From Rhododendron vialii (lineage: Eukaryota; Streptophyta; Magnoliopsida; Ericales; Ericaceae): a DNA stretch of 64,000 bases. Each line of letters opens with the position of its first letter. Position 1 is the stretch's first letter. This document shows positions 1-64,000 of the stretch, one piece after another. The notes beneath the pieces are model-generated. The model had not been told where the DNA came from. It did no database searches and saw only the letters and a list, made by a program, of their open reading frames with translations. The DNA is taken from the NCBI RefSeq assembly GCF_030253575.1, contig NC_080567.1:32937501-33001500 (forward strand), written 5' to 3'. A program made the position numbers and the translations under genes.

Positions 1-779
1 CAAGACAAATCATAGGGGCTTTAGGCATTACAGCCTAAATAATGATATTTTTTCTATTATGAACTTGATTAGTGAAGGTTATCAATGGTGTGGTGCATAG
101 AAGGGAATGTGGCATGATGCTATACAACCGCTATGACTCACATTGGTGGTCTGAATTAATCACAGTATTAAAGTTTCTAATTGGTTTGAACCTATTGGTT
201 TTTTTTTTTTTAAATCCGTGATCACGTGTCAAAGTTTTTTAGTGTGGAGCCCACTCAAGTCATTTTAAACAAAATGCATATTTTGAAAAAATACACTTTG
301 CATCACAATCGGCTTGATGGGCCAAGTGGGAGAATGTTAGTTTTTTCCCATTAGTGTGGCCCACTAGCCTTCACGTTTTGTGCAAATGGAACTCTATTAT
401 CAGATAAGCCAATGAAGTGATATGGTTCATTACGATAACTAATTAGAATTATAGATTAAGGAAAACTCATGATAATAAAAGAGACTTTGATGGACTAGGT
501 GTCTTTTAATAATTATCTCTATGGCCCTCTTCTCTCCTCTATAAAAGGTAGAATACTCACCCCTTATTCATACGGTTTTTCCATCAATTAAAGTACTGGG
601 GTATTTTAGAAAAGTAGAGACAGAGAAAAGAAGGTGAGCCAAGAATTAAGGTGTTTCTAATTAAGGGGTTTGTTCTCTCTAATCACGATGGCCAACAAAG
701 GTACGCTATTTATTGTTCTTGAGATGTGTTGAATTCAAGATCCTGTTATATCTGTTTTCCGCATAATAGTTTCAATACA
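1..779 (+). mobile_element. 3' end of an LTR retrotransposon (internal tail, purine tract, LTR)
   Basis: Positions 1-334 look like the non-coding tail of an LTR element and end in a purine-rich tract (AAGTGGGAGAA, 324-334). A candidate LTR then runs 335-779, starting TGTTAG and ending AATACA. It contains a TATA box (TATAAAA, 540-546) at a suitable place for a U3/R boundary. An ATG at 688 followed by a splice-donor-like GTACGC lies inside this LTR, so I do not call it a gene. No second LTR and no target duplication are visible because the window starts inside the element. The boundary at 779 is inferred from the TG/CA rule only. Confidence 0.5.
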
Positions 780-942
780 GATATTTAGATTTACATTTTA
801 ATCTCCAGGTTGGGGATTAACTTGCACTTCCGTTGTAACGTTTTCTTTTTGAACTGGTCGTGATTAATGTGGGATAAATCTCTTTATTCTTCCCAAAGGA
901 GAATTTTGATTTCAACCCGACCACTTTTGAAAATTCTATCAT

Positions 943-1047
943 CCATTCACTTTTTGTGGTTGGATTCTGTCTCTCTAGACTAAAGGTCTCGCCTTCTTTC
1001 TTGCTCCATTCACTTTTTGTGGCTGGATTCTGTCTCTCTAGACTAAA
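943..1047. repeat. 63-bp-period tandem duplication
   Basis: A stretch of about 42 bp beginning CCATTCACTTTTTGTGG occurs at 943-984 and again at 1006-1047, with one or two differences. It lies in non-coding sequence between the LTR and the next inverted-repeat element. Nothing else is seen in 780-1085. Confidence 0.8.
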
Positions 1048-1085
1048 ATATCCGTTGGAATAATATCTTTTTACATTTAATACAA

Positions 1086-1371
1086 GGGAAAGTCTTCAAT
1101 ACACACCTTTTAAGGTGTGTATCATATGCACCTATTGTGTGGTTCATATTGTGCCACCTCATAAAAAATTACTTGTAGGACCAGTCATTCGTAACATTTT
1201 ATTTCGTATCGTAACTTTTATACTAAAAATTCGTAACTTTTCAACAATATGATTCGTAACTTTTTAACAATAGATTCGTAACATTTTGGAATTCATTACA
1301 TTTTGGTGTATTTTAATAAGGGTGCATATGATACACACCCAAATAAGAGGTGTGTATTGTAGCACTTCCCG
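1086..1371. mobile_element. MITE with about 45-bp terminal inverted repeats
   Basis: The ends are inverted copies: GGGAAAGTCTTCAATACACACC at the left is mirrored at 1350-1371, and the pairing continues through GTGTGTATCATATGCACC. The interior repeats ATTCGTAAC four times (1187, 1229, 1252, 1274). A direct repeat of about 28 bp (1054-1082 and 1410-1438) lies outside both ends, but it is not adjacent to them, so no target duplication can be named. The superfamily is unassigned. It has no coding capacity. Confidence 0.75.
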
Positions 1372-1527
1372 TAATATTACAATTGTATCTTATTTTCTTC
1401 AAAAACTCTTGCAATAATATCTTTTTACATTTAATATATTGTCTTATGAGAAAAATGAGGCCCAATTTTCCCTTGAATTTTGGCGGGCTAAAACGACCGC
1501 ACCTCAAACTTGACCTCTGGGCTGGCC

Positions 1528-1880
1528 CTGCATCTTTGAGCCATAGTTACGACACTGGTAGTCTTGTAGTGGTTACTCAAAGCTCACCCACCACATCTTG
1601 GAGCTATAGTTGCAAACTTACAACACTGGTAGCGGTTACGGAAAGCTGAGCACCACATCTTCTGCCACTTCTTTTGCATCTGCATCGCTCCTGTAAAGAG
1701 GACAAATTAAGTCATCCATATTTTGTTTTTGATAGGAAACAAAATTTTATTAGAACTCGACAAATGATACATCAAGGAATGACCAATTATAAATCTGAGA
1801 GTTTCCTAGCCGGTTCAAGATTTCAGGTCTTGCAGGTTTATGCTTTTTCTTCTTCTCTGCAGAAACATTGAAATAATTTA
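1528..1880. repeat. LecRK-unit flank repeat, copy 1
   Basis: This non-coding stretch, recognised by GTTACGACACTGGTAGT and CTGAGCACCACATCTTCTGCC, recurs at 8480-8740 and 12090-12500. The other copies lie between LecRK units, so this one probably marks the remains of a further unit whose coding part is gone. The short reading frames across it are not conserved between copies and are not genes. Confidence 0.75.
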
Positions 1881-2147
1881 CTCATCTTTTATATATACAA
1901 AACATAGTTTCAATGAGACATTCGAAACTCATCATCAAAGTCAACCTAACTTGTCTATTACAAGGACTCGGGGGTGCTGTAGTGCACTCCCGCACTACAC
2001 GTGTAGTTCGATCAAATTTTTGTTGTGCTGTGCATTTGGTCCCAATGTCAGTTGATCCGTACTGTTGGTAAATTTTGACGGACAAGATAAAGCAGTCACA
2101 GCACTTGTATTTTGTTATACTCCTATATTAGGGCTCATTTGGCTGTA

Positions 2148-2482
2148 AAACTGAAACAATAATATTTTTTTTTCTTTATTCAAAACCAAATTGAATTTGA
2201 TAATTTTGCGTCAAACTTTTGTGACTTAATAATTCACCTTGGCAAGAAGAATCGGAAAATTAAAAGTTTTGATGAAAACTCATATTTTTTTTCAAAAAGA
2301 CAGGAATAAGTAAAATAAGTTGATTTATTGACTTATTTTTTTCTTTATTTGAAAAATTATGAGTTTCGATCAAAAAGATTTCACTTTTCCGATTTCTCTT
2401 ATTGAGACGAATCATTAAATCACAAAAGTTTAACTCAAAATTAACAAATGAAAAAAAATTTAAATAATGACAAAAATGATAC
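2148..2482. mobile_element. AT-rich fold-back element
   Basis: The two halves form a long imperfect hairpin with its centre near 2315. The arms share AAACTTTTGTGA and AATCGGAAAA in opposite orientation. The same arm sequences occur in the fold-back element at 33908-34333, which shows a dispersed family. It lies just left of MULE-A. No coding sequence is present. Confidence 0.65.
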
Positions 2483-2499
2483 TTATCTCTTAAATTCAA

Positions 2500-4998
2500 G
2501 GAATATTTAAATATTCATCCTCTTTATCCATACCATGTAAGAAATCATCCCACCCTTTTTTCATGCTTATGTTTTCATCATCTTAGTTAGGGGTGTACAC
2601 GGTCCGGATTGGTCCGGTTCTCTAGAAAACCAGTAACCGGACCATTTCAAACGGTTCTAAGAAATTGAGAACCAGAACCTAACCAATATATGATTGGAAC
2701 CGAATCAGAACCAAACCGCAAAATCGGTCCGGTTTTGGTTCGGCTCCGGTTCCGATTCTATCTAATTATCATCCAAACCTATCACCGGTGTGTGAGAAAG
2801 AGAGACGTGAGATTGAAATTATAAAGACTAATCCGTTAAATAAGGTTGCAAAGAATTAAAAGAATAAGAAGGTAATCTATTAGAATAGAAAAAGAAGAAA
2901 GAAAATAAAAACTTTCCTAACGAATGAGATTTCATCTCTAAATAAAGTAAGTTTAGCAAGAAAGAGATTAACTTACCAAATTACACACATATATTTATTT
3001 TATATAATTATATATATTAGTTTTAAACGGTCCGGTCCAGTTCTAACCACGGTTCTTTAATTGAGAACCAGTAACCGAACCAAAATTAACGGTTCTTATT
3101 TTTTTTGGAACCATAACCTGACCGCAGAACCACAGAACCAGACCAAATATGACGGTTCGGTCCGGATCGGACCGGTTTTACGGTTCGGGCGGTTTTCTTG
3201 AACACCCCTAATCTTAGTGTGTTAATTACCTTTCTTACCCTTTTTGCTATAATATACATATATCATATTATATTTTTTTCCTAATTTAGTAGGATTGGAT
3301 TAGATTGGTTTCCCAATTTAGTGGAATTTGATTGGATTGTTTTCCCAATTTAGTGGGATTTTATAAATTTAAATATGATTGATTACTTTTATTTTTTTAT
3401 CCTATTACTTTTATATTTCAAATTAAATCAAACAATCACAATTCATGATTGTTTGGTAATTTTAATATGATTGATTATTTTTATATTTCAATGATAATAT
3501 TTTGGGTGTATGTCATGTTTATTAAATCGGTTTCAAGCTAGATTACGAATGGTCATGAAATGTTGAAATTGACGTGGTAATTTAATCATGAAACGCTAAT
3601 CATGATAACACATGTTTTGATAGTAATTTAATCATATTTCATGGAATAAGATCAATTATAAATATGACCTTTTAACATGATCAATACATGTAAAAATGTG
3701 GTCAACTTATCAAGTTAATTTCATAAAATATGGTCATTTTATCATATCTGATTGGCCAATACCTATTTCATGGTAACTGCTACAAATAATCTACCATGAA
3801 TTCATAAACCACTATAATAACTCATCTGCTTGTACGTAATACACTATGACGCGAACATTATTTTGATGAACAATTATACATGCAATATTGATCATTTTCT
3901 GCAAATGATTTGCCATGAAAAAACAAACATATTTCAAAGATTCGATTCATGGAAACCATTCAAATAATTTTCCATGAAAAAACAAACATATTTCATGGTA
4001 ACCGCTACAAATAATCAACCATGAATTAAAAAACTACTATCAAAAACCAGATACTTGTACGTAATACACCATGATCCAACCATCAAGCCCATCTGTTTGT
4101 TCTAAAATAATTTCAAAGGTCATGGAAAATTAGATCAAGCCTATTACCTACAAAATTAGACCATCAAAAACTTAATTAACAAACTCAACATTGTCCTTCA
4201 ATGGCTCCCATCTGTACGTTTCTATGGTTTCCATCCAAACAGCTTCATGAGGGAGATCGCAACGCCCATATACATCATCTGAGGACAACAAGAACCCACC
4301 ACACTCCACCGTCGTGGATTCCGCCGGAACTCGTCAAAGACCCCGGCGGCCGAGCCACCTTCGTGGTGTCAGCCACAAGAGGAAATCAGCAGCAATGGCG
4401 AGACCCCTCCGGCGACGTCATCTAAGGGCCAAGCTCGCGAGAAGAACTCCTCAGCGCGCTGCGGCGGCAAGAGGCTATGAAAATCGAGGAGGTGATGGTC
4501 GGTAAGCGGCGGCGGTGGTATGAAGTGATTAGATCGCGTGGTGTTAATGCTCATGCAGTTCCAATTCTGGCTGGTTAGTCGCTTGTCGGCAGCAGTACTA
4601 CTGGTCTCAATTTAGGGAGAGAGGGTAGAGAGTGGAGAAATTTTCAGCGTGGTCTTGGTTTTCTGCGTTTAGGACGACTGGTCTGGGTTTTCAGCTTTTA
4701 GGATTTTAGGAAAATAGGGAGCCCAAATTTAAAATGGAGGATCAATATCTTTGACGAGACTTTCGGGATTGACTGGAGAAATCTTTGGGGATCAATCGCC
4801 GGTAAAATCGTGAGGACTGAATTTGTTAAGTTACCGTCCCATTTTTTCGTTGATATATATATATAGACACAATAACGGGGATCATAAAAGGGTATTACGG
4901 GGATTAAAAAGGTGGAAGGACGAAAACATAAGTAGTTCAAAAGTGCGGGATGAAAACTTAAATAGATTGGGGTTCAAGGATGATTTTTTAAGTAACCC
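2500..4998. mobile_element. MULE-A, non-autonomous Mutator-like element
   Basis: The element is bounded by a perfect 9-bp target duplication TAAATTCAA (2491-2499 and 4999-5007), the length typical of Mutator-like elements. The ends are inverted repeats of about 75 bp: the left begins GGAATATTTAAATATTCATCC, and the right on the other strand begins GGGTTACTTAAAAAATCATCC; both continue to a shared TTATGTTTTC. It is a relative of MULE-B (14297-16224), which has similar termini and a 9-bp duplication of its own. The interior has many CATGAAA-type repeats (a 225-bp period at 3766/3991 and a 57-bp period near 3911/3968) and a GC-rich stretch at 4250-4510. No transposase frame is visible. A hAT element (2588-3210) is nested near the left end. 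Confidence 0.85.
2588..3210. mobile_element. Non-autonomous hAT element nested in MULE-A
   Basis: A perfect 8-bp target duplication ATCTTAGT (2580-2587 and 3211-3218) flanks ends TAGGGGTGTACACGG and ...CTTGAACACCCCTA. Eight base pairs is the hAT signature. The subterminal parts are dense in ACCGGACC/GGTCCGG/AACCGTT-type motifs on both strands, which may be transposase binding sites. There is no transposase. It inserted after MULE-A, because it sits inside that element's left inverted repeat region. Confidence 0.88.
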
Positions 4999-5399
4999 TA
5001 AATTCAAACCCATAGTGCGTTACTTTTTGAGTTTTGTTGTTTATACAGTTAGAGAGAGAGAGAGATGGATAGGTGAATTGGCAGAAACAGTTAGAGAGAG
5101 AGAGAGAGAGAGAGAGATATGGGTGAATTGGATTGTAGTGAGAGAATCAGAGAAACTGAGATAGACAGGAGTAACTGCGGGTGAGAGAGAAAAAGAGGTG
5201 TTAGACCAATTTTTAATTCTAATCCATATTAAATCTACTCTCAACCTATCTAAATCCATAAAAATATGGGTTGACATTACACAATATGAACGGATTGAGT
5301 TGGGTTACAAGTGGGCGAATTTAGAGGAATTAAAAAATATGAATTAAAATTGCCACTTCTATTATTTAGTGTTTTATAGGGGTTCATTGAAGATGCTCT
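4999..5399. other. Non-coding stretch with GA microsatellites
   Basis: Two (GA)n tracts lie at about 5049-5065 and 5092-5117. The rest is AT-rich sequence without a recognisable gene. The reading frame crossing the tracts is an artefact of the repeat. Confidence 0.7.
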
Positions 5400-5605
5400 T
5401 AGTATGTGAAATGATGAATTAGTTCTTGTGTACTGATTCAAATGCAAGAATTTGCGTTGCCGTGTGCTTTTTTACAACGTAACTCACCAACTGTTGGAGA
5501 ATTTTCCTGGTCAACTTTGTTACTTATTTCAGTTTTTTTGGATTAACTTTCACTGGTTTGATTCTAATAGAGCAGTCTTTTTCATGTTTTGGGCACGTTA
5601 ATTAA
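5400..5605 (-). repeat. Inverted copy of the LecRK upstream module
   Basis: Read on the minus strand this matches the stretch just upstream of the intact LecRK (8860-9080), including the GTTGACCAGGAAA block, the CCAACAGTTGG block and the GCACACGG block. No LecRK coding sequence follows it on the minus strand, where MULE-A now lies. It is therefore either an orphaned promoter fragment or the remains of a unit in opposite orientation. Confidence 0.75.
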
Positions 5606-5689
5606 ACAAAAATATAATTGACCACTATACTAGATCGACCCATTTTTGAGGAAAAGATAAATAAATTAAATTATAGAAACAAGGTTAGG

Positions 5690-5935
5690 CGGAGTTTCAG
5701 TTTCTTTGTAAACCTTATTTTTCAAAAAGAAAATAATTTCAAACTCAAATATAATGAAAATGAAAAATAATTTTTTGATCTTTTTTTTTTGCACCATTTG
5801 AAAAATCTCAACGAGATCTATAAAATAAGATCCATATTAATAAAAAAATTATTTGAGTAAATATATAATTTTTGAACTTAAAATTATTTTCTTTTTAAAA
5901 AAGAAGGTTTAATAAGAAGCTGGAACGGGGCCTTA
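5690..5935. repeat. Dispersed AT-rich repeat, copy 1
   Basis: The stretch shares long similarity with 28020-28260, for example CAAACTCAAATATAA and AGATCCATATT, and has GTTTC/GGAACGGGG-like edges. It is probably an old MITE family. The class is unassigned. Confidence 0.55.
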
Positions 5936-6002
5936 GCTGCCAAAGGACTTAAAATAATGCTAGAGAAGCTAAATTTTATTTTTGGGCTTGTAATAGGAAT
6001 TT

Positions 6003-6045
6003 GGGGGTGCTGTAGTGCACCCCCACACTACACGTGTAGTGCGGC
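6003..6045. repeat. Short repeat with palindromic core
   Basis: The motif GGGGGTGCTGTAGTGCAC followed by CACTACACGTGTAGT also occurs at 1970-2012. The core is nearly palindromic. It could be one end of a small transposon, but the other end is not visible at either site. Confidence 0.5.
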
Positions 6046-6419
6046 CAATTCGGTTACACTCATTTGCCATTTTTTTAAAAGAGAAGAGAAATTAGATCAT
6101 GTTTACTAATTCCAACACCCGTTCAAAATTTTGATAGAAAATTGATTAGGATTCTTTGAGATTAACCTTATCTACTACTCGTATACGGGAGTTTATATTT
6201 TTTACGAATTTTGACATTTTCAAGCCAACTCGGCCTTCAACTTGGCTCATTGCTATTTGTTAGCCGTGTTGCTTTTTGAAGCATTCACAAAGTGGACTCA
6301 TATTCAACCCATACTGGGGGAAGAATAGAGGAGAAGAAAGGGGAAAAAGAAGGAAAGGAAATTATTATTATTTTTTCAAAAAAAAAAAAAAGAAAAGAAA
6401 AACGGGTCGGGTCATGCGG

Positions 6420-6560
6420 GTTTGGGCTTGGCTTGAGCCGTATTCGACCCGACCCGTTTCAACCCGTTTATTATTCAACCCATATTCGACCCGTCCATAT
6501 TCAACCCGTGACCCGTTTCAACCCGTCCAAACCCAACCCAATCGGTCCATTTGCCACCTC
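6420..6560. repeat. Degenerate ACCCGTTTCA / TTCAACCC repeat
   Basis: Irregular copies of GACCCGTTTCAACCC and CATATTCAACCC fill this stretch. They leave two overlapping frames open (6276-6570), but the encoded repeats follow from the DNA repeat and look like no protein family I recognise. Many plant MITEs carry such sequence. Confidence 0.6.
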
Positions 6561-6695
6561 TACTAAATAGCGTGAATGGTTAAAATTTTTCCTAGTGAAT
6601 GTGTAGAAATTAGCTCCAATCGACTATATAAGTTGGTCCATAAACTTATCACTCTATACATTTAGCCACCCGTTTATGTACTCATTAAATTTGGT

Positions 6696-7217
6696 GGGCC
6701 CAATTTTCTAATACAAAAACACTTTTCCGATTTTCTGTTATAATGTGAGGTTTCGAAATGATGTTAAAAAAAGCAACTTCCTTTTTGGCTGGAAGCAAAG
6801 ATGAAATTGGAGGAATATATAAATGCTACTGGTACAGTGGCTGCTGTACAGCAGCCGCGTACAGATCACTTTTGTGCCCATCTCGGGTCCCGTAGCCTAA
6901 ATTTTAAAGCAAAGTTGGATGATTCGTAAACACCCTTCCCGATATCGGATTGAGGTGATTTTTTACAGGGACCCTAAATGAAGTATTTTGAACAAAATGA
7001 GTGGTTCCGATCATTTTTACGGATTCCGAGATGGGCACAAAAGTGATCTGTACGCGGCTGCTGCTGTACCAGTAGCAACGTCCATATATATTTGGGCCCA
7101 ATTTACAAATTAAAAAACTGTTTTTTGATTTTATGGGATAAAATGTGAGGTTTTCAAAATGTTGTTGCAACGAAAATAGTCCTTCTCTACCTGGAAACAA
7201 AATTGACGTTGGGAGGG
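6696..7217. mobile_element. MITE (6824-7077) between two copies of an imperfect direct repeat
   Basis: An inverted-repeat element of 254 bp runs 6824-7077, with arms of about 60 bp (TGCTACTGGTACAG..., CGCGTACAGATCAC...). It sits between two related stretches, 6696-6812 and 7090-7217, which share GGGCCCAATTT and ATGTGAGGTTT. The order suggests that the MITE lies at the joint of an older tandem duplication. No target duplication could be fixed. 7218-7470 shows nothing further. Confidence 0.6.
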
Positions 7218-7529
7218 ATTTTCCAAAAATGAAGTATTAACACTCCTCACTTATTTAAAGACTTCATTTGGTCTCTTTTTTTTTTTTAGGGGTTTCATAC
7301 AATTAAATTAACTAGTCCATTGGGGATATAATCTACCCAATAAACTAATGATCACTTATCAATAATGGGTCTCATTTTTATGAAAAAAACGTCCATTCAG
7401 CCATTTAATTTTAACTATTCCATTGGAGATGTTCTAACCTATTAAAAGAACTCTGGACGAATTCTTCAGTTATTTAAATGCCAAAGATTCATCCAAAACC
7501 CACAAAACTCCCAATTTCTCCCCACAGCC

Positions 7530-7793
7530 ATGGCTATCTTCAACTTCCAAATCATGCCATATTCTCTCTCCATGTTGATCTTCTGCATTCTATTCTTCAA
7601 ACAACACTGACCTTCAACCTGGCAAACTTAGGCGATCAAGATCGAAAGGCTAACATAACAACATTCGGAGCAGCCAATATCTCAACCCAAGGCCTCCAAC
7701 TCACCGATCTGCAGAATAAAGTCGGTAAAGCAACTTACATCCATCGCCTTCACCTTTGGGATAATTCCATTGGAAACTTATCAAAGAAAACTA
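7530..7793 (+). pseudogene. Truncated L-type LecRK pseudogene (lectin N-terminus only)
   Basis: The start MAIFNFQI and the TATTTAAA box 52 bp upstream (7471-7478) match the intact LecRK at 9158. The frame opened by this ATG ends at a TGA after about 26 codons because of a small indel in the signal peptide. The lectin sequence continues in another frame (TLTFNLANLGDQD ... YIHRLHLWDNS). Similarity stops near 7793, about 85 codons into the family, just before a fold-back element. There is no stalk, membrane segment or kinase. It is not expected to make a working product. Confidence 0.85.
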
Positions 7794-7903
7794 AAGATTA
7801 CAAGTCTTCTCTTTCCTCTCAGAGAAAAGTTCTCTTGCACTCTCTCTCGCTAGAATTCTCTCCATACAGCATTAAGAAATAAATTAATACAACTGATATA
7901 TAT

Positions 7904-8270
7904 GGGGCCGGTTATAGGGACAATACATTTGACAACACTTTTGACAACACATTTTTCAGAGCCCCACGTGAATAATCGGAGCAGTTCAATTTGTTTAAAA
8001 CATGTTTTTAAAGGTTCTCATAAAAAATCAACTCATTTAGATATGGACAAGGGCTTGATCGGCTCATTCAATTTTATCCTGTCAAATTTGACAGAAATCA
8101 ATTAAATGAGCCGATCAAGCCCTTACCGATATCCAAATAAGTTGATTTTTTATGGGACCTCTTAAAAACATGTTTTAAATATATTGAATGGCTCCGATCA
8201 ATTGTATGAAGGTCCCACGTGAAATTTTGAAAACTGTGTTGTCAAATGTATTGTTCCTAGAACCGGCCCC
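7904..8270. mobile_element. Perfect-ended fold-back element, 367 bp, 9-bp target duplication
   Basis: Almost the whole element is one hairpin. It starts GGGGCCGGTT and ends AACCGGCCCC, with the centre at CTGTCAAATTTGACAG near 8085. It is flanked by GATATATAT at 7895-7903 and 8271-8279, a 9-bp duplication that points to Mutator-type transposition. The open frame inside it is a by-product. Confidence 0.85.
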
Positions 8271-8289
8271 GATATATATATAAGTAACC

Positions 8290-8740
8290 CTAAGTGATAG
8301 CTAAACACCTCCAACTGACTTAGGCCGCGAGCCCCTCCTGGACGCGAGACCCCGCCGCAAGACACCCTCTACCGCGGGACCCCTCCTGCTGCATGATCCT
8401 GTCGCGGACCACTTGCCGCGGTACTCTTTGTGCGGGTTGCGGATCTCTGTTGTTAAACTCCGTTGCTGAAAGTTGTCTGCATCCCCAACAGTTACGACAC
8501 TGGTAGTTTGGTAGTGGTTCCTCAAAGCTCACCACCACATCTTGAAGCCATAGTTTACAAACTTAACAACACTGGCAGCGGTTACTGAAAGCTGAGCACC
8601 ACATCTTCTGCCACTTCTTTTCCATCTGCATCACTCTTGTAAAGAAGGCAAATTAAGTCGTCCTAATTTTTTATTTTGGTAGGCAACAAATTTTTATTTG
8701 AACTCGACAAAAGGTACATCGATGAATGACTAATTACAGT
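8290..8740. repeat. GC-rich patch followed by LecRK-unit flank repeat, copy 2
   Basis: 8290-8480 is unusually GC-rich for this region (GCGAGCCCCTCC, CCGCGGGACC) and matches nothing else in the window. 8480-8740 is the second copy of the flank repeat seen at 1528-1880 and 12090-12500. No gene is supported here. Confidence 0.65.
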
Positions 8741-8859
8741 CCTCGCCATGCTGTTTACCAGAACTTGTTCGATCTCTAGCATTATTTTAAGTCCTTTGGC
8801 AGCTAACCTGTTTCCATAATTTATTTTATCTATCTTTTCGTCAACAATGGGTCATCTAG

Positions 8860-9097
8860 TACAGTGGTCAACGATATTTTAGTTTGAATTCACGTGCCCA
8901 AAACATGAAAAAAGAAAGCACACGGTAACTCAAATTAATCAAAAATAAATAAAATAAGTAACAAAGTTGACCAGGAAAGTTCTCCAACAGTTGGCGAATT
9001 ATGATGCAAGAAAGCACACGGTAACGCAAATTATTGCATTTGAACCAGCAGACAAAGACTAATTCATCATTTGACATCCTAACCAAAATTCTTCAGT
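8860..9097 (+). repeat. LecRK upstream module, copy 1
   Basis: This non-coding block directly upstream of the intact LecRK is shared with 13634-13880 and, inverted, with 5400-5605. The conserved parts include AACAAAGTTGACC, TTCTCCAACAGT and GAAAGCACACGGTA. TTGACC contains a W-box-type TTGAC core, a known WRKY factor site. That role is inference. Confidence 0.65.
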
Positions 9098-9105
9098 TAT
9101 TTAAA
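9098..9105 (+). promoter_or_regulatory. TATA-like box of the intact LecRK
   Basis: TATTTAAA lies 52 bp upstream of the ATG at 9158. The same octamer stands 52 bp upstream of the ATG of the pseudogene at 7530 and 50 bp upstream of the lectin-only frame at 24112. Constant sequence and spacing suggest the core promoter with a very short 5' leader. Confidence 0.6.
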
Positions 9106-9157
9106 ATGTCAAAAGTTCATCCAAAACCCACAAAACTCCCGATTTCTCCCCACAGCC

Positions 9158-11242
9158 ATGGCTATCTTTCACTTCCAAATTCTGCTATATTCTCTCTCCA
9201 TATTCTGCTTTCTATTTTCCGAAACAAATTCACTAACCTTCAACATCACGAACTTTGCCGATCAAGATCAAAAGGTCAACATAACAACATTCGGAGAAGC
9301 CTATATCTCAACGCAAGGTCTCCAAGTCACCTCCAACGAACGCAACACCAATCTGCAGCAACAAGTTGGTAAAGCCACTTACATCGATCGCCTTCACCTT
9401 TGGGATAATTCCACTGGAAACTTAACAAGTTTCACTACCCATTTCGTTTTTACGATTGATTCGAATGGGAGTTCGACTTTCGCTGATGGACTTGCCTTCT
9501 TTCTCGCTCCCGATGGGTCAAACTTCACAGCTGGTGGTGCAATGGGCCTCCCGCTTGACCCAGTTACGATAATACCCACTAACCCTTTTGTTGCCGTGGA
9601 GTTTGATACGTTTCAGAATGATGGTGTGGACCCAGTCGGTATCAGTCCTATTACTCACGCAGGTATCAATGTTAATACTCTCAAATCAAATGTTACTGCT
9701 GTTTGGTACTGTAATATTACTCATGGGATAGAGAATGAGGCTTGGATTAGATATGACTCAAGTTCACACAATTTAAGTGTAGTTTTTACTGGTTCTACTA
9801 ATACTACTAGAGTGGAAGATACCATTCATTTCATTGTTGATCTGAGGGATTACTTACCCGAATGGGTAACAATTGGGTTCTCAGCTTCAACAGGATCAGA
9901 ATTTGAAAAAAATACTGTAACATCATGGGATTTTAGTTCTGTAACATCATGGGATTTTAGTTCAAGTTTGGGAATTAATGAGACCAATAATACTGTTACA
10001 GTGAAACCGAGATCGAATAAAATCTCCCTCGGAGCTGTGGTGGGATCAGTTGTCGGCTCGGGTGTTTTTGTTGGTGGGTTTGTTTTGGTTGGATTTGCCT
10101 TGTGGAGGAGAAGTAGAGCAAAAGAAGAGGATGAGTTTGAAATTGAGATGTCCTTGGAAAATGAATTCGAGGCCGGTGCTGGGCCGAAGAAATTTTCCTA
10201 TAGTCAATTATCTCGTGCAACAAATAAATTTGAGGAGGAACAAAAGCTTGGAGAGGGAGGATTTGGTGGAGTTTATAGAGGTTTTTTGAGGGAGTTGAAT
10301 TTTTATATTGCAGTCAAGAGGATATCGAAGGGGTCAAAACAAGGGATCAAGGAGTACGCAGCAGAAGTGAAGATCATTAGCCGGTTGAGGCACAAGAATT
10401 TGGTGCAACTCATCGGTTGGTGCCACGAAAAGAAAGAACTACTCCTTGTTTACGAGTTCATGGAAAATGGCAGCTTAGATTTCCATCTCTTCAAAGGGAA
10501 AAGCTTGTTGACATGGGCAACAAGGTATAAAATTGCCCAAGGTTTGGCATCTGCGTTGCTCTATCTACATGAAGAATGGGAGCAATGTGTAGTGCATAGG
10601 GACATAAAATCAAGCAACGTGATGTTGGACTCCAATTTCAATGCCAAACTGGGAGATTTCGGTTTAGCTAGATTTGTCGATCATGAGAAAGAGCCCCAAA
10701 CAACTGCTTTGGCTGGGACCATGGGGTACTTGGCACCGGAATGTGTGGTAACAGGTAAAGCTAGTAAGGAATCAGATGTCTACAGCTTTGGAGTCGTGGC
10801 ATTGGAAATAGCTTGTGGGAGAAAACCCTTTGTTATGAATGGGCCAGAATGTCAAAAGGGAATGGTAGAATGGGTGTGGGACCTCTATGGAACGGGAAGG
10901 TTACTTGAAGCAGTAGACCCAATACTTGGCCCGGATTTTGATGAGCGAGAAATGGAACGATTGATGATTGTTGGTCTTTGGTGTGCTCACCCGGATCACA
11001 ATTTCCGGCCTAAAATTAGACAGGCAATTCATGTGCTTAATTTTGAAGCTCTTCCGCCCATTCTCCCACAAAAACAGCCTGCGCTATCGTTCTTTCCTCC
11101 TCCCTTGAACACCACCAGTACTAGTTCTAACACCAGCCAAAACAAATACTCAAGCTATACTTCCAACACAGATTCGTCCAACTACACCTCATCTTCTACT
11201 GCTTGTTCATCTCCCTCTATAGCACTTTTGAATAGTATGTAA
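9158..11242 (+). CDS. L-type lectin-domain receptor-like Ser/Thr kinase, class IX-like, intact
   Basis: This single-exon gene encodes 694 residues, the usual size for the family. A signal peptide (about 1-25) is followed by a legume-lectin domain (about 26-270), which keeps the metal-site block VAVEFDTFQ...HAGINVN and has many N-glycosylation sites. One transmembrane helix lies at about 289-316. The cytoplasmic kinase has its glycine loop GEGGFGGV at about 364, the ATP-binding Lys at about 387 (AVKRISK), HRD at 480-482 and DFG at 500-502, followed by an APE motif. All catalytic residues are present, so the kinase should be active. Family members act at the plasma membrane in defence and cell-death signalling; the ligand is unknown. 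An in-frame 24-bp tandem duplication (9917-9964) repeats VTSWDFSS at the end of the lectin domain. The start is supported by the signal peptide and by the same start in relatives at 7530 and 24112. The class IX assignment is from motif similarity only. Confidence 0.95.
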   Translation: MAIFHFQILLYSLSIFCFLFSETNSLTFNITNFADQDQKVNITTFGEAYISTQGLQVTSNERNTNLQQQVGKATYIDRLHLWDNSTGNLTSFTTHFVFTIDSNGSSTFADGLAFFLAPDGSNFTAGGAMGLPLDPVTIIPTNPFVAVEFDTFQNDGVDPVGISPITHAGINVNTLKSNVTAVWYCNITHGIENEAWIRYDSSSHNLSVVFTGSTNTTRVEDTIHFIVDLRDYLPEWVTIGFSASTGSEFEKNTVTSWDFSSVTSWDFSSSLGINETNNTVTVKPRSNKISLGAVVGSVVGSGVFVGGFVLVGFALWRRSRAKEEDEFEIEMSLENEFEAGAGPKKFSYSQLSRATNKFEEEQKLGEGGFGGVYRGFLRELNFYIAVKRISKGSKQGIKEYAAEVKIISRLRHKNLVQLIGWCHEKKELLLVYEFMENGSLDFHLFKGKSLLTWATRYKIAQGLASALLYLHEEWEQCVVHRDIKSSNVMLDSNFNAKLGDFGLARFVDHEKEPQTTALAGTMGYLAPECVVTGKASKESDVYSFGVVALEIACGRKPFVMNGPECQKGMVEWVWDLYGTGRLLEAVDPILGPDFDEREMERLMIVGLWCAHPDHNFRPKIRQAIHVLNFEALPPILPQKQPALSFFPPPLNTTSTSSNTSQNKYSSYTSNTDSSNYTSSSTACSSPSIALLNSM

Positions 11243-11530
11243 GCTGGTTCAAATTCAAGAAGTACGAGCAGTCCATGTTTCTTCCTATAGGTCTTGATTG
11301 TTTAGATTTCTTGATACTTTTTAGGCATTGTATAGATCGGCTTCTTGATTGAGCATTATTGTAGGAATACAGATCTAAACAAAACTGTGACACATATGAA
11401 TATGCATCAGACGGTTCCGGATACAATTATGTTGGAATATGCGTTTTAAATTTGTATTCCTGTACTTTTCTTTCTTGATCTCTAGATTGGGAATTAGCTT
11501 GCTCTTCAGTAGTTGTAACGTTTGTTGCTG
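11243..11530 (+). repeat. LecRK 3' flank module, copy 1
   Basis: Sequence after the stop codon (GGTCTTGATTGTTTAGAT, GATCGGCTTCTTGATTGAGC, GGGAATTAGCTTGCTCTTC) recurs after the LecRK remnants at 20587, 25623, 33056 and 33604. It probably holds the 3' untranslated region. 11530-12090 shows no further gene. Confidence 0.75.
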
Positions 11531-12089
11531 CTGCTGCTTTTTTTTTTTTCTTTCCTTATTTGGAAATCTTTGTAGTTTAATTTCAAGTACCACCAGGTCC
11601 AGGAGTACTTGAGATAAAAACCATTCCGTTATGAGAATCAACGTAAGTACCACCATGTCTAATTTTGGAATGAAAGAGGGTAATTATGAGAGGGCTGGAG
11701 TTGTGTTTTAACAATTTTTTCATCAAGGTTGAATTTGATGAAGGGATGGAGATGACCTTAACATGTGCAATACGTCGAACATCTGCATTTGCAGGAAATA
11801 CACAATGGATTTAGGAAACTATTTATTTTTCGTGAAAACCAACATATGCAAGCAATTCATATTCCTTATGAGAGATTGATGGTTGTTGGTTATGGTGTGC
11901 TCATCCTGATTAAAAGTTCTTGCCTTACTTAAGCAAGCAATTCATATTCCTTATTTTGGAACTTTTTTCCTTGTTCTTCCAACAGAAATTCCTGTGGCAA
12001 GTTGGCAACGTACTTGGATCCCAATTCCATGGCTAAACTTCTTCGAAGCATCTAATGGCGAAGCTGCTGCTTCTCGAAGCAGTCTAATG

Positions 12090-12500
12090 CAGTCTTTGAG
12101 CCATTTTTTACAAATTAAAACTGGTACTGGTTACTCAAAGCTCACCGCCACATCTTTGAGCCGTAGTTACAACACTGGTAGTCTGGTACTGATTACTCAA
12201 AGCTCACTGCCACATCTCAAAGCTCACCGTCACATCTTTGAGCCGTAGTTACAACACTGGTAGTGGTTACTTAAAGCTCACCACCACATCTTGGAGCCAT
12301 AGTTACAAACTTACAACACTGGCAGTGGTTAATGAAAGCTGTGCTCCACATCTTCTGCCACTTCTTTTCCATCTGCATCACTCTTGTAAAGAGGACAAAT
12401 TAATTAAGTACTCATCCATTTCCTAGATAGTTCAAGATTTCATGTACCGGAGGTTTATACTTTTTTCTTCTTCTCTACAGAAACATAAATTGAAATAATT
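12090..12500. repeat. LecRK-unit flank repeat, copy 3, with internal tandem repeats
   Basis: CATCTTTGAGCCGTAGTTAC and AACACTGGTAGT are repeated within 12150-12330, giving an internally expanded version of the repeat at 1528 and 8480. It marks the boundary between the intact LecRK and the following pseudogene unit. The frames crossing it are shadows of the repeat. Confidence 0.75.
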
Positions 12501-12639
12501 TACTTATCTTTCCTTTTAAAACATTGAGCGTCATAAATCTTATTTACGGAGGTTCCATAAATAAGTTCTTTTTCGATAATAAATATTTATGATCAGTAAT
12601 AGTTTGTTTTTAATCCGAACCATCCGTAAATAAGTTTTT

Positions 12640-13603
12640 GTTGGAAAAAAAATCGAAATGGTCCTTATAGTTTAGTGTTTATCTCAACTTGGTCTCTTCA
12701 GTTTGAATTGACTTGATTTACTCTCTAAAGTTATCATTTTGTTCCAACTTGATCCAATTACTAACTGCCGTTAGACTTCGTTAGCCCCAGATAGGAATGG
12801 GCCCCTTTTTTAGGGTTAAAATCGTAATCTGTCATTCTCCTCTTGCGCTAATATACATTTGAACCAAAACACATAGCCTCATTGTTCCATTCTTTATTTT
12901 TTTTTATGGCTTCCATTCTCCATTTGTCGCCCTTGAGATTTTACCTTCGACCAAAACGTGACTCGTTCACCTTCGGGAGGAAGGAGCGAGAGGGATTAAG
13001 GCCTGGATAAGTGATCCAATTCCTATGGATTGCAACATAGTTTTTGAAAAGAAAGAAAAAATGAGAAGTTTTGTGTTCTATAAAAGAGGTTTGGATATTT
13101 TTGAAAAATGTTTGAATTTTAGAAAATGAAGTGGATTTTATTTTAAAAAGGGATCGAGTTTTCATCAAGCTGCCTACATATCTCCGGGTAAAGGAGAATC
13201 AGGTTCGACTGTGGTTCGGACAACAAAAGGGGTTTAGAAAAAAACTTAGAGTCTCCATCGGGCATAGAGTTTAAGTGTGCCTGGTCACCTCTTGAATATT
13301 GGAAGAATAGTTCAAGTATTTTAGAAAAAAGAACACGGGTCAGAGAACCCGATTTTTAGAAAAGATTGAATCTGTTTTGCTTTTAAAGAAAATGTTTTAG
13401 GTCTGCGACGTTAAAGAAGAAAGGGTTCGGTAATTCGCTAGAAAAAGGGACTCGTTTGTATCTAGGGTTAATGGAAATTAGTAATTTGACAAAATTAGAA
13501 CAAAATGAAAACTACTGATCGAGTGTAAATTGAGCCAATTCAAACTGCAGGGATCAAGTTGATACATACATTAAACTACAGGGACCATTTCGATTTTTTC
13601 CCC
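12640..13603. mobile_element. Mutator-like non-autonomous element, 964 bp
   Basis: A perfect 9-bp duplication TAAGTTTTT (12631-12639 and 13604-13612) flanks inverted repeats of about 45 bp sharing AATCGAAATGGTCC and ATCAACTTG. It belongs to a different family from MULE-A and MULE-B. No transposase frame is visible. It sits between LecRK units, just upstream of the module at 13634. Confidence 0.85.
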
Positions 13604-13633
13604 TAAGTTTTTCTTCTTTTATATATAGTTTCA

Positions 13634-13880
13634 CCTAGTACAGTGGTCAATGATATTTTAGATTGAATTCCGTGCCCAAAACATGCAAAAGTTGATCTGC
13701 TCTACGAGAATCAAACCAATCAAAACTAATCCCAAACAAATAAAACAAGCAACAAAGTTGACCAGGAAAGTTCTCCAACAGTCAGGTGGTTATGATGTAA
13801 GAAAGCACACGGTACCGCAAATTCTTGCATTTGAATAACTACACAAGGACTAATTCATCATTTCATATCCTCACAAACTT
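13634..13880 (+). repeat. LecRK upstream module, copy 2
   Basis: The block matches 8860-9076. It then jumps directly from TTTCATATCC into lectin coding sequence (CACAAACTTTGCCGATCAG). About 170 bp that hold the TATA-like box, the ATG and the signal peptide in the intact gene are missing here. Confidence 0.75.
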
Positions 13881-13910
13881 TGCCGATCAGGATCAAAAGG
13901 TCAACTTAAC

Positions 13911-16274
13911 TGTTGGAAAACCCAATTCCAAGAAGCAGTGATGATGCGTATAGAATATACAGCAAAGAAAACGCAAAAACCCTAAAAGGCGAAACTAAGA
14001 TTTTATCTCAACTCCCGCGACATGAATCCCAAGATCCAGTGATGCATGAGTTGTACTACAGTCTTACCGATGGTGTGTTTAGTTCCATCTAAGACCGTGA
14101 ACTATATCTTATATTTCACAAGAACCGATGACCCAATCTTCGGTCTGTAAGCCAAATTTTATACACCAGATCATCTACTTTGTAAAATAAAAGACACACA
14201 TATACAACATACAAAAATATTATGCAAATATTGCCCATAAAAGATTCTCATCAAAAAATGACAAAAATAATTAATAGATAACAATCAAATATTAATGGAG
14301 TTTTTAAATATCCATCCTTTTTTGAAGGGCACCATAACTATTCATCCTCGTCATTTTAAACGGTTATGTTTTCATCCCCAAATATAAATAAATCCAAAAA
14401 TGCCCTTTTTGCACTATATTACTTGTTTTCTTTATACTATATATGCACAGAAATTTGGGACTAAATTATAACTTGAAGGTCGTCCATCATTATTTTCGGA
14501 TACAACGTGTAACAAAATCCCTTAGATTAAGCTTACCATTATCATCCCAAATCATTTGAAATCCCTGAGATTAAGCTTACTATTATCGGATTAAAAAAAA
14601 CAAAAAGCTTTACCATTATCATCCTCTAGACCTTCCCTATCGCCCATCCTATTGGACAGGGCGACCCACTCTCGCCGGCCTCCGTCCCCATCCTCTCGGC
14701 ATAAATCACTCCGATCCCGCCGCCGGCCTCTGTCGCCCATCCTCTCGGCATAAACCACTCCCCCCGTCAGTCTCCGTCACCCATCCTCGTCGGTCTCCGC
14801 CACCATTTTCATGTCGGCCTTTGTTGCGCATCCTCTCGGCATAAACCACTCCCGCCACCGCCGACAGGCTGAGGACTCCATTGTTGATGTCGTTTCTTAA
14901 TTGAACGTAAAGAGAGCCAAGTATAAGGCGAACCGGTCTCCCATTTCCTCAAAAATCAAGGCGAAGAAGTGACATTTTTCATTCTTTTTTATCTGGAACA
15001 ATCGTGTGGCTCATGCATAATTATTAACATTCATTTAGATTGTGACCTTTACTGCGACAGAGGTATCCTAAGAAATAGTAGGAAAAGGGGTTGGATTTGG
15101 GCTTCTATTTCATTTTTTAATCTTTTCTCTCTGACAGTTTGAATTCATGATGTTTTTTTTTTTATTTGGTACACATTCATGGTGTCCGTATTTTGAATAG
15201 TGTAATTTTTGTATTCATGTATTCATGGTGTATTTTATGATCATGGTGCATTTTTCAACTCAAATTATTTTTTTCATGAATCATGATTGTTTTGGTTCAA
15301 TTTAATATTTCATGAGTACTCATTTAATTTTCGAAAAAATTTGTCATAAAAATAGATGGTGTGATTGAATGGATGTGTAGAATGTTTGTGACAGTGAAAT
15401 TATGAAAAACTTGCCATGATTATTCATGGTGAATTCATGGATATGTGATCATGTTATGAAATTTGATTTTCATGGTGGATTTGCAAGAATATTTCATAAA
15501 ACTTTTGAAATGATATGAATATTTTATGGTGGGATTTGGTTTCAAATTTTGGAATCCTCTTTTGCAGAATTAACCATGAAAAACATGGTCAGTTTGAATA
15601 TTGTCTACGTTTAGAAATATTTTTTATAATAATTTTGCAAAAATAATTCATGAAAAACACGGTCGATTCCACCATGTTTCAAAAGGTTTCATGATATTAC
15701 ATGGTCAATATGAAAAAATAAATATGATTTTCGAATTTAAATCGGAGAGATTTAGTTATTACGAATTTTTTAAATATTGAAATCTTCTCTTGTAATTATC
15801 TTCCGTAATTATTGTGGTTGAATCCCAATAAATTTGGAAATGATTGAATCCCATTAAATGAATAAATTGTTAAATTCCACTAATTTAGGCAGGACATATA
15901 CATACACATACGGATATCTTATTAAAAGTGGAGTATAGACGAAAAATGGGTGCTCGGATCAAGTACCCTACAGACTTCGGATGCCGTTGATTCTCGCGTA
16001 GGCCCACTCGGTTTTGTTTTTAAAAATTTTTGGACGGCTCGGATCGGCCGTCTGGTGGCCGGAGACGGCCGTCGGTGCATTTTCTCTACGGTACCAATAG
16101 GATTTTCGTTAAAAGTGTATGATATGTAATTCACTATCTAAAAGGATGAAAACATAACTGTTCAAAATTGCCAGGATGAATACTTACGTGGGATAAGATT
16201 TGAGGATGAATATTTAAGCCTCCCAATATTAATCCATTACACAAAAACATGACTTTTAGTATAATTTTTTAACA
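13911..16274. mobile_element. Solo LTR (427 bp without its nested insert) in the LecRK pseudogene
   Basis: It starts TGTTGGAAAAC and ends TTTTTTAACA, with TGTT/AACA mirrored ends. It interrupts the lectin frame at a site that reads ATAAC in the intact gene. The flanking 5-bp copies are TTAAC (13906-13910) and ATAAC (16275-16279), one substitution apart. No internal retrotransposon domain is found, so it is read as a solo LTR left by recombination. MULE-B (14297-16224) inserted into it later. Removing MULE-B and one target copy leaves 427 bp. Confidence 0.8.
14297..16224. mobile_element. MULE-B, non-autonomous Mutator-like element, 1928 bp
   Basis: A perfect 9-bp duplication AATATTAAT (14288-14296 and 16225-16233) bounds it. 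The ends pair over about 90 bp: GGAGTTTTTAAATATCCATCC at the left, GGGAGGCTTAAATATTCATCC at the right on the other strand, and both reach GTTATGTTTTCATCC. It is related to MULE-A, with its interior in the opposite orientation. The interior has a GC-rich, internally repeated block at 14640-14880 (CCATCCTCTCGGCATAAA three times), which could be captured gene sequence, and a long CATGGT/CATGAAA-rich stretch. No transposase frame is visible. The frame at 15922-16134 is not conserved. Confidence 0.87.
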
Positions 16275-16918
16275 ATAACAACATTTGGATAAGCCTATAT
16301 CTCAACCCAAGGCCTCCAAGTCACCTTCAACGAACGCAACACCAATCTGCAGCAACAAGTTGGTAAAGCTGCTTACATCGATCCCCTTCACCTTTGGGAT
16401 AATTCCACTAGACACTTAACAGATTTCAATACCCATTTCGCTTTTGTGATTGATTCAAATGGGAATTCAACTTTCTCGCTCCCGATGGGTCAGACTTCAC
16501 GGCTGGTGGTGCAATGGGCCTCCCACTTGATCCAGATACGATAGTATACACCAGCCCTTTTGTTGCTGCATGTGGAATTTGATACGTTTGCAAATGAATG
16601 GGACCCGGTCAATGTCGTGCAGCCAGGCTCGTCATGTAGGTATCGATGTCAATTCTATTATATCAAATGTTACTGTTGTTTGGTATTGTAACATAACTCG
16701 TGATAGAGAACGAGGCTTGGATTAGGTATGACTCAAGTAATTCACACAATTTAAGTGTAGTTTTTACTGGTTCTACTAATACTACCGGAGTGCAAGATAC
16801 CATTCATTTTATTTTTGATCTGAGGGACTACTTACCTAAATGGGTAACAATTGGGTTCTCAGCTACAGGATCTGAATTTGAAAAAAATTAATGTAAAATC
16901 AAGGGATAAAGGAGTACG

Positions 16919-17676
16919 TGTTTGCTCCATAACTGTGATTTTCCTTTTACTCGTCGATTGAATGACACGTGGCGAGGGTAAACTTGGAAAGGTGAAGGGT
17001 AACATTGATTCACCATAATTAAGCAAGATGATTGAATTAAATAAGTTGATTAATGATAATGAAACTACGGAAAGTTTTAAAGATCATTTTACCCGTCGAT
17101 TGGCCAGTACGTGGCTTGTTTCCTTTATACGTTGAATATTATGGAGGTTATTTGGTTCGTCGATCAAGTGACAGATGTCAAAAGGGACTATGTCCCATTA
17201 TTCCATGATCAAAGGGGCGGTTAACCACGATTAGAGAGGCAGTTTTCTAGACGTGGATTCGATCTACAGTTGCGGAAGATATTTTGCTAGAATTCGAAAG
17301 AGTTTCAACTGCCATCTCGGAGGGAAGATTTGAATTCAAACTTGAGAGGGCTTCTATTTATAATTAGGATCAAGACAATCTGAAACACACACAAACAACG
17401 CCAAAAGGCCTTTATCTTTTCTTTTTTAGGAGTAGTCATAACTTGTAATTGTTCACTCGATTATCTCAATCAATTGTTCCTCTACTTTGAGAATTAATAA
17501 AGTCCATTTGTTAATCTTCTTTCATATTTCACCCACTTCATTGTTTATTTTCAAAGAAGTCCTGAAATACGGTAAGGAATCAAACTCCACTTTTCACACC
17601 TACATTCAAGCAAACTACAACACAATTTTCCATCGATTTCCTGTCGATTGGAAAGAAATCAGAAAATTAGGTAACA
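16919..17676. mobile_element. Probable second solo LTR in the LecRK pseudogene, 758 bp
   Basis: It starts TGTTTGCTCC and ends TTAGGTAACA, again with TGTT/AACA mirrored ends. The flanks are GTACG (16914-16918) and GTATG (17677-17681), a 5-bp duplication with one change. The interior has a TATA-like stretch near 17355 and AATAAA near 17500, as expected of an LTR. No coding domain is present. Confidence 0.65.
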
Positions 17677-18568
17677 GTATGGATCAAAGTTTGGGAATTA
17701 ATGAGACCAATAATACTGTTACAGTGAAACCGGGATCAAATAAAATCTCCCTTGGAGCTGTGGTGGGATCAGTTGTCGGCTCGGGTGTTTTTGTTGGTGG
17801 GTTTGTTTTGGTTGGATTTGGCTTGTGGAGGAGAAATAGAGCAAAAGAAGAGGGATGAGTTTGAAATTGAGATGTCCTTGGAAAATGAATTCGATGCCGG
17901 TGCTGGGCCGATGAAATTTTCCTACAGTCAATTATCACGTGGAACAAAAAACTTTGAAGAGGAACAAAAGCTTGAAGAGGGAGTATTTGGTAGAGTTTAT
18001 AGAGGTTTTTTTGAGGGAGTTGAATTTTTATATTGCTGTCAAGACGACATCGAAGGGATCAAAACAAGGGATAAAGGAGTACGCAGCAGAAGTGAAGATC
18101 ATTAGCCGGTTGAGGCACAAGAATTTGGTGCAACTCATCGGTTGGTGCCACGAAAAGAAAGAACTACTTGTTTACGTGTTCATGGAAAATGGCAGCTTAG
18201 ATTTTCATCTCTTCACAAAGGGAAAAGCTTGTTGACATGGCAATAAGGTATAAAATCGCCCAAGGTTTGGCCTCTGCATTGCTCTATCTACACGAAGAAT
18301 GAGAGCAATGTGTAGTGCATAGGGACATAAAATCAAGCAATGTGATGTTGGACTCCAATTTCAATGCCAAACTGGGAGATTTTGGTTTAGCAAGATTTGT
18401 CGATCATGAGAAAGAGCCCCAAACAACTGCTTTGGCGGGGACCATGGGGTACTTGGCATCGGAATGTGTGGTAACAGATAGCTAGTAAAGAATCAGATGT
18501 CTCCAGCTTTGGAGTCGTGGCACTGGAAATAGCCTACGGGAGAAAACCCTTTGATATGAATGTGCCAG

Positions 18569-20193
18569 CACTACAAGAAAATCGTTCTATAGCAACGGTC
18601 AAAAGCGTCGCCAAAAAATCCAAAAACCGTTAGTAGAGACCCGTTTAAACTATACCGACGGTTGGAGAACCGTCGGCCAAACCGTTGCAATATATCCGTC
18701 GCTGTAGAGGTAGCGACGGTTTTGACGAGCGTTGGTATAGATTTTTTTTTTAGTTTTTTTAAAACCAACCATTGTGTGACGTAAGCATCCACGTGGCAGC
18801 CACATGTTGCCCGTGTGGCGCTGCTGACGTGTCACCTACTTGGCACTCGCATGGCGCTTATGTGTCACCTGTGTGTTATCCTACGTGGCACCCGCGTGGG
18901 TGTGAAATAATTTTGCTCCTCCTGGGACTCGAAACGCCGACCTCGTGTGCCTGCGCGCGTGCGCGAACCAATTGTGCTAGCCCTTCGCTTGGGCAAATTT
19001 ATACACCTTTTAATATTTATACTATACTAACCTGATTTTTTTTAATCCTTTTTTTTTAAATCCGATTTATAGTATACAAACACCTTCTAATATCATTTTT
19101 TTCCCGATTGGAACCATCTATTTTTTACATAATAAGGAGTACAATTTCTTTGTTACGAAGAATAAAATTAATATTACATAGAATTTAACGCTAGGTTCAA
19201 TAATTACCTTTTAAAATTGGTATAAATGCATGTATATGCATGTAGTCATATATGACACTATATTTAATTATAATTGTTTAGATTGATGCAGAGTAGGATA
19301 ATAATTTTGATAGGAGTTTTATTTTGTAATATTCATTTACAAAAAATGATATCTTGTGTGAGAAAAATAGTTCCATTATTCACTCATCTTCAAATAAATT
19401 GACATGCACCATGTACCAAAAAAAAAAAAAAACTTTTTGTTTTCCTTTTTTTTTTTTTCAATATTAATTTTGCCCTTTCTAAATTTTTGTTAGATTCACA
19501 TTAAATTTTTTTATTGGTCAATTGTTTCGATGAGATGAGTTTAAAAAATAAAACAAAATGCAATTAAAAGCATAAAAAATCATTATAGACAAAAAATATC
19601 AAACAATTAAGTTTTTTTTTTCCGATCAAAATCGTCTATCTTTTACATATTAAGGAGTACATCATTAGTACCAAGAATGAATTTAATAGGGTATCGGTAC
19701 ACACTTATTAGACAGAAAAACTCATTTTATTAAAAAAATTGTGTGTCGATAAATAAATTTTCTAAACCCGATTGAGCCAAATTTGTACGAGAACGATTTA
19801 ATCAACATGAAAAATAAAATGATCAACTGTCTCGATTGTTAGTCCGGGTTTGAAAAACCGATCGCATGAAAGAAAATTGGTTTTACAGTGTAAAATTCTA
19901 CTAACAGTTAAAGAAAACCGTCGCTATAGTCCAGATTATAGTAACGGTTATTGGAAACCATCGCTATAGTCAAGTTTTTAGTAATGGTTAACAAAAACCG
20001 TCGCTATAGTCTAGTTTTTAGTAACGGTTAATGAAAACCGTCGCTATAGTGTTGTAATCAGTCACACGAAAACTGTCCCTATAGTCTTGTTTCTAGTAAC
20101 GTTTTGCAAACTATTACTATACACCATCTATACCGACGGTTTTTTGAACTGTTGCGAAAAAAACAGTTGGGAGATCCTAAATTTCTTGTAGTG
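18569..20193. mobile_element. Non-autonomous CACTA (En/Spm) element 1, 1625 bp
   Basis: The ends are CACTACAAGAAAATC and TTTCTTGTAGTG, with a 3-bp duplication CAG (18566-18568 and 20194-20196) that interrupts the kinase-tail codons for PECQ. Subterminal arrays of AACCGTCGCTATAG-type motifs lie at 18590-18740 and 19910-20170 in opposite orientations, as expected for transposase binding. There is no transposase. A tRNA-like stretch lies at 18924-18981 on the minus strand. The frame at 18772-19035 is not a supported gene. Confidence 0.93.
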
Positions 20194-20592
20194 CAGAATG
20201 TCCAATGGAAATGGTGGAATGGGTTTGGGACCTCTATGGAATGGGAAGGTTACTTGAAGCAGCAGACCCAAAACTTGGACCGGATTTTGATGAGCGAGAA
20301 ATGGAACGATTGATGATTGTTGGTATTTGGTGTGCTCACCCGGATCACAATTTCCGGCCTAAAATTAGATATAGGTGATTCATGTGCTTAATTTTGAAGC
20401 TCCTCCGCCCATTCTCCCACATAAAAAGCCCACACTTTCGTTTTTGCTCCTCCATTGAACACCACCACTAGTTCTATGACCAGCCAAAACAAATACTCAA
20501 GCAATACTTCCAAACACAGATTCTTCCAAGTTCACCTCATCTTCTGCTACTTCATCTCCCTCTATATCACTTTTGAACGAAATGTAAACTGG

Positions 20593-20954
20593 TTCAAAAA
20601 GTACGAGTTGTCCATCTTTCATCCTATAGGTCTTGATTGTTAAGATTCTTGATAATGGTTAGGCATTGTATAGATCGGCTTCTTGATTGAGCATTGTAGG
20701 AACATCGACCTAGGCAAAACTGTGTCACGCACAAACATGTATCAGAATTCAGACGATTCCAGATACAATTATGTTCAAAAAGTACGAGTAGTCCATTTTT
20801 CATCCTATAGGTCTTGATTGTTTTAGATCCTTGATAATTGTTGGGCATCGTATAGATCGGCTTCTTGATTGAGCATTGTATACAGGAACACAAATCTAGG
20901 CAAAACTGTGTCACATACAAACATGTATCAGACGATTCCGGATATAATTATGTT
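20593..20954 (+). repeat. Two tandem copies (181 bp) of the LecRK 3' flank module
   Basis: TTCAAAAAGTACGAG starts one copy at 20593 and the next at 20774; both carry GATCGGCTTCTTGATTGAGC and AAAACTGTGTCAC. The duplication is local to this pseudogene. It shows that the 3' flank of these genes tends to duplicate, as also seen at 33056. Confidence 0.85.
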
Positions 20955-21229
20955 CAAATTTGCGTTTCAAATTTTTATTCCTAGACTTTTCCTTTATGAT
21001 CTATAGGTTGGGAATTAGCTTGCTCTTCAGTAGTTGTAACGTTTGCTTCTTCTTGTTTTTTTTCTTTCTTTATTGGAAATGATATTAACCATTCCAATAT
21101 GAAAATGAATGTAAGTACAGGAGTAGTTCAAATTTTTTAATGAAAGTGGGTAATTATGTGAGGGCTAAAGTTAATTGCCATCCGCGTTTAAAATGGATTT
21201 CGTAAATTATGGGCGGACTCATACTAGAA

Positions 21230-22265
21230 TTTTGCCGTTCGTTTTTAACGTGGTGTGGCACCTAATTGATACGGATTATGAGACTTTGAAAATTATGGTT
21301 ACCTAATTGGATTGGAGGCAATAAATTTACAATGAAAATTTGAGGGATAGATGTAATTATTATTTTTGGTGGCCCCTGATAGTGGATGGTGAGATTGATC
21401 TTCCAAAATTAATTGAGGCGCGCATAAGCTGACTCGAACACTTGACTTATTAAAAGAATGAGGTTATTATTTGACAGGTGTTTGATAGGAGTTCTCAAGA
21501 CATAAAAGTTATTCATTGCAACAGTAAATGTAAATGAAAACGAAATCGAAATAGTTGAAGAATAGACTTCAACTTTTCTTTCAAAATGGTTTATAATCTG
21601 AAATATCGTCAGATGATTTCACTAATGAGATATTATTGATTGAGAGAAATTTTTTCACGGCTTCACGCAATATCAGTCGTCTAAAATATTTTTGGACGGT
21701 CAAGATTGATCTTCGTAAATTTTATTTATGGGAAGCCTGGTTAAAAGGTTTTTCTTTTATTGATTATGCCTTAGATTCAAAATCTTAAGATTGACATGCA
21801 AATCATACTTTATGTACGGAGGATCATTTCTGAAAGAATCAATAAATTTATAAAATATGAGTTTGTTGACACGTGTCCTTATAAGAGTTCTCCATGGCAA
21901 CAGTAAATGTAAATGAAAACGAAATAGTTGAAGAATACGACTTCAACTTTTTCAAAATGGTTTATAGTCTTAAATATCGTGGGATGACTTCAATAATGAG
22001 ATATTATTGATTGAGAGAAACTTATTTACGGCTTTACGCAATATCAGCCGTCTAAAATACTTTTGAACGGCCGAGATTGGCCGCTGTAAACTTTATTTAC
22101 AGGAAGCCCCGTTAAAAGGTTTTTCTCTTATTGATTATGCCTTAGATTCAAAATCTTAAGATTCACATGCAAATCATACTTTATGTACAGAGGATCATTT
22201 CTGAAAAAATCAATAAATTTATAAAAAATGGGTTTGTTGACACGTGTCCTTATAAGAGTTTTCCA
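21230..22265. repeat. LecRK distal 3' flank with a 379-bp tandem duplication
   Basis: ACAGTAAATGTAAATGAAAA begins at 21521 and again at 21900, giving two copies of about 379 bp (about 21500-21879 and 21880-22262). 21230-21480 and parts of the duplication are paralogous to 26150-26670 downstream of the next unit (shared TTTAACGTGGTG, ATGAGATATTATTGA). No coding sequence is supported. Confidence 0.75.
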
Positions 22266-22700
22266 TGGCAAAAGAAGCATTTTGATTAGGATATACTGAG
22301 ATTGAGTTAACAAACCATTAACGTTAAACATCCTTGGCGTCCGTCATCCAAACGAAATATCTTTCTTTTTTTGTTTTTTTGTCAAAATGGAGAAGATAAT
22401 AATAGCCGAGCAATACTTACATAACGGAATTCGTTACAAAAATCTCGGACAAAGCCAAACTAATAATCTAATTATTATAAATGAGAAAAATACAAAACAG
22501 TCGATATCATCAAATTTGACATCAAGTTTGCCTGCCGGCGGAGATTTGTTTTTCTAACTTATAAAAAGTGACAGTCTTTTTAAGTTTCACACGTGACATT
22601 TTATAATAGTTGAAAATCTACACACGTAACATATTTGAATCGGTTCACAATTAGGACTAATTCATCATTCAACATGCTAACCAAAAGAACTCTGGACGAA
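22266..22700. other. Intergenic remnants of LecRK flanks
   Basis: 22315-22345 and 22525-22560 hold flank fragments (ACCATTAACGTTAAACATCC, TTTGCCTGCCGGCGGAGATT) that recur at 27480-28760 and 55010-55060. 22662-22700 matches the sequence just upstream of the TATA-like box at 7471. Nothing coding is seen. Confidence 0.6.
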
Positions 22701-22948
22701 CAATAGAGGTACGGTACGATTCATGAAACTGGATTCATAAAATTGTCCATAAAAAATTTTGAACCGTTCAAAATGAATCTGGACGGTCCAGATTTTTTCG
22801 TGAACAATTTCATGGACCCTATTACTTTTGTGAATATGTCTACATACCACCAAACCAACCCCTGCCCAGCCACTGACCACAAATGTGGCAGTGGGACCCA
22901 TCTTTAATTTTGTCATAAACAAAAACAAAAAACGCTGAGGCTCGCGTC

Positions 22949-23490
22949 ATGCACCCCAGTTCCAACCACTTCTTCCACCACCTCTCACTCCCCCCAACCC
23001 TCCTCAACTCCCCCGGCGCCATATTCTTCTCCGGCGTCGGCAAGTTCCGCTTCGTCCCCCACAAGATCACCAAAATCCAAGCCTCCCTCTCTATCCGCTC
23101 CTCCTCCCTCTTCCCAACTCGACGCCCTCCACAGCGACATCGAATGGAGAATAAATTATATACACAAACAGTATATATATTTGTTTCTTCAAATCAATTA
23201 TATTGCGTCACATTATCATGTCCTATTATAATGATGATATCCTTGTGAATCATGATGTTCAACAAGGGCGGGAATAGTGAGTTGTTGAGGCTCGCAAGGT
23301 GGTGTACTTGATTAGCGTGACGTCGAGCGAGGCGAATGGGCTGGTGGGGTTGTGTGATTTGAATCTAGACTTGCCGCTGGAGCTAGAGGGAACTGTGCGC
23401 GTTCGATCTGGCGCCGGTGACGTCAACATCGACCCAGATGGTGTTTGGGGACACAATGGCGGTTGTGGTGGTAGTCGCCGGTGGTGATGG
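22949..23490 (+). pseudogene. Captured or degenerate gene fragments, unrecognised
   Basis: 22949-23150 reads MHPSSNHFFHHLSLPPTLL... and 23270-23490 reads ...VVYLISVTSSEANGLVGLC... in plus-strand frames with GC-rich, codon-like composition unlike the AT-rich surroundings. Between them lies AT-rich sequence resembling half of the MITE at 23856-24027, so they may once have been one exon. I do not recognise the family. There is no complete frame, and I infer that it is not expressed as a normal protein. Confidence 0.4.
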
Positions 23491-23569
23491 GGTCGCCTCT
23501 GGGCACGCATTGGGTCCTACTCTCTCTCTCTCTCTCTCTCTCTCCCCTTAAATTTGGGAGAATTTCAAA

Positions 23570-23707
23570 AATGATACTCACACAACAATTCAAATACAAC
23601 CTCTCACATATATGTGGGCTCCACATACACTACTATGTGTGAGTTCCATATGTATGTGAGAGGTTGTGTAAGTTGTTATGTTTGGATTATTGTGTGAGTA
23701 GCATTGT
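23570..23707. mobile_element. Small MITE, about 138 bp
   Basis: The ends ATGATACTCACACAACAATTC and the mirrored GTGTGAGTAGCATTG, plus CCTCTCACATA/TATGTGAGAGG further in, form a hairpin. It lies inside the larger insertion 22701-23824. It has no coding capacity. Confidence 0.65.
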
Positions 23708-23855
23708 TGGGCGAATTTACCCCTCTGTGTTTTCTTTTTTTGGCGGTAAAAGAGTGGGTCGCACCGCCACGTCAACCATCGGTGGTTGGGCGGGGGTTAA
23801 GTTTCATGGTACGTAGACTTGCTACTCGATGAATTCTTCAGTTGTTTTTCATGCG

Positions 23856-24027
23856 AATAAATTATATACACCGTCGGTGTAAATATTTATTTCCTCCAAA
23901 TCAATTATATTGTCCATCGTTGTTAAAATAGTAGTCTCAATTAATAGAACATGGCGATATGGCATAACGTAATTGATTTGAAGGAAAACAAATATTTGCA
24001 CCGGTGATGTAAATAATTTAAACTCAT
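23856..24027. mobile_element. MITE just upstream of the lectin-only gene
   Basis: The left end AATAAATTATATACACC...CCAAATCAATTATA and the right end TAATTGATTTG...TGATGTAAATAATTT are inverted copies of about 50 bp. A half copy lies at 23149-23225. It lies only about 30 bp upstream of the TATTTAAA box at 24055-24062, so it could affect promoter activity. Confidence 0.65.
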
Positions 24028-24111
24028 TTTTCTTTGGGTAAGTAATTCTTCGGCTATTTAAATGCCAAAAACTAATGCAAAACACACAACTCCCAATTTC
24101 GCCCTACAGCC

Positions 24112-24945
24112 ATGGCTATCTTCAACTTCCAAATCCTGCTATATTCTCTGTCCCTATCCTTCTGCATTCTATTTCCTCAAACAACTTCACTCACATTCAA
24201 CCTGACAAACTTAGGCAATCAAGATCAAAAGGCCAACATAAAAACGTTCGGAGCAGCCTATATCTCACCCGGAGGCCTCCAAGTCACCTCCAACGAACGC
24301 AGCGCCAATCTGCAGCAACAAGTTGGTAAAGCCACTTACATCGACCGTCTTCACCTCTGGGATAATTCCACTGGAAAATTAGCAGATTTCTCCACCCATT
24401 TCGTTTTCGTGATTGATTCGGAAGGGCGTCCCAATTTCGCCGATGGTCTCGCCTTCTTTCTCGCTCCAGATGGGTCGAAAATCACAGCTGGTGGTGCAAT
24501 AGGCCTCCCAATTGACCCAATTACGATAGTACCCACCAGCCCCTTTGTTGCTGTGGAGTTTGACACGTTCCAGAACGGTTGGGACCCGGTCAATGTCGGC
24601 CGGGCTCGTCATGTAGGTATCGATGTCAATTCTCTTACATCAAGTGTTACTGCTGTTTGGTCTTGTGCTCATGGGAGAGAGAATGAGGCTTGGATTAGGT
24701 ATGATTCAAGCTCATACAAATTGAGTGTATTTTTTACTGGTTATAATGGATATAATTCCAGAATGGAAGGTTCCATTGATTTCATTGTTGATCTGAGGAA
24801 TTACTTACCTGAATGGGTAACAATTGGGTTCTCAGCTTCAACAGGATCCTATTTTGAGCAGAATACTGTAAAATCATGGGAATTTAGTTCAAGTTTGGAA
24901 ATTGATGAGACAAAGATAATAGAGTTAGAGCTGAAGAATAAGTAA
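24112..24945 (+). CDS. Lectin-only LecRK derivative (secreted lectin?), 277 residues
   Basis: The ATG, signal peptide (about 1-26) and lectin domain (about 27-262) match the intact LecRK at 9158 without frameshift. The metal-site block VAVEFDTFQ...HVGIDVN and several glycosylation sites are present. After IDETK the frame leaves LecRK sequence and adds about ten new residues (IIELELKNK) from retroelement DNA before a stop. The membrane segment and kinase are absent. A product would be a soluble apoplastic lectin. The open frame over 830 bp and the retained TATTTAAA box 50 bp upstream argue for possible expression; the truncation argues for a pseudogene. The remaining C-terminal piece lies at 25316-25623. 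Confidence 0.6.
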   Translation: MAIFNFQILLYSLSLSFCILFPQTTSLTFNLTNLGNQDQKANIKTFGAAYISPGGLQVTSNERSANLQQQVGKATYIDRLHLWDNSTGKLADFSTHFVFVIDSEGRPNFADGLAFFLAPDGSKITAGGAIGLPIDPITIVPTSPFVAVEFDTFQNGWDPVNVGRARHVGIDVNSLTSSVTAVWSCAHGRENEAWIRYDSSSYKLSVFFTGYNGYNSRMEGSIDFIVDLRNYLPEWVTIGFSASTGSYFEQNTVKSWEFSSSLEIDETKIIELELKNK

Positions 24946-25315
24946 ACTTGAGTTGCTTTCCTAGCAGCTCATGAAAACCACATGGTTTACTGTTTGAGAT
25001 CAGGTGTGAGATTTGCTCAATAAATGTAAGTTTGTCGCATCTTTGTTTTTCTCTCTCTTGTTTAGCCTATAAATAGGCTTGTAATATAAATATGTAAGTA
25101 GCAAATAAGAGTGATCAAAGTGTGTGAGATCAGAGTGTAAGAGAAACCAAGTTTCTCAGTGAAATATGTAATTGAGGGTTTGTGAAATACAAAGTTTGCA
25201 TCGGTGGTATTAGAACACTAGGCTAATCCGACAAAACAAATCTCTCTCAAAAGCATACCTTCAACGTTCTACTGCTTTTTTTCACCCAGAAATTAGCACC
25301 CTCAAAACTGTGCTC
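24910..25315 (+). mobile_element. Retrotransposon LTR with primer-binding-like site replacing the kinase region
   Basis: The stretch has a TATA-like CCTATAAATAGG (25068), an LTR-like end TTTGCA (25197-25202) and, just after it, TGGTATTAGAAC, which resembles the initiator-Met tRNA primer site common in copia elements. It replaces LecRK sequence from the stalk to near the end of the kinase. The left LTR border is not visible. It probably supplies the stop codon and poly(A) signals of the lectin-only frame. Confidence 0.6.
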
Positions 25316-25623
25316 GGATTTTGATGAGCAAGAAACAAAACGATTGATGATTGTTGGTCTTGGTGCATGCTTGCCCGCATCACAATTTCCGGCCTAAAAT
25401 TAGACAGGCGATTCATGGGCTTAATTTTGGAGCTCCTCTGCCCATTCTGCCACAGAAACAGCCCACGCTATCGTTTTTTCATCCTCCGTTTAACCCAACC
25501 ACCACCAGTTCTGACACCAGCCAAGGCCGATATTCAAGCCATAGAACACAGATTCTTCCAAGTTCACCTCATCGATCTTCAACTGCTTCATCTCCCTCTA
25601 CATCACTTTTGAATAAAATGTAA
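25316..25623 (+). pseudogene. C-terminal LecRK remnant
   Basis: From DFDEQETKRLMIVGL onward this matches the end of the intact LecRK (HNFRPKIRQAIHGLNF, then the Ser/Thr-rich tail), with a frameshift near 25360. It ends at the expected stop, and the common 3' flank module follows (25623-25900). It is the distal end of the same gene as 24112-24945. Confidence 0.85.
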
Positions 25624-26671
25624 TTAAGCTGGTTCAAAAAATATATACGAGTAGTCCATTTTTCTTCCTATTGGTCTTGATTATTTAGATTCTTGATAGG
25701 CATTGTATAGTTCGGCTTCTCGATTGAGCATTGTAGGAATACAGATCTAAGCAAAATAGTGTCACATACGAACATGCATCAGACTGTTCCAGATACAATT
25801 ATTGTTGAACGAATCTGCGTTTCAAATTTTTATTCCTAGACTTTTCCTTTAGGATCTCTATGTTGGGAATTAGCTTGCTCTTCAGTAGTTGTAACTTTTG
25901 CTGCTTCTTTTTCTTTCAAATTTTTGAATGAAAGAGGGTTTTTATGAAAGGGCAGGAGTTGCGTTTAACCAATTTTTTCATCAAATTCAAATTTGACAAA
26001 AACATTTGATGAAGGGTTGGAAGTGGCCTTAACATGTGCAATACATCGAACATCTGCATGGCAGGAAATGATTTATTGTTCATGAAAACCAACATTTGCC
26101 CAATAAAAGCGAGGTCGACCTAGTATGGTGGTCTACCATCGAGTGGGAGACGTCGACGGTTGTATTTTATCTACGATTATGGTGGATGGTTAATCGGCGT
26201 TTAACGTGGTGCGGCACCTAATTGAGAAGGATTATGTGACTTTGACAATCACCTAATTGGATTTGAGGCAACAAAATTTAGAATTAACGTTTAAGGGACA
26301 TACATAGTTATTATTTCGTGGCCCCTGTTAGTGGACGGTGAGATTGATCTTTCAAAATTAATCGAGTTGCGCGTAAGCTAGTTCGGACACCTGACTTATC
26401 AAAGAATAAGGTTAATATTTGGCGGATGTTCGATCGATAGGAGTTCAACACTTAGAGCTCTTTCAGAACAACTACTGAAAATTAAGATTATTCATTGCAA
26501 CAATACAACTTTAATAAATGTTAATGAAAACGAAAGAGTTGAAGAATAGATTTCAACTCTCCGTTCAGAATGGTTTATAATCTGAAATATCATCGGATGA
26601 CATCACTAATGAGATATTATTGAATATGCTTTATAATCTAAATCTTACGATTAACATTCAAATCATACTTT
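25624..26671. repeat. LecRK 3' flank modules, copy of 20587-22265
   Basis: 25624-25900 repeats the proximal 3' flank and 26150-26670 the distal flank found after the previous unit. Nothing coding is supported. The match across more than 1 kb shows that the duplicated unit included distant downstream DNA. Confidence 0.7.
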
Positions 26672-27016
26672 AAGGCTTTTTGGCCATTGCATTGCACTAT
26701 CTACACGAAGAATGGGAGCAATTGTGGTGCATAGGGATGTAAAATCAAGAAATGTGATGTTGAAGTCAAATTTAAATGCCGAATTGGGAGATTTCAGGAT
26801 AATTTGCTAGGCTTGTTGATCACAAAAAAGAGTCAAGAACAACAATGGCGTCATAGACCATTATTCACGTTGCACCAGAATGTGTCAGCACAGCTAAAAC
26901 TGATAAGATTTTAATATGTCTATAGCTTTGGAGTCATAGCTTTGGAAATAGCATGTGGAAGAACACCAATTTGTCATGAGGGTGAAGAGGATGAGACAAC
27001 AAATTTGGTGGGGTGG
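26672..27016 (+). pseudogene. LecRK kinase fragment of the second subtype
   Basis: Read through frameshifts it encodes LHYLHEEWEQ, a catalytic-loop region HRDVKS and later EDETTNLV. The tail motif marks the same subtype as the pseudogenes at 35458, 52342 and 62714. It begins abruptly inside the kinase C-lobe and stops where a GGGGTGGG-type repeat begins. Several indels and an early stop make it non-functional. Confidence 0.8.
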
Positions 27017-27160
27017 GAATGAATACGACTGACCCCGTTCCTAAATCTGTATTCAATCCCTGTCGTCCCGCCCTGATCTCAACCGGGAAATTTCTTTAAC
27101 CCACCATCCCCCTCCCAAACGGGGAACAAAAATTCCCGTGAGGAATCGGGGATCCGAACC
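27017..27160. repeat. Dispersed GGGGTGGGAATG repeat
   Basis: The stretch from GGTGGGAATGAATACGAC to ATCGGGGATCCG also occurs at 39850-40010 and 54718-54870. It is a dispersed plant repeat, possibly a hAT-like MITE. Ends and target duplications could not be fixed. Confidence 0.5.
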
Positions 27161-27479
27161 TACATAATAATAAAAAAACCCTGCATTGTATTGTCCTGAC
27201 GAAGTTAAAAAAACAAGGCATCCTTGATGTTCAAAATATATTAGTGAAAAGTGGATTGTTGATGGCGTGGTTCTTGTAATACTGGACGATATCTACTTGT
27301 AGTTTAATTTCAGAGCGAATTTCACAGCGACGTTCATCATTCTGGGCCTCAAACTGGAATTACAAGGAAATTTTTAAGCCGACGATGAAAAATTTTCTTC
27401 ATACATTAAGTGGAAGTGCAAGTATGATATTCGCATCAACTCCGCTAGTGGACTTACTCAATACGTTATCCAAAGAATA

Positions 27480-28760
27480 GGTTACAAACTATTAACGTTT
27501 AACAATCCTTCGCCTTTGTCATCCAAAGGAAACATCTATGACATTTTCTTCGATGATTAGAGTTTACCAAAGTCTGTAGTCAAGTTTGCCTGCCGGCGGA
27601 GATTTGTTCCTCCATATATATTTAGCAATAACAAGTGATTTGGCATACTAGTGGACTTACTATATAGTTAGCATTAACAAGAGGTTTGGCATACTGTTGG
27701 ACTTGCTTAGGGTGTCTACAATGCTATAACAAAAATTGAATATTCAAAAAGTTGTCACATCAACTTTTAATTATTTATTTAAAAGATTAATAAGCTTGAC
27801 AATGTTGAGATTTACAATAATTCATAACTAAAAATTTATTTTCAGAAGAAAGAGATAGGGAGAGTTGGAAATAAATGTGAGTGAGTGGATCCATTGGTAA
27901 ATAGAAAGAGAGAGAGTAGTCCCCATTAAATTTGATTATCCAAAGAAAAAAAAAAGTTGCTAGTTTTGAAGGCCAAAATTTGATTATTGGCTAAGGGATT
28001 GCTATGTTTGGTTATATCAGATGCCGTTCCAGTTTTTGTTCTTTTTTCAAAAGTTCTTTTTCGTTAATTTTCAAACTCAAATATAACGAAAATGAAAAAT
28101 AATTTTTAAATTTTTTTTGCACCGTTTAAAAGATCTCAATGAGATCTATCAAACAAGATCCATATTGGTAGAAAAATTATTTGCGTAAACACATAATTTT
28201 TGACCTTGAAATTTATCTTCTTTTTCAAAAACCCACTTTTTCCAAAAGTGAAACGGGCTTGTGAGCCATATTTTGAATCAATATTACTAACTTTTTATTT
28301 CTTTTAGTTAAATTATGTTATTGTGGATACTCTTAACACGTCATTCAAAGAATGGGTACAATTAAACCTTTCAGGTTAAACATCATTCACCTTTATCGTC
28401 TAAAGGAAATATCCATCAAATTTTCTTAGACGACTAGACTTTGCAAAAGCTTGGCTTCAAGATTGCCTGTCAGCGAGGATTTGTTTTTCTATATTTATCT
28501 ATAATAGGGGATTTGTCTTGCTAATTGAATATAAATTCTTTCAGAATCTTGTCCTACGTCACTTAACACGTTACCCAAAGAATAGGTTACAAACCATTGA
28601 CATTAAACATCCTTTGCCTTTGTCATCCATAGGTAATATAATTAACATTTTCTTAATTAATTAGACGACTAGACTTTGCCAAAGAATAGACTTGTTTTTC
28701 TGTATTTAATTTTCCCGCCGGCATACACTTGTTTTTCTATATTTAGCAATCATGCAAGCG
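27480..28760. repeat. Degenerate repeats of LecRK far-3' flank
   Basis: The series GGTTACAAACCATT - TTGTCATCCAAAGG - ATTAGACTTTGCC - CTGCCGGCGGAGATTTG appears in parts at 27480-27620, 28360-28500 and 28555-28760, and again at 55000-55060. Within it, 28020-28260 is the second copy of the AT-rich repeat seen at 5690-5935. No gene is seen. Confidence 0.6.
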
Positions 28761-29411
28761 GACTTATCAGCCAATAACATTTTCTTAGATGATTAGACTT
28801 TACGAAAAAATTATAACTGTTAACCTATCATTTCTTTTTATCGAAGAACAACCCCACAGTCAAGCCACTAAATAGATCTGCCCACGCAACCTAAACCTCG
28901 AGGAGAACTAGCTATAGGACACCAGGATACTCACCCGATGAAAAATCGAACCCAGATCAAGGGAACTACTCTCAAGTCTGACACTCGCCCTTACCACTGG
29001 GACAACCCTTGTGTGTGTCTATAACATATACTTGTTATCGCTATTAAAGATAGTATAGATTGTACAACGTAGAGTTCTCGTACGATGTAGTATAGATAAC
29101 ATAGAGTAGATAGTATAGATTGGACTGTGTAGAATTCTCTCACTTTTATCACTTTTAAGAATTAACTTTTCGCAACCACGTGGCTCCTCACAAAAGTGTC
29201 TCTGCAATAATATAATATAATCTGCAATGCATAGAAACTTTTTAAGCAGACAATCAAAAGTAATTTTTATTAGTACATTAAGTGCAACTGCAAGTACATA
29301 TGATATGCGACACTCCGCCAGAAGTATTGTCCCATCATACAGTTATTTATAGAGAGGAATATATATACTACTGCACCTAGGCGGGGCCAAAACTAAGAAA
29401 TTAACGTACTC
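28761..29411. other. Non-coding stretch
   Basis: It contains a GTATAGATTG-type short repeat at 29048-29125 and, at 28930-28995, a stretch resembling the degenerate tRNA-like ends of old repeats. No reading frame with family features is seen. Confidence 0.5.
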
Positions 29412-29560
29412 CACTATAAGAAATTACAAATACGGCGATCAAATACCAAGACTAATGAAATATTTAGTCGCCGAAATCTAACACTTAGGCAACCAACGGA
29501 AAATTTTGTCGCTGAAACTAAATACTTAGGTGACAAAAAATATGGTATACTTTCCATAGT
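29412..29560. mobile_element. Left end of a CACTA-like element
   Basis: CACTATAAGAAATTAC followed by GGCGA/GTCGCC-type subterminal repeats resembles the CACTA ends at 18569 and 60452. No matching right end is visible, and a different inverted-repeat element starts at 29563. It is a truncated copy. Confidence 0.5.
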
Positions 29561-29562
29561 TT

Positions 29563-30722
29563 AAGGCAAGTGATGGCCACGATAGATTTTGCTCCTGCCA
29601 CGACATTTTGTACTATTAGACAATTTTATCCTCATGCGAGGGTGCACAATTACACATAGAATTCTACAGACATTTTCTCTCTCTCCTAGGCACTTTCCCA
29701 AGGCCAAAAGTACCCACTTTCTTCGCTCCCTCGTCTTCACCATTTCCGGTGGCAAAGATGGCTCACCTAACGGCAAAGACCACTTCCTTTCAACCGATTT
29801 CCATCTTTTGAAGTTTCAAATTTTTTCGAACCAGCAATCGTAATCCTAACCCGCCTCAAATCTATGAATAATATCACATGAGCATTTGATAGTCTGTTTC
29901 GTGGTAGCAATTAAAGGTTTGTAGTAAATTTGTTCGGCTGATATTTTACGTAAATCGAAGCTCCAATGGCGCGATACAACGATCCCAGGGGTTTTACTTA
30001 TTTCAAAGGGTGTAGTTTTTTTGGTTGAATAGGTGGCCTTTTTAGAGGGTGCAATTGAAATAGCAAGACAATTTCATGAAAGCCAGCGAACGTGGAGATT
30101 TTGGGCTCCATGGGGAACAAGTGAAGTATGGAGACCACAGAGAATGAGGAGTATGAACACAGTTTCATAATTTCCATTCACGACGATGGTTGTTCCCGTC
30201 GATTAATTATTGGCAATAGAGATCGTCGCTGGAACCCAAAGCTAGAGAAGAAAGAGATGAAAATATATATATATGGGGTGGAAACTCCGGCTTTGTATTG
30301 AACCCATGGAAAGGAAAGGAAAGGAAAAGAAAGAAAAATTTAAAAAATTTCCCTTTCATTGTTTTGTTAGAAGAAAAAAAGTGAAAAAAAATAAGAATTT
30401 CAAGTATAGTGAATCATAAATTTTCTCTCTCATTTTTCTCTCATTTTCCTCCTCTTCTATTTTCCTTTCTTTTCCTTTCTTTTCCTTTTCTTTCCATGGG
30501 TTCCAAACAGATTCAAGGGAGGCAAAGGACGATGTGAGGAGTGAGAAGGTGAGGACGGCAGAAGAAATGTACAGTACTAGAGAGAGAGAGATGAGACTTC
30601 GGTTCAGTTTCAAGAGCATGAAAAGCATAGAATATTCTTTCCAAGAAGAGGGGTATAATTGTCAAATTGTACAAAACATCGTGGCAGAATAAAAAACACT
30701 CTTGGCATAATGTCTACCCTTT
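29563..30722. mobile_element. Element with about 75-bp inverted repeats, carrying a nested MITE
   Basis: The left end contains TGCCACGACATTTTGTAC and the right end its inverted counterpart (GTACAAAACATCGTGGCA), with similarity extending to both edges. No target duplication could be fixed. A nested element of about 204 bp (30300-30503) has inverted ends GAACCCATGGAAAGG and CCTTTTCTTTCCATGGGTTC. The frames inside are not recognisable genes. It lies just upstream of the LecRK at 31011. Confidence 0.6.
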
Positions 30723-31010
30723 AATTAAATGATATGATTAGTAAACTCATCCCTAAAACGGGAAACAAATTTAATTGGTCTTCCATTCGGATAGCTTACC
30801 TTAACATTTTGCAAAGTATTCCACACGGTTTTTCTTTTTCTTTTTTTGTTTTTGGGTCAACCGAAATAGAATAACTATGTCTAACGCGTTACATTACGAT
30901 ATCAACGAATATGTAAACTCAGTAAGTGATGAGTTTGCGAAAACTTTTTCCTCATCCCCGTTTTCGCTCATCTAAGTGAAAATCCTAGCTCCGCCCAAAC
31001 AGCTAAAATA
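30723..31010 (+). promoter_or_regulatory. Upstream region of the second intact LecRK
   Basis: This 288-bp stretch lies between a transposon and the ATG at 31011. It lacks the upstream module and the TATTTAAA box of the other copies, so this gene probably has a different promoter. No clear TATA box is seen within 100 bp of the ATG. Confidence 0.4.
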
Positions 31011-33056
31011 ATGCACTGTTCCAAAACTCTGCTATATTTTCTCTCCATAATCTGGTTTCTAATTCCCGAAACAAAAGCACTAAACTTCAACCTGACCAAC
31101 ATAGGCCCTGAAAATCAAAACGTCGACATAACAGTATTCTTAGCTGCCTACATATCATACCAAGGCCTCCAAGTCACGTCCGATGTCAAAAATTCGCAGC
31201 AATCAGCTGGTAAAGCCACTTACATCCACCCCCTTCACCTTTGGGATAATTCCACTGGAAATCTAACAGATTTCTATACCCATTTCGTTTTTGTCGTTGA
31301 CTCGGACGGGCAAACTGATTTCGCCGATGGAATTACCTTCTTTCTTGCACCAAATGGGTCGAATTCCTGGGGTGGTGAAGCAATAGGCCTACCAGTTGAT
31401 GGAGGAAACCTTACTAGCCCTTTCGTTGCAGTGGAGTTTGATACGTTTCAGAATTCTGGTGTGGACCCAGTCGATATCAATCCTGTTACTCATGTAGGTA
31501 TCGATGTCAATTCTATTATATCAAATGTTACTGCTATTTGGTACTGTAATGTAACTAATGGGACTGAGAATGAGGCTTGGATAAGGTATGATTCAAGTTC
31601 ATTCAATTTAAGCGTAGTTTTTACTAGTTCTACAAATACTACCAGAGTGCAAGATACCATTAATTTAATTATTGATCTGAGGGATTACTTACCTGAATGG
31701 GTGACATTTGGGTTCTCAGCTGCCACAGGAAAACATTTTGAGAAAAACACTGTAAAATCATGGGAATTCAGTTCAAGTTTGGGAATTGATGAGACCAATA
31801 AAAATGTCACAGATCCAGTCAAACCGGGTTCGAATAAAATCTCCCTTGGAGCTGTGGTGGGATTGGTTGTCGGCTCGGGTGTTTTGGTTGGTGGGTTTGT
31901 TTTGGTTGGATTTGGCTTGTGGAAGAGAAGTAGAGCAAAAGAAGAGGATGAGTTCGAAGTTGAGATGTCCATGGAAAACGAATTCGAGTCCGGTGCTGGG
32001 CCGAAAAAATTTTCCTACGGTCAATTATCTCAAGCGACAAATAACTTTGAGGAGAAACAGAAGCTTGGAGAGGGAGGGTTCGGCGGAGTTTATAGAGGTT
32101 TCTTAGGGGAATTGAATTCTTATATTGCTGTCAAGAAGATATCGAAGGGGTCGAAACAAGGGATAAAGGAGTACGCAACAGAAGTGAAGATCATTAGCCG
32201 GTTGAGGCACAAGAATTTGGTGCAACTCATCGGTTGGTGCCACGAAAAGAAAGAACTACTCCTTGTTTACGAGTTCATGGAAAATGGCAGCTTAGATTTC
32301 CATCTCTTCGAAGGGAAAAGCTTGTTGACTTGGGCAACAAGGTATAAAATCGCTCAAGGTTTGGCCTCTGCATTGCTCTATCTACACGAAGAATGGGAGC
32401 AATGTGTAGTGCATAGGGACGTAAAATCAGGCAATGTAATGTTGGACTCCAATTTCAATGCCAAGTTGGGAGATTTCGGTTTAGCTAGATTTGTCGATCA
32501 TGAGAAAGAGCCTCAAACAACTACTTTGGCGGGGACCAGGGGGTATTTGGCACCGGAATGTGTGGTAACAGGTAAAGCTAATAAAGAATCAGATGTCTAC
32601 AGCTTTGGAGTCGTGGCATTGGAGATAGCTTGCGGGAGAAAACCCATTGTTACGAAGGTGCCAGAATGTCAAATGGTAATGGTGGAATGGGTTTGGGACC
32701 TCTATGGAATGGGAAGGTTGCTTGAAGCAGTAGACCCCAAACTTGGACCGGATTTTGGTGAGCGAGAAATGGAACGATTGATGATTGTTGGTCTTTGGTG
32801 TGCTCATCCGGATCACAATTTTCGGCCTAAAATTAGACAGGCGATTCATGTGCTTAATTTTGAAGCTCCTCCGCCCATCCTCCCGCAAAAACAGCCCACG
32901 CTATCGTTTTTTCCTCCGCCATTGAACACTACCACCACCAGTTCGGACACCAGCAAAAACCAATATTCTTGCAATGCTTACAACACAGATTCTTCCAAGT
33001 TCACCTCATCTTCTACTGCTCCATCTCCATCAATGTCACTTTTACATACAATGTAA
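31011..33056 (+). CDS. L-type lectin-domain receptor-like Ser/Thr kinase, class IX-like, intact (second copy)
   Basis: This single-exon gene encodes 681 residues. A signal peptide (1 to about 23) is followed by a legume-lectin domain (about 24-258) with VAVEFDTFQ...HVGIDVN. One membrane helix lies at about 277-304. The kinase has GEGGFGGV at about 352, the ATP-binding Lys at 375, HRD at 468-470, DFG at 488-490 and APE. All key residues are present. It lacks the VTSWDFSS duplication of the gene at 9158. The signal peptide and the first 60 residues differ more from the other copies than the kinase does, and the promoter region is unlike theirs, so it may respond to other cues. The kinase region from the membrane helix to the tail is highly similar to the gene at 9158, as expected of recent duplication or gene conversion. 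The membrane-receptor role is inferred from the family. Confidence 0.95.
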   Translation: MHCSKTLLYFLSIIWFLIPETKALNFNLTNIGPENQNVDITVFLAAYISYQGLQVTSDVKNSQQSAGKATYIHPLHLWDNSTGNLTDFYTHFVFVVDSDGQTDFADGITFFLAPNGSNSWGGEAIGLPVDGGNLTSPFVAVEFDTFQNSGVDPVDINPVTHVGIDVNSIISNVTAIWYCNVTNGTENEAWIRYDSSSFNLSVVFTSSTNTTRVQDTINLIIDLRDYLPEWVTFGFSAATGKHFEKNTVKSWEFSSSLGIDETNKNVTDPVKPGSNKISLGAVVGLVVGSGVLVGGFVLVGFGLWKRSRAKEEDEFEVEMSMENEFESGAGPKKFSYGQLSQATNNFEEKQKLGEGGFGGVYRGFLGELNSYIAVKKISKGSKQGIKEYATEVKIISRLRHKNLVQLIGWCHEKKELLLVYEFMENGSLDFHLFEGKSLLTWATRYKIAQGLASALLYLHEEWEQCVVHRDVKSGNVMLDSNFNAKLGDFGLARFVDHEKEPQTTTLAGTRGYLAPECVVTGKANKESDVYSFGVVALEIACGRKPIVTKVPECQMVMVEWVWDLYGMGRLLEAVDPKLGPDFGEREMERLMIVGLWCAHPDHNFRPKIRQAIHVLNFEAPPPILPQKQPTLSFFPPPLNTTTTSSDTSKNQYSCNAYNTDSSKFTSSSTAPSPSMSLLHTM

Positions 33057-33950
33057 GCCGGTTCAAAAAGTATGTCCATTTTTCTCCATATTGGTCTTGA
33101 TTGTATAGATGTCTTGATTCAGTTGTTAGGCATGGTATAGATTTGCTTTTTGATCGAGCACTGCAAGAAACACAGGTCATGTGTCTGAAACTGTCCAATC
33201 AACACTTACTAACATGCATTAGACGGTTCCAAATACTATTGTGTTAGAATCTGTGTTTTAAATCTATGTTCCTGAATTTTTATCTTTATTGGAAATCTTT
33301 GTAGTTTTCCTACCACCAGGTCCAAGACTTGAGTTAATAACCATTCCTCTATGAGAATCTGCGTTCTTATGAGCTTAACTTAAATCTGAAATTGTCCTTA
33401 TTTAAATTTTGAAGCTCCTCCGCCCATCCTCCCGCAAAAACAGCCCACGCTATTGTTTTTTCCTCCGCCATTGAACACTACCACCACCAGTTCGGACACC
33501 GGCAAAAACCAATATTCATGCAATGCTTACAACACAGATTCTTCCAAGTTCACCTCATCTTCTACTGCTCCATCTCCATCGATGTCACTTTTACATACAA
33601 TGTAAGCCGGTTCAAAAAGTATGTCCATTTTTCTCCATATTGGTCTTGATTGTTTAGATGTCTTGATTCAGTTGTTCGGCATGGTATAGATTTGCTTTTT
33701 GATCGAGCACTGCAAGGAACACAGGTCATGTGTCTGAAACTGTCCAATGAACACTTACTAACATGCATTAGACGGTTCCAAATACAGTTGTGTTGAAATC
33801 TGTGTTTTAAATCTATGCATGGTTCTGAATTTTTATCTTTATTGGAAATCTTTGTAGTTTTCCTATACCACCAGGTTCAAGACTTGAGTTAATAACCATT
33901 CAGAATTTGCGTTCTTATGAACTTAACTTAAATCTGAAAATTTTGTCCTT
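32856..33950 (+). repeat. 549-bp tandem duplication of the LecRK 3' end
   Basis: The sequence from AATTTTGAAGCTCCTCCGCC (in the last kinase codons) through the 3' flank is repeated with a period of 549 bp: 32856-33404 and 33405-33950. Differences are few, so the event is recent. The right edge falls inside the arm of the fold-back element at 33908-34333, as GCGTTCTTATGA...CTTAACTTAAATCTG is present in both copies. Confidence 0.9.
33405..33604 (+). pseudogene. Duplicated C-terminal tail of the LecRK at 31011
   Basis: It encodes only the last 65 or so codons (NFEAPPPILPQKQPT to the stop), in frame and nearly identical to the parent. It has no start, no kinase and no promoter. It arose by the 549-bp tandem duplication and may serve only as alternative 3' sequence for the gene. 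Confidence 0.9.
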
Positions 33951-34333
33951 CTTTATTTTATTTTTTTTTGCATTTGTTAGTTTTGTACCAAATTTTTGTG
34001 GGTTACTGATTCGTCACGACGAGACAAATCCAAAAAGTAAAAAAATTTCACTTTTACTCAAGTATTTTTATAAATATTAATTCGTCTCGATGAGACGAAT
34101 CGGGAAAGTAAAAAATTTTCACTCTTAGCCAAGTATTTTGAGAAATAAACGGTCATTTCTCAAAATACTTGGGTAAAAGTGAATTTTTTTTACTTTTCCG
34201 ATTCATCCCGTCGAGACGAATCAATAGCCAATAAAAGTTTGGCGTAACTAACAAATGCAAAAAAAAAATTCAAATAACGACAAAATTCTCAGATTTAACT
34301 TAAGTTTTAAGTTAAATTCATAAGAACGCAGAT
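33908..34333. mobile_element. AT-rich fold-back element related to 2148-2482
   Basis: The arms pair from GCGTTCTTATGAA at 33909 to TTCATAAGAACGC near 34330; the centre is TTTTGAGAAATAAACGGTCATTTCTCAAAA-like, near 34145. ATTCGTCTCGATGAGACGAAT appears within an arm. The left arm is shared with the end of the 549-bp tandem duplication. No gene is present. Confidence 0.7.
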
Positions 34334-34505
34334 AAGTAATGGTGGGACTTTCAAGTTTTTGTTTGTATGGACTCAAAATCAAGGCTAGCTCATGTTTTCA
34401 TTTTCCTAAATAGGACAAATTAAATCATAAAATTCATGAACTTAATCACAGCATCTATAACAAATGTAGGGGTATATATGATAGGAAAAAAATTTGAACT
34501 GCAAA
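34334..34505. other. Short non-coding stretch before the duplicated block
   Basis: No family sequence is recognised. It is the unique sequence left of the segmental duplication that starts at 34506. Confidence 0.5.
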
Positions 34506-35709
34506 AAAATTTCATTAATCTTGAAATTGTTACAAGACTAATAAGAGTAAAGAAATAGTATCATGTTCACAGAATAATCTACTGCCCAATCCGAGACCCA
34601 AAACCTATGATTGACAAGAAACCAATCAGAGGACACTTAATTGGGACCAAGCCCACCTGAATAGGCCGAAGCCCAAACACCCCAAATGAGTTTGAAACCC
34701 ATATCAAAACAATACAACACATAAATGGGCTTGCTCCAGCCCAAACACCACAATCAAACCCTAACCCCACCACCGGTCCGCCGCCCACAACCAAACCACC
34801 AGCCACCAACACCCTAGCACAACCAACACCAATGCCAAGCAGCAGAGCCCAGGAAAATTACTTTCCCACGCTCCCACAAGGCCATAATGGTACAGAGTCT
34901 TTTCTCTTTCTTCGTCTCATTTTCTTTGTCTAATATTTTCGAAATTCATATCAATTTTCAATCGCTTATATCTTCTAATATAAATTTTCAAAAATATGCA
35001 ATATGGATTTTGTTTGATAGTTCTCGATTAGGTCTATAAAACAAAGTATTCGAAATTATGAAAAATATTATAAATTGAAACATATAAGTGTTTAAAGAAC
35101 AACACGTGTAACGAAAAATGACAAAGAAAAAGGGATGGAGGGAGTATATTTTTTGGGTCTTTGTTGGATTTGTAACGTGCACTTGCATTGCATGTGCCCA
35201 ACTTCTTGTGTCTTTAATTCTTTTCACTTTCTAAAAAGAATTTTTCAAAAAATACCCCTTAGATTCTCCCTACTTCCAACATTTCTCTCTCTATCTCTCT
35301 CCACTTATTATCCCTACTATTTTTCAAAAAAAATTTCAAAATCCAAACCAAACACAGCTGCAACACAGATTTTGAGAGATTGGAGTCATGCCACCAATGC
35401 CCTTCTCCATCACACTTTTTTTTGGAATTTATACACTAAGTACTGGGCTCCACATGCGTGGTGGAGAAGAGCGTTGAGTACCACATGACAGTGCCCCAAG
35501 ACCACCCAATAGTTTTTCTTGAAGTTTACGATCAATTATCTCTCACGACAAATAACTTTGTGGAGGAACGACAAAAGCTTGGAAAGGGAGGATTTGGCAA
35601 AGTTTATAGAGGTTTTCTGAGGGAATCGCACTGTGATATTAATGCTGTCAAGAGGATATCAAAGGGGTCAAAACAAGGGAAGAAGGAGCACACATTAAAA
35701 GTGAACATC

Positions 35710-37737
35710 CACTACAACACGAAAGGCTTATAGCGAGGATTTAGTTTCCTCGCTAAAAAGCTGATTTCCTCGCAAAATGTATTTGTGAGGAAATTTTTCC
35801 TCGCCTGTTTTCCTCGCAAAAAGCTTGTCGCAAAAAGAATTTGTGAGGAAAAAAATTTCCTCACTTATTCTGACCCAATTAGCGAGGAATTTTTTCCTCG
35901 CTATAGTTTTTCCTCACTAGACTAATACAATGTTTACAGAATCGGCGAGGAAATTTTTCCTCGCTAGACTAATTTTTTCCTCGCCAATTATAGTTTAGGC
36001 GAGGAAATTTTTCCTCGCTAAAACTCTTGAAACTAAAAATAGATAGTTCTCCAACTCATTTGCTTCTGCACGAATTCGAACCGTGGCCTCTTGTATGGAG
36101 GCATTCACTCCATCCATCACACCAACTTCCTTTCCAGTTTAAACCTTTGCCTTTTTTATATATAAACCTTTTGTACATCCTTTCACCTCTCTAAATTTGT
36201 TTCTTTAAACATTTCTCTCTAATTTTAGTCCATTCGTAGTGTTTCTTTAAACTTGTTTTTTTAAATCATTAACATTATTTGCTTTTATTGAATTTTTTTA
36301 TAATTTAATGTTTTGTTATATATCTTTAATAAATCTTTATACCTTTCTAAATTTGTTTATTTTATACTTCGTTTTAATTCTCTCTAAGTTTAGTAACCTT
36401 TTGTAGTGCCTAAATTAGTTTGAGCCCTTTAAATTTCTGCAAATACGATATTTTTTTTGGTGGGTTAATTTGTTCTTACTGTGTATATGCGCCCATAACA
36501 ATTTTAACTCAACTACAATATTACAATAGTAATAATTTGTTATGTTTCTTTTTAAATGGGGTTAACCTTACATATTTTGAAAATAGATTAGTGATATTTT
36601 GAAAATACATTTCGCAATTATTAAGTACTTTATCTTTTGTTTAGCTTTTCATTAATTTTTTTTGTATGAATTAATAATCAGTTATCTCTACGAAAAGCAA
36701 TCCATATATCCCATGCATTCTTTTTCTGAAAAGCACATCATTCATCCACAAACTTATAATCCCTATGTCCAATCCTTTTTTTGGGTTTATAACAGTCAAA
36801 AGAACAGTACGATAGAATTGATGAATGCACTCTGTTACCTAGAGTGTTCTATTCCTTGGGTATTTATATACAAATAAGGTTACAAGTGATAAGCTTTACA
36901 AAAGATATTGTAAATGATAAAATATAACCACTGAAATGGCTAACATTATTAGGACTTCTTTTCTTGATCAATTGATTTGCACTGATTGGTTGACATCCCC
37001 CCGCAAGCTGATGGTCGAGGCATGACCTTCAGATTGAAACGCAGTGTCCGATGCGGGAAGATGCAAGTCCTTTTGTGTAAAAATATCGGCAATTTGATCC
37101 CTGGTGCTAATATACTGGACGGTTAAATCACCCCGAGCGACTTAATAATCTTTGTATTCAAACAATAAATTTTAGTAAAATTTGAACATACTGACATTGT
37201 TAACAATTAATTTCCGTTGGGGAAAAGTGAATTCATATAATTCGTGTGAAACATATTTTTATTTCATCAATTCAATGCGATTGACGAGGAAACTATTTTT
37301 TTCCATTTATCACTTTTTTTTTTTAATAAATTTGCTAATGATATTGAACTATGTAGTTGATTATCCCTTACCATCGTGATACTAAAGATACATGAACATA
37401 ATTAATAATGACTTACATATAAAAAATTTAATGAGTCCTAAAAAAGATGACAAAATATTTTTTGCCAAAAAGTTACATTTAGCAAGGAAAACAGATTTCC
37501 TCGTAAAAGGGTTACATTTGGCGAGGAAATTATTATTTCCTCGCCAAATGTAACCCTTTTGCGAGGAAATTATTATTTCCTCGCTAAATATAACTTTTTG
37601 GCGAGGAAATTAAATTTCCTCGCTAAATGTAACTTTTTAGCGACGAAATTGAATTTCCTCGCAGATTGTGTACTTTTAGCGACGAAATCTCTTTTCCTTG
37701 CCATATTTCCTTGCAATAGGCCTTCCGTGTTGTAGTG
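35710..37737. mobile_element. Non-autonomous CACTA element 2, 2028 bp
   Basis: The ends CACTACAACACGAAAGGC and GCCTTCCGTGTTGTAGTG and a 3-bp duplication ATC (35707-35709 and 37738-37740) define it. The right block at 52588-52600 is the empty site and reads GTGAACATCATCAGCC. Subterminal arrays of GCGAGGAAATT/AATTTCCTCGC lie at 35730-36020 and 37490-37700. A tRNA-like stretch lies at 36072-36128 on the minus strand. A copia fragment is nested at about 36790-37140. No CACTA transposase is present. Confidence 0.95.
36790..37140 (-). mobile_element. Ty1/copia fragment (end of pol, purine tract, part of 3' LTR)
   Basis: On the minus strand 37140-36995 reads the end of a copia RNase H region (QYISTRDQIADIFTQ ... 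SLRGD). It is followed by a purine tract (CTTGCGGGGGGA) and an LTR starting TGTCAACC at 36993 that holds a TATATAAATA box. The 5' part of pol is missing and the LTR is truncated. It lies inside CACTA element 2, so it inserted into or was captured by that element. Confidence 0.7.
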
Positions 37738-37971
37738 ATCATCAGCCAGTTGAGGCACAGGAATTTGGTTCAATTCATCGGATGGTGCCACGAGAAGAAA
37801 GAACTATTGCGTACTCCTTTATGAGTACATGGAAATTGGAAGCTTAGATTCCCATCTCTTCAAAGGAAAAGCTTGTTGACATGGGGAACAAGATATAAAA
37901 TTGCTCAAGGTATGGCCTTTGCATTGCACTATCTACACAAAGAATATTGGGAGCACTGTGTGGTGCATAGG

Positions 37972-38327
37972 CAGGGGCGGAGCTATGTTGGGGCCCCGGC
38001 TCCAGCTCCCCGAGCATCCAAGTTTTAAAAAAATTTATTTTGTACATACCTTATTTTAAATATTATTGATAATTATTCGTGTATAACTACTTATAATATT
38101 AATAATTTTTGTTCGATTTGATAAAAAATTAGTTATTTTATATTCTCAATTTCGCTCATAAATAAAAAATAAGCACATGATAATTGAATTACCCTAAAGA
38201 ATCATTTTAATGTACAAATGTAGTGAATCGAAGAGCAAAAACCTTATGATATAATAAGTATATGTTCCGATAAAAAAAATGTCTTTTAAGCCGGCCCCCT
38301 AGACTCAAAATCCTGGTTCCGCCACTA
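37972..38327. mobile_element. Non-autonomous hAT element in the kinase catalytic loop, left copy
   Basis: The element starts CAGGGGCGGAGC and ends GGTTCCGCCACTA, with an 8-bp duplication TGCATAGG (37964-37971 and 38328-38335), which is the His-Arg part of the HRD motif. The identical insertion is present in the right block (52825-53180), and its right part in the third copy (to 62713). It therefore predates the duplications. Confidence 0.92.
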
Positions 38328-38816
38328 TGCATAGGGTTGTAAAATCAAGCAATGTGATGTTGAACTCGAATTGCAATGCCAAATTGGGAGATTTTGGGTT
38401 TGCTAGGCTTGTTGATCCCAAAAAAGAGTCGCAAACAACAATGGAGGCAGGGACTAGGCTACATCACACAAGAATGTGTCGAATGTCTATAGCTTCAGAA
38501 TCGTGGCTTTGAAAATAGCATGTGGCAGAGACCATAGGGTGAAAGAAGATGAGACAACAAATTTGGTGGAGTGGGTCTTTAAGGGAGGGGGAAACTGCTT
38601 GTAGCTGCAGACTTAAAACTGGGTGAAGATTTCAATAAGCACGAAATGGAAAGATTGTCGGTCCTTGGTCTCCGGTGTGCACCCATCCCCGGCCATAGCA
38701 AGCTCCAGCCTTCCATAAGAGAAGCGATTCAAGTTCTTAATTTTTCAGGCTCCATCGCCTTGTCTTCCATCCGCGATGCCCGTGGCAATGTATTCGACTC
38801 CGAATTTCATGGCTAA

Positions 38817-40133
38817 ATCTTCACCTCTTCCATTATCCGATGATGAATCCCACTGTTTACTACGTACTGAGGCATCCAAATGGATTGTTAAGACGTTCCC
38901 TCGTGAGCACAATCCCTTTTGTGTTTGATTTTGTTTTTAGGAAGTGGAGAATATTATATATCCAACCTTGGACTTCTTTTACCACTAGGCTGGAGATCCC
39001 AAAGTGTAAATATTTTTGAACTATTGCTATGAACCTGAAATTCACGAATTTAATTCTTCTGTATATAAAACGCCTAACCGAATTAGTATAAGTAAACGTA
39101 TCGCGATGTTTCATTGGAAACGGACAATCTGAGAAAAAACATTCTTGATTTCGATACACACTCTGCATGTGTGCGTATATACGAAAATACCATGCATCAC
39201 ATTCAAGCTAGAGAGACAAAGAGATACCTGGATAGTAAAAAGCGATACCAGGAACGCAATTTCAAAACGCAACTCTAAAAACAATCGTATCTAAATTTAA
39301 AGCCTTTCAATACACGTTGACACGCAGTTTCATGGCTAAATCTCGTCTATTTATTAACCGCTTTACAGCTAGCCGAAACGGTTTAAGGGTGGAACCGTGG
39401 AAGTTAACCTGAATCTTGAACGCTGATAGCGAAAAAGGTTGGCAACCCGTCCAGTCCTTCCAGTCCATGTGTTAGTTTTGTTTCGTGGAAAAATTAGACT
39501 GGCCTCCCTGAGGTTTTCAATAGTAAATACTATTGAATAGGGTCCGGCCTCTCAGCAGTTCAATGGTTTGAATTGGACGAGACAGTTTAGATCGGGACAG
39601 TCCATTGGTAGATTTAACGGTTCGGATTTTCTCATACACTTTTACTGGTAAGAATACACTCTTATAGGTAAAAGTGTAAAAATACATTCAAACAGCTAAT
39701 TGCAGCAAATGAACGATCCCAATCAGGACTGTCTCTTCACAGGGACTGAACAAGATCCATTTTAACTCCCATTTGTTGACTCCTGAAATTTTAGTCAATC
39801 CTCAACCTTTTATTTGTATTGCCAATTTGAACCCCTTAGCTAGGGTTGGCAACAGAGCGGGGTGGAAGTGAATACCACTGTCCTCCCCGAACCTATATTC
39901 AATCCCAGTTCCCACCCGATCTCAACAGGGAAATTTCTTTAATGACCCTCCATCTCCATCTCAAATGGGGAACAGAAATTCCCGTGGAAAATCGGGGATA
40001 TGTACCTAAACAAAAAAACCTTGCATTGTGCCACACAATTTCCTAACGAAATCAAAAAACACAGAATAGGTACAAACCATTCGCAATAAACATCCTTCGC
40101 CTTTGTCATTCAAAAGAAACATCCATAACATTT
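38817..40133. other. 3' flank of the left-block pseudogene, no supported gene
   Basis: The same sequence is at 53670-55002. Minus-strand frames near 38860-39168 are open in both blocks but have no recognisable features. 39850-40010 is the dispersed GGGGTGGA-type repeat. Confidence 0.6.
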
Positions 40134-41138
40134 TGTGGGGGCTCCGTTCCGATTGGTTCGTACTTTCTGAATGTGGGTTCTTGGTTAGCTCCCGACTCCT
40201 TGATTAGTCCTGCAAAACGAAGCACGACTAAGAGACCACACCGGAGGTCCTCCGGGATGGCCCTCCGGTGCAAGAGTCAGATTGCTTGCCAGAAGGAGTT
40301 AGGGATTGGGAGCTAGGGTTTTGTTTGAGCGTACCTCTTCCAAGTAGGCATAATGGGATATTTATAAGGAACCCTTCGCTTGGTCTCCAAGATTGCACCA
40401 ACGCTCGACACGCGTCGGCTGATGTCACTGTTGCATCACGTTTAGGGTTTTGCAACCGTTTTCATGATGAGCTGGCACCTTCACGTGCCACCATCATTGC
40501 TCTCATAACCGTTCGGATGACGTCACAACCATCATCATTGCCATGGTTGCTGTTCTGACGCGGATGAGCTGGATCGTCGGCCAAGCCATGCTCGGCACCG
40601 AGCATGTTGTGGGACCTTCGGCAATTATCCAAACGAACGTATCCTCCAACCCGAGCAGGTGTAGGGAATGGAGCATCAGAGGAAGTGGAAATTAGCGGGA
40701 CCCTCGGCTACAGGGACCCTCGGCTACGGTTGGTGAACCGAACGCCCGAAGAAAGATATCTTGGAGTTGAAAGGAATATTGGATCACGCTCGGAATGGCC
40801 CGAGCCATTTTGCTCGGCCTGCTACAATAGCCCCTCAACCCATGCCAAAGCTCTTCGCTCGGTATGGGTTGATTTAAGACTTAGCCGATCTGGTCCCTTC
40901 GGCAGATCTAATCCGAGCCCCAAATAAGGTGACAGCTGTCGAGCATTCGAACGTGTGTGTCAGTTGAAAGGACGTCTTGGCAGACGAGGAGCCGGCTGGC
41001 GTGGGCGAGGACTTCAGTCGCCACGTGTCACGTAGAGGTTGGCGAGGGGTTCGGCGATGAAATGATGGGCGGGGATTTCGAAAAGGCCCGCTCCGCTTAT
41101 AAATAGTGGTGAGGGAGGAAAGAGAAAGTTCTTCTGCA
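40134..41138 (-). repeat. 3' LTR of the Tat element
   Basis: The LTR end nearest the flank, read on the plus strand, is TGTGGGGGCTCC, and 40134-40439 matches the 5' LTR remnant at 51088-51393. A minus-strand TATA-like TTATAAATA lies near 40352-40362. The inner border is uncertain; I place it at 41138 because a pyrimidine tract (CTTTCTCTCTCT, 41139-41150) would be the purine tract on the minus strand. Confidence 0.65.
41098..41105 (+). promoter_or_regulatory. TATA box for the antisense gene
   Basis: TATAAATA lies on the plus strand near the inner edge of the 3' LTR. A C/T-rich leader follows and ends at a splice donor (CAG|GTATGT, 41244/41245). This makes it the likely start of the antisense transcript. 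Confidence 0.55.
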
Positions 41139-41631
41139 CTTTCTCTCTCTAACGTCTGGAGTTTCTCTCTCTAAGATTCCGTTCCAGAACTCAACTTAAA
41201 CCCAGATCTTCAACTTCAACCCCCATTCCAACATAAATCTTCAGGTATGTCACCGATTCTTGTCGTTTTACTCTTTCTCTTGCTTTTCATGTTTATTTTC
41301 TGGGTTTTTGGGATGATTTTGGGGGTTTTTGTACTGTATAAAAAGTAGAGTACTGGGATGAACGATGATGTTCATCCCTGAACTCAACTTGTTCTTCCGA
41401 GCCCCCATAGAATGTCTGGGGCTGGCCGAATGACTTCTACTGATGGGGATAAATAACCGAACGATCCCCCACTCTTTTGTTTGCCGAACGTAGGGAGTCT
41501 TTTAAGAAGTACCGAGCCCAATATAGGTTAGCATGTGACTCGTGAGCCGATAAGAAAAAACCGAACTTCCAAACGATCTTCTTTGCCGACGCAGATTTCA
41601 ATAGCTTAATACCCCTTTGTTCTTTTCCTAG

Positions 41632-44079
41632 GTCTGGCTCACGAGGTCATCGACGTGTCTTCAGACTCGGACTGCTCGGTGACCGAATCCGATCGTCAAT
41701 TCATCAGCGAACTTATCGAGTGGCGTAGGCTGAGGAATAGCCGAGCGATTAATTCTGCCTCAACGAGAATGTCGGCAACCTCTCCTGTGTCTGACGATTC
41801 TAACGCCGAGCGCGATCACGAGTATGCCGCCGACGACTTCCTTACGGAGCCCGAGATAAGTTTCTCCCCAGAAACACAATCCGAAACCGAGCCACAGTTG
41901 GGGCAGGAAGCCAAGTCAAGGCTCGCGTCAGGAGCCGAAGCTTCGACATCGGCTCCGAGCGACGCCGACCTTTTTGACAAGGGTTTGCTATGTCCCTACG
42001 CTCACTATTTCAGCGGCAGCCCTGGGGAGTACGAAGCCTTCCGAACGAAATACAATATTCCCGAGGATGTTCTGATTCATAGAGTTAAGAGCACCGACAT
42101 AAAAGACCATAGGGATCACCGTCCCGAGCATATAACCGTGCCCCTTATGGCCATTTGCGAGGCCGGGCTTCGGTTCCCAATTCACCCCTTCCTCAGGGAA
42201 ATTCTTTGGAAATTCAGTTTAGCACCCCATCAACTCACGATCAACAGTTACCGAATCATTATGTCGGTAATTGCTTTGATCGAGAGTCAAGATTTGGACT
42301 TCACGCCGACGGACCTCTTTTACACATACACCATGTCCAGACATGGGAAATCTGGCCGTCAGTATTTGTCGACGCGTCCCAAAAAGGAGCCTCTGGTAGA
42401 CGGACTTTCGGATACAGACAAATGGGCTGATTTTTACCTCGAAGTGCATGGAAACTTCGAGTTCGGCGATGGTCTCCGTCGATTCACCGTTCCAAAAGTG
42501 GCTGATACGAGAGGTGATAAGACCGAATGTGTTTAAGTTATTTATTACGTCTTTCTTTTGTCTTCTTTTCTGCTGAAAGCATTTCTTGAATTGCTGTTGT
42601 TTTTGTAGAGCTCGACCCTATTTCCAAGGGGCTTAACACCAACTCTAGGGAGAAGGCGAGCGAGACGCTGCTTGCCCAGGTTTGCCATCACGCTCCGACC
42701 CTTCTTGACTACCGTCCCTCTTATAAAGGTGTGCTGAGGAAGAAGGGGAAAGGGAAAGAGGTCGCTCAAAGCAAGAAAAAGACACCAAGTGCTCCAGCTG
42801 CCGAGGTTGTACAAAAGAAGAAGGGAAATCCCAACGCCGTCGGACTCCGAAAGAAGAGGCAACAGGGAGGGGTGAAATTGCCGAGGATCGGATTTACAGC
42901 AGAGGAGTGGCTTACTCCGTTCGATTCTGCCGAACTTCTCCAGCCCTCCTTCAAAGATATGTCAAAAAGGAACATTCCAAGGCCTGTGATCCCTACTAAG
43001 TCGGCAAATCTTGGCCGAAGCCGAAGCTCTTCTGAGCAGCAGGGTCAGAAGGAGAAGAGACAGAAAACGTCAGAGGATGTTGTTTTGCCGACCGTTTCTC
43101 AATCTGTGCCTCTTGACACAATTCCAGCCCCTCTGTCAAAGGATCAGGGGAATCTTGTTGAACCACATATCGACCTTACTGATCCAGCCACCGAGGCCGC
43201 CGTCCGTCGCCAGTTCAGCCCTTCGTACACGATGCCTGATGGTAGGGTTCTCCTTCAGAACGACTCAGTCAAAGAGGAGCCGAACCTTGCCATCACACTT
43301 CTGAGGGGGCTGGCCCTGCCGAGGGATTACGATCAGGTTCCTACCAACCTCCTTCCAGGTCTTGGTGAGATGTGTTCTCATCTTGTTCAGGTTTGTTCTC
43401 TTCTCTCTCTTCTCTATCTTTTTCCTATTTATTTCCTCTCTTTTTTCACTTTGCTCTTTTGATTAGGCTGGGCAAGCTGCGCTTAAGGCGTATGACAAAG
43501 CTTCCAAAGTCTCTGCCGAACGGGAGAGGTATAGGTCTGACCGAGATTCCTAGCGAACCAAGTTTAGGATCTCGGAGCAGCAAGTCAAGGACGAGGAGGT
43601 TGAGATGGAACGGTTGAAGAAGGAGCTTGCTGAGATGAGGGTCGCCGCCGAAACTGCTGAGGCCGAACTGAAAAAGCTAAAGAGGGAGGAGAAAGAGAAG
43701 ATTACGGCTGCCGACGCCCGTCGTTATGAGGCCGGGATTCAAAGAGCCGCCTTAGAGTATACCCAGATTGCTCACAAGATGGTAAACGACGAACTTGAAG
43801 CTCGGTTACCTGATTTCTTCAAGCTGGGATATGCTGCCGGTGCCGACGCCATGGCTGGTGTTATGGCGATTCAGCCTGAGTCGGGTTTTCTGAAGCAACT
43901 TCCCGAGCCGGCTGTGCCTGACCTTGACCTTCCATACACCGAGGAGGAGGTCAGCCTCTTCCTCCTGAGGATGATGAAGAGATGACCGATGTGCCTGCCG
44001 TCGATCAACAGCAGAAGGTTGGTGAAGGTGAGAGCCATCCTCAGGCTCAAGACAAGGTCGTCGAAGATACCCTAGTTTA
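41632..44079 (+). pseudogene. Spliced antisense gene of the Tat element (putative gypsy-type transposon domain protein)
   Basis: Four plus-strand coding segments join in phase by normal splice signals: 41632-42513, 42609-43390, 43467 to about 43970, and a short end to about 44079. A non-coding first exon ends at 41244. The first segment is acidic and Ser-rich and then carries the block FPIHPFLREILWKFSLAPHQL, resembling the 'putative gypsy type transposon' domain (Pfam Transposase_28). The later part is Lys-rich, then a coiled coil (ERLKKELAEMRVAAETAEAEL). Decay is visible: the expected start before SSDSD is GTG, a TAG interrupts at 43551-43553, and a 1-nt shift near 43950 separates the last codons. 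Its function in the element is unknown. It is opposite in strand to gag-pol. Confidence 0.7.
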
Positions 44080-45011
44080 GGATTTTCCATAAGTATTTTG
44101 TTTTTGAATATTTTGAACTTTGCTTCATTGGACTGGATGGCACCGAACGTTTTGGATTTTGCCATGCCAGATGTAATAGTTTTAAGGGGGGTAGGCATCA
44201 AATGTTTCACTAAGCCGAGCCCTCTTCGTAGGAGTTTTTGAATTCCAAGTTTATGTTTAAATGATGACTTAGAAGGAATTCTCAACTTTGTTACTGCATT
44301 GAATTTTTTCTCCATGCCTTAGAAATATTTTCTGATTTTGGCTGCCGAAGGTTAAGCAACCTTGGCTTGTTTTCAAGGTTTTGATAGTTACTCATGATAG
44401 CCCCTACTTTGGTGTAAGGCTCGGCTCAACGTGCCAGTCTTATGCCAAGGTAATAGGTAGAGTAACTGTTTCATGTGGCCATTTAGTTCAAGTCAAATTA
44501 TGAACATAGCCGTACTGAGGATAAGCTTTCAGGTTCATCTATTGTTTTCTGTTTGAAATTTAAGTTGTCCGAGTTGTTTATGATTTACTCGTAACAGCCC
44601 CAGCGCTGGTATAAGGCTCAGCTCAAAATGCCAGCCTTGTACCAATGTAATATGTTTAAGTAAATGTTTGAAGTGGCAATTTGTTCAAGTCAAATTATGA
44701 ACGTAGCCGAACAATATGTTTATCATGTTGTGGCTGGAAATCAAATTGTCCGAGCCATAACATGTTTGCAGTAAAGAAATCCGAACGTAACTGTAATGTT
44801 TAGAATACCGAGCTATAGTGATCGAAGTTTGTAATCAAATATAGAGAACATTGATGCCTCAGAAGTAGGAGAGATTTTTCATTGAATAAAAATATGGTCA
44901 AGACAAGTACAGTTTTTTGGTGAGAGCAAAGTAATAGACTTTAGAGCTGGTGAGATAGATTGAGACCGAGGAGAGACTTCAAAGGTAGGCCTTCCTGAGG
45001 TTCAGAGCGTT
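44080..45011. other. Non-coding stretch of the Tat element
   Basis: It lies between the antisense gene and gag-pol. The two transcripts converge here. Imperfect repeats of GTATAAGGCTCAGCTCAA-like sequence occur near 44415 and 44610. No coding sequence is supported. Confidence 0.6.
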
Positions 45012-48000
45012 TCAGAGGTTCTCAATTTCCCTTCCTTCTTTGTCTTCTAACTTGTACGAGCCATTGCCGACCTCTTTAATCACCCTGTAGGGTCCTTCCC
45101 AATTTGGTTTGAATTTTGTCTTTTGATTGGCTCGGACAACCTTCCTCCAGACCTAGTCATCGGTTCTGAACTTCTTAAGCCTTACACTTCGATTGTAGCC
45201 CCGAGCGACTTCCTGCTGATAGTTGGCTAACTTGAGCTGAGCATCGTCTCGCTTTTCTTCGGCTAAGATTAGCTCGGTTGCCACTGCATCATTGTTAGAT
45301 TCTAGATCAAAAGTTTCGGTACGCAGGGTCGGGAACTTTGATTCCAGTGGTATGACAGCCTCCATGCCGAAGGCCATTGCAAACGGAGTTTGTCCAGTGG
45401 AGCGTCTGGGAGTGGAGCGGTAGGCCCAAAGGACCCTAGGGAGTTCTTCGGCCCATTTTCCTCGTTTGGAGTCTAGCCGACGTTTGATGCCAGCGCATAC
45501 AGTCTTGTTAGTGGCTTCGGCCTGGCCATTGCCCTGGGGGTAGGATGGGGTCGAATTGAAGAATCTGATTCCGAATTCAGCACAGAGTCCAGTTAACTCT
45601 TTTCCGACGAATTGGGAGCCATTATCCGAAACAATTGCATAAGGCACACCGAACCTCGTGACGATGTTCCTCCAAACGAATCGCCGAACGTCTGCTTCAG
45701 TCGTTGTTACTAATGGCTCGGCTTCCACCCACTTTGAAAAGTAATCCGTTGCAGTGATCAAGAACTTGAAGCCCCCAGGGGCAGTTGGAAGTTTGCCAAC
45801 TATATCCAAGCCCCACTGAGCAAAGGGCCATGGACTAGTGATAGGTTTGAAAGATTGAGCGGGCTGCCTTGGTATAGGGGAAAAAAGTTGGCAAGGCTTG
45901 CACTTTTTGACCACTTCTTCACAATCTTTCTTCATTCCTTTCCAATAGTATCCTTGACTGAGAGCTCTTTGACTTAATGAACGGCCGCCAGAGTGACAAC
46001 CACAGTTGCCAGAGTGGAGCTCGGTTAAAATAATTGGGACCTCGGTTGGGTGAACAACTCGAAGATATGGCCCAGTGAAGCTTTTCCTGTAGAGTTGGCC
46101 GAGCTTAGAGATCCAGTAGTAGGCTGCTTTGCTGCGTATACGGTGGGCTTCCTTTTTTTCCGAGGGTAGTGTATCGTCTTTGAGGAATGAGACGATTTCA
46201 TCCATCCAACTTGGGCCGAGGGAGATGTTGAATACTTTTTCCGAGACTTCGAAGGTTGGCTGGTGGATCTCGCCGAGGCTGATGTGTCGGTATTCAGATG
46301 CTTTACATGCCGAGGCCAGACTTGCCAGAGCGTCGGCATGAGCGTTGTTCTCTCTGTTGATCTGTTCGATTTGAAATCCTTTGAACCCTTTGATTAGCTC
46401 TAGAGCGGTAGCTTGATACTTAATCATTCTTGGGTCCCGAGCTCCATAATCGCCTGTTACTTGATTGACGATCAGCTGAGAGTCGCAGAACACTTGTAGG
46501 TCTTCAACTTGCAAACTTGCCGCGGCTCGGAGACCAACAAGCAGAGCTTCATATTCAGCTTCGTTGTTTGTGGCTTGGAAGTTGATTGTGATGGCACTTT
46601 CATGAAGGACGCCACAAGGGTTTACAAGAACAACCCATGCACCCGAGCCGTTGCTGTTTGATGCCCCGTCAACGTGCAACTTCCAAACGTCTCCGCTAAA
46701 TAAGTTCCAAACTTTCCGAGCCTCTTGTTGTTCTAGCATCCCATAATTAGGCTTGACCAATGTTTCCTCGTCCGGGCTTCCAGGGGTGAATTCAGCAATA
46801 AAGTCTGCCAATACTTGTGCCTTGATTGCCGTTCGAGGCTCAAAGTGGATATCAAAATTTGCTAATTCGACCGCCCATTGAGATACTCTGCTTGACAGAT
46901 CAGCCTTCCTCAAGAGATTTTTAAGTGGAAACTCCGTGAGAACTATGATGGGGTGCTCTTGAAAATAAGGAAGAAGTTTTCGAGCTGCTGTAACCAACGC
47001 TAAAAGAAACTTCTCCAGTGGCAGATATCTCGTCTGTGCTGGGAGTAAGGTTCGGCTAGAAAAGTAGATTGGTTGATCCTCAAGGCCTTCCCGTCGGACA
47101 AATGCCGAGCTCACGGCATGTGGAGAGACAGCTAAATAGAGATGAAGAGTTTCAAAAGCTACTGGTTTGACAAGAAGAGGGGCCGAACAGAGATAAGATT
47201 TCAGCTCGGTGAGGGCTGCATCACAATCTTCCGTCCACTTGAAACTTCGTCGGCTTTGCTTCTTAAGAGTTTGGAAGAAGACATGGCATTTATCCGACGA
47301 GTGGCTAATAAACCTATTGAGAGCCGCTGTCATCCCAGTTAGCTTCTGAATTTCCCGAGGAGTGGATGGTGGTTTTAATTGCTGAATAGCTAAGATCTGG
47401 TTCGGATCCGCCTCGATACCGCGCCGAGTAACCAGGTAGCCGAGGAACTTCCCTGAGCTAACTCCGAAGGCGTACTTGTCGGCGTTAAGCCGTAGCTTGT
47501 GCTTTTTCAAGATTGCAAAGACCTCGGCAAGATGAGAGAGGTGATTCTCGGCCTTGAGACTTTTCACCACCATATCGTCAATATAAGCCTCCATTATTTC
47601 TCCGATGAGAATTCCGAACAACAGGTATACCATTCTTTGGAATGTGGCTCCCGCATTCTTAAGACCGAACGGCATAACCAGGTAACAGAAGAGGCCTCTA
47701 GGTGTGATGAATGCCGTCTTTTCCATATCGTCGGGATCCATGGCTATCTGGTGGTAACCTCGATAAGCGTCTAAGAAACTCAGCCGAGCGTGACCCGCCG
47801 TTGCGTCTACCAATTGATCAATCTTTGGAAGGGGTAGACAGTCTTTCGGACAAGCATCATTCAAGTTGGTGTAGTCCACGCAAACTCTCCATTTTCCATT
47901 CTTCTTTTTCACCACCACAGGGTTCGTGAGCCAAGTGGGGTATTGTACTTCTTTGATGGCGCCAGCCTCGAGGAGTTTACCAACTTCTTCATTAACTGCG

Positions 48001-50966
48001 TCGGCATGAATACTGGCCGACCGCCGAGGCTTCTGAATGACAGGCTTTGCTGATTTTGAAACTTTGAGGGAGTGCTGGATGAGCTTTGGGTCAATGCCTG
48101 ACATATCATACGGCGTCCATGCGAAAACTTCAATGTTGCTTTTGAGGAACTGCAAGGTTTCGTCACTCTCAGCTTGAGACAAACCCGCGCCGAGCATGAA
48201 ATATCGCGATGCATCCTCGTTAAGTGGGAATTTGATAAGATCCGTAATTGATTTCTTTTCAGGAAGAGATCCGACGTCTTCGAGGACTGGTTTGTCAGGG
48301 ACTTCAACCCAATGTACTCTTTTGGGGCTTGATGACTTTCCAATGGCCGAGACGTAACACTGTCTGGCTTGTAACTGGTCTCCAAATAGGTCTTCTTGTT
48401 TGCCGTTAGCGCCGATGTACCTGACCACTTGATGGTAGGTTGAGGCGACGGCCTTAATTGAATGGAGCCAATTTCGGCCAAGGATTCCGTTGTATGGGCT
48501 CGGTGCATCTACAACGATGAATTCTTGATTAGAAGCAACCGAGCCCGTAACGACAGGGAGGGTAATCCTTCCGAGAGGCCAAACTGGAGTGCCACTAAAA
48601 CCAATTAAAGGGACTTCTGCTGGTAAAAGGCACGACTGTGGGATTTTGAGCTCGTTGAAGAGAGATAAATACATCACTTCTGCCGAGCTTCCTTGATCAA
48701 TAAGCACCCTTTTGACCGAGTGAGTTGAGATTTGGATTGTGACCACCAGAGCGTCGCTATGGGGGGTTTGGATGCATTGAAGATCTTGCTCGGTGAAGGT
48801 AATTGACCAGGGACGCTCGAGCATTTTGACTCTTTTTGGAGCACGATCGATGGAAAAAATTTGGGTAACTTTCTCAGCTTTGACAAGCTCTTGACGAAGC
48901 TGTTTTGCTGCCTCCTTTGTTGTTGACCCATGAATAACGTTGATTACTCCGACTGGACGTGGAATAAGGTTTTGTCCACCAGCGTTCGGCTGTCTCCTCG
49001 GCATCTTTGTCCAATCGATATGATCATCAAGAAGTCCTTGTGCCGTTAGATTTTCCAAAAGTGCCTTATAGGGAGCGCAAGCCGTGGTGTAATGCCTGAG
49101 CTCGTTATGATACGAGCATCTCTTCCGGTTGTTGTTATTGCCTTCTTCTGTGTTCAATTTAGGAGGGTTTGGCCAAACAAAGAACGGTTCCCTCTCTATC
49201 GTACGGAGGAGGAAATAAATTGGCTCTTTGAAAACCGTGGTTTCAGCTATATAGTCATGAGCTTTCGGCCCCTTTTTGTCTGCCACCTTGACTGTGTTGA
49301 CCTGCTTCTTCGGCTGGACAGCGACCACAGGCTTCGGTGGTGCGATTTGGGGCGTGGGGACATGAAGGCTTTGAGGTACGATTGAGTTTTGTCCTCCTTG
49401 GAGTTCTCGCACGGCGAGGAACTCTTCGTAGGAGCAGAACTGTTCTACCGTCCTCATTAGCTCATTCATTCCGTGAGGCGCCCTTATTGCCAGCTCATCC
49501 AAGATCTTGCTTCCTGTTTCCAACCCATTCTTGAAGTTCCTTGCCGCCCAGTATTGATCAACACCGGGTATCTCGTTAAACAATTGCCAGTAACGTTCGG
49601 CATACTTCCGAAGCGTCTCGCCGGGCCTCTTTCTCATCTGTGCCAAGGCATCTTCTTCCTTGGCTTGCTTGTTGCTAGTGATGAACCGATAGTTAAAAGC
49701 TCTTTCAAGCTCTTTCAAACTGTGGATCGATCCGGCCTCTAGTTGGTTGAACCAAAGCAAGCCGAGGCGCCCAAGACTTGAGGGGAATGCTTTGCACATG
49801 ATGGCATCGTCGTCGGTGACGCATGAGATGGTGCTTCTGTAACTGATGAGATGGGTGTATGCCTCGGTCGTGCTGGGATCGAACTTCTGGAACTTTGGGA
49901 GATGTAGACCTAGCTTCGGCAACGTGGCTTGGATCTTTGCCGAGAAGGGTGATTCCGTCAGCTTTTTCAACTGGTACTCGTGGGTTGGCCGAGGGGGATG
50001 ACCTTCCCGAGCGTTTCGAGACTTCTTTGATGCTCGGCATTCTTGTTCCCTTTGTTTTCCTTCGTTCTCATCCTGCCGACGTTGAAATCCCCTCTCCCTC
50101 TTCTCTATGGGGACCTTTCTGTAGTCTTCTTCTGGAAGATTTTCGGTATGGTAAACTCTTCGTTGGCTAGGGCGATCGTCTTGCCGAACGATGACACTTA
50201 CACTCCTTTCACGGTTTAGCCTCCGACCGCTTACTGAATTTGTTGGTCGGCCTTCGTAGACCTTTTCCCGAGGGACTTCATCATGTTCGATCCGATGGCT
50301 TTGGGGACCTTTCCCGTTTCTTCTCGGCGTTCGGCTTCTTTGCCGTTCGGATTTGTACGGGATGAGAGCCTGATCGTTGTCTTGAAATTCCACGGTATCG
50401 TAGCTTTGGGAGCCCTGGGAGTATTCGTCTCCAGCCGATGAACTCGAGAAAATGGTATGCAGGCTCCCCTCTCGTCGTCCTTATCTTCCCCTATGTCCCG
50501 CACCATTGCCGAGACGTTTATGAACTGGTGAGAGCTGCTGCCTAAGGCGAGCGCTATCCCCTGTTCGATGGTCTGTCAATGGTGGGTCCAGGCGGTCGTG
50601 GACTGAGATTCGTTTTGGCCGCGCGTCAGCACCCAAAGGAGGAGGGGGTGGCAGATTTCCTCTCCGGCGCCGACCCTGAGATCCAGAGTGGGATGCCGTT
50701 GGAAATTCTTTGGCCTTAATTTTTTCGATCTCCATTCGTAGGACGGCTACATCAGTGTTGGTCTGTTCTTGCTGCTGTTCTAGCATTTGTACATATGCCA
50801 GAGCATCTTCACTCAGGCCGACTGGACGTTGGATGGAAGAGCTCACGCCTGGTGGAGTAAATCCAAGAGGGTGAGATGGGGAGGCGTTGATACCAGTTTC
50901 GGAGGTGATGTGCAAAGAGGAACTGAGGGGTTGAAAGAGAGGAGGTGGTGGTGGTGCTCCGCCCAT
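45012..50966 (-). pseudogene. gag-pol polyprotein of the Tat element, with nonsense codons
   Basis: One minus-strand frame from ATG 50966 covers about 1,984 codons, interrupted by TAA at 50481-50483 and TAG at 45153-45155, and ending at TGA 45012-45014. The longest open part is 50480-45153. Order: Pro-rich N-terminus, gag domain (LHLPKFQKFDP... region), protease (DQGSSAE), reverse transcriptase with YIDDMVV, RNase H, a second RNase H (HVDGASNSNGSGAW), and integrase with an HHCC finger and the Asp-Asp-Glu blocks (LDIVG, SDNGSQF, NGQAEATN). The first stop is in the gag N-terminus and the second is about 47 codons before the end, so the copy cannot make its full product, though most domains are open and the copy is not very old. 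Confidence 0.9.
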
Positions 50967-51066
50967 TTTTCTTTGGAGGAGACTGGTGGAGATCTGGAGG
51001 GGTGAGGTTTTTAGGTACGAACGAGGCGGTCGAGGTGGAGGAGCCGCCGTGGATCTGAGAATCAAG

Positions 51067-51084
51067 TTCACGTCGGGTTCACCA
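51067..51084 (-). other. Primer-binding site of the Tat element
   Basis: On the minus strand TGGTGAACCCGACGTGAA begins three bases after the 5' LTR end and starts with TGG, the complement of the tRNA CCA end. I do not assign the tRNA. Confidence 0.65.
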
Positions 51085-51087
51085 AAT

Positions 51088-51393
51088 TGTGGGGGCTCCG
51101 TTCCGATTGGTTCGTACTTTCTGAATGTGGGTTCTTGGTTAGCTCCCGTCTCCTTGATTAGTCCTGCAAAACGAAGCACGACTAAGAGACCACACCGGAG
51201 GTCCTCCGGGATGGCCCTCCGGTGCAAGAGTCAGATTGCTTGCCAGAAGGAGTTAGGGATTGGGAGCTAGGGTTTTGTTTGAGCGTACCTCTTCCAAGTA
51301 GGCATAATGGGATATTTATAGGGAACCCTTCACTTGGTCTCCAAGATTGCACCAACGCTCGACACGCGTCGGCTGATGTCACTGTTGCATCAC
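51088..51393 (-). repeat. Truncated 5' LTR of the Tat element
   Basis: The 306 bp match 40134-40439 with a few differences and then break off after GTTGCATCAC. Most of the U3 part is missing. Confidence 0.9.
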
Positions 51394-51441
51394 AGTGAGC
51401 CCTGGGAGTATTCGTCTTCGCTTGGTCTCCAAGATTGCACC
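51394..51441. other. Patchwork junction between the Tat element and the right block
   Basis: 51397-51417 (GAGCCCTGGGAGTATTCGTCT) is a copy of 50410-50430 in the same orientation. 51415-51441 (CTTCGCTTGGTCTCCAAG...) is a copy of an LTR stretch at 40374-40400. Then right-block sequence starts at AAAATTTC. Two short templated pieces in 48 bp point to template switching during repair, or to a faulty assembly join. Confidence 0.8.
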
Positions 51442-52341
51442 AAAATTTCATTAATCTTGAAATTGTTACAAGACTAATAAGAGTAAAGAAATAGTATCAT
51501 GTTCACAGAATAATCTACTGCCCAATCCGAGACCCAAAACCTATGATTGACAAGAAACCAATCAGAGGACACTTAATTGGGACCAAGCCCACCTGAATAG
51601 GCCGAAGCCCAAACACCCCAAATGAGTTTGAAACCCATATCAAAACAATACAACACATAAATGGGCTTGCTCCAGCCCAAACACCACAATCAAACCCTAA
51701 CCCCACCACCGGTCCGCAGCCCACAACCAAACCACCAGCCACCAAAACCCTAGCACAACCAACACCAATGCCAAGTAGCAGAGCCCAGGAAAATTACTTT
51801 CCCACGCTCCCACAAGGCCATAATGGTACAGAGTCTTTTCTCTTTCTCTGTCTCATTTTCTTTGTCTAATATTTTCGAAATTCATGTCAATTTTCAATCG
51901 CTTATATCTTCTAATATAAATTTTCAAAAATATGCAATATGGATTTTGTTTGATAGTTCTCGATTAGGTCTATAAAACAAAGTATTCGAAATTATGAAAA
52001 ATATTATAAATTGAAACATATAAGTGTTTAAAGAACAACACGTGTAATGAAAAATGACAAAGAAAAAGGGATGGAGGGAGTATATTTTTTGGGTCTTTGT
52101 TGGATTTGTAACGTGCACATGCATTGCATGTGCCCAACTTCTTGTCTCCCTACTTCCAACATTTCTCTCTCTATCTCTCTCCACTTATTATCCCTACTAT
52201 TTTTCAAAAAAAATTTCAAAATCCAAACCAAACATAGCAGGTTGCAACACAGATTTTGAGAGATTGGAGTCATGCCACCAATGCCCTTCTCCATCACACT
52301 TTTTTTTGGAATTTATACACTAAGTACTGGGCTCCACATGC

Positions 52342-53669
52342 GTGGTGGAGAAGAGCGTTGAGTACCACATGACAGTGCCCCAAGACCACCCAATAGTTTT
52401 TCTTGAAGTTTACGATCAATTATCTCTCACGACAAATAACTTTGTGGAGGAACGACAAAAGCTTGGAAAGGGAGGATTTGGCAAAGTTTATAGAGGTTTT
52501 CTGAGGGAATCGCACTGTGATATTAATGCTGTCAAGAGGATATCAAAGGGGTCAAAACAAGGGAAGAAGGAGCACACATTAAAAGTGAACATCATCAGCC
52601 AGTTGAGGCACAGGAATTTGGTTCAATTCATCGGATGGTGCCACGAGAAGAAAGAACTATTGCGTACTCCTATATGAGTACATGGAAATTGGAAGCTTAG
52701 ATTCCCATCTCTTCAAAGGAAAAGCTTGTTGACATGGGGAACAAGATATAAAATTGCTCAAGGTATGGCCTTTGCATTGCGCTATCTACACAAAGAATAT
52801 TGGGAGCACTGTGTGGTGCATAGGCAGGGGCGGAGCTATGTTGGGGCCCCGGCTCCAGCTCCCCGAGCATCCAAGTTTTAAAAAAATTTATTTTGTACAT
52901 ACCTTATTTTAAATATTATTGATAATTATTCGTGTATAACTACTTATAATATTAATAATTTTTGTTCGATTTGATAAAAAATTAGTTATTTTATATTCTC
53001 AATTTCGCTCATAAATAAAAAATAAGCACATGATAATTGAATTACCCTAAAGAATCATTTTAATGTACAAATGTAGTGAATCGTAGAGCAAAAACCTTAT
53101 GATATAATAAGTATATGTTTCGATAAAAAAAATGTCTTTTAAGCCGGCCCCCCAGACTCAAAATCCTGGTTCCGCCACTATGCATAGGGTTGTAAAATCA
53201 AGCAATGTGATGTTGAACTCGAATTGCAATGCCAAATTGGGAGATTTTGGGTTTGCTAGGCTTGTTGATCCCAAAAAAGAGTCGCAAACAACAATGGAGG
53301 CAGGGACTAGGCTACATCACACAAGAATGTGTCGAATGTCTATAGCTTCAGAATCGTGGCTTTGAAAATAGCATGTGGCAGAGACCATAGGGTGAAAGAA
53401 GATGAGACAACAAATTTGGTGGAGTGGGTCTTTAAGGGAGGGGGAAACTGCTTGTAGCTGCAGACTTAAAACTGGGTGAAGATTTCAATAAGCACGAAAT
53501 GGAAAGATTGTCGGTCCTTGGTCTCCGGTGTGCACCCATCCCCGGCCATAGCAAGCTCCGGCCTTCCATAAGAGAAGTGATTCAAGTTCTTAATTTTTCA
53601 GGCTCCATCGCCTTGTCTTCCATCCGCGATGCCCGTGGCAATGTATTCGACTCCGAATTTCATGGCTAA
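52342..53669 (+). pseudogene. LecRK kinase pseudogene, second subtype, right copy
   Basis: This copy of the left-block pseudogene lacks the CACTA insertion, so the N-lobe reads on through VNIISQLRHRNLVQFIGWCHE. The frame then breaks at KKELLRTPI (stop near 52677). The hAT element (52825-53180) sits in the HRD motif, the catalytic Asp is missing (HRVVKS), and later stops are shared with the left copy. The lectin and membrane parts are absent. Shared defects show that the gene was dead before the block duplicated. Confidence 0.9.
52825..53180. mobile_element. Non-autonomous hAT element in the kinase catalytic loop, right copy
   Basis: It has the same position, ends (CAGGGGCGGAGC...TTCCGCCACTA) and 8-bp duplication TGCATAGG (52817-52824 and 53181-53188) as the left copy at 37972-38327, with few differences. 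Confidence 0.92.
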
Positions 53670-55002
53670 ATCTTCACCTCTTCCATTATCCGATGATGAA
53701 TCCCACTGTTTACTACGTACTGAGGCATCCAAATGGATTGTTAAGACGTTCCCTCGTGAGCACAATCCCTTTTGTGTTTGATTTTGTTTTTAGGAAGTGG
53801 AGAATATTATATATCCAACCTTGGACTTCTTTTACCACTAGGTTGGAGATCCCAAAGTGTAAATATTTTTGAACTATTGCTATGAACCTGAAATTCACGA
53901 ATTTAATTCTTCTGTATATAAAACACCTAACCGAATTAGTATAAGTAAACGTATCGCGATGTTTCATTGGAAACGGACAATCTGAGAAAAAACATTCTTG
54001 ATTTCGATACACACTCTGCATGTGTGCGTATATACGAAAATACCATGCATCACATTCAAGCTAGAGAGACAAAGAGATACCTGGATAGTAAAAAGCGATA
54101 CCAGGAACGCAATTTCAAAACGCAACTCTAAAAACAATCGTATCTAAATTTAAAGCCTTTCAATACACGTTGACACGCAGTTTCATGGCTAAATCTCGTC
54201 TATTTATTAACCGCTTTACAACTAGCCGAAACGGTTTAAGGGTGGAACCGTGGAAGTTAACCTGAATCTTGAACGCTGATAGCGAAAGAGGTTGGCAACC
54301 CGTCCAGTCCTTCCAGTCCATGTGTTAGTTTTGTTTCGTGGAAAAATTAGACTGGCCTCCCTGAGGTTTTCAATAGTAAATACTATTGAATAGGGTCCAG
54401 TGAATATGGTCCGGCCTCTCAGCAGTTCAATGGTTTGAACTGGACGAGACAGTTTAGATCGGGACAGTCCATTAGTAGATTTAACGGTTCGGATTTTCTC
54501 ATACACTTTTACCGGTAAGAATACACTCTTATAGGTAAAAGTGTAAAAATACATTCAAACAGCTAATTGCAGCAAATGAACGATCCCAATCAGGACTGTC
54601 TCTTCACAGGGACTGAACAGGATCCATTTTAACTCCCGTTTGTTGACTCCTGAAATTTTAGTCAATCCTCAACCTTTTATTTGTATTGCCAATTTGAACC
54701 CCTTAGCTAGGGTTGGCAACAGGGCGGGGTGGAAGTGAATACCACTGTCCTCCCCGAACCTATATTCAATCCCAGTTCCCACCCTGATCTCAACAGGGAA
54801 ATTTCTTTAATGACCCTCCATCTCCGTCTCAAACGGGGAACAGAAATTCCCGTGGAAAATCGGGGATATGTACCTAAACAAAAAAACCTTGCATTGTGCC
54901 ACACAATTTCCTAACGAAATCAAAAAACACAGAATAGGTACAAACCATTCGCAATAAACATCCTTCGCCTTTGTCATCCAAAAGAAACATCCATAACATT
55001 TT

Positions 55003-55663
55003 CTTATGCGACTAGACTTTGCCAATGATTGACATCAAGTTTGTTTGCCAGCGGAGATTCTAGACACAAATGTTTGGGACACAAAACGTGTTCAAAATTA
55101 TTCAATTTCACACAAAGTTCACACTTATTCCAAGTAGGAGAGAGAGTTAAGGAGAGTGCTTCATTTTAATTTAAGTCACAACATTCTTATAGAATACATC
55201 ACGTATGAGAGAGAGTCAAGGAGAGAATTTCGTTTTAAATAGTGAGGAAATTAGATTCTTATAGAATATATAGGGAGTATATAGATAGATAGATTGTCAT
55301 TCGAGGATATGGGTCTTGTCCACAAAGTGATTGAAGAATGGGAACGTGAGATGGTTCTGTCAATCAAAGGCCAGCACATGCCATCCTAATGTGGAGTGAA
55401 GGTGAGTGAAGAGTCAGCAATCATAGGCCACCTCAACCTCTGTGGGAAATTGAAGGAAATTGAAGGAGACAATTTTGATGATCGTATGGAGTTCCATCGT
55501 CCTTAACACGTGTCAGCACCTTGTTAGTTCCCGCCTAATTTTCAATTCTACCCTTTTCCATTCTTAAGCTAATTTCCATTACGTACGACAACAGCGTTTT
55601 TTCCATTCTTAACATTCTTAAAGCAAGGCCTTCTTGATCTCTCTCCATCCCTCTCCCCTTCTT

Positions 55664-55699
<36 letters not shown>

Positions 55700-55746
55700 A
55701 TTCGTTCATTTCTAGCTTCGGATCTGATTATCCCCAGGTCTCGATT
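55003..55746 (+). promoter_or_regulatory. Upstream region of the HIPP gene
   Basis: The first 60 bp continue the LecRK far-3' flank (GTTTGCCAGCGGAGATT). The rest is unique sequence leading to the HIPP start. A (CT)n tract at 55669-55696 lies in the probable 5' leader, a common promoter feature of plant genes. No clear TATA box was identified. Confidence 0.45.
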
Positions 55747-55860
55747 ATGGCTGAGAAGGTTTGTTTGTAAACACCATTTCCCTCTATCTCTACATACATA
55801 AATACCACACGAGATATATAGTTCAGCTTTCTGTTGTCGTGGATTAATTGCTTTCTTTAG

Positions 55861-55927
<67 letters not shown>

Positions 55928-56819
55928 CTTTATTTTGTTCAATGTCTACTCCACCAATCCTGATTCTATTTCTTCTCAATTATACATCTCCTATGATAGA
56001 CCACTGAGTTAATATCCCCTGCTTCCGTGATATCCCCTGCTACCGAGCAGTGCAGTTCATATGTAACTCTTTGTGTTTTTCTTTTCAATCATGTAACAGG
56101 TTACAACAATGGTGCTGAAGGTGGACCTTCAGTGTCCTAGTTGCTACAGGAAGATCAAGAAAGTTCTTGCCAAATTTCCCCGTGAGACCCGCGCCTATTA
56201 TTATTATTATTCATTACACTTCTTTTCATTCACGTGAAGGGAGAATGATTTTTACATTTCTTTTCATTCACGCGAAACAACAAATAGTACAAAATTGTTA
56301 TTTGTACATAAAAATCAAATAAAGAGGTAAGAAGAATTGGATGCATTTACGTACGTGAATAAAGATGAGAACAAGAGTACGACAAGATAAAAAGTAAGTA
56401 CGACAACTACTGTTTGCTTTTCGATATTTTCTAAACTTTTAGTATAAGAAACTGACTTTTGTGCGATGTCAAACTTTTGGGGACAAATTATAGAAATTCG
56501 AAGCCAGGCTTATGACGAGAAGCAGAATACGGTGACGATCACTGTAGTATGCTGCTGTCCGGAGAAGATTCGTGACAAGTTGTGTTGCAAAGGTGGGAAA
56601 ACAATCAAGAGCATTGAGATTAAACCGCCTCCACCGGCTCCGGTATGTTGTGGGCAATGTTACAAGGGTATCCCTTGGGGCCCATGTTATGAGGGGTATG
56701 GGAGGCCAGTACCATCCTATTATGGGTATGGGTATGGTCGGAATAGGGCTTGTTATGGAGTAAGTCGTTGCAATGAGTACTTTAATGAAGAAAACACTTC
56801 TGGTTGCACAATCATGTGA
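55747..56819 (+). CDS. Heavy-metal-associated isoprenylated plant protein (HIPP), Pi21-like, three exons
   Basis: Exons 55747-55758, 56100-56181 and 56494-56819 join in phase with GT...AG introns to encode 139 residues. The protein starts MAEKVTTMVLKVDLQCPSC and has an HMA-like fold (about 5-75) with a CPSC metal-binding pair. The end of the domain is Cys-rich (VVCCCPEKIRDKLCCKGG); a Pro stretch (KPPPPAPV) and a Cys/Gly/Tyr-rich tail follow. The C-terminus CTIM is a CaaX isoprenylation signal. This layout is typical of plant HIPPs and close to rice Pi21, a blast-susceptibility factor; members bind metals and sit at membranes. The exon 1/intron 1 position (after four codons) also fits the family. 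Intron 1 holds (CA)n(TA)n (55862-55924). No frame damage is seen, so the gene is probably active. The metal and the role are not known for this member. Confidence 0.88.
55862..55924. repeat. (CA)n(TA)n microsatellite in HIPP intron 1
   Basis: About 14 CA units (55862-55890) run directly into about 17 AT/TA units (55891-55924). The tract is likely to be variable in length between individuals. Confidence 0.95.
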
Positions 56820-57094
56820 TGGTAGTGCTTCCTCATGATCAAGCTTTTTTATTACTTTTGTTGAAAAACAAAAAGCATACTTGTTTGTGGGTATAGGGGG
56901 GGGGGTGTTTAACGAGTTTGGTAGTCTGGCGGTGGTGGCCAAATAGTCAATTGAGATGGGGTTATATGGTAATATGCATGTAATGATCTTTGGTTAGTAA
57001 GATTCTTCGTTAATCATATACTTTGCATATGCTTTTGTTTCATCTTTACATGATTTGTTGTTCCTTCGAAGTTAGATCAGGAACTCACAAAGAA
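56820..57094 (+). other. 3' flank of the HIPP gene
   Basis: It contains the likely 3' untranslated region and a G-run at about 56898-56906, then unique sequence up to the plastid-derived insertion. No gene is seen. Confidence 0.6.
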
Positions 57095-57475
57095 TATGAG
57101 TACCTTATTCCACGTCAATCATTTTCTTGTAACTATTCAATACCCTTATGAAAAATTGATCACATCCGAGCGATTTCGGGGTCGAATCCACTTTGAATTT
57201 GATAAATGCATTGCTTGTGAAGTATGTGTTCATGTATGTCCTATAGATCTAGCCGTTGTAGATTGGAAATTGGAAACCAATATTCAAAAGAAACGGTTGT
57301 TTAATTACAGTATTGATTTCGGAATCTATATATTTTGCAACAATTGCGTTGAGTATTGTCCAACAAATTGTTTATCAATGACTGAAGAATATGAACTTTC
57401 TACTTATGATCGTCACGAATTGAATTATAATCAAATTGCTTTAAGTTGTTTAATTACCACTGTCAATAATTGACA
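57095..57475 (+). pseudogene. ndhI: Plastid ndhI fragment
   Basis: The sequence from [19 protein letters not shown] to the middle of the gene matches the plastid NADH dehydrogenase-like subunit I, a protein with two 4Fe-4S clusters. The 5' part is missing. The first cluster motif [12 protein letters not shown] is complete. In the second, the first Cys is replaced ([12 protein letters not shown]), so a cluster could not form. The end is frameshifted ([12 protein letters not shown]). It is not functional. Confidence 0.93.
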
Positions 57476-57525
57476 ATTATTGGTATTTTCTCTATCACAA
57501 TTATTGCGAAAAAACATCTATAAAA

Positions 57526-58431
57526 ATGAGCCTCGAACAGTTTATTTGTGAAAATGTATATATAGCCAAAAACGGGCCACACCTAAAATCAGGTCAAGTT
57601 CTAATTGTTCAAGTTGACTCTGTAATAGTAATACGATCAGCTAAGCCCCATTTGGCAACTCCAGGAACAACTATTAATAGCCATTATGGGGAAATCCTTT
57701 ACGAAGGTGATACATTACTTACATTTCTATATGAAAAATCGAGATCTAGTGATATAACGCAAAGTCTTCCAAAAGTGGAAAAAATGTTCGAAGTGCATTT
57801 GATTGATTCAATTTCGATGAATCTAGAAAAAAGGGTTGAGGCTTGGAATCAATGTATAACAAAAATTCTGGGAATTCCTTGGTGATTTTTGATTGGTGCT
57901 GAGCTAACTATAGTGCAAAAACGAATCTCTTTGGTTAATAAGATCCAAGAGGTTTATCGATCCCACGGGGTGCAGATCCATAATAGGCATATCGAACTTA
58001 TTGTACGTCAAATAACATCAAAAGTGTTGGTTTCAGAAGATGGAATGTCTAATGTTTTCTTACCCAGAGAACTAATTGGATTGTTGTAAGTGAAATGAAT
58101 GAGGCGTGCTTTGGAAGAAGCAATCCATTACCAAGTTGTCTTATTGGGAATAACAAGAGCATTTCTGAATACTCAAAGTTTCATATCTAAAACGAGTTTT
58201 CAAGAAAACTGCTCGAGTTTTAGCAAAAGCTACTCTTCGAGGTCGTATCGATTGGTTGAAGGCTTGAAAGAGAATGTTGTTCGGGGGGATATGATACCCA
58301 TTGGTACCGGATTCAAAGGATTAATTCCCCCTTTAAGACAACATAATAACATTCCTTTGGAAACCAAAAAGCATAATCGATTCAAAGGGGAAATGATAGA
58401 TATTTTGTTCGACCCCATAAAAATTATTTGA
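57526..58431 (+). pseudogene. rpoC2: Plastid rpoC2 fragment (C-terminal part)
   Basis: [21 protein letters not shown] through [15 protein letters not shown] and [18 protein letters not shown] to [10 protein letters not shown] matches the C-terminal part of the plastid RNA polymerase beta'' subunit. A TGA follows ILGIPW (57883-57885), another stop is near 58087, and a frameshift lies near 58205. It joins ndhI at about 57480-57525 without plastid spacer order. Confidence 0.92.
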
Positions 58432-58451
58432 TTCTTTTCTTTCAAAGAATT

Positions 58452-59243
58452 TCCATGATACATCCAAATATTCATTTCGACTCTGACTCTCCCACTCCAG
58501 TCATTGCCTTTCTTTCTGTTACTTCGAAAGTAGCTGCTTCAGCTTTAACCATCCGAATTTTTTATATTCCCTTTTATTTCTCATCAAACGAATGGAATCT
58601 TCTTCTCAAAATCTTAGCTATTCTTAGCATGATCTTGGGAAACCTCATTGTTATTACTCAAATAAGCATGAAACGTATGCTTGCATATTCATCCATAGGT
58701 CAAACCGGATAAGTAATTATTGGCATAATTGTTGGAGACTTAAATGATGGATATGCAAGCATGATAATTTATATGTTCTTCTATATCTCCATGAATTTAG
58801 GAACTTTTGCTTGTATTGTATTATTTGGTCTACATACCAGAACTGATAACATTCGAGATTATGCAGGATTATACACGAAAGATCCTTTTTTGACTCTCTC
58901 TTTAGCCCTATGTCTCTTATTCCTAAGAGGTCTTCCTCCATTAGCAGGGTTTTTCGGAAAATTCTATTTGTTCTTGTGTGGATGGCACGCAAGTCTATAT
59001 TTCTTAGTTTTAATAGGACTCATTACAAGCCTTCTTTCTATCTATTATTATCTAAAAATAATCATGTTATTAATGATTGGACGAAACCAAGAAATAACCC
59101 TTTACGTGCGAAATTATCGACGATCTCCTTTAAGATCAACGAATTCCATCGAATTGAGTATGATTGTATGTGTGATAGCATCTACTATACTAGGAATACC
59201 AATGAACCCGATTATTTCAATTGCTCAGGATACCCTTTTTTAG
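58452..59243 (+). pseudogene. ndhB: Plastid ndhB exon 2 fragment
   Basis: [18 protein letters not shown] to [13 protein letters not shown] matches exon 2 of the plastid NADH dehydrogenase-like membrane subunit B. A TAA at 58711 follows SSIGQTG. Substitutions are frequent. Exon 1 and the start of exon 2 are absent. The natural stop is kept at 59241-59243. Confidence 0.93.
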
Positions 59244-59804
59244 CTTCTAGGGTCTATTTCTTTGGTCAAGATCCATCTTACTAAGTGGCATCAAAGAATT
59301 AGTAGATCTGTTCTGTCCAAAATGGGAATGGGCTAGGGTTATGAACTTATAATCTATAATTTGATGATCGAGTTGATTTCATGATTATAAGTTCATTCCC
59401 TACCGGACTAGATCGAAATAGAGATATACATTCTCATTATGAGAAGGGGTTAGTCGAGCGTATCGAAATAGATACTATGTTTCTTTGTGGATTCGTACAT
59501 TTCATTTAGGATTAAAAAGAGACATAATCGGATTTGCTTTTAACAAATTTTTCCTTATTTGGGACCCTATTCACCTCTTTGGGCTTCTGTTGAATCGAGA
59601 AATAGATTTGATTGTTCACCTTATTTGATATATTAAAGCATCCTCCGGATAATGCAAATCGAAGCAATTGGGTGTCCGACTTGGGCCTATATGACATGAC
59701 ATGTCCGATCAATAGCAATAATCCAACACCGCACCTTTGTCATATATTTCATACATCACACTAGATAGATATCATATTCATGGATTACGCTTCACTTCCA
59801 AGAT
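59244..59804 (+). other. Plastid-derived ndhB - trnL spacer
   Basis: It fills the position of the ndhB-trnL-CAA spacer in plastid order. No gene is seen, and the minus-strand frame in it is not supported. Confidence 0.6.
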
Positions 59805-59885
59805 GCCTTGGTGGTGAAATGGTAAACACGCAAGACTCAAAATCTCGTGCTAAAAAGCGTGGAGGTTCGAATCCTCTTCAAGGCA
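59805..59885 (+). tRNA. trnL-CAA: Plastid-derived trnL-CAA copy, probably decayed
   Basis: 81 nt starting GCCTTGGTGGTGAAATGG and ending TCTTCAAGGCA form a class II tRNA with matching acceptor stem (GCCTTGG/TCAAGGC) and the anticodon CAA in GACTCAAAATC. Several bases appear changed from the usual plastid gene (for example GTAAACACGCAAG and GGTTCGAATCC). As a nuclear copy it has no plastid promoter and is unlikely to be used. Confidence 0.85.
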
Positions 59886-60357
59886 AAATATTGAGAATGC
59901 TCATTGAATGAACAATTCATCAATAAGAGAGCTCAGATCGAGTCGGTATATCAATACCGATTCGATCCGAGCTCTTTTAATTGGAATAAGTTCAGCAGCA
60001 AATCACGAGATCTTGGTGATCTTCCATATCAAATGAATGGGGAGTCTGCTTTCAAACCATCCACCCTGCACCCACCCCCCCTGAGTATATGTTTCAACAA
60101 GAATGTAAATTCGAAAGAAACCTCTGGTAAAATGCATGTTCGTAACCCAGCAGCTAAAGTACATTACATAGTTTGTTTTAAGGATTGGTGACTTAACCAT
60201 TCAATGACTTAGGCACTGGACGTTCCAAAAATAGGTACTCTAGGGTGGGGTGAATTCAATAATAGACGTCTATTGGCATTTCAGCCTTCTTTTGCCTTTC
60301 TAGGCCTATCTGAAAGAGAATCTAATACTTCTTGGTCGTGAATATCTGAAGTTCGAT

Positions 60358-61604
60358 GTTCAAGAATTCTAGTTTAAACAGTTCAAGAATTCTTGTTTAA
60401 ATAGTTCATACCATCCATACATAGTGTTTTGATCTCAGATTTCACTTCTTCCACTACAAGAAAAATGTAAATTGGTGACGAAAAAGTGGCGACGAAATTT
60501 AATTTCGTCACTAAATAAGTATGTTTGGCAATGAAAAAATAAATTCGTCACTGTTTTGACAACTTCCGTGATGAAACAATTTCGTCACCAATTATATCTG
60601 TTTAGGGACGAAAAAAATATTTTCGTCATGAAAGGTACCCATTTAGAGACGAAATACATTTTTCGTCGCCGAAAGTTTAAAAAAGGTGACAAAATTAATT
60701 TTCATCGCCAAAGATAATCATTTAGTGATAAAAAATATATTTCGTTGCCAAATGAGACCAATTTAGTAACGAAATATTTTTTTCATCCCCAAATGCTTAA
60801 CTTTGGTGACAAAAAATAATTTCGTCACCATTTTAACGCTTTCAGTGACGAAAAATATATTTCGTCGTCAAATGGGTACCTTTCGTGACGAAATTTATGA
60901 ATTGCGTTTTATCACTAAATGTATTTCGGACATAATTCTTTGCTAAAAACTCCGATTGAGATAATTCAAATAGGGTTTGAACAATAACTCAATTGCCTAC
61001 AACTTTTATGTTTATCAAAATTGCTAATTTTAATGTTTAAAGGTTCAAAATATATTTTCATGTTAAACATATATGTTATATATTTGATATTTCAAATATT
61101 TACTGAAAAGTGTTTGTAGCGCAATTGGTTGGAGCTTTCGCAAGAAACTCAGGGGACTCGGGTTTGAAACCTTACAGGAGCAAGAAAGAATAATTTTTTT
61201 TCCCATATGAAAACGTCTTTTGCAACGAAAAATTTTGTCACCGATTTCTTATATTGGTGATGAAAATTTTTGTCACCAATGTGATCCATTGGTGACGAAT
61301 TTTTTCGTCGTCAAAAAGTACAATAAGTGAGGAAAAAAATTTAGTCACCAATTATTCACTTTTTGGTGACGAAATATTTCGTCATCAAAAGGCTCTGTAG
61401 GTGACAAAAAATAGATTTCGTCACCAGGTAGGAATCTTCAACAAATTTTTTTTTGTCACCTATATTATTTGTGACGAAAAACATGCAATTTGTGACGGTT
61501 TTCATTCGTCACCCAATGTAATTTTTCTTGTAGTGTTCCATGTTTCTGCAGTAGTATATTGTTCCATGGAGCTAAAAAAATAGGGAATAAAGAAGTGTTT
61601 CAAT
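60358..61604 (-). pseudogene. ycf15: Plastid ycf15 fragment split by a CACTA element
   Basis: The minus strand of 61604-61536 plus 60451-60358 resembles ycf15 (TTTAGCTCC..., GATCAAAACACTATGTA, GGTATGAACT). The expected ATG is ATT (61602-61604). A 23-bp local duplication (CAAGAATTCT...) lies at 60361-60407. The position next to trnL-CAA and the strand fit plastid order. The spacer 59886-60357 has no recognised gene. Confidence 0.75.
60452..61535. mobile_element. Non-autonomous CACTA element 3, 1084 bp, inside plastid-derived DNA
   Basis: The ends CACTACAAGAAAAATG and ATTTTTCTTGTAGTG and a 3-bp duplication TTC (60449-60451 and 61536-61538) define it. Subterminal GTGACGAAATTTCGTCACC-type motifs, many palindromic, fill both halves. 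A tRNA-like stretch lies at 61116-61171 (GTAGCGCAATTGGTTGGAGC ... GGTTTGAAACC). There is no transposase. It inserted after the plastid DNA arrived in the nucleus. Confidence 0.94.
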
Positions 61605-62540
61605 GACTCTTCAGATAGGTGGATACAGACCTTGAGTTATGCAAGGTCATGTAACTAGAATATATTTCCATGACATGCAAGACATATTCATGATTGGTCA
61701 AACCAGTAATAATACGTATATTATTGCCGATCAAAAAATACTAGATGTATTATTAGTCAATAAAAGGCCATATATTAAACTTTTCCTCAGCTAGCAATAC
61801 CAATATGCTTTAAGGACAAAAGACGAAAAACTTTATAGCACTGAAATTATAAATGGAGAGTGAAAGGGATTTGAGAAAGTAGGCACTAGGCACACGGAAT
61901 TGCTATATTATAGAAGGGAAACATCTTGGCAGCCTTTGATACCAAGAAAAACATGATCAGTTTACAAGTGATGGTCTACACCACATGCCACTCAAAAAAG
62001 AAAAGAAACTGGATAAACTATAGTACATTTTTTTGTCTTTCCTTTCCTTTCCTTGCTTTTTTATTATTTATTTAAGGATTATTCTAACATCCACCCAAAA
62101 TGGATAGGATAATAGGTAAAAAGTGCATTGATATTTGTAAAAGTGTATTAATATTATTCGTGATATATGCATTGATATCCAAACTTGTTTGGAATTATGT
62201 GTTTATTATCCTCCGCCCATTAGGCAAAGGTTAGCAAGATCGTTTATTTAACACTGGTATGTTCGGACATATATCGGAATAAAGATATGTCTTGAACTGT
62301 TCGATAGACGTGAATCCTAGATGATATGCCTTAGACCCACAAGCATTAGAAGGCTGTGGACATGTATGTGTCTGGATCTGTGCTTAGAGATGGATGAACT
62401 CATGATTTTAAGGTTGCACGGACTAACATAACATAGGAAAGACAATATTAGTTTTGCATGTATTTAAAATTTGAAAATAAGACTAAAAAATTATGACACA
62501 GATGTTGATCAACCTATTTAATTACTAAGATATAATCATT
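61605..62540. other. Non-coding stretch
   Basis: Unique AT-rich sequence lies between the plastid-derived insertion and the third LecRK copy. No gene or clear repeat is recognised. Confidence 0.5.
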
Positions 62541-62713
62541 CGCAATTATAAAAAATAAGCACGCAACAGTTGAATTAGCATAAATAAATCATTTTAATGT
62601 ACAAATGTAGTGAATCGAAAAGCAAAAACCTTATGATATAATAATTATATATTCCAATAAAAAATGTCTTTTAAGCCGGCCCCTCCGAACTCAAAATCCT
62701 AGCTCTGCCACTG
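62541..62713. mobile_element. Right part of the hAT element, third copy
   Basis: AAAAAATAAGCAC...TTTTAAGCCGGCCCC...TCTGCCACTG matches the right half of the hAT element at 37972-38327. TGCATAGG follows at 62714-62721. The left half and its target copy are missing or too diverged to see. Confidence 0.8.
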
Positions 62714-63545
62714 TGCATAGGGATATGATGTAAAATCAAGCAATGTGATGTTGGACTCAAATTTCAATGCCAAATTGGGAGATTTTGGGTTTGCTAGGCT
62801 TGTTGATCCCAAAAAAGAGTCACAAACAACAATGGCGGCAGGGACAATAGGCTACATCACACCGAAATGTGTCGGATGTCTATAGCTTTGGAGTCGTGGC
62901 TTTGAAAATAGCATGTGGCAGAGACCATAGGGTGAAAGAAGACGAGACAACAAATTTGGTGGAATGGGTCTGTACGTGAAGAAACGGAAAAAGAAGAAGT
63001 AATTTACGTGGTTTAGCCACGGATTGTGACTTACATCCACGGAAGAACGTAGGGGAATTCTTATTCATGGGTTGCTATAACAGAGCACCCTCAATATAAA
63101 TACAATTACATGAGAGAAATCAAGGGAATTAATCCCACGGCTTAAGCAGCAAGATAAGCATCCAATCTTCACATAATAGGCAACATAATCACCAAATAAT
63201 CTGTTACCAAATGTGAACATATTTTTCCTCCTTCTCCGCCAACAGTACGGGAGGGAGAAACTGCTTGTAGCTGCAGACTTAAAACTGGGTGAAGATTTCA
63301 ATTAGCACGAAATGGAAAAATGGTCGGTCCTTGGTCTCCGGTGTGCACCCATCCCCGACCATAGCAAGCTCCGGCCTTCCATAAGAGAAGCGATTCAAGT
63401 TCTTAAATTTTCAGGCTCCATCGCCTTGTCTTCCATCGGCGATGCCCGTGGCAATGTATTCGACTCCGAATTTCATCTTCACATCTTCCATTATCCAATG
63501 ATGAATCCCACTGTTTACGACTGGGGCATCCAAATGGATAGTTAA
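62714..63545 (+). pseudogene. LecRK kinase pseudogene, second subtype, third copy
   Basis: The C-lobe from the catalytic loop ([18 protein letters not shown]) to the tail (MEKWSVLGLRCAPIPDHSKLRPSI...DSEFH) matches the blocks at 38336 and 53189. It is interrupted by a solo LTR at 62977-63244. The N-lobe, lectin and membrane parts are absent here. The stop used by the other copies is lost, so the frame runs about 20 codons further, to 63545. Substitutions are more numerous than between the two blocks, so this is an older paralogue. Confidence 0.88.
62977..63244 (-). mobile_element. Solo LTR, 268 bp, copia-like, in the third LecRK copy
   Basis: On the minus strand it starts TGTTGGCGGAGAAGG and ends CCGTTTCTTCA. 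A perfect 5-bp duplication GTACG flanks it (62972-62976 and 63245-63249). A TATTTATATTG stretch lies inside. No internal domain is present. Confidence 0.85.
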
Positions 63546-64000
63546 GACGTTCCCTCACGAGCACAATCCCTTTTGTGTTTGATTTTGTTTAAATAAATAA
63601 GTAAAGACCATGCTCGATTCAATATCTTTCAGTGACTGAACCAAGCTTTAGAAATTACATTCTATATACATATGTTCACGTCGAGACACTCTCTAACAAC
63701 TCAAGCAATTGAATCTATAATATACATGTAACCGAACACCTTTTTACTACTTGAAGTTTAGGTTTTCATCATTACATTTTCAAAAAATAATTCCTTTTGG
63801 GATCATCCAATGGTATAAACGGCCGGACGAAAGCAAACAGGCAACAACGAACATTACACCAAAAAAAGAACAATAGATGTTCCTAGCCAGGCGGTCCTGT
63901 TGCAACAGTCTACCAGTTTTATCTTCATCAATCATCAAACTATTAAAATCACTGCCCTTTTCCTAGAGTTCTTGCACCTCTAGAATCTTCTTGGTGATAA
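63546..64000. other. Non-coding end of the window
   Basis: After the LecRK tail the first 45 bp or so still match the other copies (GTTCCCTC, CACAATCCCTTTTGTG). The rest is unique, with no supported gene. Confidence 0.5.

Follow-up and report, generated by a model that had tools for sequence, protein, structure and literature searches.

Two near-identical receptor kinase pseudogene blocks in Rhododendron vialii, separated by a truncated Tat element and a patch that matches it

Results

The window, a 64,000-base stretch of the genome of Rhododendron vialii, contains two direct copies of a segment carrying a kinase pseudogene; the pseudogene blocks adjoin a cluster of lectin receptor kinases. 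L-type lectin receptor kinases (LecRKs) consist of a legume-lectin domain and a kinase domain. Both domains are matched in the open reading frames at 9083–11239 and 30933–33053, and a third frame (24076–24942) matches the lectin domain only. The left block (L, 34506–40133, plus strand) holds a kinase-only pseudogene of the LecRK type with its flanks and has a CACTA element inside. The right block (R, 51442–55001, plus strand) holds the same pseudogene with neither the CACTA element nor the Tat retrotransposon, and runs unbroken into the sequence from 55002 onward. The Tat element sits between L and R, not within L.

By the pieces tested, the pseudogene is not an L-type LecRK in domain content, with kinase matches and no lectin match. 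In R its pieces span 52324–53666 (plus strand), with a stop, frame changes and a MITE within; two of the four pieces tested match a kinase model and none a lectin model. The piece of L that is interrupted by the CACTA element has a kinase match under the curated cut-off. The damage in R falls in sequence that is nearly identical in L. The MITE (52826–53182) has TGCATAGG on either side, which we take to mark it as hAT-like; it is common to L and R and is present, at least partly, in a further relative at 62548. As L and R have the damage and the MITE in common, the segment was already a pseudogene when it was copied.

Three other features were noted in the surroundings. A head-to-tail duplication of about 550 bp (94%) occupies 32856–33955, with the copies meeting at 33404/33405, and begins within the 3′ end of the LecRK frame at 30933–33053. 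Just left of L lies an imperfect palindrome (33920–34306) with arms of about 190 bp, which may be a MITE; aligned with its reverse complement over 402 columns, it is 76% identical. To the right of R, frames resembling chloroplast genes occur in nuclear DNA at 57054–59240, with 4Fe-4S matches and a Proton_antipo_M match (E=4.9e-23). These frames are presumably ndhI-like (4Fe-4S) and ndhB-like (Proton_antipo_M), with an rpoC2-like frame (57454–57882) between them, and we take their gene order to be scrambled.

Self-comparison of the window aligned L with R in three stretches (34500–35209 with 51436–52145, 35265–35709 with 52145–52593 and 37738–40134 with 52591–55002) at 98.5–98.9% identity. Leaving the CACTA element aside, L and R differ at 31 of 3544 aligned positions, by 24 transitions and 7 transversions. 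Two of the transversions (51440–51441) belong to the junction patch described below; without the patch positions the divergence is 29/3542, or 0.82% (CI 0.55–1.17%). Four indels separate the blocks, one of 56 bp in L only and three of 4, 14 and 1 bp in R only. A fifth listed event, of 3 bp, was not counted, as it is the second of the two target-site copies flanking the CACTA element. The blocks are thus near-identical over 3542 aligned bases, with few base and indel differences, as the preliminary description had stated. Chance resemblance is excluded on this alignment, which extends over kilobases at about 99%.

An older partial relative of the block is located at 62548–63590 (plus strand) in two pieces that are 89–92% alike. 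It covers five of the 29 substitutions, and the half of the block next to the Tat element is out of its reach. Read by eye, it sides with L at 38231, 38267 and 38725 (R derived) and with R at 38300 and 38707 (L derived). About 275 bp at 62972–63245 occur in this relative and are missing from L and R at the matching kinase site.

CACTA transposons have termini that start with CACTA and generate a 3-bp target duplication, and both features are found at 35710–37737. The element (2028 bp, no strand assigned) ends in CACTACAACACGAAAGGC and CACTACAACACGGAAGGC, which match over 18 bp with one mismatch, and is flanked by ATC on both sides. R is without the duplicate and carries the unoccupied site GTGAACATCATCAGCC, so that the perfect empty site reported earlier for this element stands. 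By frame length, the transposase gene of autonomous members was not found (stop-free stretches of at most 94 codons in 35710–37740), and the element is classed as non-autonomous. Cut-and-paste elements can excise, and the empty site could in principle reflect precise excision; the CACTA site alone is therefore no proof that R was never hit. The boundary of the Tat element is the stronger marker for the insertion-free state of R.

The Tat element (40134–51393, minus strand) encodes a polyprotein at 45153–50480 on the minus strand, with the order reverse transcriptase (RT), RNase H (RH), a second RNase H-like domain and integrase (INT). The matches are RVT_1 at 857–1015 of the polyprotein, two overlapping RNase H models at 1082–1209, RVT_3 at 1270–1388, and the zinc-binding (1478–1534) and core (1552–1648) parts of integrase. 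From its position, RVT_3 is probably the additional RNase H (aRH). In the cited part of PMC6317226, two RNase H domains mark Tat elements, an aRH between RH and INT is a feature of Ogre and Retand, and an extra frame with Transposase_28 occurs in 23% of Retand elements. The element here has an RNase H-like domain in addition to the one adjacent to RT, at a position that fits both Ogre and Retand. A Transposase_28 match (E=2.9e-6; 27.9 bits against a cut-off of 26.2) is found in a plus-strand frame (41610–42533) opposite the polyprotein. The element may be a Retand, with Ogre as an alternative; it resembles Retand, as far as the cited account goes, in the second RNase H-like domain between RH and integrase and in the Transposase_28 frame; it differs in its truncated 5′ LTR (PMC6317226). 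Upstream of this frame, at 41095–41640, a promoter-like TATAAATAG, a CT-rich leader and an intron-like GT...AG were seen by eye and seem to belong to the opposite-strand gene itself.

The left LTR (the 3′ LTR of the element; 40134–40825, minus strand) is about 692 bp long and starts with TG at 40134; its other end is placed at 40825, where, read on the element strand, ACA next to a purine-rich tract suggests the LTR border. The right LTR (the 5′ LTR; 51088–51393, minus strand) is truncated, with 306 bp remaining and three differences from the left one. The pair aligns at 40133–40439 and 51087–51393 (307 bp, 99.0%). Homology in the right LTR ends at 51393, whereas the left LTR continues past 40439, and a counterpart of 40440–40825 was not found elsewhere in the 64-kb window. 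The left boundary of the element is the LTR end TGTGGGGG at 40134, which has the same start as the right LTR and lies exactly where L stops. R reads through the insertion point, with ACATTTT followed by CTTATGCG. On the other side, a CATTT target duplication was not found within 51394–51460, and the block does not continue after the right LTR. A complete insertion has two full LTRs and a 4–6 bp target duplication, and this element has neither. The Tat empty site claimed in the preliminary description is upheld in its exact left boundary at 40134 and in the continuity of R; a two-sided empty site is unprovable, as the right LTR is truncated and has neither the duplication nor the right-hand flank.

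LTR elements usually persist at least as a solo LTR. R carries no visible trace of the Tat element, not even a solo LTR, and plain tandem copying of an already filled block is therefore excluded. Two earlier claims are borne out by this absence, namely that the insertions hit a copy separate from R and that a simple tandem duplication after the insertions fails to explain the arrangement.

The transitions between L and R were also compared by position. Nine of the ten nearest the Tat element (39435–40110) have A/T in L, as against five of 14 elsewhere (Mann–Whitney p=0.043 for 24 sites; 0.033 for 22 sites, with one adjacent pair dropped). This pattern is suggestive of methylation spreading from the Tat element into L, but we make no such claim, since it was not significant in a scan with a free boundary, where 110 of 2000 permutations attained the observed value.

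The truncated right LTR is joined to R by a short patch (51394–51443, plus strand) made of 3 bp, a 21-bp match to the Tat interior and a 28-bp match to the LTR, followed by R. No source was found for the first three bases (AGT, 51394–51396). Bases 51397–51417 are identical to 50410–50430 in the Tat interior (21 bp), and 51416–51443 are identical to 40374–40401 in the left LTR (28 bp). Compared with the right LTR, the 28-bp piece has one mismatch, at a CpG (CpG-to-CpA). Block homology begins at 51442, so that 48 bp of the patch lie outside the block. The overlap is 0 at the first join and 2 bp at each of the last two, and the two template pieces run in the direction of the patch. Elsewhere in the window, the 45 bases at 51394–51438 find an exact match of up to 23 bp, compared with at most 14 bp in 300 letter shuffles. 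The junction shows filler traceable to nearby sequence, microhomology at the joins and loss of flanking sequence, features of end joining with templated insertions, with the pathway read from the sequence. We regard the patch as the signature of such end joining or of template switching. It should come from at least one real molecule; an assembler requires far longer overlaps than 0–2 bp, which argues that the patch is real DNA. Insertion of R into the Tat LTR was also considered, and this was dropped, as the lost part of the LTR is absent rightward up to 64000.

Discussion

The duplication of the dead receptor kinase segment in this window is most likely real. As the truncated right LTR meets R through a patch that matches the element, every history needs an extra break repair or a duplicating join. 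The likeliest order, to which we give slightly better than an even chance, is duplication, then insertions into L, then a deletion repaired with filler. A dead receptor kinase segment would have been duplicated in tandem beside the LecRK cluster. Next, the left copy alone would have taken up the CACTA and Tat/Retand elements, in either order. The right LTR of the Tat element would then have suffered a double-strand break, mended by end joining with templated insertions. This step would have cost the outer part of the LTR with its target duplication, what remained of the left unit, the former junction of the duplication and the beginning of the right unit; it would have left the 48-bp patch, built from the Tat element, joined to R. 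The sequence itself shows two copies, a clean CACTA site, an exact Tat boundary on the left, a truncated LTR and a patch with its matches; what we infer is in what order the events came, that the units stood in tandem beforehand, that a deletion took place and by which pathway the break was repaired. The preliminary description rightly excluded a tandem copy of the filled block, and overlooked both a duplication preceding the insertions and the truncation of the right LTR.

Divergence of the LTR pair (3/307; 95% CI 0.2–2.8%) does not differ from that of the blocks (29/3542; Fisher p=0.74), and insertion after duplication is therefore allowed. This dating fits both the order above and the one-step exchange considered below. 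The older partial duplicate of the same pseudogene and the nearby LecRK frames count for duplication first. Against it, one more event is needed than in a one-step exchange, as the deletion must also have taken out the junction of the original tandem. Neither 600 bp to the left of L nor 798 bp to the right of R recurs beside the other copy, and the tandem unit before the deletion is therefore invisible. The template at 50410, 1 kb from the break, is farther away than expected for short-range filler. The 28-bp template would lie 11 kb away if it came from the left LTR, which also counts against duplication first. The nearby right LTR is an equally good template, since its CpG-to-CpA mismatch could postdate the patch.

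Both the deletion and its filler have precedents. At maize p2/p1, a deletion between neighbouring units left a complex filler (50 bp) for which two nearby sites served as templates, and in the cited part of that work, as here, related adjacent units are joined by a deletion with complex filler (PMC2686159). The maize filler came from a downstream repeat unit and the event fused two genes, whereas here a pseudogene copy is linked to a retrotransposon by a patch that matches the latter (PMC2686159). In Arabidopsis, filler or templated insertions are described, in the portion cited, as a hallmark of polymerase-theta end joining (PMC10923293). The likeness lies in filler pieces of at least 6 bp taken from nearby DNA, short microhomology and sequence loss; the Arabidopsis work, in that portion, deals with induced breaks and known genetics, and here we read the pathway from a single old junction (PMC10923293).

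A tentative alternative is that a haplotype with the block, the CACTA element and the Tat element was joined to the empty single block of the homologue, after a break or stalled fork in the right Tat LTR and short template switches inside the element, so that the patch would be the duplication junction. Fewer events are needed. The 28-bp piece is exact to the left LTR and has one mismatch to the right LTR, although this mismatch could be a later change in the right LTR. Alleles of outcrossing plants can differ by 0.82%, and the block divergence lies within that range. Joining of homologues at non-homologous places is, however, rarer than intrachromosomal deletion. With the left LTR as second template, each jump would lead further back (51393 to 50410 to 40374 to 34506), an order that suits template-switch models such as microhomology-mediated break-induced replication (MMBIR) as outlined in PMC2621351. 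It is conceivable, if somewhat doubtful, that a repair fork left the Tat LTR, switched twice within the element and restarted on the insertion-free homologue. In the cited part of the MMBIR model, serial template switches primed by microhomology produce complex junctions and duplications, and this junction is similar; the model was framed for human copy-number variants, and here the duplication may predate the patch (PMC2621351). The unequal exchange between haplotypes proposed earlier is in this sense possible, and the patch could be its junction, but it is not required.

It is improbable that both haplotypes of a heterozygous plant were placed in series by the assembly, as the preliminary description had also proposed. 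One filled and one empty copy, about 0.8% apart, do resemble haplotypes in series, and an LTR element is a typical contig end. However, the join is gapless, with 0 N in 64,000 bases, and it contains two exact Tat fragments, rearranged and overlapping by no more than 2 bp, which is too short for an assembler. After the Tat element, the filled haplotype would be expected to continue with the missing part of the LTR, then its target duplication and the flank CTTATGCG, all of which are absent. A falsely filled gap at the junction may still occur in an N-free window. The criteria given for false haplotypic duplication, in the cited part of PMC9516828, are half read depth, a gap or unsupported sequence between the copies, and discordant reads. 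Duplication followed by plain insertions, with no further rearrangement, would explain the CACTA site fully and the left Tat boundary too, but the sequence itself contradicts it and we consider it very improbable, as the right LTR is truncated with neither target duplication nor block continuation and the patch is templated.

The locus represents a common sort of genome rearrangement whose history can be read, and is not novel in kind. None of the literature matches listed was a paper on this locus; they gave precedents for the processes, and we make no claim that the locus is unpublished. Where two copies differ by whole transposons, the pair can be mistaken for an assembly artefact, and a templated patch whose overlaps are shorter than an assembler needs offers a read-free test of a real rearrangement against haplotypes in series. 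Should the exchange between homologues be true, a single step would convert the presence or absence of two transposons between alleles into a contrast between adjacent copies on one chromosome. The locus offers a natural case of break repair remodelling a receptor kinase region.
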